Assembly: GCA_963971425.1 (NCBI GenBank)
Contig: OZ020518.1
Span: forward strand, 17,612,990-17,676,989
Direction of reading: 5' to 3'
Length of the DNA: 64,000 nt
From: Bryoerythrophyllum caledonicum
Taxonomy: Eukaryota > Streptophyta > Bryopsida > Pottiales > Pottiaceae
The notes under the pieces are model-generated. The model was not told the origin of the DNA. It searched no databases and saw only the letters and a program-made list of their open reading frames with translations. The stretch's first letter is position 1. Each line of letters opens with the position of its first letter. A program made the position numbers and the translations under genes. Positions 1 through 64,000 of the stretch are shown here, one piece after another.

Positions 1-3000
1 AGTACCGCACGACAAATACAAACTATAATAGCCGCACTAGAAGACGCAAAGTTTACTAACCAAGATATATACATACTATACGTGGACTTCAAAAATGCCT
101 TTGGCTCAATTGACCATGCCCGACTTCTAGCAATAATGATGGACCTTGGTTACCCAAAAGATGCAACTACACTTGTTGGAAACATCTATTCTAACTCATC
201 TACATGTTATACCGGTGAACACTTTGGGAAAACAAAACCTATACCCATCCAAAGAGGAACTATACAAGGGGATACCCTCAGCCCATACCTATTCATTATA
301 TTTCTAGAACCACTACTCAGGTGGCTAGAAAGAGGAAATTACGGATATACTTTTGGCACATCACAGGTCATAATAAACTCTGCTGCATACGCGGATGACC
401 TAGCCACCATAACTAACAAAATCAAATCAATCCAAATACAATTAAACAAAATTGATAGATATTGTAAATGGGCCGGTATGGACGTAGGTGTCCCAAAATG
501 TGCCGCTACCGGTTGCCCAAACAAATCCAAATTGAACCCTACCACTTTCAAAGCCCTAATGCAAGCCTCGAACATCAATTACCGCAATCAACCGATCCCC
601 ATACTACACCAAAATGAACCATATATATACTTAGGCACAAACCTTGTTCCCTCACTAAAATGGAAAATCCAAATCCACACCACAACGACAAAACTCATCA
701 AACAATGCAAAGAACTAACAACATGCCCAGCCACCATGAAACAAAAAATAAAAATGGTTGATACCGTACTACGCCCAGGTGTGGCATATAGTTTCTACGG
801 TGTACCATACTCTATGCCAGCTATCAAAAAACTTGATAAAAAAATAATAGCCATACAAAAAACCATATGTGGATTACCAAAATGTATGTCAAATGCAATA
901 ACCCAACTACCACATAACCTATTTGGACTTGAAGCTTTCTCCCTCAAAAACGCATACCTCCGATGTATAGGCGAACAACTGCAAAATGCTCTAAACGATA
1001 AAAGAAGACTTGGGAAAATATATAATGGATTAACTCACTATGTCCTTGCCCAATATGGTGGCGCTGAAAACATACCGAGAATTAAAAAAAGTGACTGCAT
1101 AAGATCACCAATAACACGAACATTCTTCTTATTAAAACATATAGCTAAAGCCCACCTTAAAAGTACGCTCCCGAACTTCCTCACTAATCCTACAACACTA
1201 GAAATACTATGGCGCCAAGAAACATTAAATCATAACACACTCAATGCCCAATTCTCCCAAAAGCTTCTACAAAAACTCCTCTCAAAAAATATTTTTGAAC
1301 TAAACCAAATTACCTTACCTAACGGTACACACATCATGAACAATGAGGACTTCAAAACCTACCACTTCACCCCATCCAAACTAATAAAGAGTGCCCTAAG
1401 TGTTGCTAAACAACTATTTTGCCACATAACATGGCCCACAATATGTCATTCTCCTTGCAACACACACCCATACTCTCATACAATTAAAGATTCATTCATC
1501 ACCCTCAACAATAACATCATCCCAAGAAATATTCCCACACCAACCAATCCCCCTAACCCTCCACATACATACCACCCCCGCCCCCCAACATACATCCCCA
1601 AAAACCCTACCACATACCCCATTAATAATATCATAAACCATAGACATATCCAACACACAGACACAAATAACATACAAAATACCTACACAAAATATCTATG
1701 CCAATGGCAATACAATGATAATACATACAATAAATGGCTCCCCCAAAGAGACCTTTTTCCACGGCATGACACCAATACCTCCACACATAACATTGAAAAA
1801 TTAAAACAATACTACCAAAAGATCCAAAACAAAATATACTCAGATATCATCTTGGCCCACCATCCACAAGAACAATCCTCAGACTCAAGGTCCGTAACGC
1901 CACCCATAATTATCCCACTCTTAAACATCTACACAATAGAATGCAATCCCGAAAATGATATCCTTACATCCTCAAACACAATTCAAATAGATAACAATCA
2001 AGCACATCTATACGAAGAAAATGGCCGACATTTACACACCATACCCATTACCCGGCTCCAATGGTTATGGAACCAATATCATACAAAATTACAAACCCCT
2101 ACAAACATTGAACCAACAACCCAACCCTTTGAAACCGAACTAATATGGCTTTACCAAAGGTATAAATATCAAATACCAAAAACTGACCCCCTCAAAAATG
2201 CGCAATACACAATACCCACCCCCATTTTAGACTCACTAATATCATCCTTTAACATCGAACACTCATACTTTTCCTCCCCGATCACATGTCCTACCAAACT
2301 AAATAAATTTTACTCACCGTACGAAAGAGACAAAATATTTGGATCCCTAGGCAAGGCCTTTGAACACAAATGGATCGGAAATGGAATAGCTCACCCCCAC
2401 AACGAGAAAGACATAGAACAAGCCATACATTGGGTTAGACTTGCCGCCAAACACGATCCAAATAACACAAAAACAATCATCGTAACACCGAACAACAATT
2501 GGTACCAAAACAACAACCAACATTCAAACCCATTCCCAGATTCCCACATCATTGCATTATTCGAAGCAGACACAATACCATACGAAGAACCTAATATCCC
2601 ACCCGAGCTAAAAAAACCCCGAATAGAGCCATCTACATTACAAATACTATGCGTCCATCATCAAAATCAAAACCTGGGCTCCCTAGAACAACTTGCGGAA
2701 CTTACCTCCATAACAGACAATCTAGATATACAACGACCATACACAAAACCGGCCCCACCAACACCCATACAAACCTCCGTAAACAAAAGTAAAAAATGGT
2801 CAAAATTAAACTATGACAACAACACATTAAACTACTCCGTCATACCTCCCCCTCTCCCAGACTACCCAACTCATACGACACCAAAATTTAACCCCGCATA
2901 CAGTTATTACACCGACGGCTCCTTTAAACCACCGGAACAAATTAGCCCGGGCTCTTGGCGAAGAGAAAAAGCTGGCTATGGCATATATAATTCTACCAAA

Positions 3001-4368
3001 GAAATTAAACTAGCCAAAAGACTCCATGGACTACAAAATATCCTGAGAGCAGAACTCATGGCCATTCACAAAACACTACAAATCATCACAACAAAATACA
3101 AAAATGAACCTGCACATATATTCACCGATTGTATAAATGCACTCTACCTACTAAACACTCAAATAACACACCCAACCCTTCACAACAGTCACCCCGACCA
3201 AACCATACTAACATCAATGGTACAAATGTTACAAAAACGCATACAAATCACAACCCTTCACAAAGTCAGAGCCCATGCCAACATTGATGGCAACGAACAA
3301 GCAGACAAACTTGCAAAAGAAGGCCGAGAAAAAACACACAAAAACGCCAAAGACCCTCACGAACATGCTCATGCCACCCCATATTACTTTCAAAAAGAAG
3401 ATTGGCCTTCCAAAGAAGATACCCCCGACAAAGGCCCAATTAGATTTCTGGGCAAATATCTCAAAAAACAAGACCTCTACAACAACCTGGACACAATCTC
3501 AGAAAATATTCCTAACATAGAAAAATGGACTAACAATAGTGACATAGACAATGAACTCTCTACAAACTTTTGGAAAAACCCCAACATCTCAGACTCACAA
3601 ATAACATGCCTCATCAAATTCCGTACGGGTCAGTACATGGGAAACGCTCGCAAACAACTCTTCTTTGGAATAGAAAGATTCCCATCCATAACATGCCCCA
3701 CATGCCCCTCAACGGACCCCGACACATGGCTTCATGTGCTACTCAAATGCCAAAACCACCACATACACTCTCTAATTGTTAAAAGACATAACAAAGCGGT
3801 ATGGAAAATCCGAAAACTAATCACCTCCTACAATAAATCGAGATGTTTCATACTTATGAACGCCGGCACTTTTAATAGCAATCCACAAGAAAACACGGTC
3901 CCCCCATGGCTACTTCCATGCTCATGTATGACCCAAAGATGTCATTGCAACGCTAGGCTCAAACCGGACATTCTTTGTGTCAAAGGTTTACCATACAACG
4001 ACCCACCACCCGAGAACATCAACCAAGACTACACCATTCAATTCATTGAATTCACATATTGCAACGATAGATTTTCTCCGGAAACAATCCAAAACAAAAT
4101 TGACAAATATCAACCCCTCATTGACGACATCATTGCCATTGGATGGAAGGTAGACCCCCTTATTGTTATCACATCCGGCGCTCGTGCCACCACCTTTATC
4201 CCATCTATGAAAACTCTCGAAGATACCTTCAAGATACCCATTGATACAATTAAAACTACCTTTAAAAATATCAACACCATCGCTATTCAACATGCCATGT
4301 CTATTTTACTGCATAAACGCAAAATCGAAAACAACCAAGTCCTCCCTGATAGGCAAGACCCCCCTTAG
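1..4368 (+). CDS. LINE ORF2 C-terminal part: reverse transcriptase, RNase H, CCHC knuckle, restriction-like endonuclease
   Basis: The open frame begins at base 1, before the first ATG at 82. The RT is visible by motif A (YVDFKNAF, near bases 74-100) and motif C (YADDL, 388-402). A long Pro/Asn/Thr-rich linker follows. The RNase H domain at about 2896-3330 shows YYTDGSF, LRAELMAI, IFTDCINA and DGNEQADKLAKEG, which together give the acidic active site. Near 3697-3755 is a CPTC...H...C zinc knuckle. Next come KRHNKAVWKI (about 3780-3810), KPDILCV (about 3962) and EFTYCNDRF followed by KYQPLIDDI...GWKV...GARATTF (4040-4200). In known families this order (CCHC, RHN, KPD, D/ExT) marks the restriction-like endonuclease of R2, NeSL and Dualen-type elements. 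The frame has no stops over about 1,455 codons, so this part could still be functional. Confidence 0.9.
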   Translation, partial: STARQIQTIIAALEDAKFTNQDIYILYVDFKNAFGSIDHARLLAIMMDLGYPKDATTLVGNIYSNSSTCYTGEHFGKTKPIPIQRGTIQGDTLSPYLFIIFLEPLLRWLERGNYGYTFGTSQVIINSAAYADDLATITNKIKSIQIQLNKIDRYCKWAGMDVGVPKCAATGCPNKSKLNPTTFKALMQASNINYRNQPIPILHQNEPYIYLGTNLVPSLKWKIQIHTTTTKLIKQCKELTTCPATMKQKIKMVDTVLRPGVAYSFYGVPYSMPAIKKLDKKIIAIQKTICGLPKCMSNAITQLPHNLFGLEAFSLKNAYLRCIGEQLQNALNDKRRLGKIYNGLTHYVLAQYGGAENIPRIKKSDCIRSPITRTFFLLKHIAKAHLKSTLPNFLTNPTTLEILWRQETLNHNTLNAQFSQKLLQKLLSKNIFELNQITLPNGTHIMNNEDFKTYHFTPSKLIKSALSVAKQLFCHITWPTICHSPCNTHPYSHTIKDSFITLNNNIIPRNIPTPTNPPNPPHTYHPRPPTYIPKNPTTYPINNIINHRHIQHTDTNNIQNTYTKYLCQWQYNDNTYNKWLPQRDLFPRHDTNTSTHNIEKLKQYYQKIQNKIYSDIILAHHPQEQSSDSRSVTPPIIIPLLNIYTIECNPENDILTSSNTIQIDNNQAHLYEENGRHLHTIPITRLQWLWNQYHTKLQTPTNIEPTTQPFETELIWLYQRYKYQIPKTDPLKNAQYTIPTPILDSLISSFNIEHSYFSSPITCPTKLNKFYSPYERDKIFGSLGKAFEHKWIGNGIAHPHNEKDIEQAIHWVRLAAKHDPNNTKTIIVTPNNNWYQNNNQHSNPFPDSHIIALFEADTIPYEEPNIPPELKKPRIEPSTLQILCVHHQNQNLGSLEQLAELTSITDNLDIQRPYTKPAPPTPIQTSVNKSKKWSKLNYDNNTLNYSVIPPPLPDYPTHTTPKFNPAYSYYTDGSFKPPEQISPGSWRREKAGYGIYNSTKEIKLAKRLHGLQNILRAELMAIHKTLQIITTKYKNEPAHIFTDCINALYLLNTQITHPTLHNSHPDQTILTSMVQMLQKRIQITTLHKVRAHANIDGNEQADKLAKEGREKTHKNAKDPHEHAHATPYYFQKEDWPSKEDTPDKGPIRFLGKYLKKQDLYNNLDTISENIPNIEKWTNNSDIDNELSTNFWKNPNISDSQITCLIKFRTGQYMGNARKQLFFGIERFPSITCPTCPSTDPDTWLHVLLKCQNHHIHSLIVKRHNKAVWKIRKLITSYNKSRCFILMNAGTFNSNPQENTVPPWLLPCSCMTQRCHCNARLKPDILCVKGLPYNDPPPENINQDYTIQFIEFTYCNDRFSPETIQNKIDKYQPLIDDIIAIGWKVDPLIVITSGARATTFIPSMKTLEDTFKIPIDTIKTTFKNINTIAIQHAMSILLHKRKIENNQVLPDRQDPP

Positions 4369-4481
4369 GAACTTCGCCACTCTGTCTCTTCCTGATTGGC
4401 TGCCTGTTTGGTTTTGCTTTTTGTTGTTTAGTTTGATCGTGGTTGGTCGTTGTTGGTTGGTTTCTGGCTACTCGTTACATA

Positions 4482-4618
4482 GTGTCTACCCTCGAAAGAG
4501 GGAAGTAGTTCCAGTTCGCTAATTCCTTGTCCGGTGGGCATGGTCTTAGCAATGGAACGAACAGACACTTTATTCACGCCGGTTCCCTTCGGGAACCGGC
4601 ATTCTTCTCTTCTCTCTG
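4482..4618 (+). ncRNA. Structured LINE 3' tail (probable RT recognition structure)
   Basis: The 3' UTR folds by eye into a compact three-way junction. The closing stem is GTGTCT (4482-4487) with AGACAC (4563-4568). One hairpin is CCCTC-GAAA-GAGGG (4489-4502) with a GNRA loop. A second stem is GTTCCA (4508-4513) with TGGAAC (4553-4558). A separate perfect 10-bp hairpin at 4578-4600 precedes the TTC-rich end. The copies at 52816-52949 and 19868-20002 largely keep the pairing despite base changes. No ribozyme core motif was recognised. Confidence 0.75.
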
Positions 4619-5396
4619 GAATATCAAGTTTTTTTTTTTCTTGTGGACAGTTACCGTATGAAACCTCAATAATGATTTGGTTACATCTTGAGCATTCAAG
4701 TCAAGAAGGGTTGAGTGCATGTAGAAAAACAAGAGTTTGCAAGAAAGAGCTTGGGAATAATAGGACGTAGGTATGAAGCAAAAGGAAAAATCTCAAAAAT
4801 TGGACAAAGTAAAATATACATATGAAGGAAAAATGAGATTTCAAGTAGAAGAATGGGAAAATAAGAACATTCTTTTGGGAACGAAAGTGAGAGAAGAAAG
4901 GAATATTGGAGAAGGGAAAAACTTAAACATACAAAAAAATATAGAAATACAAAAAAAAAAAAAAAACCTCATTCGATATCCATCACATATGCATTCAATG
5001 TGCATTACATATTATGTAAATATTCATTAAATACTCATTGAATATGCAAATACACATTGAATTTACATTTGAAATTTATTAACTATTCATTAACTATTCA
5101 TTAACAATACATTAAATATTCTATAAATAATCCTTAAATATACAAATATACAAATATTAATTAAACTGTCATAGAATATACTTTTAAAACTCTAAAGAAT
5201 CATTAAAAAATATTTAAATATTCTTTAATTGTTCATAAAAATTATAGATATACAAATAGACATTAAATATTCTATAAAAACTCATTATGTAGTCATTAGT
5301 TATTGGCTTAAGATATGATTACACATTAAATATTCATTAAATAGTCCTAAATGATGTAAAAGAAATGCAAGACAAAAGAATGAGAATAGTTGTGAA
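4619..5396. other. AT-rich stretch without genes
   Basis: This stretch has no convincing gene. From about 5000 to 5340 it is a degenerate AT-rich repeat made of variants of CATTAAATATTCATTAA, and an A-run lies near 4952-4967. Short open frames here lack any recognisable motif. Confidence 0.6.
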
Positions 5397-5697
5397 TCTA
5401 TATCTATAAAAGAATTTAGGATGAAATGAGCGCGCCAATGGATGAACGGGTAGATGAAAAACACATCGATGGATGAATGCGTAGATGAAAAAGATTTTGG
5501 ATGAAAAGCTAAAAGTTAGGGTTCTAGATTAAAGGATGGGACGAAGACGGGGACGGGGACAAGGACAAGGACGGGGACGGGGGACAAGGGGACAAGGACA
5601 GAGGGACGATGGATTGGAGGGAAAGGGCTAGGGGACGGGGAGGTGGGGAATCAACACAAAAAAATGTTGTGTCCGGAGGACATGGGTAACAATCTAG
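5397..5697 (+). mobile_element. Small non-autonomous Helitron
   Basis: The 301-bp element starts with TCTATATCTATAAAAG and ends in CTAG. The flanking bases are A (5396) and T (5698), the usual Helitron insertion context. About 10 bp before the end is a short hairpin, GTGTCC-GGA-GGACAT (5669-5683), as expected of a Helitron 3' terminus. The interior holds GGATGAAA repeats and a G-rich minisatellite of GGGGAC units (about 5533-5640). Related copies in minus orientation lie at 34534-34704 and 36863-37243. Confidence 0.8.
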
Positions 5698-5936
5698 TAA
5701 GACGATAAGAATTTGGGGGTTGATGAGACAAGAAGAATAAATGCATGGCGACCGGTTGGCAGAAGATTCTGAGCTAACACTATTTATGAAGTAACAAATT
5801 TGTGTGCTAGGGTAGGGTTTTGATGGAGGGCTAATACAAAATGAACTGCAGTAGGTGGACAAATGAAGGATAATATTAATGACAATGACAGCTAAAACTA
5901 ATTGCCAACTTGTTGACAAATAGTGTACTAGAAAAA

Positions 5937-6190
5937 GAGCATCTCCACCGGGGCAGAGGGTCCGGGAGAATGTGTCCAATCATGTAATGACAGGAGGGAA
6001 TTAAAAAAACAATAGAAAACTAAAGAAAAAAGGGCCAACTACGGTGACAGCGGCGAGCGCTGGCGTTCCCTTGGAGTGGCCAATTCCAGGACGGGTGCGG
6101 AAGGGAAAGGGTAACCCCTCTCCCGTTATCTCAAACTTGGGCACGTCTCGTGATGGCGTGGAAAATTCCCCGTCACAAGTGGAGATGCTC
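5937..6190. mobile_element. Harbinger-like MITE
   Basis: A 254-bp non-coding element begins GAGCATCTCCACC and ends in the inverted GTGGAGATGCTC. The flanking trinucleotides AAA and TAA are close to the TWA duplication expected of PIF/Harbinger MITEs. It shares termini with the 505-bp copy at 33415-33919, which has a clean TTA duplication. Confidence 0.75.
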
Positions 6191-6296
6191 TAACTACACT
6201 ATTTGTATCGATACACTAAAAGCAAATATACTAAAGCTTAACATACTAAAGCTTAACATACTAAAGGAAAATGAAGTGAAATGAAAAGAAAAAATT

Positions 6297-6397
6297 CACA
6301 CTTTAGCTCTATTAGAGCTAAAGTGTGCACCATCACTAAATGTAGGGAACTAAATAGAGAATATGCACACTTTAGCTACAATAGAGCTAAAGTATGC
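6297..6397. repeat. Two palindromes related to the intronic palindrome family
   Basis: CACACTTTAGCTCT and AGAGCTAAAGTGTG form a perfect 14-bp stem around ATT at 6297-6327. A second, less perfect inverted pair with TTTAGCT/AGCTAAA lies at about 6364-6397. The arms share CACTTTAGCT with the palindromes of the 8.4-16.1 kb unit but have different centres. Confidence 0.8.
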
Positions 6398-6399
6398 AC

Positions 6400-7261
6400 C
6401 TTCTCTTTTTATTTTACCTTTATACTACTGCAAGATGTGGTCTTAACATACTAATAGTCTGTTTGATTCACATAGTAAAAAATATCAAACTCACAAAAAA
6501 GGAAAACTGGAATTCAAAGTAATAGAATTCTAAATCGTATTGTTAGAGCTATTTTAAATGTGCTTCACCCCTCTCCAACACCTAATAACTGGTGTAGGAG
6601 GAACTTATATGTAACGATGGTAATGAATTTACACCTTGTGTAATGCAATAATTGAAATTCTGTGAAGTGAAAGCCAGCTAATCCAGTCAGAGCATGAAAG
6701 AAAACCAAGCACTTTAATCCTATTTTCAACACTAAACACATGAATTGTTCACGTCTGTGCAATCAAAGTTTGTGTATTATAAAGAATATGTGAATATATA
6801 AGTCTTAAATGAGATCATACGTTTGAAATTGGAAATATTATATTTTCTTTGACTATCGATCATTGCCTCAGAATTTACAAATTTGTAGTGTTTTAGGTTC
6901 AGAGAAATTGTCTTGGAAACTTACAATTAGAGAAATTGTAAACGCGTATAAAACTAAAGTTACGAGAAGTTTTAACTTTTGTTAAAAATGAAATGGAAAA
7001 TGCGCAAAATGTACGAAATCAAACTGATTTTTTTTGAAAATCAAAAAGTAATTTTTTTAAAAAAATCAAAAAGTAATTTTTTTTTAAAAGTCAAAAAGTA
7101 ATTTTTTTAAAAAAAACTCTGAAAAAGATGGTGCATCCACCATAATACCCGAGGGTATTAGACCGATATATGAGAGAGCATCCCGAGGGTATCACGGTGA
7201 TCCCGAGGGTATCCCCGCGGCTATAGGAGCCGACCTCACGGCTTAGGGTTCGAAGCCGAAG
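6400..7261. other. Non-coding region with two short repeat clusters
   Basis: No gene is supported here. At 7027-7110 there are three tandem units of about 36 bp containing TCAAAAAGTAATTTTTTT. At 7145-7217 the motif CCCGAGGGTAT occurs three times just upstream of a probable transcribed leader, so it could belong to a promoter. That role is only inferred from position. Confidence 0.5.
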
Positions 7262-7726
7262 ATGTCCAGGGTTTGGAATCGGGCCGCGACTTCATTTCTT
7301 CTCTCTCGTTTTCGTGTTCCTGTGTGTGTGTTTCTCTTCGTTTTTGTGTCTGCTCATCCTCTTCGTGTTCGTATTTTGCTTGCGCTCTACTCGTGCCGCG
7401 CTCGTGTTCGTGGTATGCTCGTGTTCGTGGTATGCTCGTGTTCGTGTTGCGCTCCAGCTTTTGTTGTGCCTTGTTTGTGTAGAATACTTGTGGGTTTGTG
7501 ATTGTAGTGGCAGTGTTGAAAGAGTTTATGTTAGGGTTTGTTGCGCATGTTCTCCAAAACGTGTAGGCTTAGGTTTTCTGCTGATAGAGTTTGTAGGAAG
7601 TGAGAGTTAGAATTCTGTAAGGTTTCAAGCACGTAGAGATAGAAACGCGTAGTGCTGTGATGGATTGACGTGAATTTCAAAGAGGAGGAAGAACAAGAAG
7701 CTGAAGAAGACTTTCGACACTTAAAG
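7262..7726 (+). other. Probable 5' leader exon of the multidomain gene
   Basis: This pyrimidine-rich stretch contains three tandem copies of about 20 bp around 7394-7450 and ends at a good donor (AAAG|GTATGT, intron from 7727). A strong acceptor (TTTTTGCAG) ends at 8290. I infer a non-coding leader exon and a 564-bp leader intron. Several short overlapping open frames run through the leader but none resembles a protein. Confidence 0.45.
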
Positions 7727-8470
7727 GTATGTATACAAATTTTTTTCTTCTACAATTGTTTCGTGATTTTTCTAGTTTGGTGAATTATGTTTGTTGTTTC
7801 GTGTTTTCTAGTTTTCTGTTTGTTGAAATTATGGTGTTTTGTGTTTGGTGTTTGCTGTGATTGTATGTTTTTATGTTCTTTTCCTTCAGGCATTTGATGT
7901 GTCTCAGTTCCTTAGTTTCTGTTTGTATTGGGAGTGCGTGTGTTGATTGTTGTTTTGTGGAATTGGTGTTAATTTCTGTCATAGTGTTGATACTACTTCG
8001 GTTTTATCTAAAAAATTTGGATTCAATGTGCTCCTTTGTACTTTGTGCTTTGAGAATGTGCTGGTTTCTGTTGAATGTGTTGATTTCGATGTGTTGAATG
8101 TTGAATGTGTTGAAACGTTCACTGTGTTGAATTTTCAATGTACTGCTTAATGTATTGGTTTTTCAGTGGTTCTGCATTGTGATTGCTTCTGTGTGGTTGT
8201 ATTTTCTGTCTGCATGTTGTAGTTTTTTGGTTTTGGGATAGAGTGATTAGTTGATTGATTGTGTGTGTGGGTTTGTTATTGTTTTTGCAGGAAGTCTAGT
8301 TACAGCAGAGAAGTACTGGGATAACATTTCATTATCAATGGCTGAAAGGTAAAATATATATTGTCACCCAGGAGCCCTTAACCCTTTGCCTTAAATATCA
8401 TAAGATGGAAGGCTCATATAACCAGCATTCACTCAGTTGAAGTGTGGCCAATAGAGTACACTGTTGGCCC

Positions 8471-8759
8471 CACTTTAGCTCGACTCGAGCTAAAGTGCGG
8501 CCAATAGAGCGCATTATTGGTCGCACTTTAGCTCGAGTCGAGCTAAAGTGACGCCAACAATGTGCACTGTTGGCTCACTTTAGCTCGAGTCGAGCTAAAG
8601 TGTGACCAATAATGCGCTCTATTGGCCACACTTTAGCTTGAGTCGAGCTAAAGTGCAAACAAAGATGCACTATTCCAGTACACTTCAGCTCAAGTAGTAC
8701 TGAAATGTACAGGAACAGTGCTTTGTTGTCTGCACTTTAGCTCGACTCGAGCTAAAGTG
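8471..8759. repeat. Cluster of five 27-bp palindromes in intron 2
   Basis: Copies lie at 8471-8497, 8524-8550, 8576-8602, 8629-8655 and 8733-8759. Each is a 13-base arm CACTTTAGCTCGA, one central base (C or G), and the inverted arm; one copy has a single mismatch. Spacers share GCCAATAGAGCGC-like text, itself partly inverted between neighbours. A degenerate copy sits at about 8880-8908. Any transcript would form very stable hairpins. Confidence 0.95.
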
Positions 8760-9003
8760 TGGCCAATAGAATGCGTCTATGGTCGCGCTAAAACCCGGAT
8801 CAAGCTTAGTTAATGATATTCACAACTCTCAAACCCAAATTACTCAATCAAGATTGGCTTTAGAATCAACAAAGCCAACACATTTTACCTCGAACCGAGC
8901 TAAAGTGTAACACAAATGACCTTAATTACAACTAATACACAACTACTTTCGGACCTTAAAACATTCAAACAAAAGTTTACCTATGATATCGATGACCCAA
9001 TTC

Positions 9004-9157
9004 ATGTCCACTTCTCGTTCATCTTTCACAAGTGTGCAAGAGCTTCAGTCCCGCTTCAACCACTTGAGAACCTCGAAGAATGAGGTTCGTGAGTGATTAA
9101 AGCGGAACTGAAGCTCTTCCACAGTTCTGAGTGTTAAATGAGAAGTAGCCATGAATT
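9004..9157. repeat. Long imperfect inverted repeat (hairpin) in intron 2, copy 1
   Basis: A roughly 75-base left arm (from CATGTCCACTTCTCGTTCA through AGAGCTTCAGT to GAACCTC) is followed after a few bases by its imperfect reverse complement (GAGGTTC ... ACTGAAGCTCT ... TGAGAAGTAG). The stem has small bulges, like a plant miRNA precursor or a foldback element. Confidence 0.85.
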
Positions 9158-9237
9158 GAATTTACAGATCTAGGAAAGACTTCTAAAGGAATATTGAATG
9201 TTTTAGAGCTATACTGATATACATTCTATGTTGTAAT

Positions 9238-9586
9238 ACTTTAGCTCGAATCGAGCTAAAGACAAAGCTAATGCTTGACGACAACAATGTTACAGACGTG
9301 TAATAGTCTAGTTTCTCAACTCATGTCTACTACTCGTTCACCTCTCATAAATTGTGCATGAGCTTCAGTCTTGCTCCAACCACTTGCGAACCTCTAAGAG
9401 TGAGGTTCGTGAGTGATTGGATCGGTTCGTAAGCTTTTCCACGGTTTTGGGAGTTGAACGAGAAGTATTCTGAATTGATTGAAAGGGTCTAAAAAAATGT
9501 TCCAATTGACTAGATTCTGTTGCAGAGTATTATTCACATACTTGTATTTGGTTACACTTTAGCTCGAGTCGAGCTCAAGTGTAACC
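9238..9586. repeat. Palindromes at the end of intron 2
   Basis: A shorter copy lies at 9238-9261 (TTTAGCTCGA/TCGAGCTAAA around a central A). An extended copy lies at 9550-9586, where the stem grows to 18 bases per arm (GGTTACACTTTAGCTCGA and inverse, one mismatch). The second ends 66 bp before the exon at 9653. Confidence 0.9.
9312..9478. repeat. Long imperfect inverted repeat (hairpin) in intron 2, copy 2
   Basis: A diverged copy of the hairpin at 9004-9157, about 320 bp downstream. The left arm holds TACTCGTTCACCTCTCATA and GAGCTTCAGTCTTGCT, and the right arm holds GAGGTTCGTGAGTGATTGG and GAACGAGAAGTA. Both arms have changed, yet pairing is largely kept. Confidence 0.8.
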
Positions 9587-9652
9587 TCGTCGTCCTAATT
9601 GGAAGATCGATGAAGCAATCTAATTATTGTGCTCTGTTTTGTGTGTGTGCAG

Positions 9653-10412
9653 ATCTGAGAGGGACATTATGGTGACTCAGCTGCAGCACTTCTTCCAGCC
9701 AAAGCCCGTCGACATTGATGATGACGATGGAGACGACAACAACCACTTGGATTGGTGGGAGCTCAAGGACCCATCAATGACATTAAAGTGGACGCTTTTG
9801 TGGGCCACCTACACAGGTAATCTAGTGTTTGGTCAGACCTTCGCTGGTGATATCGCTGAACCCCAGCACACCGAATTCACAACTAAAATTACTGATGTAG
9901 TCCACGAAGATAACGAACACGTTAAGTTGTCGTGTGTGACAACCACTGAGTCCGTTGAGCCTTATATGTTTACTATTGTAGTGAACAATGTTTCCTCATC
10001 CTTCTGTATCCAGGATTTAGTCGATTCTCTTAGGTCGTCCAAATTTGAGGAAATAGTGACTCAGGTCGAGCATGAGATCTCTCTAAAGAAATGGGAGACT
10101 AGTTGCGGACAATCGCTGAAAGCAAAGGCTGTAGCTAATAAACTGAGCATCATTCTATCTAGAATGAGTACCTTTGCCGCTCTAGATAAGCCCAAAAGTA
10201 TCGCGGCAAGACGCCCGATAGAAATTTCAATGGTTTTGGGGGTCGTGACCGGTAGCCAGGATATGAGTCAAGCGCCGGTTCCGGTTAGAACACCAGGTGC
10301 AAGAATAAGTCAAAGCACGCTGCGCAACACGCTGTCCGCTTCTCCCGTCAAGAAGCGTTCAGCTGCCAAGAAGCCGGAGACCTCTTCGAGAAAGAAGACG
10401 AAGCTCGTTTAA
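9653..10412 (+). CDS. N-terminal segment of the multidomain gene, unknown function
   Basis: The start codon lies in a tiny exon (ATG at 8338, last base 8348). The split arginine codon is completed at 9653, giving MAERSERDIMVTQL. The segment is about 250 residues, with an acidic Asp/Asn stretch near its start, a middle part with alternating hydrophobic residues, and a lysine-rich end (KKRSAAKK, SSRKKTK) that looks like a nuclear localisation signal. A TAA closes it at 10410-10412. The same frame continues without shift into the ParB-like segment, so the TAA is either a true end of a separate protein or a single inactivating stop. An internal donor-like CAG|GTAATC at about 9815 does not join the next segment in frame, so I did not use it. 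Confidence 0.55.
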
Positions 10413-11099
10413 CAGGAGGAGTTAGCCAATTCGATGGCCTCTGCACTCTCGGAGCTCCCTCAGGCGCTCGGGTTCGGAGAGACAATCGACTACAACAACG
10501 TCCAACAGATTTATCAAAAATTCTGGACGGAGTGTCAGAGCTGCTTCTTCAAAGGAGACAGAGAGATGAAGATCGAGCTTGACGTGATGAGGTTGCATAA
10601 TGCACCGCTGGAGTGGACGATCCGTACATTCGAACCTCGGGGTATGGAGAAGTTGAAGCATTACTACCTCCAAATGCCAGATAAGACGCAAAAGCAGACT
10701 CTCTGCATCATGCCGAAGCTCGATGCTATGCCGACGACTGTTGAGGAGCTCAGCGGCTGCGACTACTATGTCATCAACGGCCAGCACAGCGTTGCTGCAT
10801 CAAAGGAGATGATAAACGGCAACGTCCTAGAGGTGATGAGAAGGCACTTCCGAACATGGCAGTGTTACATTGTCTGGACGCAGGATGCGGAGAAGCTGAG
10901 AAAGATATCTGCGTATTATAATCGCGTGAATCACTTGGTCCAGTTCAAGCCGACGTGGGCAACAAATATCCTCGGCTCCCGTGCTTTGTGGATCCAAGGT
11001 GGGAGACCAATGCCGAAGCACTCCGCCACAGGCGTTTGCGGGTCTCACAAGTCAGGTCGGAGAACGGTAGTGGAGATTACAAATGACAAGAACTTTGAG
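10413..11099 (+). CDS. ParB/sulfiredoxin-like segment
   Basis: The first ATG is at 10434. The segment contains YYVINGQHSVAASKEM at about 10765-10810, followed by a beta-strand-like WQCYIVW and NRVNH. This resembles the ParB/Srx fold signature (DG.HR..A followed by VP.IV and a conserved Asn). In bacteria and phages such domains act as CTPase switches or nucleases and are often encoded beside DNA methylases. The match is by eye and moderate. The exon ends at GAG|GTAATA (11099/11100), and splicing to CCGTTTCTT at 11329 keeps the frame. Confidence 0.5.
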
Positions 11100-11124
11100 G
11101 TAATATATCATAACCAAGGTTATG

Positions 11125-11250
11125 CACTTTAGCTCGACTCGAGCTAAAGTGTATGGTTGCTCAATATCTGTATTATGTTTTATGGAGACTGAAATCGCTT
11201 GCATTGTATACTCTAAGGTTGCAAGTTAGCTCGACTCGAGCTAACTTGCA
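11125..11250. repeat. Two palindromes in intron 11100-11328
   Basis: A perfect 27-bp copy (arms CACTTTAGCTCGA, central C) lies at 11125-11151. At 11220-11250 the arms are TGCAAGTTAGCTCGA and its inverse. The outer bases differ from the consensus but still pair perfectly, so the pairing rather than the exact sequence is kept. Confidence 0.95.
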
Positions 11251-11328
11251 GTTGTTGGACCCCACTCGATATGCATATATTTCTGCTTTAATTGTAAACT
11301 TAATTGACTTTGTTTATATTTTCCGCAG

Positions 11329-12696
11329 CCGTTTCTTAACGCGGTTCATGAGCGCTTCACAATGATCGACGTTGCAAAGAGCCAAGCAGCGCTCAAGAAA
11401 GCCGGAAAGGCGAAGGAGCTCTCGATTACGAACGAGGTGAAGATCATCACCGCGACCGATGAGACCTTCAAGCTTTGGTCGGATGTCATCTCTTCGGCGG
11501 CGCATGGCAACTTCATCAACGTCGATTCGACTTCGACGCCCATGGCAAAGTTCAAGGACGCCCAGTCTTGGGTGCCTGAGAAGGATGGGGTCCTGACGCG
11601 CGAGTTCTTCAAGTTTCTCGGCAACATGACCGAAGCCGATCACGCGAAAATGTGCAAGCACATTCTCAATCGGTCAAGGCCATCTCGAAAACTGCCCTAC
11701 CCTAAGGTGGTTATAAAACAGTCGACTTCTGTGCTGGAGGATTGTTACACTGCCCGGGACTGGGTGGATCGGAGGAAGAGGAAGGAGGTCGCTCGGATAG
11801 AGCTTCAGTTGATCAGGCCGAAGCCGGCCTTCTTTAACAGCTCTGGAGCGTACAAGCGTTCCAACTGGCCGACGTTCAAGAAGAAGCACAACGTTAGCAA
11901 GGCCTCAAAGCGTGCCCTCTTGGATTGGGGTCCACCGGATTCATACTACAAGGGTTCGAGGCAGACGCAGTTTTGCAACTGCAAATGTAAAGATCTCTCT
12001 CCGTATGCTAAGGAGTTCTTCAGAGTCTTCATCGATGTGCGATCGCGGTTTGTTCCACCGCAGGGGGCCTTGCACTTTCGTGCGTACAAGGCGGCAACGA
12101 ATTCGCTCGAGACGTGGCCTTCAAATTCGTGGCGCAACCTGGGATGCAACATGAAGCTCGGCATTATCGACTTCCTAAACATCCCTGGTTTCTCTGGGAA
12201 GGCAACGTCGTCGTTGGAGAGGCCCTTCTTCGACGAGTTCATGACCATGTTCGCATCGAAAGGGCAGCCTCCCCTCACCGATCTTCCAGCCTGGCTCTTC
12301 ATTTGCGGCGACGAGCACTCACACCTTCAAGTGACAGCGTTTGCTGAGGGCCCGTCGTTGTGCCATGCATACGATGTGCTGCACTCAAAGTATCTTCCCT
12401 CCGAGAACAAGCGCTTGGAAGGATTCGTGCCAAAGAGCAACAACGCTCTCAACCCTGTTCGCCTCCTCTTTCTCTTCAAGAAAGAGCTCACGCAAATCCC
12501 GGCCGTGAAGAAGACCTACGCAGCTCCGGAGCATGTATTGTACACCAAACTTCGCAAGTACAACGAGCTGGCGTACTCAATGAACATGAACGAGCTCAGG
12601 ATGGAGTTCTTCATCAAGGTCCTGGAACTATTCTGCAAGAAGGGGGAGGCAGTTGTCCAACTATTTGGCGGGACAAAACTGCTCATTGCGAGTGTG
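11329..12696 (+). CDS. DNA N4/N6-methylase-like segment (beta-class motif order)
   Basis: Downstream of the acceptor TTCCGCAG the frame runs 456 codons. A possible catalytic motif IV is LLDWGPPDSYY near 11917-11950. A motif I-like sequence (GEAVVQLFGGTKLLIASV) lies at the C-terminal end, across the junction with the next exon, which adds a further acidic stretch. Motif IV before motif I is the order of beta-class N4/N6 amino-methyltransferases. LFGGTK resembles the SAM-binding FxGxG loop but lacks its last glycine, so activity is doubtful. A Cys-rich CNCKCK lies near 11978. GC content is well above that of the introns, as expected for real coding sequence. Confidence 0.55.
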
Positions 12697-12710
12697 GTAA
12701 GTTTCCCTGA

Positions 12711-12955
12711 AGTTTAGCTCGAGTCGAGCTAAACTATTGATACCTCTCTTTGTCTGTGCATGGATTGTTTCTGAGAGGTCGTCTCTCACGCTTTTGTAGC
12801 TCGACACTTAAGCTCGAGTCAAGCTAAAGTATCGGCTTATACTGATATAATTTTCTAGCCGTATTTAATCACGTCGTATCCTTTCATGTTAAAATAGTTG
12901 AGTTTAAATAGCAGTGTTACTTTGTGTTCACTTTAGCTCGATTCGACCTAAAGTG
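12711..12955. repeat. Three palindromes in intron 12697-12982
   Basis: Copies lie at 12711-12735 (perfect, AGTTTAGCTCGA arms around G), 12805-12830 (imperfect) and 12929-12955 (one arm altered to TCGACCTAAAGTG). The first begins only 14 bp after the 5' splice site. Confidence 0.9.
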
Positions 12956-12982
12956 TATCTCGTTCAACCCATTGGTGTGTAG

Positions 12983-13939
12983 ATGTTGGATCTGGAGGCA
13001 TTCTGCATATCCCACAACACTGATGAGCAGGAGCACGACGACGCCATGGAGGTCGCGTTGACGTTGGATTGGGCCGATTTTGTTATTGGTTTCTATCACG
13101 TCAACGCGGAGATCTTCCGCAAGCTTGGCACGGCAGTTGCCAAGGGGAAGGGAAAGGCAATTATTGACCTCGGCGACGAGGAGGAAGATGAGGACTCGAG
13201 CGCTCTGGTTGTTTGCCCGAGCTCGAGTACAGCCACTCCGGATGATGAGTCTCATGACGACTTCGTTGACGCCATTCCGCCGGAGTTTCAGAGTGTCTCT
13301 CAATCTGAAGCGGGAGACACAATCGGTTCCTCGCGGCAGCGACTCGACTTCCCGGAGTTGGATTCGCTGGATATTTCCGGCAGGCCTCATTCAGCTCCCA
13401 CCTTGGGCGGGTCATCCGCTCGTCCGCGGCCAAGAAGAGGAAGGTCGTGAGCGCGAGCGGGAGCTCTCCGTTGGCTATGGCGAGCAGCGCATAGGATAAC
13501 AGCAGGTTGATCTCCCTCGAGAAGAAGCTCGAGGAAGAGGCCACCCGGATGAGGTTGATGGAGCAGCGGCTGGCGGAGCGTGACCAGGAGCTCAGGGATC
13601 TGCAACAGACGCGCGACGAAGAGATGAAGAGGGACCAAGACCAGAGGCACGCCGAGATGATGCTCATGATGTAGAGATTCATGTCGGCTAATTTGCCTGC
13701 TGCCGCCACGACACCATCCGCAGTTCATGCTGCATTCCCCCAGCCTCCCTCCTCAGCAAAAGGCAGGTCAGAGAGTCTGCCCGACAATTCGTTGCTGCCG
13801 TCTCCGGCGGGTTCCTCCCCTGTCTCCATTGGGGGTCAATCGCTTCCTGTTCCCCCATCCCCGTCGGCCCGCGCCTCTTCCCCTCCGAAGTCGCCCGCTC
13901 GGGACGTTTCTATCGTTGATGTCCCCAGCTCATCGTCAG
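12983..13939 (+). CDS. Acidic linker, nuclear signal and coiled-coil segment (broken)
   Basis: The exon starts right after an acceptor (GTGTGTAG|ATG). Its first part completes the methylase-like domain and continues with an acidic run (DLGDEEEDEDSS) and a Ser/Pro-rich linker. The coding frame then moves by one base near 13390-13435. In the new frame there is KKRKV, an SV40-type nuclear signal, followed by a charged heptad-like coiled coil (LEKKLEEEATRMRLMEQRL and onwards, 13510-13660). A Ser/Pro/Ala-rich region runs up to the donor CAG|GTTAGT. Two in-frame TAG codons (13492 and 13672) interrupt the coiled-coil part. Confidence 0.5.
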
Positions 13940-14037
13940 GTTAGTGTAACGTAGTTGCCAGTGTATAGAGGCAGAACATTTTGTAAATGTCCAATTTTAT
14001 ACTCCAGTAATTTTTATTAATATTACAGTGCTCATCG

Positions 14038-14068
14038 AGTACTTCAGCTCGACTCGAGCTAAACTACT
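14038..14068. repeat. Palindrome in intron 13940-14147
   Basis: AGTACTTCAGCTCGA, a central C, and TCGAGCTAAACTACT. The inner 10 bases pair, with scattered mismatches outward. Confidence 0.85.
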
Positions 14069-14147
14069 TGACATCTGACGACTTTGACTTGTATCACTGT
14101 CCTTTGTGCGCATCAGTTGATTAGTTGAAGTTGTTGAATTGTTTCAG

Positions 14148-14419
14148 ATCTAAGTTTTGGTGATGACGCGATCGCTCGCCCAGTCATTGATGAGGTCATC
14201 CAAACTGTAGTCCCATTCGTAGAAGAAGTCGTCCAAGCTTCAGTCGTGCTTGTAGACGAGATCAAACATGATTCTGCTGTCCCGGAGCCACCTCTTCTTG
14301 TCTCTGAACCGTGCCCCCAAATGGTTGTGGGGCTCTCGGAACCCCTTGACACCATGCAGGGTTCATTGGGATCGATGGGGGTCCGAGACGAAATGCAACA
14401 AGACGATGAAGTTCTTGAG
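14148..14419 (+). CDS. Acidic/valine-rich linker exon of the multidomain gene
   Basis: The exon lies between acceptor TTTCAG (ending 14147) and donor GAG|GTACTC. It completes the split codon of the previous exon and is open for 90 codons. It is acidic, with repeated EV/DEV and IQTVV-like stretches and no recognised fold. The following 157-bp intron is one of the two introns of this gene that lack the palindromic repeat. Choosing the acceptor at 14576 rather than 14553 keeps the frame. Confidence 0.45.
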
Positions 14420-14576
14420 GTACTCTTCTAACATTTTTCACACTCCACTCTCCCCCCCAATGACGTCTCCCTAAACCGTTTGCCTCTTTCGTTCGACATT
14501 TTGTTGACCCGTCGTTGTTAATGAATCTTAAGTAATATTGTTCGTTCTCCTAGCGTTTCCGAACCATGTCTGCGAG

Positions 14577-15362
14577 GCATCAATAAGTGGTGCCAATAAT
14601 CTAGAAGATATACCTAGAGTCCTATCAGATTTCGAGGGCAGGTGGTTGAATGTTGTGCTGGACCTCAATGGGATTCTATGCACGTATGAGCCTACATGGC
14701 AGGCAAAGGGTCCAGGAACTCTGACTCGTCCATTCACTCGGCTTTGCAACCGGTCGAAGTAGGCCCTAAACTAGTCCGAGTGCGTCATGGCTGTGCTGAG
14801 TTCCTCACAAAGTTGTCTAAGATTGCCACCATTACGATCTGGAGTTCGATGATGGAATCCACAACTCATCAGATATGTAAATATCTTTTTCAGCATAGTT
14901 CTTCGTACCCTCTCAAGATCTTTGGTCAGGAGAGTTGCGATAGGGTTCCCGAGCGTAGAGTCGGTAGCAGAACAATCTACATGAAGGAATTTGGCACTCA
15001 GAAGGACATCTTCTTGAAGACCTTATCGAACCATCTCTTCAATAGGTTGGGTCGTGAGTATACTCCGGCGAATACGCTTGTCATTGACGACAACCCGATT
15101 AAGCATATGCTCAATTTGCCGGAGAACGTTCTTCTTCTTCCATCATGGTGGCACAAACATGATGGCGCGAGAGATGATTTCTGTACTACTGGAGGAATTG
15201 CTGCCATATCTCTCTGACCTTCATCAGTTTCCGGGTGGCCTAGCGCAGTACTGGGCCGAACATCCCTCGGGCCGGGAGATGTTCTATAATGATCAGAAGA
15301 TGTGTGGTCAGTCTGCGAGTATCTGGAACGCAATCCAAGCCTATCTGAATCTCCGCTCTTAG
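14577..15362 (+). pseudogene. FCP1/NIF-like HAD phosphatase domain (frameshifted)
   Basis: The domain shows VLDLNGILC (about 14658-14684), where the usual DxDGT/L nucleophile motif reads DLNGIL. It continues with a central ATITIWSSM (about 14825) and VIDDNP (about 15082), the C-terminal acidic motif of the HAD fold. Members of the FCP1/SCP group dephosphorylate RNA polymerase II C-terminal repeats or related nuclear targets. The second Asp of the first motif is replaced by Asn, which would be expected to impair catalysis. Two one-base shifts (about 14690-14760 and 15170-15200) break the frame. The final part (LLPYLSDLHQFPGGL and onward) ends at TAG 15360-15362. Confidence 0.65.
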
Positions 15363-15633
15363 TGCCATTGAAAACGCTTAGATCCTTATTACACTATAGG
15401 TCGGATAGAGTTAAACTGTATCGGTTGAGTGCAACGCCATTTTGTAAATTTTGTCGGGCCATTTTTTGTGTATATATTTTTTTGATTTATGAAACCGAGA
15501 TGTTTTGCCGCTTTATTTTGTTTTCCGTAATGGACACCTACTGCTATTGGGATATCGTGCTGTTTTGAATGATTGGAATTTTCGTCAATTGTTTTGAGGT
15601 ATGTGAGCGTCACTTTGGTTGAACTTTCTACAG

Positions 15634-16479
15634 GATTGTGATTGTCGGGCGTCAGTGGATTCCTTGCTGGGCCCAGAGGAGCTCGCCCTTTCCCTTCGGA
15701 GTAAAGGGCTATTGCTACACTCTGCTGCAACCGCGCAGTCAACCATGGATTATTCGACCATGACAGTGGACGACGGAGTTGTTGAAAGTCCTATTGCGCG
15801 GGAGCCAATTCATGAAAGGAACAACTCACCTTGCCCGTAGTGGCCTCGCTCAGTTCCAGGGTCTCCGCGTCTAAATCCGGATAGTTGTACTCTGGTAAAG
15901 CGTATATACTATGACGGTTTATGGGATGCTACTTTCCAACGCTTGCTCGCGGTGCGTGTTATGCTAGCCTCTAAGTTATTGCACTATTGAGTCGTTCTTG
16001 CCTAGACAATCTTGGTTTTTTGTTAAGCTACATTGCACTCATGTAGTTTTTTTTTCGGTTGATCTCGTTGGATGTTAAATAAACTCTGTGGATCTTCCTT
16101 TTAGCATTTTAGCTCCATTCGAGCTAAAGTGCACTAGGATGGATCTTAATGATACAGTTTTCATGTGTGCCGTGTAAGAGTATTCGACCTAAACTGTATT
16201 TGTTTGGATTGTATGTGGCGCCTATTGTGCAGGACCCATCTGGTAAATGTCTCCGTCCTCGTATTCTCTCAGAAAATGCTGCTAGAAACAAATGCTCTCC
16301 TTCCGCTTCCACCCGCCGACACTCGCTGCCCAAATCAAACACTGACGTGGTGCGTAGGCGGGGTTTGCAGCGTCTTCTAGAGAGTCCGTTAATGCAAGAG
16401 AATGGTGCATCATGGACTAGGCAACGTCAGAGGGCTTTTTTGAAGACGCGTATAGAGGCTTATGGAGGAACTCCCTAGA
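15634..16479 (+). pseudogene. Two-exon small gene downstream of the FCP1-like segment, unknown function
   Basis: Exon one runs to 15951 (CTCGCG|GTGCGT), after a possible acceptor (TTTCTACAG) that ends at 15633. The intron 15952-16232 ends TATTGTGCAG. Exon two is 16233-16479, ending in TAG. Frames agree across the junction. The C-terminal exon is basic (STRRHSLPKSN, VVRRRG, RQRQRAFLKTR) and might bind nucleic acid. An in-frame TAG at 15838-15840 breaks exon one. The N-terminal start is uncertain; an internal ATG is at 15745. I recognise no family. Its intron carries the same palindrome as the gene upstream, so it probably belongs to the same mobile or co-inherited unit. Confidence 0.4.
16105..16133. 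repeat. Palindrome in the intron of the downstream small gene
   Basis: GCATTTTAGCTC/GAGCTAAAGTGC around CATTC, inside the intron 15952-16232. It is a degenerate member of the same family, linking this gene to the multidomain unit. Confidence 0.8.
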
Positions 16480-16708
16480 CCATTTGATTAGTGATAGGAG
16501 GATTGTGTTTTGCCTCTGGATAAATGGGTGTTTTGTGTAACTTTTTTTCATAAAGTTTTGAATAAGGCCTGAATTAATGGTATATGCTTTCTTTACTATT
16601 ACCTTTTTTGGACATTCGGCTAATTTAGTCCATCCATGGAATGAAATATAGTATTCTTGGTGCATTGTCTTTATGCTCTACACCTACAAATGTCTATATA
16701 TAGATACT

Positions 16709-17844
16709 TCAAAGATCATATATCTTCAAAGTCATGGAAATTTCCCAATATAACAAATATGGTGTTCCATGCTTCTTTAAAAAAATTGAAAGCTTTTGCA
16801 TATGAACTCTCCACCATTGTCCGACCAAAACACCTTGATCTTGTGCTCTGATTGCTACTCCGCAAGAGCCTTCAACTCCTTGAACTTCTGAAGGCATTTC
16901 TCCATTGTCTTCAAGTTGTATACCCACTCCTCAAAAAGTCATCAATGAAGGTCACAAAATATCTTGTACCACCTATGGAAGTGGTCCTCTTAGGGCCGCA
17001 CACATCCGAATTCACAATTTCCAAAGCCTTTGATGCACGCGTCGCTTCATCCTTTGAGAATGGTATCCTATGTTGCTTGCTTTGCACGCATCCTTCACAT
17101 AATGACATTGATAATTCATCTTTACGAAGGATGATGCCACCTACCATGCTTTCAAGTAAATGCACACTTCTCATGTTCAAATGACAAAGTCACAAAGTTG
17201 ACGATGCCAAAGTCACAAAGTTGACGATGCCAAAGTCACAAAGTTGACGATGCCAAAGTCACAAAGTTAACGATGCCAAAGTCACAAAGTTGACGATGCC
17301 AAAGCTCCAATGCACCACTCTCTATTGATGATTGTGCCACGTTGGCCGCAATTGCCTCAAACACTTTCATGAAGATCACTTGGTACAAATTGCCTTCACG
17401 AGGTGCTACCACGAGAACATCTTTATTTGGTGCCCACAACACACATCCATCCGCATTGAAATACACCTTCATTCCACTTGTCACAAGTTTGCTCACCAAG
17501 AGTACGTTGACTTGCAACTTGGGCACATGGAGAACGCCCTTGATTCTAAACCTCTTAGAGCAACCCCTCACAAGCACTTCGACAACAATAGATCCAACGC
17601 CAACGGCCTCGAAAACACTATCATCACCCAAATGTACGTCACGTGGAGTAATTACCTCCCGGTCTGAGCGACCGTCCGGTCCGCATGTCCGTCCGTTAAG
17701 GATAAGGGGAGGTCCATTATTAATCAATTTAAGGTTGACCGTTTGAATGGTTAAAAGAGATTTACCTAATCCACCTAGGATGCCACATGTCTGACATGTC
17801 ACCAAATATTCCAAAGAATAAAACGGACATGGGGGGGTGCACAT
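16709..17844 (-). pseudogene. Ty1/copia pol fragment (GAG-pre-integrase and integrase)
   Basis: Read on the minus strand from 17844, the frame resembles a copia protease/pre-integrase region (LHVPKLQVNVLLVSKL, then LELWHRQL). It then runs into a 23-bp tandem repeat. After it come the pre-integrase knuckle (LCEGCVQSKQHRIPF) and the integrase start (NSDVCGPKRTTSIGG, RYFVTFIDDFLR, 16911-17180). Further on is KIKVFWSDNGGEF (about 16790-16830), the second integrase acidic motif. Stops and shifts interrupt the frame. No LTRs were found at the ends, so it is a partial relic. Confidence 0.85.
17185..17299. repeat. Five tandem 23-bp units inside the copia fragment
   Basis: CAAAGTCACAAAGTTGACGATGC is repeated at exact 23-bp steps from 17185, 17208, 17231, 17254 and 17277, with one changed base in the fourth unit. 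Because 23 is not a multiple of three, the expansion disrupts the pre-integrase frame. Confidence 0.95.
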
Positions 17845-17894
17845 TAGAAAAGAGACGCGAACGCCGTGGGGAAACCCGAACGTCTTGAGAGGGG

Positions 17895-18104
17895 GCGCGA
17901 ACGCCTCCTATTTTTTCATTTCAGCAACTTTGGATGGCCATAAGTTGGTCAATTATTATCCAAATCTAGCGTATGAGATGTTTTTTGACATTTTCATTTC
18001 TTGCACATGTTAAAAAACATCTCATAAGCTTGATTTGGACAATATTTGACCGATTTATGGCCATCAAAAGTTGCTGATATGAAAAAACAGGAGGGGTTTG
18101 CGCA
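17895..18104. mobile_element. Foldback/MITE-like element with about 95-bp arms
   Basis: The left arm (from GCGCGAACGCCTCCTATTT through CAGCAACTTTGGATGGCCAT to GAGATGTTTTTTGACAT) is matched by an inverted right arm ending GAAAAAACAGGAGGGGTTTGC, with a short loop around 17994-18011. Pairing is roughly 85 percent by eye. Such structures are either foldback transposons or young hairpin RNA loci. No coding sequence lies inside. Confidence 0.8.
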
Positions 18105-19066
18105 CCTGCAACGACTACACCACAACGTTGCATAAGCTTCATTTAATGGAGAATGTTCTAGAGATGGAAACGTGGAACGCTCGAAACGAATTCCCTCTCA
18201 ACAAATGCCAATCTGATGATTTTCGAAAGCGGTATTTGGAGGTCTATTATTGGATGAGGCCTGATGCGACAAGGCCACCAAAATCTGGCACTAAGTTATA
18301 GATGCAAATGGTGTACGCCAAATTGGTATTCTAGAGGCTCGTGGATTGGCGGTTGGTGAGGACAAAGACTAAGTTGTCCGTCCAACGCGAGCAACAAGAC
18401 ATACCAACAAGCGTGGTATGGCTCCTAAGCATCCTCGCAGAATCGACATCGGACAAAGACAACGCGCCAATGGAAGTCGTTGCACCGGCCATTGATGGCA
18501 ATGGCCAACAACAAGAGGAGACGTGGACGAGACTCCATGCAAAGGTGTTCAATCTCCGGCCTCAACGGACAATACTATGGCCATGTTTGGCGATCATCTG
18601 CAACCAACTACAACCGTCAATGCGGAAGAGCCAAAGGCATTTGCTGGCCAGTTGTTACTAGCGGACGAGAGAGTAGAAGTTGGGCTTGGTTACAACGCAA
18701 CAGAACTGCCGGAATTGCAGGTGAAGCATAAGGCTACGTTTCAAGAAGTTTGGGACTGCACAAACGAGAGGTCAAGAGAGCGGGCGTTGCTTGAGGCTGC
18801 GGACAAAGAATATTGCAACCAAATCATCAACAATCTGAGGTAGAACTTGAGCAAGCGCGCCTTGAAAAAATTATTCATCGCGCAATGCAGGCAAAGTTGG
18901 AGGAGGCCAAGAAAGAATTGAAGGCCGCCAACCACCTCATCAAGGGTCTTTAGGCGGAGCTCACAGCAATAACTCATACAAATGCGGAGTTCGCGGCAAT
19001 GGCTCCAACCGCACCAAGCAACAACAACAATGTCAGAGCATCTTCGAGCATGCCTCAAGAGTGAAA
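18105..19066 (+). other. Unidentified coding relic
   Basis: Several overlapping short frames on the plus strand look like the remains of one protein. They include VYYWMRPDATRPP (about 18240), an Asn/Gln-rich middle, and a charged, probably helical end (QVKHKATFQEVWDCTNERSR, then a Lys/Glu-rich stretch to about 18950). Stops at 18841 and 18951 break it. No family is recognised. It may be the gag or accessory part of a transposon. Confidence 0.3.
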
Positions 19067-19857
19067 TTATTGTAGTAGATGCAGGCGTTAGATTTTTAGG
19101 TGTGTAAGTTCGTCTTGTGTATATAGTTCATTGTTGGACAAATGGGCACATAGAAGATGATTGCCAAATCTTGTGAATTTTCAATATAGAAATGAAAAAA
19201 TAGGTTCACACTTCAATGTAAAGGATTTTGTTTAAATTTGAATCTTGTGCATTAGGGGAGGTTTCACTCTTGAAGTCAAAGTGTACAAATTCACTTAAAT
19301 CTTAAAAGACAAAGCCTATGACTATGGAATCAATTCCAATTTCCATACTACTGTATGCTGTGATTTTCCATCAAATATAAGTGGAATTTTTTTTATTTCA
19401 ACACATTAGAGATGAAATCACATGTTTCGCTCATGTCAAAAAAATCACAAACTTTTTTGGGAAAATTTGAATTTATTGTGATTTTTTGAAGGAAAAGTGA
19501 AGAAAATTCATATCAAATTCAAAGTATGCTAATAAAATTTGAAAATTTCACCAAAAGTGTACATTGTAGGGAATTACTTGTGGTGTAAATTAAACTTCCA
19601 TGTTCAGCTCAAATTAGAAAATCAATTATAGGCCCAAAGTTTGAATCGTAATTACTTGTCCAATTTTTAGTATTTTTCAAATTTTCAAACTAGAATGGAG
19701 ACTAGACTTCATAAACCTAATTTCATTAGTTGAACTAAGAATCAAAAAATATAATTTTAATGACTTGAATTCAAATTTAGAGCTAGAGTAAGAAGTTTCT
19801 AAAATAGACTACATTGGGATCCATGTCACAAACATTTTCTTCTTCAGATGTAACATG
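19067..19857. other. AT-rich stretch without genes
   Basis: AT-rich sequence with no open frame, repeat or RNA structure that I can support. Confidence 0.6.
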
Positions 19858-19867
19858 ATTACCTCAA

Positions 19868-20002
19868 ATAGTGTCTACCCCGGAGAGGAGGAAGTAGTTC
19901 CACACTACTATTCCATGTCCGGTGGGCATGGACCTAGTAGTGGAACGAACAGACACTTTGTTCACGCCGGCCCTCACGAGCGGAGTTCTTCTTCTTCTTC
20001 TA
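19868..20002 (+). mobile_element. 135-bp LINE tail copy with target-site duplication
   Basis: The copy begins ATAGTGTCTACC, the same point that follows the ORF2 stop region in both larger LINEs, and ends in (TTC)n. It is flanked by a perfect 10-bp duplication, ATTACCTCAA, at 19858-19867 and 20003-20012. The folded core is kept: GTGTCT/AGACAC closes the junction, and the GTTCCAC...GTGGAAC stem is longer than in the parents. It is either a severely 5'-truncated LINE or a SINE-like element that uses the LINE tail. Confidence 0.9.
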
Positions 20003-20012
20003 ATTACCTCAA

Positions 20013-23000
20013 TGAAGCAAGTTTCATCAGCATTTAATACTTACACATTCAATGAACTCTCTTCAAAAATAATTGGATGATAAACAACCATTTACAGCAA
20101 TAATCATCCTCAAAATGTCATCCAAGCAGCCACCTTTTGGCTGCTCCGGCGTTTAAGGATTAACGTAGGAAAAAAAATTCCATCTTCGTCACTTCAAACA
20201 ATATAATCTTGGGGTGGCCGAGGCGACGGGGCAACAATTGGAGGTAAATTGGACGACTTCCAATTTATCCACGTCTGGACAAGACGTTTGGGGCCTTGGA
20301 TTTTGGACATATAATGTGAAAACCTCGGTCCGGACGGATGGGACGTTCGGGACGTCCAAGGGCTTGGATTTTGGACGTATGTGACAACCTTGGTTGGGGT
20401 CACCTTTGGTATTATCAACCTCCTCATTAGCTCAACAGTGCAAAATCTCATTAGGTTGTGCCTAAGCCAAACTACCAGCCGCGGTAGCAAATTTTTTGGG
20501 AGTGTCCATCAAGGATGTGACCAAGTCGGTCGCTTCATTCTTGCGAAGCACCCTATCAAGCGCTTCCACCTCGGCAGAAGTCTGTACCAAGGTTGCGTTG
20601 CCGTGATACTAGAAGAGAAGATGTAGACTGATTAGCTCAACCATTTATTTTTTTAGCTTGGAGATAAAAAATTTACCAGCTAGCGTTTTGTGTACACTTC
20701 ACCTGTCTTCGTTGAAAACCGTGCCAACCGAGTATACATGGTACGCGGCGTTACGTGTATTTTCTTTTTCACAATGGAAGTCCTGCATGCGCTGCATTTG
20801 ATCACGCCAAAATTCTCCATATTCCACCTCCAAATGCGCCATGAATTGCACTGGAGGATCGAAGGCTGGCGGATTGCCTACAGCCATCAATGTTGCACGT
20901 GGGGCTAGGGCCAAACGTGACGGGCCGCCATGCCAACCGTTCGCCGACAATGGCAACGCCTATGCCCCTAGAGTCTTCATTGGGGAAACTTTCTTCCATC
21001 TTGGGCTCTTTGGTGGAAGTCGAAAGTAGGGCAATTGCACTCTCGTTGAACGCAATCACCAACTATATACGCTAGCGCCAGTACTCCTCAACCAATTGTA
21101 GCGCTTCCTTATGTGCTGCGATTCACCTCCCATAGGTTTGTAGAACCTTCAGCTCCAAATGTTGGGGCAAGAGCTCGAACGCGTACGAGCCGTTAAACAA
21201 TGGCATCCGTTGGCGCTTCTCCTTCATCCATGTCTAGAACCAAAGCTGCCAATTGGATAAAGGAATATCCCTAGCCTATCCCGAGAACTTGTCTTGTGCG
21301 ATATGACGGTGATCGTCCTCCATGTTGTCAAACGTGCCCACATCCCAAATCCAAAGCCTACAATTGGAATCCAACGTCAAAATAGGCTAAAAAGCCTCGT
21401 TGGTATCCGATCATGGCCCAAAGTCTGCCGTGGAAGTACTCTCCGGGTGGTCTCACGAGAAGGAGCGGTAATATTGACTCATGATACTCACCATAAACAC
21501 AACTGTCTAAGTAAACTATCTACGGGAACTATTCAAAGGTTAAGGATAAGAAGAGGCAATCTACACCAGCAAAATCACCAAACTTTGTGGTGCACTAATC
21601 ATCACCTCCGGCTACCACATGTCCAACCACAACCCCTCACATTGAAAGGCCATGCCGGACATCACCCCGGTTTTTCCCCTAAAGTATCCTACCTCAAACT
21701 TGTACAACAATAAACGGGGCTACCGGAAAACTCCGGCAACAACAGGCTACAGCCCACAACAAGAGGGAGGTACCATAAATGGAATTCAAAAATTGAAAAC
21801 TGGATCTTCTTCCTCAACAACATTAAGGCAGGAAAATGACAAGGGTCAAAGCCACTAACACACGCTTGCATTAGATGGCCCCAAGCCGCAATACTTGCAA
21901 AGCAAAGGAAAACTCTAAAAGTGTTCTTTCAATATCTAAACTAAAAGAAGAGTAGGACAATTGACCTTGATGTTCAAAAACTCAAATCTCCCTAATGCAA
22001 TTGTCACAATGATTGATACAACGCGTCAACAAGCCAATTCAACCCTAAAATTGGATTAAGTGGCAAAATTCCCAACTATAGGCGCTAATTTCACTCACAT
22101 CCGAGTCAAAATGTCCTCAGAAACTACCTCCAAAGTTTAGATATAAATCTTTTTTTATTTTTATTTTTTATAGCCACAAAAAAATGTGGTTTTTCAAAGT
22201 TCTCAAACTCAAATTTTCTTTGCCACACGAGACATGCTACCCTTTGGAGTTCAAAACCGCACTCAGAATAAAAAAATTATAACTTTTGAAGAGTTCGCAT
22301 TAGGAAATTTCAATTCCAGCAACTCTCCTAATTTTAGTTCAAAACCAACGGTTTATGGGGTCCAACGCGCATAAACGGACCTCAGCAATCACGTGCCCTG
22401 GTGGAAATGCACACACGGATGAGACACTATAGATGAAATTGCACAATGGATGAAAAATTGTGGAGTGGATGAAAAAACAATTGCGGTTGAAGTTTTAGAG
22501 TAGCAATTCCAAAAGCATTGCTCCACACTTCAATTCTTCTACCGCTCAAATCTACCTCAAAAAATGTAGCAATTGAACATCGTTCATTACGTTTTTTTTG
22601 TCTATCTACACTCTACGACATCAATCTAAGTACCTACAAATTTTCTTAATCCAACCCCAATTTCAAGAGCTGATGAGAAGAACGTTGAAGGGTCTATGTC
22701 AAGTGAGAATGTAGTATATCACTAAAGTAGCCAAGCGTCTCGCACTCTACAAGGGGGGAATCAATGAGTGCCAGCAAAAAAAGAGAATACGGAGCCGTTA
22801 CTCATAATAAACCATCACTTACAAGCAAGAAACTCACTAATCACTCTCTTAACGCACTCACAAAGCTTGACTTGACAAAGACGTCAAGTCAAGTGCGTAC
22901 GTGCCACTATATGCACACATGCAAAATCCTAACGGATGAAATACATCCATTGGAAAAATGTGATGTGGTGGACATACGTTACAAACAAACGTAGATTAGG

Positions 23001-23039
23001 ACTAATCAATCTACGTTAACACTACGCGATGTAGTGCGG
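20013..23039. other. Degenerate repeat territory, mostly unidentified
   Basis: No intact gene is visible. On the minus strand at about 20700-21240 there are pieces of one protein-like sequence (WMKEKRQRMPLFNGSYAFELL near 21220, FMAHLEVEYGEFWRDQMQRM near 20830), broken by stops; the family is unknown. An imperfect duplication of about 70 bp with GGGC(C)TTGGATTTTGGAC lies at 20291 and 20360. At 22400-22490 there are GGATGAAA repeats like those inside the Helitrons. The rest shows nothing I can support. Confidence 0.45.
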
Positions 23040-23084
23040 TCTTCGACACCACATCCCGTGACAGCGTGGTGTTGACGCAGATGG

Positions 23085-25020
23085 ATGTTGATTGAAAGGA
23101 GTTTGTAATTGGATACGCTAGTTGGTCCAACAACAACGCGGAGGTTCAATACAACTCGTATGAAGGGGAGTATTTGGCCGTCATATGGCAATTGCTCATT
23201 TTTATTGTTACCTTAATAGTAACGAGTTTCTATTAGTTATAGATCATCAACCTTTGAAGTGGTTGATGGAATCTAACAAACTAACAGGGAAACTAGCGCA
23301 GTGGGTCTTAATGTTGATGGAATACAACTTCAAGGTAGTGCACATAGCAAGATTGGTGAACATGGATGCCAACGGCCTTAGCCGCAATTCTATTCCAAAC
23401 CATCCTGATGCTACAGATAGTAGATGGCATGGTGAGGGTGAGGCCAATCAGTTGCCAGGATGGCATTGTTTAGCCTTTCTAAGTGTATTAGCAATGCATC
23501 AGGATATCACTAGGAAAACTACTATGGCCACGGTAGATGAGGATGGAGGTGAAAAATGTGGGTGCGCCAAAGACATCTTTAAAGACACAAACGTGATGCA
23601 ATTTTTGAAGAATGGAGAAGCGATGCCTACTTGGTCCGCTGAAGAGAGAGATTGGGTCTTGCAATGAGCCAAACGGTTCGTGTGAGAAAACACTTACTTT
23701 TTGAGGTTGTGGCTGGATGGTACCAAGAAGGTTGTTCCGGCTCCATCGGAGAGAGTGAAGTTGACCAATGATACACATGAAAACCTTTGGTACTTTGAAG
23801 TGCGGAGGACTTACAACTTCTTACCGATTCACTACTGGTAGCAAGAAATGCAATTACAAGTTCAAGCTTTGATAGCCCAATGCATGGTATGTGATTGTGT
23901 GCGAGCGTCTTTTTAGGCTCCGATGCCACAATGACAGCCATTGCCAATTATAGGCTTGAGATACAAATAGAATTTGGACTTTGCAGGTCTATTGCTAGTG
24001 ACACCTCAACACCACAAGTATGTGTTGGTGATCATTGAATACTTCTCGATAGTGGATAGAGGTGGTCGCCATGCATGTCAAGTTCAGTGAAGGAGCCGCT
24101 TACTCTTTCTTTGATTGTGTTTTGAGTAGCTTTGGAGCTCCAGTGGAAGTGCATATAGACCAAAGACGTGAGTTTTTGGATAAGTTTCAAACGTTGTGTA
24201 AGCAAGTGATGATTGATCATTGCAGTACTTTAAGGCATCACCTCGAAGCGGATGGATTAGCGGAGCCCATAGTACAAATTGTCAAAAGAAGTCTTTGGAA
24301 GTATAGTTTGAAGAAGGGACATCACCAACATTGGGACTTGCAATTACCATGGATAGCCAGCAGCTACCGATTTAGCAAGCAAGCGTCCTTGGTGTCTTTT
24401 TCTCCTTACTTTTTAATGTTTGGAAGGCATTGAATTCTACCGAAGGCCATTGAAGCAGATGTTGACACCGTGTTCGCTAACATGGAGAATCATGACATGT
24501 GCCCGCTCAAATGTATGAGCAATTGGCGGAGTTGTATAAGTGGGTAATGAAGAACCTTGTCATCACTCAACATTGAGATACATTGGGCTGTGGTACAATA
24601 CGGGGAGGAGGCTATCGACGCCAAGTGCGGCGTTTTTACCTCTAGAGACTAGTATGTGTATTTGTAGCAAGCAATGCCCACCACCTTCGATGTGACAGCA
24701 GGACGGATAATCTTGGGAGTTTGTGAGATCAGGGATCCGGTGTATTACTGTTGGAGGATTGTGATGGTAAGTTGTGGAAGGATCACATGTGTAACTGCAC
24801 ACCTTGCCACTTGCTACACATTGACAGGACGGTACACCCCAAACTTTCTCATATTTCTATTGGATTATGGAGTCGTTTGTGTGGTAGTGCCAAATGGGTA
24901 GCCACAATGGTCATTTGTGACCTGTGTTCTACATGGTGACATCCAGAATGCCTAACTCCACCTCTTTTAAGGGTATCAATGAGTCAATGGTTGTGTCCAC
25001 AATGTTTAGCACATTGAAAG
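23085..25020 (+). pseudogene. Ty3/gypsy pol relic (RNase H, integrase, chromatin-reader-like PHD end)
   Basis: An RNase H tail is clear (YEGEYLAV, FLLVIDHQPLKWLMES, LVNMDANGLSRN, about 23160-23390). The integrase core is present in pieces at 24062-24433 (SFFDCVLSSFGAPVEVHID, FSPYFLMFGRH). Then comes the linker TTFDVTAGRIIL (about 24680). The end (about 24880-25010) reads CGSAKW, then CDLCSTW, stop, HPECLTPPL and WLCPQC. This matches the C4HC3 spacing of a PHD finger, with the first cysteine lost and one TGA. Many stops and shifts show it is dead. No flanking LTRs were identified. A second fragment of the same family lies on the minus strand at 38275-38900. Confidence 0.8.
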
Positions 25021-25848
25021 TCTACATAGACAAGGTCTACCTATCAAACTGTGTTAGAGGCAATTAACAATGAGGCTCCTTTGTCTATAAGGTCTTATAA
25101 TGTCTTTTATATAGATTGCGTTGATTTCTTTGGACTTGAAGGGTTTTCATTGTGGCTTGTTCCTCCAATTTACTATAATTGTGTGGTTTGCCGGTGTGAA
25201 AAGGGCTTTAGCACGGGCAAAGGAGCAAGTAAAGGAGTCCTTATAGACCAATTACTTAACTTTGTGGTTTGGATATTTGTTTTTTTTCTCTAGCCTAGGT
25301 TGTTAAGTGATTGATAGTTTCTTTTGTGAACTATTTTTTTTGTTGTTTACGCAAGCAATGATGATCGTTTAGTCACCGTTGCTCCGGGTTTGTCTCTAAT
25401 TGTGTGCTCTCATCTATTGGCACAATGTTATCTTTGCACGATACATTTGTGCACGACAAAGCATCTTGGTGCAAGAATGATTGCAAACAGAAGTTGCAAC
25501 TTTGTACTTGTGGCTATGATGCTGCGAACAGGGCGAAATATGATCCCTTGTTGCACATGACACATTTCCACATCCATGTTCCCACATCATCGTTCCCTTG
25601 TATGTTCCCTTGTCCAATCTCGCAAGCCCCATTCCTATGCCCATTCCCACAGCCTCATTCAAACACTAAACCCTACAATGAGCAATAAACTCCTAAACCC
25701 TAAACTTTGATTTATGAACTCTAAACCCTGAAACCTAGTTGTTTGGGGATTGGGAAGGAGGTGACCCCTATTCAATCCCATCCATCCCGTCTGGAGGCAA
25801 CACGGGGTCATTCCTCCCTGGCTGTGTGATGCAGGGTTGGCCAAGGGT
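25021..25848. other. No supported gene
   Basis: There are short open frames without motifs. Around 25660-25740 are scattered CTAAACCCTA-like telomere-type units, too few and diverged to call an interstitial telomeric repeat. Confidence 0.5.
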
Positions 25849-25852
25849 TTAA

Positions 25853-26205
25853 GGTAAGGCTCCCCATAACCAACAAAAACCCATAGCCAACGCCTATGAA
25901 ATTGGGGTATATCCAACCCTCTTCCATCCCATTACCACCAACTCAGTTCCAAATGGAGGTTTGCTATTAGTCAAGACCCTTACTTTTGGTCGTTGGTTAT
26001 GGGGGGTACCTACTGCTGGCCACCCACTAAACATGGCTGCACAGTTTGAAAATTCATAACTAATTCAGTTTTCATCGAAAAAATATGAAATCACTTGGGT
26101 TGGAATTGTAATTCTATTGGCTATCACTGAAAAATGATAGTATAATTATGTCCTCTCTCCATGTATGCACATTCCTTAACTTGTCGGTTTTAGGGGGGGC
26201 TTACC
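25853..26205. mobile_element. 353-bp MITE with TTAA duplication
   Basis: The element starts GGTAAGGCTCCCCATAACC and ends with the inverse of GGTAAGCCCCCCCTAAAACC. It is flanked on both sides by TTAA (25849-25852 and 26206-26209). TTAA duplications are typical of piggyBac elements, though some Harbinger-like MITEs also use T/A-rich targets. A nested inverted copy of the CCCCATAACCAAC part lies near 25991-26012. There is no coding sequence. Confidence 0.65.
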
Positions 26206-27464
26206 TTAAATGTGACAAAACCAAATGCTTTTATTTTTATCCTTATTCATCTATTTTTATTCAATTATTTGTTTTTGGTGCGGATATACATTGTCTCCGT
26301 CAGGGAAACTTGATCAGCTAAACTTGGGCAAGTGTGAAGAAATTATGACTTGACTAGAATCAAAGACACTTTGGATGTAACAAGATGTAGCAAAGCACAG
26401 CGGATCACATCACAGAGACAAACTCCGGTAGCAAACATGCCCTGGGACATGTAAAGTTCAGGACTTATAGCTGTAATTCCATAATCCTAGTGTACTTAGA
26501 GTTGGGTGCCAACATCTGCACAGCACTGCCTGCAGCAGGCACACAATTTACATGTGAAGATTCAACAGCAAACGTCAACTCAACAATTATGTCTACATGA
26601 CAGATTAATCATATCTTGTGCTAAAGCCCTATATATGATGTGAATATATAATATGGTTAGGTTGTATTGATATACCCTGGCTACCACTAATCAACTTAAA
26701 GTGAGAGTAGGTGCTGGCACAGGTGGTGGATGAGTGTTCCATACCAGATGACTTGAAACTGACTCTCTTGAAAGAAATTAAAGTTAGGGTGAAACAGTTT
26801 GTGTGTAATGGAGATGGTGCCTAATTTTGTGAACCCTGATGTTTACCGAAAGCATTTTAGACATGGCACAGGTGGTTCCTCAACTAAGCATGCCATCATA
26901 ACACGCAACAGACAGATCAACTGCAGCATCCGTCATCCAGAGCTCTAACATGTGCAGTAATTAATTCCATTTTCGTTGTGCTCCCATGTACACAACAGGA
27001 GCACTACACTGTTCACCTTGTAGTCGGGATGCATTATTGATGTGGATCCTCTTCACATCCATGTCAAGTTTGGATTGGGTATCCATTTTCAAGCAAGTAT
27101 GTGCCAGTGAAAGATTGCACATGTAAATTTTCCAATTAGTGTAGAACCTTGAACAACTTTGGTGCCATGCAATAGGCATGAATCATGAATCAGATGTAAT
27201 ACGATGTGACGTTTCCACAAGTACTGTGTTTACCTCTAGAAATCAGTGTACACAGAACCAACACCTTGCTAACCATGACAACCGTTAAAATTCAAACTTT
27301 GCCTAATGCAAATATTTGAATTATGCCAAGTCAAGTTCTCATGTTGACCCTCACAGTGCAAGAAGAGAAAAAACTTGGAGATAGGGCTAGTATCCAGTGC
27401 ACCAGAAGCTAACTACTGTAGCGGATACTGCCCATACGCCTCCTCTCGGAGCTAGACTAGAAGG
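26206..27464. other. Intergenic, no supported gene
   Basis: This is the 3' flank of the GST gene. I see no open frame, repeat or RNA structure worth calling. Confidence 0.6.
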
Positions 27465-28379
27465 CTAGCACAAGGGCTGCGCAGCATCCCAGTTGAGCTG
27501 CAAGCACTTGCGGAACCCCGGGCGTGCGGTGATGCGCGCCGCGTACGCCGCCACGCGAGGCCGCGGCGCCAGCACCTCCGCCCGGTGCAGCATCACCTGC
27601 CACAGGTACGGCGTGTGCATCACGTCCGCAAGCGTGAACTCGTTGCCCGTCAGGTACAGCTGCTGCTCCATGGAGCCCCCTAGATGGGCCTCGTACGCGT
27701 CCAGCACCGTGCACAGCTCGGCCGTGCACGTCGCCAGGAGCGCCTCGTCCCTGGCGCGGCCCGCGGCTGCGGAGACGTAGATCTCCTTCATCAAAAGCTT
27801 CAACGGTGGGTATAGGTTGTGCGCCTCCGACTCCACCCACTGGTTGATCGCCGCCCGCTCCCTCAGCGTCTTGCCCAGGAGCGCGCCCATCTCGTACTTC
27901 TCCGCGATGTACCTGGCTATGGCTCGCGACTCTGGAAGCCAAAGCGTCACATGAGTAGATCTAGAAAAGATGATTGGCTTTGGTATGGGTTGTGACGGTT
28001 TTACCGAAGATGGCGACGTCGCCATCCTCGAAGTATGGGATATGGGCGAAAGGCTGCAGAAACAAGAGGGTCGTGATGAGAGGAATGGAAACCAGGCCTG
28101 ATTTGCTGCAGGAATGAGCTAGCGAGTGGATTCATTACCTGCTTCGCTTTATAGGTAGGGTGCTGATTGTCGTTAGTGAATAAGCTCACCTTCACGAGCT
28201 CCAGCTCTTTCTCAGTGTCCACCTACAAACAAGTGCAAGGTTTTGATGAGTGACTAGAGCAAGAAATCAGTTGATTCCAAGGAGCGTTTAGTGATCCGAC
28301 GTACCTCAGTCTCGAAGAGCGGGAGAATAGCACGCTGCACATTGAAGATGTTCTGCATGCCGTATAACTTCATCACCAT
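27465..28379 (-). CDS. GSTF: Phi-class glutathione S-transferase (four exons)
   Basis: Glutathione S-transferases join glutathione to electrophilic or oxidised substrates in the cytosol. Four minus-strand exons join cleanly: 28379-28305, 28222-28139, 28053-28005 and 27931-27465, with GT-AG introns of 82, 85 and 73 bp. The product is 224 residues, the normal size. The N-terminal thioredoxin-like half shows MKLYGMQNIFNVQRAIL, the glutathione-site stretch HIPYFEDGDVAIFESRAIA and RYIAEKY. The helical C-terminal half has LTGNEFTLADVMHTPYL and a typical end (ARPGFRKCLQL). The expected Ser in the first loop is not obvious: the region reads GMQNIFN. The start at 28379 is the first ATG; a second in-frame ATG two codons later (28373) is equally plausible. 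No disabling change is seen. Confidence 0.93.
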
Positions 28380-29018
28380 GGCTGGTTGCGCTGCCTACCG
28401 ATGGAGCCAAAAAAGAGACACAAGCTCACTGAGGTTCAAGATTCGCAGAACTAATGCATTGCACTTGAGGTTAAGATGAACCATAAGTAGTGTAGCTTGG
28501 GGAGACAGTCGCGAACGGTGGGTAGAATCCTCATTGAGATCGTACAAAATTCTGCCCCTCCTAAATAAAGGGCAAGATGGATGGCAAGTTTGAAAACACA
28601 TTAAAAAGGACGGTGTACGACGGACTCGAGTTTTTGCTCAGAAAGTGCATGGTGAAAGAAAAATGAGTGAGTAATCCTTGACTGCCTCCTCCGTATGCAG
28701 AGTAGGCTAGAGAATCAGCTCAGCAATGACGTATAGCAGCAGATGACCAGTTTTTGTCTGCAATACATGCACGTGATCGGAAGGCCTCCCTAAAACTTCC
28801 TCCGACAGAGTACAGCTGCCCAGTCGAAACAATTGAAATCAAACCATAGTGAAAATATACATATATTCGATTGAATAAACAGAAAAATTCAGAAAGGGCT
28901 TCACACCTTGGACAGAATCCCAGATTTTAGGATGAATATGATCAGTCAAAATTGTGTCAATCTTTGTGTCTCCACTATAATCGGCTCGACAGCATCATTT
29001 GTCCTCTAAACAAAACTC
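28380..29018. other. Intergenic between CCB1 and GST, probable GST promoter side
   Basis: About 640 bp between the CCB1 stop and the GST start, both genes on the minus strand. No clear TATA box or repeat is visible. Confidence 0.5.
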
Positions 29019-31027
29019 TCATTGCTCCAGAATGCCCTTCACGTAAACCATACCCTTCTCCATCAACCCGACTTCTCTGCGCATACGGTCGATCTGCTCA
29101 TCATCTCCCTGCACGGTAACTTCGCTTGAAGATTCATCATCTGCTACTACAATCTTCACCTGAATCTGCTCTGTTCTTGTCGCCTTCCTCCAATAATACG
29201 CTCCACTGCAACCCAGAAAGACCATTCAAGTTAGATAATGTAGCATCAAATACGGTGATTGTCCGGTCCTGGGCAAATGTACCGCCCGCGTGTTTTCTCG
29301 TGCAGCTGAGAATCTCTGGACCCAGTTCAAAATCTGAAAAGGCTTTAGACTACCAACCGTAAATAGAAAACCATTTACTTTGTTTGACAGAAAAAAGGTT
29401 ATCTCAGACGATTGTTTCCATATCATATTGTCTCCAGCAATGTCAATCAAAACAGGAGATGAATGTCCTCTATTCACAATCAGATGATTTTATTTTTCTC
29501 TGACATCAGCTGTTTCACAATTGGTGGAAATTTCAATGGCTAAGCATAAAGATAGAGAGTGTAGAGAAGGGGGTAAAGTGAGGCCATACGCGAGGGGGCT
29601 GAGCAGAGTGATGTAGTATGCGTTTGATCCAATGTCTTGATTGGCAATCGAGAGGACGAGACCAGCACTGCCTAAGCTAACGAACGTGCAGAAAGTCAGA
29701 AAAGCTGCTTGACCTCGGCTGGCAGTCATTACTCCTTCGAACCTGCATTAAACAAGGCATTTCACCTCAAATTGCGTAACAGTGAAACTGATTCAGAGGA
29801 TTCTATCTCTAATCCCTACCGTACATGAACAGACGTCTCTTGAAAAGAAATAATTCACGGTCCACTTATAGCCCTGCCGGTCGTTCGTTTTCTTCCGTAA
29901 ATATTGTTCCGAATCTATTCGTGGGATGCTATTCAAGATGATCAACTATTCTTACAAAGAGGTAGAAACAAGGATGTCTCAAATTTATACCAAAAAGGCT
30001 AGGAACATGTGTCTCTCTTCCTTACATTTTTTGAACGGGAAAGAGCAATTTTCCCGTAGATAAGACCTAAAGATAGGACGGAATTTCGATCGCCCCTCAA
30101 AGATTTCTATCGCAAGAAATCTAGAGAGGGATACACTTACGTGACAACATCGCTTCTGTCCTTCACTTGGAAATTGTTGCGAGTGAAAAAGGAAGTGATC
30201 TCTGCTGCTATTTGCTTCGGTGATTTCCCTCCAGCTGTTGAGCCTGGCACGTTAAAAGTTTTCTTCACAATCTGAACACGAAAGAACAACGTCAGTGACA
30301 ACGCCGTTGTCTCGAAACACCAATTGGGCTACCAATCCACACCATACTGTCTTCTAATGGCACAGCTTCCATAGCCGAATTATCTGCACTCAAGCTAGTG
30401 ATGAAGAAAATAATGCCCTCACAGGATGAAAAGCACTAGCAATATTTCCCACAAGGGCACCCAAGTTTCTCTGCGGTTTGTGATCACTCCAACTGGTTTT
30501 CCTCGGTGATATGAAGGCGTGACCTAACTGAGAGAAGAGCAATTGAATCGAAAAATCGAAGAAGTACGGGAATCTTCGCCCACAAGTTGAAAGAAGAAAC
30601 ATCCACCCACCTTGGATTTCGTGGCCCGCTTGACGAGCGACCACACACCAGGCAACGACAACAGAAAGAGCCCGAGCGTGGTGTTGTAACTCGCTTGGGA
30701 ATACCCCGTCGCATCAGCCAAAATCATGAGCGGTGCAACGCTGTAGAGCGCCGAAGGCACCCCGGCAGCGCTTCTTGAAATTCCAACATCCCTGCTCTCC
30801 GTCTCATCACCAACTCTCTCCTCCGAATTAATCACTGCTCGCACCTCCACTCTCCTCCGCGTCTCGCACTCCAGGCGCGACCCACCACCCACAATCCCCG
30901 AAACTCGAACTCCGCACCGAGAACCCGTGCGCGGTGCGGATTGGCAGAACGACAGCGACGGCAGCGCCGCCGCGCTTCTGCCGCTAGCTACTACCTCCAT
31001 TGCGTTCATAATTCCTACAATCCCCAA
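29019..31027 (-). CDS. CCB1: Cytochrome b6f haem-attachment factor CCB1, chloroplast (four exons)
   Basis: CCB1 is one of the thylakoid CCB factors that attach haem ci to cytochrome b6 during cytochrome b6f assembly. Exons on the minus strand are 31027-30611, 30271-30141, 29742-29590 and 29205-29019. The introns of 339, 398 and 384 bp have standard borders, and the product is 295 residues. The first about 90 residues are Ser/Arg-rich, like a transit peptide. Family hallmarks follow: SQASYNTTLGLFLLSLPGVW (first membrane segment), KSPKQIAAEITSFFTRNNF, FEGVMTASRGQAAFLTFC (second segment), NAYYITLLSPLAGAYYWRKA and the conserved end GDDEQIDRMRREVGLMEKGM. It matches what I recall of Arabidopsis CCB1 along nearly its whole mature length. 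It appears intact. Confidence 0.95.
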
Positions 31028-31898
31028 CTAACAATGCGCTTCTTCTCGCAAATTTCTTTGTGGGTGGTGCCGAATTGTGGTCTGGGATCGATAGAGCGGC
31101 AACGTTTGCAGCGCTCGCTATCTACAAGTCACTGGTGGCCTGTGTCGTCCGATCGCTCCTCGAGCAACCAGGGCCGTCCGATCACGCAATCCGGAGCTCG
31201 GACAGCACGCTGCCACCACCCTCCATTGGTGCGCTGCCATTTCATTCCGTCATTCTTGGCCAACTCATGGACCTTCTCCTCTCTCCAATTGTGTGAAAGT
31301 ATCTCAATAATACGGAGAGTTTCCATGAAATGAAACAGCATTATCCTTTAAACATCGGACAGAGAGTCCACAGGTGAAGACGAGTGAGACATCAATCTCT
31401 AGGTTTGCTGCAGTTTCGAGCTTCCAAGAATCAGCAGAAACTGGAGATCACTACAGAATATGTTCGAGGATCAGACGAGGGATAAACAGTAAAACAATAC
31501 GGAAGCATCGAGAAGTGCAAAGATCTGGTTTGTGACGAATGAGTAGCATCGCTGGGATGATCAGAATTAATGGCAAGATTGCCTCTATCTGCCATATCCC
31601 TCTCTTCATTATGATTCTGCTCATAAACACTTCGATGAGGGATTTTCGAGATTCCAACATGTGACTAATGCACCTCGAAGTTGTGTGATGCTTCTATGGT
31701 GAAGGGACTGCGGTGGATGAATCCCAGGGAGGAGCTGCTTGACGTATAGAGGGAAAACCTAAGCCTGCTGCTGCAGCTCTCAACCCAGCCTCATCCAAAT
31801 GCTGCAGCTGTGTCAACTAAAAAACATCCCCTCCAAATAATGGATGCGACGAACTACACCTTGAACTCACGAGTACCATTCGGAAAAGCGTCATGCAT
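31028..31898. other. Intergenic between the PPR-like gene and CCB1
   Basis: Presumed CCB1 promoter and 3' flank of the PPR-like gene. Only short chance frames are visible, with no repeat. Confidence 0.5.
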
Positions 31899-33065
31899 CT
31901 AGAAAGAAGGGCTTGCAGTCCAGACTTCGTCTTCGGCCTTACTGTTGCTCCCTGAGGCCTTAGCAAAGTCTTCGTTCACATCCACGGGCACATTGCAACC
32001 CGATTGCGTCAAACTCTCGGCCATGGCCGCCACTTTCTTCTTCAAGTCCTCCAAGAACGACTGCTTTCCTTCGTCTTCCACCTTGGCTCCAACCTGTAGA
32101 GGCCAAACCTTGACCATGATCTGAAGGTACACCTCACGCTTCTCGACATCCTTGCAGTGCTCGACAATCATCCGAGCGGCTTCTTCCGGTTTCCCATCGA
32201 GCACGAGCGCTTTAGCCAAAGCGAACGCGCTCGCTGTCGTGTGCTGCGCCATCCCCTGTTCTTCCCTCCATTCCTGGGCCTCGTGCACCATCTTCACGTC
32301 GCCGACGTTGGCAGCGGTCGCAATGAGCGTGTCGTAAAGCGGCTTCTTCAATGCAACTCCATTCACGCGCATCTCCCTCGCCAACTGGAACAACAGCTCC
32401 GTGTTCCCTGCGTCCTTGCAAGTGCGAAGAATTAAGTCAGCCGAGACAGGGGTAGGAAACACCTCGCTCGCGACCATCGTCCGCAGCACCTTCATCATAA
32501 GCTTCGTGTCCTTCTGTCCCAGGGCGTGCTTCAGAAGCAGATGCGCTTGATCCAGCGAAGGCGTGAACCCGAACACGTTCCGCTTCATCAAAGTCGCCTG
32601 CAGAGCAGCCTGCGCATCCCCCGCGCGAATGCACGCCTCCGCCATCAGCTGCGCCATATGCTTGCTGTAGTTCGTCTTCTGCTGCCCCTGCACAGCCTTC
32701 AATCTCCTCAGACGATCAACCACATCGAAAGCCAACTTTAAGTCCGCACCAGTCACGCAGTTCTGCAGCAGAGAAGGCAGCAACGACGCCTCCGGCATGC
32801 GCTTCTGCCGAATCGACTCGTTCAGCTCCTGGTAAACCTGCTCCACCTCCGGGCTCCCTGCCACCTCCTCCGCCACTGCTGCTGCAGCAGCCTCCGAGTA
32901 GAGCCTGAAGAAGCTCCACCGCTGCGATACCGAGAATGAGTTGAAGTTAGAGTCCCGGACAACCCCAGACCCCGCAGCAAGCGCCCTCCCACTGTGCACA
33001 GAGGGAGAGGAGAGAGAATTGCACCATCGCCGGAGTGCGATGCTTGCAGCCCGCGACCCCCGCAT
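31899..33065 (-). CDS. Mitochondrial PPR-like helical-repeat protein
   Basis: A single-exon gene for 388 residues. The N-terminus (MRGSRAASIALRRWCNSL and onward, Arg/Ser-rich and free of acidic residues) looks like a mitochondrial targeting peptide, with a possible cleavage region near FFRLYSEAA (about residue 55). The mature part is almost entirely helical pairs with PPR-like spacing, for example DLKLAFDVVDRLRRL, SADLILRTCKDAGNTELLF and YDTLIATAANVGDVKMVHEA. Such proteins usually bind organelle RNA or form part of the plant mitochondrial ribosome. It lacks E/DYW editing domains. A GA/CT microsatellite (plus strand 33083-33100) sits just upstream of the ATG, as in many plant leaders. The exact orthologue is not recognised. 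Confidence 0.8.
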   Translation of the reverse strand: MRGSRAASIALRRWCNSLSSPSVHSGRALAAGSGVVRDSNFNSFSVSQRWSFFRLYSEAAAAAVAEEVAGSPEVEQVYQELNESIRQKRMPEASLLPSLLQNCVTGADLKLAFDVVDRLRRLKAVQGQQKTNYSKHMAQLMAEACIRAGDAQAALQATLMKRNVFGFTPSLDQAHLLLKHALGQKDTKLMMKVLRTMVASEVFPTPVSADLILRTCKDAGNTELLFQLAREMRVNGVALKKPLYDTLIATAANVGDVKMVHEAQEWREEQGMAQHTTASAFALAKALVLDGKPEEAARMIVEHCKDVEKREVYLQIMVKVWPLQVGAKVEDEGKQSFLEDLKKKVAAMAESLTQSGCNVPVDVNEDFAKASGSNSKAEDEVWTASPSF

Positions 33066-33414
33066 GGCGATCCCTATCTCGCTCTCTCTCTCTCTCTCGT
33101 CTCAAGCTCTCCCGATTGGAGTGTAACCGCAATTGCGCGTGCTTCCTTCCTCGCACATCGGCAGCGAAAATGCGCACAATTGTTGAGGTGCCGATCCACA
33201 GATCTCTGCAACCCCACTCATCCGGTCTGTCTGTGTCTCTCTCTCCTAGCTCTGCCTAAACCCTAAGACCCTAAACCCTAGCGGAAGATGGATGGAAATA
33301 TGATGGCCTCTGGATGAATGATATCTATTAGATGGATAGTTTCTGATTGGAGGGTTGTGTCTTACTTATTGACTGGTATTGACTTGTGTCTTACTAAGAC
33401 AGACTGGCCTCTTA
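33066..33414. other. Leader and promoter side of the PPR-like gene
   Basis: Contains the CT run at 33083-33100, a second short CT stretch at 33232-33246, and two telomere-box-like CCCTAAACCCTAG units near 33270-33281. Telobox-type motifs are common in plant promoters of genes for translation and organelle biogenesis. Regulatory use is inferred only. Confidence 0.4.
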
Positions 33415-33919
33415 GAGCATCTCCACCCCTAGCGGGGAAACTCCCATGCAAGGGGGAGATTTTGGTGTGGGCCAAGGGAGAAGGGGGAGGAGTTATCCTC
33501 CCCTCCCCGCACCCGCAGCCAGCTGCAGCTAGCCGACAGCTTCAAGATTTTTTTATTTTTTTTTAAATTATTTTTTTATTAAAATTTTAAAAAAATATTT
33601 TTAAAAAGTATTTTTTGTCCCAATGTTTTTTTTTGTTTTTTTTTCAAAAAAAATCGAAATTTATTTTTTTAATTTATTTTTTTCAAAATAAAATAAAATT
33701 CCGACCGCTCCACTCCCGGCACGCCACGTGGCATGTGGGGAGTGGGGGGGCCGAAACTGCAAACCCCGGGGAGCTGGGTGCCCAACCCCAGTTCCCCATT
33801 CGGGGCTCGCCTAAACTCCAAATCCCTGCACCGATGCCCCGTTTTGGAGCATGCAGTGTGGGCACTCAACCACTCCGCACCGCCAGTTTGGCGGTTTGCG
33901 GTGTAGGGTGGAGATGCTC
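33415..33919. mobile_element. Harbinger-like MITE, 505 bp
   Basis: The termini are GAGCATCTCCACC and its inverse GGTGGAGATGCTC, flanked by a TTA duplication (33412-33414 and 33920-33922). The inner part has a long A/T-rich stretch (33546-33700) and GC-rich ends. It shares termini with the 254-bp copy at 5937-6190. There is no transposase. Confidence 0.85.
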
Positions 33920-34533
33920 TTAGTACTTATTGTTGTTACTTTTAAACCCTTAAACGTCAGTCAAGAATCGTATATATTAATAGGCACATATTTTACTCTC
34001 TAGAATATAAAAAATGTATTAAAGTTTAGCTAGTGTTACACCTTTGGAATGACAATTCTTCAACTAACATCTTTCATTTGGAGGTCATTTCAATATTTGA
34101 ACCTTATCATGTTCAAATACAACATTGTACATGTAGAATATTGTGGCCACTAGTGGCACCTTCAAACGTTTAAGGATTTATCCATACATAGTAGCATAGA
34201 CTCGCAAAGCAAATGGAAATTTGATCATTATGTTGCTAACTTGAAAGGTTTGAAGGAGTAGCAATTTCTGGATAATACCATAGGTGAAGGGCACCTTCAG
34301 CTATAATTAATTCAAAAAGGCATGCCGAATTATTTGGGAAATTATTGAGTGAAAATGCCAAAATTGAAGAAAATATTAATATACAAAATCTTATGACACC
34401 ATGGACATCAATGGGTAGTTATGGCTTGGAAAGCCATGATTCTTGGAAGTGTGTACAAAAGAGCTCCAAGTAGGAAGCTTGAGGTCTTGGGTTCAATTCC
34501 CTTGGCCGTCAAAACAAGCTAATTATAGTAATA
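33920..34533. other. No supported gene
   Basis: AT-rich sequence without open frames or repeats that I can support. Confidence 0.55.
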
Positions 34534-34704
34534 CTAGTGGGGTACCCGTGTCCTCCGGACACAACATTTTTTTGTGGTCCCCCGTGCTCCATCCCCCGTC
34601 CCCCGTCCCCGTCCTTTTTGAAAATGTAATTGTAGAATCTTCTAATTCTTTATGAGATGAATGATGTGGTAGATAGATATCGTTGTAAACTACATAGATA
34701 TAGA
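34534..34704 (-). mobile_element. Helitron 3' terminus (possibly a complete 171-bp copy)
   Basis: Read on the minus strand, the end shows the hairpin GTGTCCGGAGGACAC, then GGGTACCCCACTAG followed by T. This is the same 3' terminus as the elements at 5397 and 36863. A matching 5' start, TCTATATCTATG preceded by A, occurs at 34704. It lacks the usual AAAAGAAT that follows in the other copies. It may therefore be chance, and this terminus may instead close the larger gene-carrying element that starts at 36862. Confidence 0.7.
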
Positions 34705-35246
34705 TTCTTTTTATAATCTTTCTAAGTGAAAATTAAAAGTGTCTTGCAAAGCAAAAGTTCATAAAAACCAAAAGTTTTCACACCGTGATCCCTGACATGT
34801 GAGAACAGGATTAGCCATAAGATTCTTTTGGATATTTTGTACCAAAAGATTATTGACAAAAGCCCCTTATTTGCATCAACATGATTCATTTGAGAATCTT
34901 CACCAGCTTGCTAATTAACCATGCTTGCATTGAGAAACTGATCCTACCTTAACAAAATTCTAAGCTCACTGTTCTCCGTCATCCTCCTTGCACAACTTGA
35001 TCATGTCAACAATCCGCAAGATTGGTAATTTGAGCTTCAGCTGCAAACTATACGCCAAAGGCATCGCATAAGAACCCTAACATCAAACCCGGGCGCAATC
35101 CACAATTCAAAAACCACCAGCTCTCTACACCACATGCACGCGTTCATCCCTCCGAACGAATCCCTGCGCTCCCAAACAACAAAAGCACACGGCAAAACTC
35201 TGCGAATATTCAGAAAACCCTAGAAAAACCACAACCGTGTGCGTAC

Positions 35247-35385
35247 CATGACAATGTGGTCGCAGATAGCCTTGGTGATCCCGTACGCGGCGTGCGCGTT
35301 CTCCCCGGCGATAATCGTCAAATTGGTGAAAATCGGCTTTGAGTTGAACGGGAGCTCCAGCAGGAATGAGCTCCAGTAATCGCAC
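35247..35385 (-). pseudogene. Captured PCF11-like CID exon
   Basis: The 139-base minus-strand exon is bounded by an intact acceptor (CTTCCGCAG, just above 35385) and donor (ATG|GTACGC, below 35247). It reads [35 protein letters not shown] and [10 protein letters not shown], which resembles the CTD-interacting domain of PCF11-type 3'-end processing factors (NSKP..TNLTI.AGEN). No neighbouring exons of that gene were found, so it is a lone exon with intron flanks. A genomic (not cDNA-derived) capture is therefore indicated. Confidence 0.65.
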
Positions 35386-35417
35386 CTGCGGAAGGGAGAT
35401 CCAGCAGAGTGGCTCGC

Positions 35418-35600
35418 TCACCGAGCAGTGAGGGTGTTGGTCATGAGATCGTTGGACGCCAACATGCTGTCCTCCCACTGCTTGGACGCCATGTAGATCT
35501 GCTCCAGGCTGAGGGCCACATTGCGCATGAGAGGCCTATCGTCCGGGTTCGTTTCGACGCATTTCTTGGCCACAAGCGCAGCCTTGCAAGCGCAGTCCAA
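35418..35600 (-). pseudogene. Captured C-terminus of a LysM-type receptor kinase
   Basis: The minus-strand frame reads ALVAKKCVETNPDDRPLMR, NVALSLEQI and then SKQWEDSML, ending LMTNTLTAR and a TGA. The pattern C...NP..RP.MR..V..L at the end of a kinase domain, with a short tail ending in a Leu..Arg stretch, resembles LysM receptor kinases of the CERK1/LYK group. Only about 60 codons are present, with no kinase catalytic motifs, so it cannot be functional. The finer subfamily assignment is tentative. Confidence 0.55.
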
Positions 35601-36018
35601 AGGAGATGTACATTATCTATTGCTGTACAGTATCTTTGTAAAATGTGAGTATTGTGCTATAAACCAAATTCATTTCAGAATTTACAAAGGTCGGAAGTCG
35701 CCCTGCCAATGTAGGAACCTCCACATTTAGATAGTCCACTACCTCTGTCTCATTTCATTCCGCCGTTCCAGAGCAGGACAAAGTGTCACACGATCAGAAA
35801 AGTAAATAATGGTTTTCTTCACCTTGGCCCGATTTTTGAAGTGCTCAATCATGGCGTTGATTTCTGAGGCATCAATGGTCTTGTTTCTCTGCAAGTGGCT
35901 TCAAGTACAGTTGTCTCAGAAAGAAGGTATGTTCCCTTGTACCTTCCAAATTGATATCCTCTTTCCTGCTTTGAAAGTGACATTCTTTAGAAGCAGAGTG
36001 AAAGTAGCATATGCCAAG

Positions 36019-36750
36019 GGCGACCGAGCACTTCACGGCGGGAATTTCCAAGGAACGCCGATCGGCGTCGCAATGGACAACACGCGCTTGGCTATGGCGG
36101 CAATCGGGAAGCTCATGTTCGCGCAGTTCAGCGAGCTCGTGAACGATTTCTACAACAACGGCCTGCCATCGAATCTCTCGAGAGGACTGAACCCTACCCT
36201 CGACTACGGGATGATAGGAGTTGAGATTGCCATGGCGTCCTACTTGTCCGAGCTCAACTACCTCGCGAATCCCGTCACCACGCACGTCCAGAACGCGGAG
36301 ACGTGAACTCGCTCGGGCTCACGGAAAACCGAGGAAGCGATCCAAATCCTGCACCTCATGAGCGCGTCGTTCCTCGTCGCGCTCTACCAGGCGGTGGACC
36401 TCCGCCACGTCGAGGAGACGATGCAGGCCGCCGTGCGGAGCGCCGTGAGTTAGGCCGCGCGGAAGACGCTCGTCGTGAACAGCGCCTCCGGCGTGCTCCT
36501 CCCGGCCAGAATCGCCGAGAAGGAGCTCCTGCGCGAGGTCGACCTCCAGCTCGTGTTCTCGTACATCGACGACGCGGCGAACGCATCCTCTCCGCTCATG
36601 GAGAAGCTGCGCCACCCGCTCGTCTCGCACGCACAGCAAAACGCGTCCGTCTTCGGCAAGATTGCCGCGTTCGAGGAGGAGCTGCGGCAGCGGCTGAGCA
36701 CGGAAGTCGCGGCGCTTGTCTGGGAGGTGGATGATGCGAAGCGCGTCTCG
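36019..36750 (+). pseudogene. PAL: Phenylalanine ammonia-lyase C-terminal fragment
   Basis: After an acceptor-like CCAAG the frame reads [40 protein letters not shown] and [13 protein letters not shown], which is unmistakable PAL. PAL deaminates phenylalanine to cinnamate at the entry to phenylpropanoid synthesis. Around 36297-36345 two small deletions shift the frame away and back: the QHNQD stretch is missing. A TAG follows at about 36451, and the fragment fades near 36750. The MIO-forming ASG triad and the N-terminal half are absent. It is a dead fragment, here in the opposite orientation to its neighbours, inside the candidate Helitron. Confidence 0.9.
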
Positions 36751-36862
36751 TCTTGTCTCGTTTTCATTCCTAGCTGCGGTTTCTCATCGGCGCGCCCATT
36801 TTTCATCCACATGTTCATCCAAAAGGATCACCCTTCATCCTGTATTCTTTTATAGATATAGA

Positions 36863-37243
36863 CTAGAGTATTACCCGTGTCCTCCGGACACAACATTTTT
36901 TGTGTTGAGTCCCCACCTCCCCGTCCCCTAGCCCTTTTCCTCCAATCCATCGTCCCTCTCGTCCCCCGTCCCCGTCCCCCGTCCCCGTCTCCCGTCCCCG
37001 TCGCTGTCCCCATCCCCGTCCCAGTCCCCGTCCCCGCCCCATCCTTTTATCCAAAATCCTAACTTTTAGCTTTTCATTTTATCCAAAACCCTAACTTTTA
37101 GCTTTTCATTTTATCCTAAACCCTAACTTTTAGCTTTTCATTTTATCCTAACTTTTAGCTTTTCATCCAAAAGGATCGTTCATCCATCGACATGTTCATC
37201 CATTCGACGCATTGTTCATCCTAAATTCTTTTATTATATAGGA
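36863..37243 (-). mobile_element. Non-autonomous Helitron, 381 bp
   Basis: On the minus strand it starts TCCTATATAATAAAAGAATTT (cut here to the first bases TCCTATATAATAAAAG), preceded by A. It carries three to four 33-bp repeats (AAAAGCTAAAAGTTAGGG type, about 37045-37170) and a GGGGACG minisatellite (about 36960-37040). It ends with the hairpin GTGTCCGGAGGACAC and CTAG at 36863-36866. The following base is the first T of the next Helitron's 5' TC end, so the two elements abut head to tail. Confidence 0.8.
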
Positions 37244-38274
37244 TGTGAACTTCTGCTGAAATCTTCTAAAATTTCTTTTAGAAAGCCGAATCCACTTTTT
37301 TGACTTCAATTGATTATTCGGCGTCCAAGTGCCGAAGGTGCCCTTGACCTACGGTAGAATGAAATGCAATCTCTGTAAATGTCTAAATTGACAACTCTTG
37401 CTCAACTAATGACAATACTTCAAAAACCATATTATTAGTTTTATTAATTAATCTAAAAAAACTGAACCATAATTGATTCAATTGCTCTGATTTTTTTCAA
37501 CCTATTTTTTCATTAACGCTTTGAATGAGCCAGTCTATGTTTAAATAAATAGCCAATTTTGAATAAACAAAAGTTTTTGAAGATCCAACAATGATATTGT
37601 TAATCATCATTCATAGACACTTAATATCAATTAAATAATCATTATATATATATTTTTGAATTATTTAATATTACTATTATTATCCATCCTAAAATAAAAT
37701 TATGGAATAATCATGATTATCATGATTTATTGAATGAAATTTCATATTAATTATACAAATTGGAAGAAGTGGACCAAAAATATATCAACAAAATCAAAAT
37801 GTAATGAATTAGATTATATTTGAAAAAATTTATGCAAAGACTTTTAATAAAATTGAATTATTAAATGAAAATAAGAAAAAAAAAATTATGGTTTTATTAT
37901 CTATTATTTTAAAAATATTTGGAGTCATATTATATACTTACAAATGTTTTAAAATAATAATAAAATTCATAATTTGTCAATAATATTTTTGGTTTGTTAG
38001 TAAATTAGTTTTTGAAGAATGTGGTATATATCATGAAAATTATGAAATTTGATATTATCCTAACCAATAATGTAACTCTTGCCTTTTTTCCCACAATATA
38101 CAAAACATGGAAGATTGTCTGGCACAAGGGCCAACTCACGATGAACAGAGCCATCAATAAATAGCAGGAAATACAATCTTAGAGTACTCCCGACACTCTC
38201 GGCCATCCTTGCCTTCTAGCAACAAGATACCACTAGGCAACACATCAGTCTACACATAATAGTGGTTCCAACCT
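37244..38274. other. AT-rich stretch without genes
   Basis: Very AT-rich, with no open frames over 60 codons of interest and no clear repeat. Confidence 0.6.
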
Positions 38275-38900
38275 TCATGTCCAATGTCGTGGACTCCTCA
38301 CCCTGTAGATAAACGTAATCCCACAGGAGAAATATCGTAGATGAGGTTTGAAGGCACCACTACAAATACAAGCATACCGCAAGGTGTCACAGTGTTGAGC
38401 TATGGATACATTTTCCATCGCCATTGCTATGGCCCGCTTAAAGAATTGTGCTGAATCCCATAGAGATTTACCCCAGACCTTTGGATCATCCAAATCCACA
38501 ACCGGAGCCAACTTTTCCAAACAAAACTCGAAAAAAATGGCTCCTGCCCATACATCAATTGATACGGAATGAAAGTAGCCAGTGAAGCCTATCGGCTAAA
38601 TCGGTACCCTATTGTAATCCACTATATCATCAGACTTCAATCACCATGGCCGCCTAAACTAATCCATACTTCCGTAGGCCCCGCTTCACGGTCTGAACCA
38701 CCCACTCAACCAAACTGTCAAATTCAGGGTGATTCCAAGAAGTGGTTGATGGTCAATCAAAGCTTTGGTATACAAAGCTTCAAAAGTCTAAAGAAATTCA
38801 CGCCCCTAATTAGTCAACACCTCAGTTGGGGCTTGAAAACAGGCCAATACCTTAGCAAGGAAATGTGTGGGAGTTTGAAGCTCCCACTTGGTTGCCCCTA
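38275..38900 (-). pseudogene. Ty3/gypsy integrase C-terminal fragment
   Basis: The minus-strand pieces read PYQLMYGQEPFF (about 38560), EKLAPVVDLDDPKVWGKSL and IAQHCDTLRYACI, then a GITFIYRV stretch. This is the region after the integrase core of gypsy polyproteins, of the same family as the copy at 23-25 kb. Stops break it upstream. No LTRs are attached. Confidence 0.65.
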
Positions 38901-39422
38901 CCAAAAAATTAGCTAAAATTGTGATTTTAAGTTTCGATAACCGGCAAAGTAGTTAGTAATATGTAGAAGTAGGTCGTATAATAATTAGTGAAATTAGGTG
39001 AATGCTAAACTAGTTAATTAGTGTTATAGTGGTGATAAAAACGGGCCTTAAAACCACCAAGTTATGCCCGGTAAAACCTAAAAAGAATGCCCGGGAAGGA
39101 TCTCCGGGAAAAAAGATCCCAATCACCACTTGGGCTAAATTAACTAGTCAAAGCTTTCCTTAGATGGATACATTAATTGTAGTTTTTCTTTTCAATTATT
39201 TAGGTCCCCTTCTTTTTGGTTAGGTATTGTTGGAAACTTAAGTTCTTATTTAAAAAGATAAAAGTTTAATATTATATACAGAAAAAAGAAAAATAAAATA
39301 GAAAAATTAAAAATTAAAAATAAATTATACATCTGCTGATATCTGAGCAGAACCCGGATATCAGCCGGGTACGGGTATATGCCTGCCTTGGTATATGCTT
39401 GCCTGCGTACCGGTACACAAGC
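38901..39422. other. No supported gene
   Basis: AT-rich flank before the LTR-like start at 39423. Nothing else is recognised. Confidence 0.5.
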
Positions 39423-41485
39423 TGTGGAAATCCGTTCCGACAAGGTTCCGGAAGTTAACCTAAAAATCCGGCAAAAATTAAAAAAATTAGTTAAGTAAGT
39501 ACGATAGTCTGAACTAGAATAGAACCTATAGTCAGTTTGTAGGAATAAAAAAGGGTAAACCCGGTTGAAATCCCTAATCGGTCTCAAAGCTGCTAAACTG
39601 TTGGCCGGAATAGTTGTTGAAACTCCGGGGAAGTCTGTCATCCGGAGTTTTCACCATTAGCCGTATTGCGATCAGAAGGCCGGTCTATCGGCCAACTACA
39701 AAAGGCCGCGACGCAAGGGAAACCTCTTTCTTTCTTTCCTTCTTTCTTCGAGCGAGTCTCTCTCTCTCTCTCTCTCTCATTCTCCTAACTGCTGGCCGTT
39801 AGGGTTTGTAGCTTAGACAATTAGAACGGGCACGTGTCTGTTAGGGAGAGCTTGTATGAGGACGGTGCGTGTAGGGGTAACCTTGAGAGAAAGTAAGGAA
39901 TAAGGCAGAACTGATGAAGACAGACACCATGGCCAAGAAGAAGAAGACAGACAGACAGGGATGGACGAGGGAAGCAAGACGAAGCGCCGGCGGCTACACT
40001 TCCACCTTTGATGAAGGTTCTACCGGAAATCCCTGCAGACCCGAAGGAATACAACCTACTGAAGGGGAGCTTGAAGGCAATGGGCTCTGGAAGATTCCTA
40101 GACGTTGCCTGGGGCATTCGTGAAAAGGTGTTCGTCCAGGAGTTGATAGGAACGCCAGACCCCAAGTAGGAAGGGTTGTTGCGGGCCCATCCGGAGCTTT
40201 GGGGAGTTCCGGAATGGATACAATCGTACGACTTCTACGCCGGGCGCACCAAGGTGGTAGAACGGAGAGACGAGTTTCTGGCGGAGGAATTTGAAGGGAA
40301 AGCCGATCCAAAGGAAGGGTACAACATCCAGGACTTGAAGCATCTGGATGCCCGGTTGATGCTAGGCTTTCTAAACCCTATCTTCCATCCGGAAAGGCTG
40401 AAGCGGCCGGTGTTGAAGTGGGCTTGCACTTTCCTTGGAGCTCTCCGGAGAAAGATACTGGTGGATTGGGGGACTGTCATGAGCAAGATGATCAACCGGC
40501 TGGTGGCAAATCTCCAGAAGGTGAAGAAATTCGCGACCCCGCTGGCCTCCTATGTGGCGCAATTCTACTACCACCACCACCAACTCACCCAGACGGAACA
40601 GAGGGTGTATGACGAAGTCTTAAGCTTCCAAAAGTACGGAGGTGAAGAGACGGAAGAAGAGTCCGGAGGAGAAGCTAAACCAGTGCTAGAGTCAGCAAGA
40701 ACGAACACTTTGGAAGAAGACTGGAGGGCGCAAAAGAGGGCACAAGACAAGGATCCTGAATCGGAGAGTCCGGACACTAGTACTACATCCGGATCGTCAA
40801 GCTCAAACGAGGCCGGGCCGTCCGAGGAAGCCAGCCGAAATAGGACGAGGCTCGATCCAAGGAACTCTAGAGGCCAGATGATGGAGATTGATGAGATTCT
40901 GCACGGTCTAAGCTGGAGAATGGACGCCCTCAAGGAATTCAACGTCGCCGTGAAGAAAGAAGTCAAATAGGTTTTCTGGAGCCTAGAGGTTAGCTGGATG
41001 GAAGAGATCATCCTCCGGATAGAGGACCTCCGGGGTAAGGAGATTTTGCTGAAGGCGGTGCATCTACAGGTCACCAACTTGTACCAAGCCAACACGGCGT
41101 TGGAGAAGTAGACAACTCACTTACAGCAAGAGGCAACATTGGCGGCGGTGGCCCGGAAATAGGCGGAGGCAAGGGCCAATGGATTGGAAGCCGCCTTAAC
41201 GGAGGTCCGGGAGGCTCTAAGCTTTCCGGTGGATACGGTTAACCGAAGTAAGCTCTTCATTAAACTGGTGGAGAAGGAGAAGAAGGTGACCCGAGCCAAT
41301 ATCTTCCGGTACCTCTTCGATCAAGCTCTGAAGATGGGCCACACATGGGAACAGATGCAGCTTCTTGTGAACAATATCACTCAGGTGGATCTGGAAGACA
41401 GGGCGGCCCAAGTACCAATGTCGTGTAGAGAGGGGAGGGCTTTGAGAATTCACGGGGAATCTGGTTGCAACCGGAATAGATGGTA
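39423..41485 (+). mobile_element. Gag-only LTR-type element, copy A (5' part)
   Basis: It begins TGTGGAAATCCGTTCC and follows the same text as copy B at 56767 for about 400 bp (LTR and leader, including a CT microsatellite). It then enters a gag-like frame. The main open part is 40176-40970, with fragments on either side (stops at 40167, 40968, 41109 and 41161). The protein has a conserved front (ELIGTPDPK, YDFYAGRTKVVERRDEF), a middle with LNPIFHPERLKRPVLKWACT, an acidic Ser-rich linker and a helical end (LVEKEKKVTRANIFRYLF). No protease, RT or integrase follows. Confidence 0.7.
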
Positions 41486-43130
41486 GGAGAGTCCAGCCAG
41501 GTCTTCAATTCTTGTATTCTTCAAACTTTCATAACTTCATATCTTCGATTCTTCAAACAGCTCCCCGTTGGCCTATCCTATGGTGGCTCTAAACGGGTTA
41601 ACGGTAAAGGTAAGGTGATAAGAACCCACGGCCTCGGACGGGTAAAACGGGACGGCCAGACCACAAGCTGAAACCGTCTGAAAGATTCGCTCCTAAAATC
41701 CAAATCCACGATGACCAGCAATCGCGCCTCACCGATGGGAACAACATAAATACAACCGTGTGGGTAATTAACCCCACTTCGCCGCAACAAAATTTACGAA
41801 GCAGAATTAAAAAGAACTAGCCTCCAAATCCGGCTGGGAATAACAAAATAAAGACAACAAGCCTCCAAATCCGGCTAGAAATAACAAGCCACAAGCCACA
41901 ACACATGAGTCTTCATGTCTTTTTGTCTTCAAGTCTTCAAATCTTCATGTGTTCAAAAACACAAAGAAACTCAAAAGAAGAGTTCAAAAACACAATGGAA
42001 AAGCTTCCACCAAGGCTGTAACTTTCAAACAAGTGCCACAGATGACTCAAAATTCCAACTACTAAGTGTAGAAACTCCCTAGAAAGTTAATACAAATAAT
42101 TAACACTCTTCCAAATTCCAAGTCATTATAAACTACGGTCTGAAAGTTATATGAGTTCAAAGTTTCGCCCTTCTAGAAATTCAATCGTTCATAACTTTCT
42201 CCTCAAAACTCCAAATCTTAATTGTAATAGCTTTTTAGAGAGCTATGACAATGATGCACACACCTTTGAATTCTCAAACCATTCTAAACTATTGTCTGAA
42301 AGTTGTGGCTTGTTGAAACCTCTGCCCTCTCAATGGATGGCCTCGGGTTTTTACAATTTCAAACCTTCATAATTTTTGCAATTCAACTTCAACCAACTTG
42401 AATGACAAGTTTATGCCAAGCTAAGCAAAAGTTATACAACTTCTGAAATTTTCAAAGAGAAACGCAAAAACTACAAACTTTGGAGGCCGCCCAAATCTCT
42501 GCTCTTCTTCGTTGGGTGGCAGCAGACCCTCCTCCACTCACACGCTTGTAACTCTTTGTCTACAACTCTAAATCAAGCAAAAATATTCTTTCTGGAAGCG
42601 CATCTTTAAAAAAAAATACCCTCAAAATTTCATTCCAAAAGGATTTTTACAACCAGAGTTATGGCCCATCAAACTCTCGGCTCTCTACACCCACACGCTT
42701 CACTTCAAAAGCACACTAATTGCTTTTCCCCCCAAAAACCCAACTAAGAAACAGAGAAAAGATGCCTATCTACCCTCCAGACCCCTAAGGTGGATAAGAT
42801 CAGTCCATAAGCATATGACATGGGCTTCTAAACACCCGTTGGCCTAGGAAAACTCAAAAGATAAGTACCTATTTATCTTTTAAGGTCAACATACCTTTAG
42901 AGTTCTAACTAGGAGGTAAACTACCTTCTATCTACCATCTTTGAATTTTCTAACATTCAAATGGAACACAAAACGCTTAAATTTAGTACAAAGCTTTAAT
43001 CACAATCAAGTAGATGTAAAAACTAAAGTGAAAGAACAGTGTTACTCCATCTACAAGAACTTGAGGATGCGCTTGATAGTAATTGCGATGTAATCTGCAT
43101 GTTGAGTCTTTGTCAAAAGATTCCCTAGCA
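41486..43130. other. No supported gene
   Basis: AT-rich sequence with many CTTCAA/TTCAAA words but no coding frame, repeat or structured RNA that I can support. Confidence 0.5.
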
Positions 43131-44528
43131 TCCCACCTTCAAACCTGGACTCATACTAATCGTAGATATCCGCCACCCCAGAAAGTAGTCAGAACTTCCA
43201 CTGCTACCTCAATGCATGCAATGGATCCACAGGGAGAGTAAGGCTCCACGTTTCTAGGTGAGGAGGATCGAGGAGTTAGTCGCCAGAAACGCTGGTTAGG
43301 TTTCCGACAGCTGCTGGGACTTGGAATCGCCCTCCTTTGAGCGTTTTTTGGCAAGAGCAAGTACTACTAGCGGATACAGAGAGTTGGAATGGGCGATTGA
43401 GGAGAGGATCTGATCAGGAGTAGAAGATCTGTAAACAAACGTGAGGACAGAAGGTCTAGTCTGAAGCAGGGAACCTACACGTTGGAAACTGTATTTCACA
43501 CGTTACATTTACAGATCTAGCGAATCCAGAGCAAATCCACCTCTAGGATCAGATCAACTATCGCAGAGTACCTTACTCCTCGGTTCCTCCAACCTTGGAA
43601 ACACTAGATAGATCGAAGTGATAGAACTGCACACACCCGCGCGCAAGCGCCACTAGTCTCCGCAACAACGAAGTACACATCCCCCACACTCAGCCGCACT
43701 GCTAGGCCATAGGATCACAAGAAGTAGAGACAACAAAGACAAGAGCATCGGAGCACAATACACACTCGCAGATCACAGAATCGCCGAAAACCTCGCCCCA
43801 CCCAAGCTCGACACAACTGGAGAGAGAGGATCAGAAGCGGAAACATCAACGAACGAGATCGGACGACTACAAAATCACCGCCCCTCGAACAAGAGCACCA
43901 GCCGAGAACAACAATTGAAAGCGAAGAAACGCAGGCTACATCTCACCTCCTCCTCATTGTTTGCTTTGTCGTTTTACCTTCAATACGTTTGGTCATACTC
44001 AAAGCTAGGCAGTAGACACTGTGATAGCAGAATTGAAAAATCAACTAAGGAGCGGAAGCGCTGCCCGATTGTCACTAGGAGCATCGAAACACAACAAACA
44101 CACTTGAATTAGAGAATCACCAAAAATCTCGCTCTACTCAAGTTCGGCAGTACTGAAGTCAGTAGACCAGAAGCGGAGGTATCAACCCACCAGATCGCAC
44201 AACTATAGAAACATCGTCCGTTGAATGTGAGCACCAACCGAGAGCAACAATCAAGAACAAAAAAACTCAGGCTATATCTCACCCCCCTCTCATTTTCTGC
44301 ATTGTCGTTTTATGTTCAATCAGCTCGGTCCCACTCAGAGCTAGGGAGCAGACACTATGTCATCAGAACTGGAAAAACAATTAAGTGGCGGAAGCGCTGC
44401 CCGATTCTTACCTGCTCCAACGAAGGAGTCATTGAAATCCTAGCCTCCCACCTTCAAACCTAGACTCATACCAACCGTAGATATCCACCACCCCATAAAG
44501 TAGTCAGAACCTCCACTGCTACCTCAAC
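43131..44528. repeat. Tandem repeats in the LINE 5' region
   Basis: A unit of about 336 bp occurs twice in tandem (roughly 43745-44080 and 44082-44416; for example AGGCTACATCTCACC and AGGCTATATCTCACC, and GGAAGCGCTGCCCGATT in both). An outer block of about 84 bp (43131-43214) recurs at 44445-44528. Repeated monomers upstream of ORF1 act as promoters in some LINEs (mouse L1); that role is inferred here. Confidence 0.75.
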
Positions 44529-44616
44529 CAACTCTCAGAAACGTATATAGAATACCACTCACTCAGAGCACTATAATATCCACAACACCCGAACCACACA
44601 TGCCCACTTCCAACGC

Positions 44617-46833
44617 ATGAGCTCAACAAGATCAACAAGAAGCAAGAGCTCTCTCTCCACAAAAAACATACTTAGTGAACCAAAACCAAAAAAACCAACC
44701 TCCCGGAGACCAGGCACCAAAAAAGATCAGTCCCGGCAACCTGTAGGAAGCCAGAAACTCATATATCCTCCCCATTGCAAGTCAACAGTCACCCCGAAAC
44801 TGCAGTCCAGTTCGTGGACAACCACCCCGAAAATGAACGCTAGAAGAACCCTGAAGAAGAAGGAGACGTCGAAGCTGAAGCCCAGTATAAGGGACTCCCC
44901 GAAGTCACAAAACCTGCCCACGCCCACCTGCCACCAGTCGAGCTCAAAAGACGACGAACCCATCCTCACGTTCCACAGGCGAAGTAGCAAGAAGATCCCT
45001 CCCACCGAACTGCTTCCACTGCTCCGGAACTCCACCTAACCAGGTGACAAGCTGCGAGCGAACTCAAAACGTCCGGCCCCCTCTTCACCTGCCTTGACCC
45101 AAACGAGTACTTTAACCTCCAGTACACTGACCAAAACCATGCAGGAACCCCGCCCTACTCTAGAAGACATGGATGTGGAGAATGCCGCACCCAACCTCAA
45201 ATAGGTAAACCCAAACAAAACCTCTTCTTCTACTAGACTAGAAGTTCACCTCTCTGCGAAAAAACATAGAGGTAGTATCCAAGACTCTACCTTATGTGGC
45301 AGTAACCCAAACCTCACACCCGAGTCTGGACCAGACATGACCACATTTCACTTTTGGTTGGGTTTTTCCACAATGGAAAAACTTGCCAAGGACGCCGGGC
45401 TAAACCCGCTCTACAGTGGGGAGAGTGTCCCGGACATGATGCTACGAAGAGTACCCAAATCAGAGGCGGAAGAGGCACTTAGTGCCAACATAGCCTACCC
45501 CCGCATCCCGCAGCTACTATATCCCAAGGTGAGAGTAGATGGTGTTGAGGGACAACACTATAACCTCACTCAACTCCCCTTTGATATCTCTATTGACCTA
45601 GATACTGGCCTATCACATGACTTTCATGTTGCCATCTTCTTTGAACTCCCCCAAACTCCATTGCTTCATGATAATGTCAAGAAACTTGCTAGAGATAGGC
45701 TAGTTAAGATGAATATCCCTCTAGGTACTAACCTTTTGGATCCTCTTGCAATTCATTGCAAAGGGGTGAAGAAAGAAGGTCGAAGACACATTTTTTCAGG
45801 TTTAATCAAGCTGCACCTGCTCAACCCGGAAACCGATGCCATCTCCTTACTCCGGGACACACGATATTTTGTACTACAACTTGATCCATTGCGACCGGCA
45901 TCCTTAGGGAAAGTTTGCAAGACTTGGCATGCAGTAGCACGCCAAGGACTCTCTGTCAACATCCAAAGTGACAACCTCAAGGGAGTCCCTGCACACACCC
46001 TATTCCATGACATTGTCTTGAACGGTTTCTCACGTAAACTTGAGTTCGAGGTGACTGATGTGCAGAAACAGGAAAATGAAGCATTTGCAAGGATTATGGC
46101 GCCCACCCCCACACAAGCAAAGAAGCTGGAGACACACCAAATCACCACCTTCCATGAGGTAATTCCAGCGAAGCCCAGCACCAAGGACACCCCCTCCTCC
46201 ACCGATAGAGCAAAGAGGGATGCGATTACTCTTACACTCTCTCAACTCCCTATCCTCTCAAATGTGGTTACAACCACGGAAGCCATCTTCAAGGCCTTGG
46301 AGAAGAAGAATGTTGCTTGCATTTACTTCCACCGACAAGTGGATGGCAAGCACAATGGCTCCGCCAATGTGCAAGTCATAAACCCCATTGTCTATAGACA
46401 ATTCCTCAACAAGACCTTCAACATTGGTTGTCACCAAGTTGAAATCCGACCTCACCGAAGGAGCCTCAAGGGTACTAAACCTCCTTCCGCAACTCTAGTG
46501 GAAAAGTGGGGCTTCAATGACATCAACACCGCCTTGGTCAACACCGTAGCCACCATCAGCACCGCTGCCACCTCCTCCACCACCATCCGGGAGGAGATAG
46601 CTGCCATCGTTGCCGAAGGACAAAAACAACTTCGGTTGGAACTATCTACTCTCGAAGGTGATATCATCCGCGAAACCCGCGAATATACTGACGCTCGTTA
46701 TGCCGAAGTCTACACCAAACTTGGCAACGTTGAGAAATTGATGGAAGCCACCTTGACCGCAATGCAAGATATCACCTCCAAGCGTGAGCCGCTAGGGCTT
46801 CCGCCTCCGATGGACTCGTCAAACGTGGATTGA
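44617..46833 (+). pseudogene. LINE ORF1 (nucleic-acid-binding/chaperone type), two in-frame stops
   Basis: One frame of 739 codons can be read from ATG 44617 to TGA 46831-46833, interrupted only by TAA at 45037-45039 and a TAG near 45204. The N-terminus is very basic and Ser-rich (SSTRSTRSKSSLS, KKPTSRRPGTKKDQSR). The downstream open part from 45337 is 498 codons. It holds a possible RRM-like segment (KNVACIYFHRQVDGKHNGSA, then NVQVINPIVYRQFLN) and a probable C-terminal coiled coil (IAAIVAEGQKQLRLELSTLE onwards). ORF1 proteins of LINEs bind the element RNA. The next frame starts by overlapping the stop by a few bases. Confidence 0.65.
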
Positions 46834-48275
46834 CCACGAACCTCCCACGACCTTCACAACAATATAGTAACCTTTGGACCATTCTCTATCTTCCTCCATT
46901 CCCATTGTTAGTTGCACACACCTCCATCACTCTACTCACCCCTCTTTTCTCCCTCCTTTCTCTCTACTACTACATACTCTTGTCAATGTCTCATTCCTTT
47001 ATAGATACACTTTACTACTCACTTATCATACCTATAGTTCTCTTTAGTCTCTCCATACTTCCCACTCCACTAATATTTGTAGTAATCTCCAGGAGATATC
47101 TTTATACATTCATATGCTCAAGATTCACATGTAGACCAATGGATAGATTACTACACTACCCACGGTCTCCTACCAATCTTGAGACCTTGTCTTGTATTCA
47201 ATACCACCATATAATAACATACCTTATGTGTCAAATTCTTTTGCAATGGACCACAATCAAGAACTTTCAAACCAAACACACACCATCTATCAAAAAACAA
47301 CAAACTCCAACACCCACTCATCCACACCAATGGTACTTGATAGAACGTAAATCACACAAAAACTCCTATCAAACACCACTACTTTACTACAAACACACCA
47401 ACTACCATTATACACACATCCAACAAACACAACCAAACAAATACCCTCCAAACACCACTCCAAACAAAATCATACACATATACACAAACAAAAATACTAA
47501 AACCAAAAACAAACAAACGAGTAAATACACAAAAAACACATGCAAATCAATAAAACAACGTTTTAAACCTTTACACTACAAAACCATACTATTACTAAGT
47601 GGAGATATAGAAACCAACCCGGGACCCATGCCCAATATACTAAAAAGACACCCTCCAAAACACAAGAAAAATGCCAAAATGTACTTCATACCAAACACCA
47701 TAAAACTTCAACCGGAATACACACACATCGCTAAAACATTTGCACCACTGTTAAAACCCACACATACACTACATCAATCGTATAACGTAACATACCCCAA
47801 TATTGCCCAATACATACAACAAAAAAATACACTCCCACCAACGCACATATTATACTCCCTAATAGTCACCATACACCCAAACATAGCCGAATGCAACCGT
47901 ATTCTAAATCTACTAAACCCAAACATAATCACATGGACCAACAATTTATTAAACACCCTTTCAAACTTACAAAATCCACCCGAAAGACACATCCATACCC
48001 CACACCCTCATACAAAATTTCTTGAAGACAATCTACATATCATAAAATATGGGAACTCAATACACAAAGAATTACACGACTTTTTACATAGGCAAAACAT
48101 ACCACCTTCAAACCACACAATAAAACAAAAATTTCCTTACCTCCCTAACGACCTAATAAATGAATCATTAAAATGCTTTGACCCCATCCCAGAATATACC
48201 CACCCACCCCTCCACCCCCACACCTCCCCCCACAAAACCAACACATTAATTCTACCAACAACAGCACATACATAA
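46830..48275 (+). CDS. LINE ORF2 N-terminal part with 2A-like motif
   Basis: The frame overlaps the ORF1 stop by 4 bp, in the -1 register. The first about 100 codons are strongly hydrophobic and look like several membrane segments. A Thr/Pro/Lys-rich stretch follows. At 47604-47627 the codons give DIETNPGP, preceded by LLLSG and followed by Met: the D-x-E-x-N-P-G-P consensus of 2A ribosome-skipping sequences, known from some non-LTR retrotransposons. Downstream is a Lys-rich, then Pro-rich region ending at 48275. A one-base shift there separates it from the endonuclease frame. No good ATG lies at the very start, so where translation begins is open. Confidence 0.7.
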   Translation: MTTNLPRPSQQYSNLWTILYLPPFPLLVAHTSITLLTPLFSLLSLYYYILLSMSHSFIDTLYYSLIIPIVLFSLSILPTPLIFVVISRRYLYTFICSRFTCRPMDRLLHYPRSPTNLETLSCIQYHHIITYLMCQILLQWTTIKNFQTKHTPSIKKQQTPTPTHPHQWYLIERKSHKNSYQTPLLYYKHTNYHYTHIQQTQPNKYPPNTTPNKIIHIYTNKNTKTKNKQTSKYTKNTCKSIKQRFKPLHYKTILLLSGDIETNPGPMPNILKRHPPKHKKNAKMYFIPNTIKLQPEYTHIAKTFAPLLKPTHTLHQSYNVTYPNIAQYIQQKNTLPPTHILYSLIVTIHPNIAECNRILNLLNPNIITWTNNLLNTLSNLQNPPERHIHTPHPHTKFLEDNLHIIKYGNSIHKELHDFLHRQNIPPSNHTIKQKFPYLPNDLINESLKCFDPIPEYTHPPLHPHTSPHKTNTLILPTTAHT

Positions 48276-49171
48276 TTACATGGAATGCCTCATCACTAAA
48301 CACGACACTCCCTAGCTTACAAACTCTGGTCACCAATACTAACACACCCCCAACCATCATAGCTATACAAGAAACAAAACTATCGGCCACAAAATCCACA
48401 AAATACATACAAAACACATTTCAAGACTACAAACTTATCTTCCATAACACACATGCATTAACAAGATGCATCCAACAACGTAAACCATATACACCGGGTC
48501 AAGGCGGCCTCCTTACACTAATTCACAAAAAATATGCCTTCCTAGGCAACATTACACAAATCCCCACCCCTATGCACATATCCCCTTACCTTCAAATAAT
48601 TAAAATCACCAATCAGCCACTACAACCATGGTTAATCTTTCACATGTATATGCCCTCCCACCCCGAAGATATCAGATATACTACAGACATACAAAATAAT
48701 ATTACATCACAAATAAATAACTACCCGTACCACAACTACATGCTATGTGGAGACTTCAACAGAGATATTGCTTTAATTGGCCGCCAAAACGGAAACCATA
48801 ACACTCCCTCGCAAACCATAGACTATCAATGGCGCCAATTTACAGAAAATCTAAACTTCACTTACATAAATACTGATACACAATACTCCATACAAGGTGG
48901 ATACAACTATAATGACTGGAGCCTAATTGACGGCTTTTACATAAATACAAACAATAATACACAATATACTTCTACCACAAACAAAGACACTATCCTCAAC
49001 TCAGACCACTCGCCTATACAACTCCACATACCAAACAACATACTAATCAATCGTACCTCTATAACCACAAACAAGGATACCTTACAAATACTAAATCCCA
49101 TCCCAAAAGATAACTTAGAAAAATTCAATACAATGTTTTTTGAAAAAACTCTATTCAAATCGACTCTCTAA
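48272..49171 (+). pseudogene. AP-endonuclease (EEP) domain of the LINE
   Basis: The frame opens with IITWNASSL (about 48275) and contains IIAIQETKL (the metal-binding Glu), PGQGGLLTLI, YMLCGDFNRDIALIG, SLIDGFYI and SDHSPIQL. These are the expected Asn, Glu, Asp/Asn and Asp-His positions of apurinic-endonuclease-type LINE nucleases that nick target DNA. All key residues are present. It is offset by one base from the preceding frame and stops at 49171, where the element continues in another frame (49180-49383 and 49382 onward), so this copy is inactive. Confidence 0.88.
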
Positions 49172-49381
49172 CAAACATCATGGAAAATAATCACCAACTT
49201 TCTCAAACACAATGGCACGAAACATGCCACACTCTAGACTTACTCATCAAAGACATCTCTAACATTCTAGAATATACTTGTAAAGCCTTGCCAATACCAG
49301 AAATGACAAACCGAACATCACAACAAGGCGGTTATTTATCCATGTCCCACCTCCCACCGACCTACCCCATGATATATGGGT

Positions 49382-51749
49382 AAAAGATATTGCCCTTATC
49401 GCAAAAAATGCCAATATACAAGCCCGGAAAATAACTACAAAATACTCCCAAGATAATATTAAAAAGGCCATCTCAAAATATCGACAAATGTATGAAACTA
49501 GCCCCAAAAAAATAAACATAAAAGTCTTTAAAAAATCCGATTCTCCTCCTCTAGATTGCATCATGGACCAAAACAATAACATCTGAACTAGTCCAGAAGA
49601 CATTTCAAACGAAATATTCAACCAATAGAGAAAAAATAATAGACCCATGGTACCTACTTGTAACTACCAACCACAACACCCAACAGTATGCACATGTGCA
49701 ATACGCCAATATCCATGGCACGACCTAGATGGATTTATATTAGAAAAAAGAGGCGAACCTGAAACCCCATTACATACATACTTTAATGAAGCCATATACA
49801 ATATATGCCTCTATAACCTTGGAAACAATAAAGCCCTAGGACCAGACCAAATACCGAACTCAATACTAAAAAACATGCCCTCAAGATTTCACAAACTTTT
49901 CTTTCTCTTTTTCTCCCATTGTTATAAACAAAAACAAATACCAAACTCATGGAAAAAAAACGCAACAATCTTGCTATATAAAAAAGGAGACCCCACAATA
50001 TTACCAAACCACAGACCAATTGCATTAGCCAACACAATATACAAACTCTACACTAGTATACTAACTTCTATACTTTCTTCATATGGAGAAAAATTTAGAA
50101 TCTTACACGATAGTCAAAAAGAATTTAGAGCAGAGAGAAGCACCTCCAGACAAATACAAACTATAATAGTGGCACTTGAAGACGCACGCTTCACAAATCA
50201 AGATATATATATTTTATATGTTGACTTCAAAAACGCCTTTGATTCTATTGATCATGCTCGGCTAATAGCTTTAATGAAAGACATTGGATACCCAAACGAT
50301 GCAATCACACTAGTCGGAAACATTTACTCCCAAACATTTACATACTACATAGGCAAACACTTTGGAAAGACTAAGCCTATACCCATCCATAGAGGTACTA
50401 TACAAGGAGATACCCTTAGCCCATACTTATTTATCATATTTCCAGAACCACTACTCAGGTGGCTAGAGCGAGGCAATAATGGATACACCTTTGGTACATC
50501 GCAAACTACCATAAATTCTGCGGCCTATGCAGACGACCTAGCTATCATAACCAACACAATAAAACCACTACAAACACAAATCGATAAAATCAAAAGATAC
50601 TATAAATGGACCGGCATGGACGTAGGCGTCCCAAAATGCGCAGCCACTGGATGTCCAAATAAATCCAAAACAAATCCAATTACCTTTAAGGCTCTAATGC
50701 AAGCCTCGAACATCAACTACCGAGGCCAACTAATCCCTATATTACACCAAAATGAATCATATACATACCTCGGTATAAACCTTGTTCCCTTTCTAAAATG
50801 GAAAATCCAAATCCACTCCACGACCTTAAAACTCATCAAGCAGTGTAAAGAACTAACAACATGTCCGGCCACTATGAAACAAAAAATTAAAATGGTTGAC
50901 ACCGTACTACGACCAAGGATAGCATACAGCTTCTACGCTGTACCATTCTCTATGCCAGCTCTAAAAAAACTAGATAAAAAAATAATAGCCTTACAAAAAA
51001 TCATATGTGGAATGCCAAAATGTATGTCCAACGCACTAACCCAACTCCCATACAACCTATTTGGACTCGAAGCCTTCTCCCTAAGAAACGCCTACCTCAA
51101 GTGCATAGGAGAACAATTACAAAGTGCCTTAAATGACATAGGTAGGCCTGGAAAAATATACACCGGACTAACCCAATATATACTTGCCCAATTTGGAGGG
51201 GCCGAAAATATACCCAGAATAAAAAAAACGAATTGTATAAGATCACCAATAACCCGTACACTATTCTTATTAAAACACGTAGCCAAAGCTCACCTTAAAA
51301 GCACACTACCAAAGTTCCTCTACAACCATTCACCATTAGAAACAATATGGCAGCAAGAAACAAGAAACCATAATACAATCAACGACCAACTCTCCCAAAA
51401 ACTACTACAAAAACTCCTATCAAAAAACATCATCGAACTAAAACAAATCACTCTACCAAATGGCACACACATCATGAATAATGAGGACTTCAAAACCTTC
51501 CACTTCACCCCATCCAAACTAATCAAAAGCGCTCTAAAAATTGCTAGACAACTTTTTTGCCACCCAACATATCAACCTACAACCACAAGAGACATCCCTT
51601 ACAACACACAACAATACTCATACACACTCCAAGACCCATTTATAACCACCAATAACAACACCCTCCCAAGAACTACCATACCACCAATACATCCTCCCAC
51701 CCCCCCCCCCACACCAACATTACCCCAGCCCCCCAACGTACATCACTAA
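49382..51749 (+). pseudogene. LINE reverse transcriptase (stops and homopolymer frameshift)
   Basis: Two in-frame stops (TGA 49584-49586, TAG 49626-49628) precede a 700-codon open stretch from 49647. The RT motifs are clear: KALGPDQIPNSILK, RPIALANTIYKLYTSI, YVDFKNAFDSIDHAR, GTIQGDTLSPYLF, and YADDLAIIT (about 50527-50550). The frame ends at 51749 just after a run of C at 51706-51716. The continuing family sequence (YITKNP onward) is in the next register, so slippage in the C-run explains the break. Identity to the copy at 1-1600 is high throughout. Confidence 0.92.
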
Positions 51750-52695
51750 AAACCCCAACACATACCCTATTAATAACATTATACGACATGAATACATACA
51801 AAATATAGACACCAATGGAATACAAAATACCTATATAAAATATCTATGCCAATGGCAACACAACAACAATACTTTCAATAAATGGCTCCCTCAAAAAAAC
51901 CTCTTCCCAAGACACGACTGCAACACCTCCACATATAACATAGGAAAACTAAAAGAATATTATCAAGAAATAAAACATAAACTTTACTTGGAAATCATTC
52001 AAGCCCATCACCCCCAAGAACAAATACAAGATCCAAGATCCGTAACTCCACCTATAAACATCCCACTACTAAACATCTATACAACGGAATGTAATCCCGA
52101 ATATGATATCACTACAACCTCAAAGACAATTAAAATAGAAAATAACCAAGCTCATCTATATGAAGCAAATGGCCGACATCTATACACAATCCCCACTAAT
52201 AGACTCCAATGGCTATGGAATCAATACAACATAAAACTACAAACCCCCACAAACATTGAACCAATAACCCTCTCATGTACATGTGTAACTCAAAGATGTC
52301 ACTGTAATACTCGATTTAAACCGGATATACTCTGTGTTAGAGGACTACCATACAATGACCCCCCACCTAACAACATAAACCAAAATTACACCATACAATT
52401 CATCAAATTCACTTATTATAATGACAGATTCTCCCCGGAAACAATCAAAAATAAAACCAATAAATACCAACCCCTTATTGATGACATCACTGCCCTCGGG
52501 TGGAATGTGGACCCCCTTATTGTAATCACCGCTGGTGCTCGTGCCACCACCTTTACACCATCTATAAAAATCCTCGAAGATACCCTCAAAATTCCTACTG
52601 ACACAATAAAAAACAAGTTCAAGAATATTAACATCATTGCCATACAACATGCTATGTCCATCCTTCTGCATAAACGCAAAATTGAAAACAACTAA
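51750..52695 (+). pseudogene. LINE C-terminal remnant: linker and damaged restriction-like endonuclease
   Basis: The linker continues (QNTYIKYLCQWQ, SVTPPINIPLLNIYT). Near 52265 it jumps from NIEP directly to CTCVTQRCHCNTRFKPDILCV. In the first copy these are separated by about 600 codons with RNase H, CCHC and RHN. The endonuclease end is otherwise kept (PYNDPPP, KYQPLIDDI, GWNVDPLIVI, GARATTF). The acidic residue of the E-F-T motif has become Lys (FIKFTYY), which should abolish nuclease activity. Confidence 0.88.
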
Positions 52696-52815
52696 ACCCT
52701 CCCCGTTACACATGACCCCCCATAAAGTCTCTTCTCCGCTTTTCCCTTTAAAACCCCCTTTTTTTTGGGGGTCCTTTGGATTGGTTCTAAGGTTTTTTGG
52801 CTACTTGTTGCATAG

Positions 52816-52949
52816 TGTCTACCCTCGAAAGGGGGAAGTAGTTCCAGCTCACTAATTCCCTGTCCGGTATACTTGGTCTTAGTAGTGGAACGAACGGACA
52901 ATTTATTCACGCCAGTCTCCTCTGGAGACCGGCATTCTTCTTCTTCTTC
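52816..52949 (+). ncRNA. Structured 3' tail of the second LINE
   Basis: Same fold as at 4482-4618. CCCTC-GAAA-GGGGG keeps the GNRA hairpin with a U-G pair. The closing stem GTGTCT/GGACAA keeps five pairs, one of them a wobble. The end hairpin GTCTCC-TCT-GGAGAC has changed on both sides relative to GTTCCC/GGGAAC. (TTC)n follows to 52949. Confidence 0.75.
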
Positions 52950-53560
52950 AAAAGATTCACTAGCCTTTCTAACCAACGATGGTGGCCAGCGCTTAGCTCA
53001 ATTGGCCTAGGTATACAAAAATAATAATCTTTGTTCACGCCCTCGAAACTTCCTTCAAATGTCACTTCACGGGTTCCCGGTTCAATACATCCAGTTTGAG
53101 ATAACATTACTAAAACACGAGCGTCCCTTTAGAGATTACCATGCCAACGCTGCTCAACACGAGGCTGCTTCAGCAGACGAGAAGATCCAGCTTCATCTTG
53201 TGGGTGGAATGGCAATGGTGTGGAAACCGCCGGCTATGATGGTTGAATTGGCAACTGAGACAAGGAAAGCTGTAAATCTTCCTCCGGTTCAGACTCTAGA
53301 TGTTGTGACTCCATAAAAACCCTCCAGTTCGACATTTTACAGTTCAAACTTCAAATCCAAACACAAATTCTAAGAATGTAAAGAAATACTTCGAATTGGT
53401 CAATATTGTCTACGGCTTTTGTCTTTTAAACAATTTCATGAGCAATAAGTGTCACCTTGAAGCTACTGGAAACGTCACCAATAAGTTTCCTCCTCCTAAT
53501 CAAAGATCTTTTCAAAATATAAACAAATATATGATTTACACACTGTAGATATTTACATAA
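52950..53560. other. No supported gene
   Basis: Flank between the LINE and the next gag-type fragment. One 85-codon frame (53059-53316) has no recognisable motif. Confidence 0.4.
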
Positions 53561-54470
53561 GGACACCGGAGGATTTCATGACCCCTGACCGGACCACGGC
53601 TCCTCCGGAACCACCACAATCCGAGCCGGCTCCAACCCGAGGGACCTCAGCAAATCCGGAAGATCTCCATACTCCCTCACCACATACATCGGCAGAGGGC
53701 ATAGTGTCTCCCAACCCTAGCATGGGTGAGATATTGAAGCAACTTACGGATCTGCTGACGCCTTCGACAATGCGCCTACCGGATCCTCCGGAAGAGACCG
53801 ACCTCCGGGCACCACCCAAGTCTGTATCCAGGAGGCTGGTCTTCGGACCAGGGAGTCCTTCCGGAAGTTACAGGGACGTGGTGAGAGAGGTCAAACGGGC
53901 TGCCGAGCCGGAACGACAATCGCCTCCAGTTCCGAAAACTAGACCGAAACGACAACCTTCGCCTCTGGACTCCTGAACTCCTGTAGCAAGGGTTTACCTA
54001 GCTGCCGAACCGTTGATCCGGAAGGTCGACTCTTCTCCGTCAACATCAAAGAAGGGATAGGGTAAGCAGCGGGTTCCTTTAGAGATATCTCCCACGTAGA
54101 AGTGGAAGAAATCGGGCGCCAGGTGCCCCGCTGTAGAATTAGGTTTAGATGAAGCGATTTTGGGGTGTAATTCCAAATCGGCAGCGATTAACAATGGGGC
54201 TCAAGTTGCACCCGGCCGTGGACGGAATCAACTGCCAATTTTTGTAGCTTAAGGTAGGAAATTCGGAGTCCAGAATTTTTTTTGAGATTTTAGGATCTGA
54301 GATCCGATCTAGAACTTTTCCGGATTTCGCGGATCTTTTAGATAAGATCCTCCGGATTTCTAGCAGATAGGAGGAATACTAAGTTTGGGGAACTTAGTCG
54401 TACTTAGTAGGGGAGTTTTGGCAAACTCTGAATCTTGTTTTCTTTCATTGAATATACTTCAAACCCTTTG
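53561..54470 (+). mobile_element. Gag-only element, copy C (3' part of gag and 3' UTR)
   Basis: The frame 53578-53976 (TPDRTTAPPEPPQSEPAP, LTDLLTPSTMRLPDPPEE, GPGSPSGSYRDVVRE) matches the end of copy B's gag (58790-59270) closely. The shared 3' UTR (GATCCGATCTAGAACTTTTCC, about 54300) continues to about 54450. Stops at 53974 and 54058 lie inside the alignment. Confidence 0.75.
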
Positions 54471-56766
54471 CTAGATTTCCTGCCTAGTTCTGATGGTGGG
54501 GAGTGTTGCTTTTGTGAGTGACGGATCCATTCTGGTCAGTGGTAGGTGTTGATGTGTAAGTATTCTTCCGGAGTGGAGTGATATCCTGTCTACTAGAGAG
54601 AAATTGGTTGGGACTTGTATTAGGAGATCGCCCAGAAGAGTTGGAAGGCTATTGCAGAGGTGTTCTTCGTAGTCTCCAGGGTCCGGAAGAAGCCATGAGG
54701 AGAAGAGATGAATTGCATAGGTGTTCGTGGTAATCTCTAGGACACGGAAGAATCTGTGTTAACCTGGATTCCGGTCGAGGCCGGAGTTTAGCACTAAGAT
54801 AGGAAAAAGCCTGATGTGTAGGTCTAGACGGAGTACTCTTGGTAAATGGTAAGACCTGCTCCGGAGAATCACAAACGTACTTACCGGAATGTCGTTGTAG
54901 TCCGGACTTGTCTCTGTGTAACCGCGTCCGGAAGGCCATTCGGATGATGTGAGAGTCTAAGTCTGGCAACAACTATCAATCACCGGTTAGCGGAGTAGGG
55001 AGAGTGGGTGACTAGCCACTATAAGTTCCGGGGCAGTGGGTGTCTAGCCACGTAAAGTCACGAGGCAGTGGGGAATCCGGCCACTTACACAAAATAGGAT
55101 CAGTGGCCTTCTAGTCACTCATTTAAACCTTCCGGAAGACTCTCTAAGGGGGAACAAAGAATAATCAAACCACCTACCGGTTGTCCAAAAACTAGTTCCG
55201 GAAACCATTGTATAAAGGTTTGGACTCCGGAAGGATCCGGATCTATAGTAAACAAGTGAATAGAATAGCTAGCCCATGGACGATTCATTTGTAGTTTAGT
55301 TTTGGAGGATATTCTGAGAAGAACAATAAGTCTCTGTGGGAACGAAACTGGAGTGGTTTACTTTGGAAGCATTTAGTGACGATTAAGTGCCTTCCGAAGG
55401 AATACTGACTCTACACACTGCAACACAAGTAGACAGACAAAGCTATTTTGCGTGCCTAATTTTGCAAGTTGTGAGCTGCAAGCCTAGGATTGCTAGCCTT
55501 GGCCCTTGGGGCCCTAAATTGAGTTATTAATTTGAAAGACAAATTTTTTTATGGGTTTTTCAGGTTGACAAAGGTTAAAAGCAATATATTGAAGGATCTA
55601 TTACCGCGGAAGACAATGGAGAAATTGTATGGAGGAGGTTATGAAATGACAATAGTATTGATATTTTTTTAAGAAGGGACCTATAACCGTGGAATCTAGG
55701 GTTCATCAATGGAGGAGATAGGAATTCTCAGGATAAAAATTGGGGAGCACGGTTTAATGTAGAGAAAGGGACTGTGGGAGGGGAAGAGAGGAAGGTTGGA
55801 ATTCAGGTTTAGGAGAGGTAGTGGTTTAGGAACTTTAGGGTGGGTTTAGGATTTAGGGTGAAGTAGGAAGATGGCAGGTCCACTTGGGAGGTGTTTTAGA
55901 GATACAGCGTTGGTGACAGTGAGAGTGCGAGAATTGAAAGTATAGGTTGATTTCAAGGTGATGGAGATTGACAAATTTAGGAATAGGATTAGCGGCCTGC
56001 AGGGCTCACGGGAGTCCAACAACAAGTGGTTTGTTTAATAGATAGATAGTTTGATTTCACTAGGGTGATGGACTCAAGACACGATGAACTTGAGAGATTT
56101 AGAGAGTACTAAGGTTTAGGGTTAAAACTGGGAGGGAGAGCGGCTAAATTGAGATATGGCACTATTTGAGAGGGGCAAATAGTGAGTGTTTGGAATCAAG
56201 GAAATGGGAGAAAAGTAGGAAGAATTGAAGAAGAGTTTGGTGGTAGTTAGCGAGTAGAATATGTAGTCTTCAGGATTGGTAAAATTTTAACGAGTCTACG
56301 GAATAGAAAGAGATTAAAAGTAGGGTAGGTCCTCATACAAGGGAAGTAAGAATGTGCAATTTGAGTCTCTCTCCATCTTCTCATTATCACAAAGTGTAGA
56401 GCAAGTGATGCACAAAAAGTAGTACAAACTATGGAGGTGGCCCTTTTAATCTCACTGCCATTTATATTAAAGTTGGAGTGATCAAGTACAAGGACAACGT
56501 ACCATGAAGCGACTCGCTATGCACCGTAATGTTTTAAGATTAGAATCTATAGAATTTGCTTAATCTCATTCTAGCAGAAACTAGATGCGTGTATGAACAC
56601 ATCTACCTCCGGGTCTAAACCACAGACAATGTTGAAGATGTAATAAAGGTGCTTTCAGTAAGTCCATGCACCGCGTTTGCCAAGTGATTTCTTGGACATC
56701 TCAGTAAAAGTTAGGCAATCACAGCTTGGGAATTGGCCAATGGTCAAGATATACTGAGATACATTT
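54471..56766. other. 3' region of copy C and unassigned sequence
   Basis: Non-coding. At about 54995-55115 the phrase (GG)CAGTGGG...TAGCCAC is repeated three or four times in tandem with about 36-bp spacing. CCGGA is unusually common up to 55230, as in the gag elements, so this is probably still the same element family. From 55500 to 56760 the sequence is G- and A-rich with no gene or repeat I can name. Confidence 0.45.
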
Positions 56767-59695
56767 TGTGGGAATCCGTTCCGACATGGTGCCGGAAGTT
56801 AACATAAAAATCCGGCAAAAACAAAAAAATTGGTTAAGTAGTTACGATAGTTTGTGCTAGAATAAAACCTACAGTCAGGTTGTAAGAATAAAGACGGATG
56901 GACCCGGCTCAAATCCCTACTCGAGCCTAAAAGCTGCAAAACGGACAGCCGGAGTAGTTAACAGAATTCCGGGATAGATTGTCCTCCGGAACTGTCATCC
57001 GGAGCTGTCACCATCAATTGTCATCATGAGCCGTACCAACAGCCAGACTACAAAAGGTTGGGGCGCGAGGAGAGACTCTTTCTTTTCTTATCTTTTCTGC
57101 GTGAGGTGCTTCCGCTCTATTGCTCTCTCTCTCTCTATCTCTCTCTCTCTCTCCCAATTCTCCTAAATGCTGGCCGTTAGGGTTTGATTTGTTAGACAGT
57201 TAAAACGGACGTGTGTCCGTTATGGAGGGTTTGTGTGAGGTCGGTGCGTGTAGGGACAACCTTGAGGGAACGTGAGGAAGTAAGCAGGCCTCATAAAGTT
57301 TGTCCTCATGGCAAAGAAGAAAAAAATTGATAGAGATGGGCACGGGAAACGAGACGAAGTGCCAGCCGCAGCGCTTCCGCCACTGACGCGGGTTCTTCCG
57401 GAGATCCCCGCAGACCCGAACGAGTACGACGTGCTGAAAGAGAGCTTGAAGGTGATGGGTTGTGAAGGGTTTCTCGAAGTCGCATGGGGCATTCGGGAAG
57501 AGACATACGTCCGGGAGTTGATCGGCACTCCGGACCCGAAGTACGAAGGGTTGCTATAAGCCCATCTGGAATGCTCGGGAGTTCTAGAATGGACCTAGGC
57601 ATATGATTTTTGGGCTGGTCGTACCAAGGTGAACGGCGAGACGAATTCACGATGGAGGAATTCGGTAGGAAGGCTAGAGCCTGCAAGACCTACTTCACCG
57701 GGATGCCTAGCTGGTGCTAGGATTTTTAAACCCTATATTCCATACGGAAAAGCCAAGGCGGGTGGTGGCAAAGTGGGCCTGTACTTTCCTCGGAGCACTC
57801 CGGGGGAAGATCGTTGTGGACGAGGGAACGCTCATGAGCGAGATGATCAATCGTCTCGTGGCCAACCTCCAGTAGGTGAAGAAATCGGCAACCCCACTGG
57901 CCTCCTATGTAGTGCACCTCTATTGTCACCACCAACAACTCACTCCGGCGGAGGTAAGACTGTATGACGAAGTACTCAGCCTCCAGAAGTACGGAGGTGA
58001 TGAGTCAGAGGAAGAATCCGGAAGGGCAGCGGAGCCCGTGCCGGAATCAACAATTGTGGATACTCCGGAAGGAGATTGGAGGACTCAGAAGAGGCCTCGA
58101 GGCAAAGAGCCAGTATCGGAGAGTCCGGACATCCACAGCTCATCCGCATCGTCCGGAGAAGACGAGTCTGAGCCTTCAGCGGAAGCCAGCCGGAAGTTGA
58201 GGAAGGTTGATTCGGAGGACTCCAAGGCTCAGCTAAAGGAGATGGATCAGCTCCAGCGCGAGGTCGGCTGGAGAGTGGCTGCCCTCAAGGAAACCAACTT
58301 CATCGTCACAACCGGTGTCTCGTAGATCTTCGAGAGTCTGGGGGTCAGCCGGCTGGAAGACGCTATCAACCGGGTGGAGGATCTCCGGAGAAGGGAGGGA
58401 GACACGAAGGCGTTGCACCTTCAAATCTCCACATTTACAAGGCCAATACGGAGATGGAGAAGAAGATAGCGCACCTTCTACAAGAGACAGCGTTGGCGGT
58501 GGTGGGCGGGAAACAGGCAGAGGCAAAGTCCAATGCATCCGTAGCTGCTTTGACGGAGGTCCGGAAGGCCTTGGAGTTTTCGATACACCTAGTCAACCAG
58601 AGCCAACTCTTCACCGAACTGGTGGAGAAGGAGAAGAAGGTGACTAGGGCCAACATCATCCGGTTTCTCCTAGATCAAGCGGAGAAGATGGGCCATACCT
58701 AGGAGCAGATGCGGCTCCTCGTCGACAACAGTATCCAGGTGGTTACAGAAGACCAGGAAGCCCCAGTACTGGAAGACGTTACGACACCGGAACGGACCAC
58801 GACCCCTCCAGAACCACCACAGCCCAAGTCAACTCCAGCTCCGGGTACCTCAGCGAATCCGGAGTTCTTCAATACTCCGTCACCTCCAACACTGGCGGAG
58901 GATATCGTATCTCTCAACCCTAGTATGGATGAAATACTCAAGAACCTCTCGGATCTGCTGACGCCACCGACCATGCGCCTGCCGGATCCTCTGGCCGAAG
59001 TCGACCCCCATGCATCCCCGAAGTCAGTATCCCGGTGGCTGGCGCCTGGACCAGGGAGTCCCTCCGGAAGCTACAAGAACTTGGTCCGGGAGACTATCAC
59101 TGCTCCCGGAATGGAGCAGCCAACACCGCCAGTTCCGGAAGGTTCACCGGAACAGCCACCTCCACCTCCAGATTCCAAAACTCCGGTGGCTAGGATTTCT
59201 CGAGCGGCCGGACCGTCAACCCAAAAGACCAACATTTCGCCGGCAACAGCAAAGATGGCCAAGGGCAAGTAGCGGGCTCCGGTGGAGATTTCCCCCTCGT
59301 GTAGAAGTGGGAGAAACTGGGCACCGGGTGCTCCAACTTAGGTTAGTTTAGGTATAGCATTCTTTTTCGGTTTAGATTCCAGACTAGCAACGATTAATGA
59401 TGGGGCTCCAAGTGCATCCGGTTGTTGACGGAGTCGATTGCCATTTTTGTAGTTAGAATAAGAATTCCGGAGCCGGAAACTGTTCCGAGATTATAGGATT
59501 TGAGATCCGATCTAGGACTTTTCCAGATTTCTCGGATCTTTTAGATAAGTTCTAGCGGATTTCCACTTGATGCAGCTAGGAGGAAGGCTAAGTTTAGAAG
59601 GAATTTAGTTAGTACTTAGTAGTGAGGTTTTGGATAAAAACCTTTTATCTTGTCTTTCTCACTTTGAAATATACACTGCTTCTTTACACTAGACT
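56767..59695 (+). mobile_element. Gag-only LTR-type element, copy B, interrupted by a hAT element
   Basis: It starts TGTGGGAATCCGTTCC, as copy A does, and has the same leader with a CT microsatellite (57121-57152). The gag frame begins at ATG 57308 (MAKKKKIDRDG) and continues in pieces through 57876-58325, 58454-58702 and 58709-59272. The coding order is the GFLEVAWGIREETY module, a middle, an acidic linker (EESGRAAEPVPES), a helical part (LVEKEKKVTRANIIRFLLDQ) and a Pro/Ser-rich end (SPSGSYKNLVRE). Stops such as 57557, 57595, 58323 and 58700 break it. The 3' UTR matches copy C until a hAT end at 59696 cuts it. Confidence 0.75.
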
Positions 59696-59729
59696 CAGGG
59701 TTGTCTACATAGACGGACAGGGGCCCAAA

Positions 59730-60232
59730 GACAGCGCACGGACGGACGGTAGGACGGACGGACAGGACGGACAACACTTTTTGGCGGACAGTTGCGTGTA
59801 AAAAAAATTACAAACCCTAAATCAAATTTTCAGCTTACCCCCTGGTAAAACACGTGTGCACGACACGTTAGACGGCATTCCACGTCACATCAAGGGGCGG
59901 GCGCGTGCCTTCGGACCGCGCGCGCAGCATTTGAGGCAAGGCGCGTACCAATCTGGACCGGGCGCGTTCATGTAGGGTAGGGCGCGTTCCAGTTAGGGCC
60001 AGGCGCGTACGAATGAGGGCCGGGCGCGTGCATACAGGGCCGAGCGCGTACCCCTAGGGCCTCGCGCGTGCATTTCAGGGCCGGGCGCATTGCACTCAGG
60101 GCCTGGCGCGTACCGTCAAGGTCGGGCGCGTATCGTTAGGGGCCGGGCGCGCAGCGTCACGGGCCTGGCGCGTACCATTGTGGGTCGCGCGCGCACTTGC
60201 CTATCGGGCGCGCGCGGTCGAACACTACGTCT
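59730..60232. repeat. Subterminal repeat arrays at the left end of the hAT element
   Basis: GGACGGAC units cluster at 59740-59790. From about 59890 to 60232 some 15 degenerate copies of AGGGCCGGGCGCGTAC-N5-7 follow, at about 21-bp steps. Subterminal arrays of this kind bind transposase in hAT elements such as Ac; that role is inferred. Confidence 0.8.
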
Positions 60233-60445
60233 GTCCCTCAAAATGGCTGAGGTTTAGAGAATTTGAAAGAATTCAATTGTACCAGGGTGCTCTAACATTA
60301 AAATTATTTATTTCTATGTGGTGCTTTCATGAATGGGCACTCTCAACACCAAGCACATATTTTAAAACGCGGTACTATTGTACCATGCTATCACCACACC
60401 ACTAAAGTCACTTTTAACTTGTAGTACCCTCGTGTCCGTCATCTT

Positions 60446-63400
60446 TTAATCATCTGAGCTTGAGGATTCTTCATTGTGTTTTCGCTTCCGTTTTGATCGG
60501 CGTATATTTTGGGGAAGAGAAAGCCCGCGAAGCACCACCGTATTGTCGCCAGGTACCTCATCGCAATCCTCATCGTCTGCATCATTGCCTGATGATGAGA
60601 AGTTCTCCGCTGCATTTTCCAAGACTGGTGCCACGTACTCCTCAATCTCCGAGGCCAAGTTTCGTAGTTGTAGCTCGGCTCCAATAGTTGATGCGGCGTT
60701 CACAAGTTGTTTTACTCGGATATTCTTCCTTTTGTCTATTACTCCATCCATGTTTTTGGAGCAGTTGCCTTTGGCCCCAATGACTCTCTCCGAGGTTCCA
60801 CTTGGCCAAGGTCCCGTGAAGAAAGGGAGAGTACCATTGTTCTCGCCCCTCCGTGTCCCTAAATGGCTGCTCAGAGTAGAGGACCCAACCCTCGCGGAGG
60901 GAAGTTGAGGGGTTAGTATCGCACGCTCCACACCACCATTTGGGCCGAGTGCGTTACGGTGGACGGGTGGCCGAACTATTGTTGAAGAGGTCTTTTTCTT
61001 TACGTGTAAAAGCATTCTTCCGATTGATGCGGTATTATGAGCACGTGGCCGCCGAAACAAATCTTGGAGTGGCATGTCTTCCTCTAAGTCCGGTTCTATT
61101 GCTTGAGGCAAAACCGCATTGCTTCTCACAACTTCAATGGACCCCGTGGTGGCCATTGGCTCATGGGATTCATTATTGTTTCCACCACTGTTCACTACGT
61201 TTCCATCGTGAGGAAATGTATCGTTTGCTGCAATGCCAATGCCATGACCGTCGATATCAGGGCCATCCCCACTAGAAGGGCCTGAGGCGCTAGAGCCGTT
61301 TGAGTTGAGAGACTGATTCTCCGAGATGTTGTCATCTCCATCAAGATTGCCCCCCAATGCCGACCCATCTTTGTCTCCCCTAGCTTCTTGGGCACGGTCT
61401 TCAGCCGATAATTCTACTATAGTATGGACTGCCGCTGCGTCGACATCATCAATCACAAAAGGATCCACTGGGTCACCGTCAACGTTGTGAAAATGGTCAT
61501 GTAGTGCATCTCCACCGTGCTCATTGTTTGCAGAGTTGTCCCTAGATGGGCTATGATCAGACACAGGGTTGTTGTCACCGGCAAGGTCTTCCCAATCGAC
61601 GCCCATCCAGTTGTAACCCTCATCATCCGACTCCAAGCCCTCGTCCTCTGTATTTGAAGAAAGTCCCCCATCTGGATCAGACTCCTCCAAATGCACATTC
61701 TCCTCATACCATCAAATCGGGTCTGGTCGAGCATGTTCTCGGAGCAATCGACTATTCGTGTAGATGAAAACCAAATCTTCCGCTTTCTGCACTCCCAAGC
61801 GATTTCGGCTCTTACTATGCACGAACGAATACATGCTCCAATTACGCTCACATGACGAGGCCGAGCAGGTTTGTGCTAGTATATGCTTCGCAATGATAGG
61901 CAATGATTGTCCGCCCACGCGGTTCCACCACTGGTGAGGCAAGAGGTTGCTATTTTCAATTTCCCCAGCTTCTTCCGGTGAATATGGGCCTCGCAATTCT
62001 TCATACTCCGTGATTTCGAGCATTACTGCCGAAAAAGACACTCCGAGTGGACCACAGAGCTTCATAACAATCTGTTTAGGGCCCTTTTGGCCTCACCATT
62101 GTTTTGAATTTGCAAGTTATTGGCTAGATAAGGATTCAATAAAGCCCCTACATAATGGAGATATCTTGTCATCATCTTCCAACGCCGTAGGAATGATCCT
62201 TCAAGGCGAGTTGCAATTCCGTCAAGCATGTTGAATGGCGCATTGCGCAGCTTGAACACGTGCTCCTTTAGCTTGTTCATGGTCACCCAAGCAATTCCCA
62301 TTGCCGGAGTGTCACCATCAAAAGTCCGCAATTCCTTTAGTACTGGTGCCACTACAAATTCAAAGTTAGTGCACCGATGCCAGAAAGTCTCGTCTAGAAC
62401 GGTGGCTCGCACCTGTGATGCCTTCGCATGGGCACGGTGCCCGTTTTGCCTATCGAAAAGAGAGGATACGTAGGATATCCATGTTGGATCTATCATAACC
62501 ATCTCCAGGGCATTCTTCACTTCCAACAAATGATGGATCATTATGTAATTGCATGCAAACCTTGTTGCTGCTGGCTACAACAGAGACAATTTTGGCGAAA
62601 ATCGACGAAAAAGGGCCATGGGCACATAGTGGTTCCGGATATACAATGCAATCTGTTTCGCCTTCTGGACGAGGTCTGCAAACATGCCTTCCTTCCCCCA
62701 GTCCTCAAGGAGGAGGTCCAAAATATGTGCACAACACCCTAGAGTATATATGTGCGGGTACTCATCGTTGACCTTGTTCATTGCCCCCAACATGTTTGAA
62801 GCATTATCGGTGCACACTTCGACCACATTCAATGGTCCAACCTTACAGATAAAACTTTTCAATTGGTCCCCTATATATGCCGTAGATTTCTTCATACCTG
62901 TGGTCTCTATAGACCCCAAGAAGATATCACCCATTGGACATACGAGCATGATATTCATGAGAGGGCGACGTGTAACATTGTCCCATCCGTCCAAGCATAT
63001 TGTTGCCCCATACTTGGCAATATCTACGCCGGTCCTCTTGTGCACAAGGTCTTTCACTTTTTTTTAGAGGCTCAATGTATGTCGTCTTCATGGCATTGTA
63101 CGATGGCGGTGTATAATCGAAACCCGCCTTTGACGTTGCGAGGGTGGCCTTCATGAAGGCCGGATGTCTAACCACGTTGAATGCAACGTTTGCTTCATAA
63201 AAAAAATGTTCTCATAATTCGTCCAACTCTTTTCGTTTTTCTATTTGGTAAGCCTCTGGAAAGCTCCGTTGTTGTACAGATCTTGGTGTTGATGATGCTG
63301 CTTGGCTTAGAGGATTCGTGGATTGCGTATTCTCCTCATTTCGAGTTTCTAAGAAACTACCTTGTTGGATGGATTGGCTAAAACAAGGTTCAGTGGAACA

Positions 63401-63670
63401 TAATGCTGGTGCGCTAGGAAGGCCAACGATCTCGGCTTCGGTCATCCTAATAAGAATAATATTCCCGCATCTTTTAAAACGGGTCTTAACAGCTGTTGAG
63501 GCCTTAGTGCATGAAGTCTTCGTCCATTGTGGATATCCATAGTGTGACATGCACCTCCCAGGTTTGTATGCGAATGTGTAATTGCACCAAACACATGTCA
63601 CTTGATCCTTCTTGTTAAATGTGTACCATGGGGCCCACTCCTTCGTTTGAGCCCTTTGTTGAGATGACAT
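60446..63670 (-). pseudogene. hAT transposase (BED finger, RNase-H-like core, dimerisation region, acidic extension)
   Basis: From ATG 63670 the minus strand encodes a BED-type zinc finger (VTCVWCNYTFAY, CMSHYGYP). The catalytic core follows, with TICLDGWDN and EVCTDNASNMLG and the cysteine-rich CCAHILDLLLEDWG. The C-terminal hAT dimer region reads HQWWNRVGGQSLPIIAKHIL and CSASSCERNWSMYSFVHSKS. Breaks are a shift in an A-run near 63060, TAG at 62575-62577, a shift near 62065 and TGA at 61712-61714. After this TGA the same frame stays open for 416 more codons: a very acidic Asp/Ser/Asn-rich extension ending in RRSKRKRKHNEESSSSDD. The element is dead but recent. Confidence 0.85.
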
Positions 63671-63889
63671 CACAATAAAATTGGCACGCAGTGTTGAGCC
63701 AAAGAGAATCGGCCAAAAGTAATAGGAAATTGTGTGTGCATAGAAAATGTTGACCCAAAGGTCAGTCACAAACTTGTAGATTCATGCAAGGACTCAAGGA
63801 GCCCAATAAGGAGTTCCAAGACACGAAGCCAAGGATGTGAGGTGAGTCAAGCACATCGCATATAGTTCTTATATAGTGTTGGAGGAGGA

Positions 63890-64000
63890 GCATCTGGGGC
63901 CGGGCGCACACAAGGGTGGCCGGGCGCATTCTCTATGTCGCCGGGCGCGCACGCTGGTAGCCGAACGCGCACGCTTCCAGCCGAGCGCGCACGCTGTGGA
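63890..64000. repeat. Right-hand GC-rich subterminal array
   Basis: Five copies of (G)GCCGGGCGCGCACGC-like units at 20-22-bp steps run up to the window edge. They share the core GGGCCGGGCGC with the array at 59890-60232, in the same orientation rather than inverted. Confidence 0.8.

Follow-up and report, generated by a model that had tools for sequence, protein, structure and literature searches.

A close parallel to the element described here is VANDAL21 of Arabidopsis, whose introns and upstream DNA are reported to contain tandemly repeated copies of the short VANC motif, with a different motif for VANC6 (PMC5735166). The VANC21 motif YAGTATTAY is arrayed in one orientation, and both motif binding and loss of methylation are demonstrated for VANC (PMC5735166, PMC10398659). 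For another plant transposon, Spm, activation by TnpA is described as correlating with demethylation (PMC10398659).

The DNA analysed here, a stretch of 64,000 nucleotides from the moss Bryoerythrophyllum caledonicum (hereafter the window), holds part of an element with several of these properties. Like VANDAL21 with VANC21, the moss element is a multi-gene DNA transposon with a short motif enriched in its own non-coding DNA, introns and upstream regions included, that often forms tandem repeats and is rare in other transposable elements, and a related element carries another motif (compare PMC5735166, PMC10398659). Unlike the one-orientation YAGTATTAY of VANC21, the motif of the moss element is a 27-bp palindrome, and its recognition by a protein is predicted. 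The element also resembles Spm/En (CACTA) in being a large plant transposon with terminal inverted repeats (TIRs) and a putative helper protein. Unlike CACTA/Spm elements, which have CACTA termini and 3-bp target site duplications (TSDs), it has AACACC termini, a 4-bp TSD and sites that are not restricted to its ends. No Pfam row for a VANC-type protein or a Mutator-type transposase was obtained among the element pieces scanned. Our best reading is a self-recognition code that would be read by the element's own fused protein, comparable to VANC and its VANDAL motif but probably built from unrelated parts.

The locus is a decayed transposon copy

What remains at the locus is about two thirds, from the 3′ side, of a degraded DNA transposon that has cut-and-paste anatomy and a full length of about 19 kb (Table 1). 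Intact copies and their boundaries were found in the same genome: copies A, B and E measure 18,997, 18,918 and 18,960 bp, respectively, and carry at both ends TIRs of 18–28 bp (AACACCATATTCGTTATAWTGGGAGATT), perfect over 18, 18 and 24 bp. The exact TIR 18-mer occurs at 331 + 357 = 688 sites in the 437-Mb genome, versus 0 + 0 for a control. The 3′ end is identical within one base in all 5 copies compared; in the stretches examined, it was not seen in copies D and F, and the 5′ end was not seen in copy C. Among 100 places listed, 15 end pairs lay 16–20 kb apart, and a 4-bp target duplication was present at 10 of the 13 examined, compared with 3 of 156 mismatched pairs; a perfect duplication is missing in loci L034 and L052 and in copy A. 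One exon alone gave 93 scored copies from 1627 first-look candidates, spread over many contigs.

The initial annotation had proposed a decayed, mobile or virus-derived unit that had become intron-bearing. Its mobile and multicopy nature is borne out by the TIRs, TSDs and exon copies, and its decay by a nonsense codon, a broken frame and the loss of 5′ sequence: in a blastn search with copy A (matches of at least 250 bp), the first 7 kb of the element, with the DUF7869 gene, was found neither in the window nor in the 10 kb upstream. No useful pair of LTRs or TIRs was found between flanks within the window, because the 5′ end of the element lies outside it. A secondary gain of introns is not supported: the order and places of exons and gaps are the same in copies A, B and E, and introns 2–4 with their palindromes recur, in introns judged homologous, at loci of another moss, so that the introns belong to the element. 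A derivation from a DNA virus might be suggested by the ParB-like and amino-methylase folds, which are common in phages, but is not supported and very unlikely: the unit has the TIRs and TSDs expected of a transposon, and two protein scans and one palindrome scan of viral contigs gave no confirmed relative, an absence that is weak evidence.

Each full copy carries two genes on opposite strands, one for a DUF7869 protein and one for a protein with ParB-like, methylase-like and FCP1-like parts. The latter gene does exist at 8338–16478, most of its exons being matched in order by tblastn with Ceratodon and Physcomitrium relatives (9648–11096, 11332–12699, 12971–13408, 14571–15335 and 16278–16475); exon 1, the leader and exon 14148–14419 were placed by inspection only. 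GT–AG junctions are confirmed for the leader intron, introns 1–4 and the 157-bp intron. Models disagree on the donor of the last intron: several of those from Ceratodon end where the window has its stop codon at 15360–15362, whereas P0013 splices to the last exon. Because the copy is decayed, the gene is not the one open frame originally described, being disrupted at nonsense codon 10410–10412, near 13440 and within the FCP1 part. The product of the element's other half matches the DUF7869 profile (E 1.7e-37), which by eye may be RNase H-like/DDE, and is likely the transposase. A PDB sequence search with one DUF7869 piece gave no match, and no open-licence paper with DUF7869 or on this moss element was found among titles and abstract openings.

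Table 1. Features of the transposon remnant in the window.
Feature	Position	Strand	Evidence and remarks
Transposon remnant	4634..16767	+	Positions 7003-18997 of copy A; blastn matches of at least 250 bp
Two palindromes, intergenic DNA of element, 5′ of gene	6297..6411	.	Half-site scan
Leader intron, proposed	7727..8290	+	GT-AG verified; palindrome-free
First coding exon, proposed (ATGGCTGAAAG)	8338..8348	+	Inspection
Intron 1	8349..9652	+	GT-AG; palindrome array (period ~53 bp), single palindromes, two long hairpins
Long hairpin 1	8998..9164	+	Fold z -12.7 (8995-9170)
Long hairpin 2	9317..9483	+	Fold z -9.1 (9310-9485)
Exon for the ParB-like fold and an acidic domain at the N-terminus	9653..11099	+	Nonsense codon 10410-10412
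ParB-like region, approximate	10566..10960	+	Motif INGQHS
Intron 2	11100..11328	+	GT-AG; palindromes 11125-11151, 11222-11248
Exon: helical region, then most of methylase-like fold (from ~12060)	11329..12696	+
Intron 3	12697..12982	+	GT-AG; palindromes 12710-12736, 12805-12831, 12929-12955
Exon: last part of methylase-like fold, and a linker of acidic and coiled-coil-like character	12983..13939	+	Frame breaks, stops
Intron 4	13940..14147	+	GT-AG; palindrome 14040-14066
Exon: linker	14148..14419	+	Inspection
157-bp intron	14420..14576	+	GT-AG; palindrome-free
Exon: FCP1/NIF-like domain, DLNG motif	14577..15362	+	Frameshifted; stop 15360-15362; NIF 6.2e-12
Last intron or spacer, non-coding	15363..16232	+	Palindrome 16105-16131; decayed one near 16184
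Last exon, ends ...RIEAYGGTP then stop	16233..16478	+	Ceratodon P0013 ends likewise; 65% identity over 66 residues
Right terminal inverted repeat	16738..16767	+	Decayed, ends ...AATATGGTGTT

A palindrome family in the non-coding DNA of the element

The palindrome half-site CACTTTAGCTCGA, with up to 2 mismatches, occurs 36 times in the window, versus a mean of 1.33 and at most 5 matches in 100 shuffles. The 36 matches are confined to 6299–16196, with 0 in the remaining 54 kb, and include pairs upstream of the gene at 6297–6327 and about 6351–6411. Within the gene, palindromes are found, as first described, in introns 1–4 and in the stretch before the last exon, and in none of the exons, the leader or the 157-bp intron. 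The palindrome is not solely an intron feature, since a full element holds about 30 of them, which are spread over terminal and intergenic DNA as well as introns and avoid exons. Exact half-sites number 2546 + 2516 in the genome versus 2 + 1 for the control; copies A, B and E contain 63, 63 and 58 half-sites, as against 0 and 1 in the flanks of A and B (21.0 and 21.1 kb). Stretches covered by tblastn hold 4/63, 2/63 and 0/58 of these half-sites, respectively; in each of A and B, two of them belong to a palindrome beginning 14 bases beyond the end of exon 3, and the other two of A precede, by inspection, the start of exon 4. Translated palindromes were recognised in 18 of 263 relatives (shuffled mean 0.67, maximum 3), including P0108, where the palindrome stands in coding context.

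Palindromes are 91.7% identical (1508/1645 bases) to those of seven other copies, compared with 82.1% (8897/10832) for the remaining bases of those stretches and 86.6–93.4% for exons; relative to the closest copy, E, they show no excess of conservation (0.942 vs 0.938 for the rest). Symmetric changes in palindromes number 49, versus 24.4 when permuted, and 0 of 2000 permutations reach 49; because the copies are related, this result, like the Fisher figures, overstates certainty. The tandem arrays, and a palindrome number that varies between copies, might suggest neutral mini-repeats that spread and homogenise within the element. Conservation at about the level of exons, and the retention of palindromes by the same introns in another moss, argue against this explanation, which we consider very improbable. 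In two contigs of one assembly of that moss (L056 and L057), on which the evidence for a switch of motif rests, AGCT is preceded by C in 26 of 26 arms, versus T in 106 of 122 here, and sites of the same introns changed together to the variant; L057 also has, at position 4793, a single half-site of the window type. This concerted switch could itself represent homogenisation, and gene conversion could make sites alike even if no protein read them.

Palindromes might also act as RNA, as pre-mRNA hairpins that assist splicing or serve as a source of small RNAs. In the window they begin 26 (intron 2) and 14 (intron 3) bases past the exon end, and the spacing of 14 is also found in copies A and B; sightings of donor-proximal palindromes in relatives are biased, because only frames read through from the exon reveal them. 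The two long hairpins of intron 1 have much stronger folds than shuffled sequences, and 14 instances of them occur across the 8 copies examined. Set against this, palindromes also occupy intergenic and terminal DNA, the long hairpins covary weakly (5 of 56 pairs; hairpins 1 and 2 alone are no better than shuffled), and no target of the hairpin 21-mers was found within the window. We consider an RNA role improbable. A reading of the hairpins as microRNA was rejected: all Rfam rows fell below the gathering score, and three near matches, with 4 mismatches, resemble chance.

Domains of the fused protein

That the protein joins a ParB-like, a methylase-like and an FCP1-like part is upheld by fold or profile support for each of them and by their occurrence in one polypeptide in moss relatives. 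Profile support above the cut-off is confined to Pfam NIF in the window (45.9 bits vs a cut-off of 21.8, E 6.2e-12). The ParB-like and methylase-like parts gave Pfam rows below the cut-off only, and PHROG rows with E of 0.05 or worse, and are supported instead by fold, as a ParB N-domain fold and a beta-class DNA amino-methylase fold, respectively. NCBIfam gave no row for the pieces except weak HAD rows in P0048, and a PDB sequence search with a 726-aa piece returned just two rows (E 0.5–0.7). The cluster of one Ceratodon protein comprises 139 member sequences. Database entries for the moss gene family carry the names “hypothetical” or “FCP1 homology domain-containing” protein.

Bacterial ParB binds a palindromic parS site, and its GxxR-type motif binds CTP. 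The moss protein has in common with the ParB/parS system the fold of the N-terminal domain and palindromic DNA sites by the gene. Unlike ParB, it has INGQHS in place of the GxxR-type motif, no DNA-binding helix-turn-helix (HTH) was recognised beside the ParB-like fold, and the sequence of the site is unrelated to parS. For the N-terminal piece, an HTH row of Tc3 type remained below the cut-off (E 0.0013, 19.4 of 31.5 bits). Of 84 pattern matches among relatives, 83 read NGQHS and 1 reads NGQHR, counts that describe the family and not exceptions to it, since the pattern required GQH. Unlike beta-class amino-methylases such as M.BceJIV and CcrM, the methylase-like part has no DPPY-type motif: [DNS]PP[YWF] was found in 0 of 263 relatives, many of which are fragments without the region, and IDFR or IDLR stands, by inspection, in its place. 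The FCP1 part shares the NIF profile with FCP1/NIF phosphatases, whose nucleophile motif is DxDxT. Its first motif is DLNG or DVNG in 88 of 89 matches to a pattern that permitted D at the second place, the 89th being a chance match elsewhere, and the second aspartate of DxDxT is missing.

A possible self-recognition code

The explanation that we favour, and to which we give about an even chance, is that the palindrome is a self-recognition site bound by the fused protein, so that the element is protected against silencing, with the DUF7869 protein as transposase. The fused protein would bind the palindrome, most likely as a dimer, through its ParB-like part and neighbouring regions, while the methylase and FCP1 folds would act as binding rather than catalytic modules. 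Once bound, the protein would mark or open the element against silencing by the host. The palindrome would be the element's own site, protein and motif would evolve together, and transposition would fall to the DUF7869 protein.

An unlikely alternative is that the palindrome is bound by DUF7869 or by a TnpA-like transposition helper, in the manner of the subterminal repeats of Spm/CACTA, and that the fused protein is otherwise employed. Half-sites do lie near both ends of copy A (positions 61, 511–656 and 18414), and a fold-back derivative of 5′ parts retains 16 internal half-sites, with 2 more immediately beyond its ends. Many sites, however, are found far from the ends, in introns and arrays, without obvious use to a transposase.

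Returning to recognition by the fused protein, we consider it quite possible, if short of probable, that a clade of giant moss transposons uses a bacterial-type ParB fold, joined to methylase and FCP1 folds without their canonical catalytic residues, as an anti-silencing reader of a palindromic code dispersed through the element's own non-coding DNA, and that code and reader switch together between moss lineages. A mark of the ParB/parS kind would in this way have become one that counters silencing. Tests are practical because relatives occur in laboratory-grown Physcomitrium and Ceratodon. If true, a second plant transposon, assembled independently of the first, would use a private DNA code to distinguish itself from the remaining genome, and the VANC idea would become testable as a general rule. 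A eukaryotic mobile element would then employ ParB and amino-methylase folds as readers, and a family of moss genes known by the names given above would be explained.

Anatomy and copies of the transposon

Eight copies of the element were compared, the window copy and seven (A-G) on contig C1 of the host genome. The 3′ end falls at one position, to within a base, in the five copies inspected there, and the 5′ start is its inverse in A, B and E and a one-base variant of that inverse in D and F. Element length is 18,918-18,997 bp (A, B, E), A and B being 97.2% identical over 19 kb. The 18-bp terminal sequence occurs 688 times in the host genome (0 in the control), and a perfect 4-bp duplication accompanies 10 of 13 paired ends, compared with 3 among 156 mismatched pairs; for ten of the 13, the sequence read was that of the ends only. 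An exon search gave 1627 first-look candidates, 93 of which were scored, all matching over 455-456 residues; by our own count of the listing, 54 of the 93, the window copy among them, have no internal stop. A fold-back derivative (L055, G000:C1:25031688-25041201) is made up of a pair of inverted 5′ segments of the element, and its outer flanks are mutually inverted too.

The window copy begins with position 7003 of the element and borders a reverse-transcriptase element at that point, and the half it lacks encodes the DUF7869 gene on the other strand, which in copy A is broken by stops. The exon order proposed for the fused gene in the initial annotation is borne out by relatives, and the decay suggested there is confirmed by a nonsense codon, a frame break and breaks in the FCP1 part. 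Long hairpins in intron 1, two related ones in the window, number 14 instances across all eight copies examined, and resemble pre-miRNA in shape.

Among the other repeats of the window, three diverged pairs share 72-79% identity. Window 1-4365 (+) is a 1455-aa open frame of a reverse-transcriptase element, running off the start of the window; it matches RVT_1 (2.7e-18) and RNase H (1.5e-12), and a PCIF1_WW match (1.6e-10) lies between these two. PCIF1 is an mRNA cap methylase, an unusual passenger for such an element.

Features of the window (window coordinates)
Feature	Position	Remarks
Intron 1	8349-9652	GT-AG
Intron-1 hairpin	8998-9164	167 nt; fold z -12.7
Intron-1 hairpin	9317-9483	167 nt; fold z -9.1
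Nonsense codon	10410-10412	fused gene, window copy
Frame break	near 13440	fused gene, window copy
Intron 4	13940-14147	GT-AG
Diverged repeat pair	11-2122 / 50149-52270	reverse-transcriptase elements
Diverged repeat pair	39423-41415 / 56767-58769	
Diverged repeat pair	53580-54457 / 58783-59674	

Palindromes in the non-coding DNA of the element

The palindromes first noticed from the sequence alone proved real and local: the window holds 36 half-sites (shuffle mean 1.33), all within 6299-16196, and the remaining 54 kb holds none. Near-perfect palindromes of any sequence number 15 in the window, where three block-shuffled versions gave 1, 0 and 0, and ten of the 15, in 6297-12735, belong to the element's family. 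A 125-bp imperfect palindrome of a different kind lies directly outside the element (17937-18061). The 437-Mb host genome, taken to be that of a moss, contains 5062 exact half-sites (3 for the reversed control), those at the places listed being clustered.

Copies A, B and E carry 63, 63 and 58 half-sites, compared with none in 21.0 kb outside A and one in 21.1 kb outside B. They are placed near both element ends, in the intergenic part, and in intron 1 and other introns, with arrays ahead of the DUF7869 gene (period about 47 bp) and in intron 1 (about 52 bp). Tblastn matches cover 37-40% of each of these elements, and 4/63, 2/63 and 0/58 half-sites, respectively, fall inside the covered stretches; the exon-3 cases of A and B are part of a palindrome beginning 14 bases past the exon end, and the other two in A sit, by inspection, before exon 4.

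In the window's single-palindrome stretches (introns 2 to 4, the non-coding part ahead of the last exon and the two gaps next to the hairpins, leaving out the intron-1 array), palindromes are 91.7% identical to the seven other copies, versus 82.1% for other bases and 86.6-93.4% for exons; against the closest copy, E, palindromes and other bases do not differ. Mirrored changes on both arms number 49, versus 24.4 in permutations (147 distinct palindromes, eight copies), an excess that is supportive only, since the copies are related.

A probable second palindrome class in another moss

Of 263 relatives, 18 show the palindrome in translated form where the prediction runs beyond an exon end (shuffled mean 0.67, maximum 3); one of the 18, P0108, has a coding context. 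Scanning of prokaryote genomes gave two loci among 157 stretches, L056 and L057, both from an assembly labelled cyanobacterium (AVDCRST_MAG81). We take them to be mis-binned moss DNA, as their sequences encode the fused-gene family at 44% identity, with introns. An Acinetobacter baumannii entry, the NIF protein P0197, matches the moss FCP1-like query at 89% identity across 55% of its length and is probably contamination.

With the outer bases left free (core definition), 15 palindromes are counted in L056 and L057. C precedes AGCT in 26/26 arms of their 13 distinct palindromes, versus T in 106/122 arms of 61 distinct ones in the host genome (Fisher 3e-18, ignoring relatedness). Those of L056 and L057 lie, by exon maps and splice sites, in introns 1-4 of L056 and 2-4 of L057, intron 4 of the latter being least certain; L057 also carries one half-site of the window's type. 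Full host copies have 10, 7 and 6 exact TTTA-type palindromes and no exact TTCA-type ones. QL[DE]SS, the peptide that a TTCA-type palindrome should yield, stands at the end of five fragments, one of which (P0083) has a second match compatible with either type. Most sites have thus switched together, their positions retained; the two contigs would define a second motif class.

A candidate reader of the palindrome

In Arabidopsis, the transposon VANDAL21 encodes a protein, VANC21, that attaches to a short motif found in the element's introns and upstream regions, with loss of silencing marks (PMC5735166; PMC10398659). The moss element shares with that system a motif confined to the non-coding parts of a single element and partly arranged in arrays, which is about as well conserved as exons and changes as a group.

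The chief competing explanation assigns recognition of the palindrome to DUF7869 or a different helper, which would use it in transposition, on the model of TnpA in Spm. A symmetric palindrome would suit a dimeric reader, and bacterial members of the ParB fold load onto palindromic parS sites. From the VANC21 likeness, the symmetric site and the ParB fold together, we give about an even chance to the proposal that the fused protein, product of the element's second gene, reads the palindrome and protects the element.
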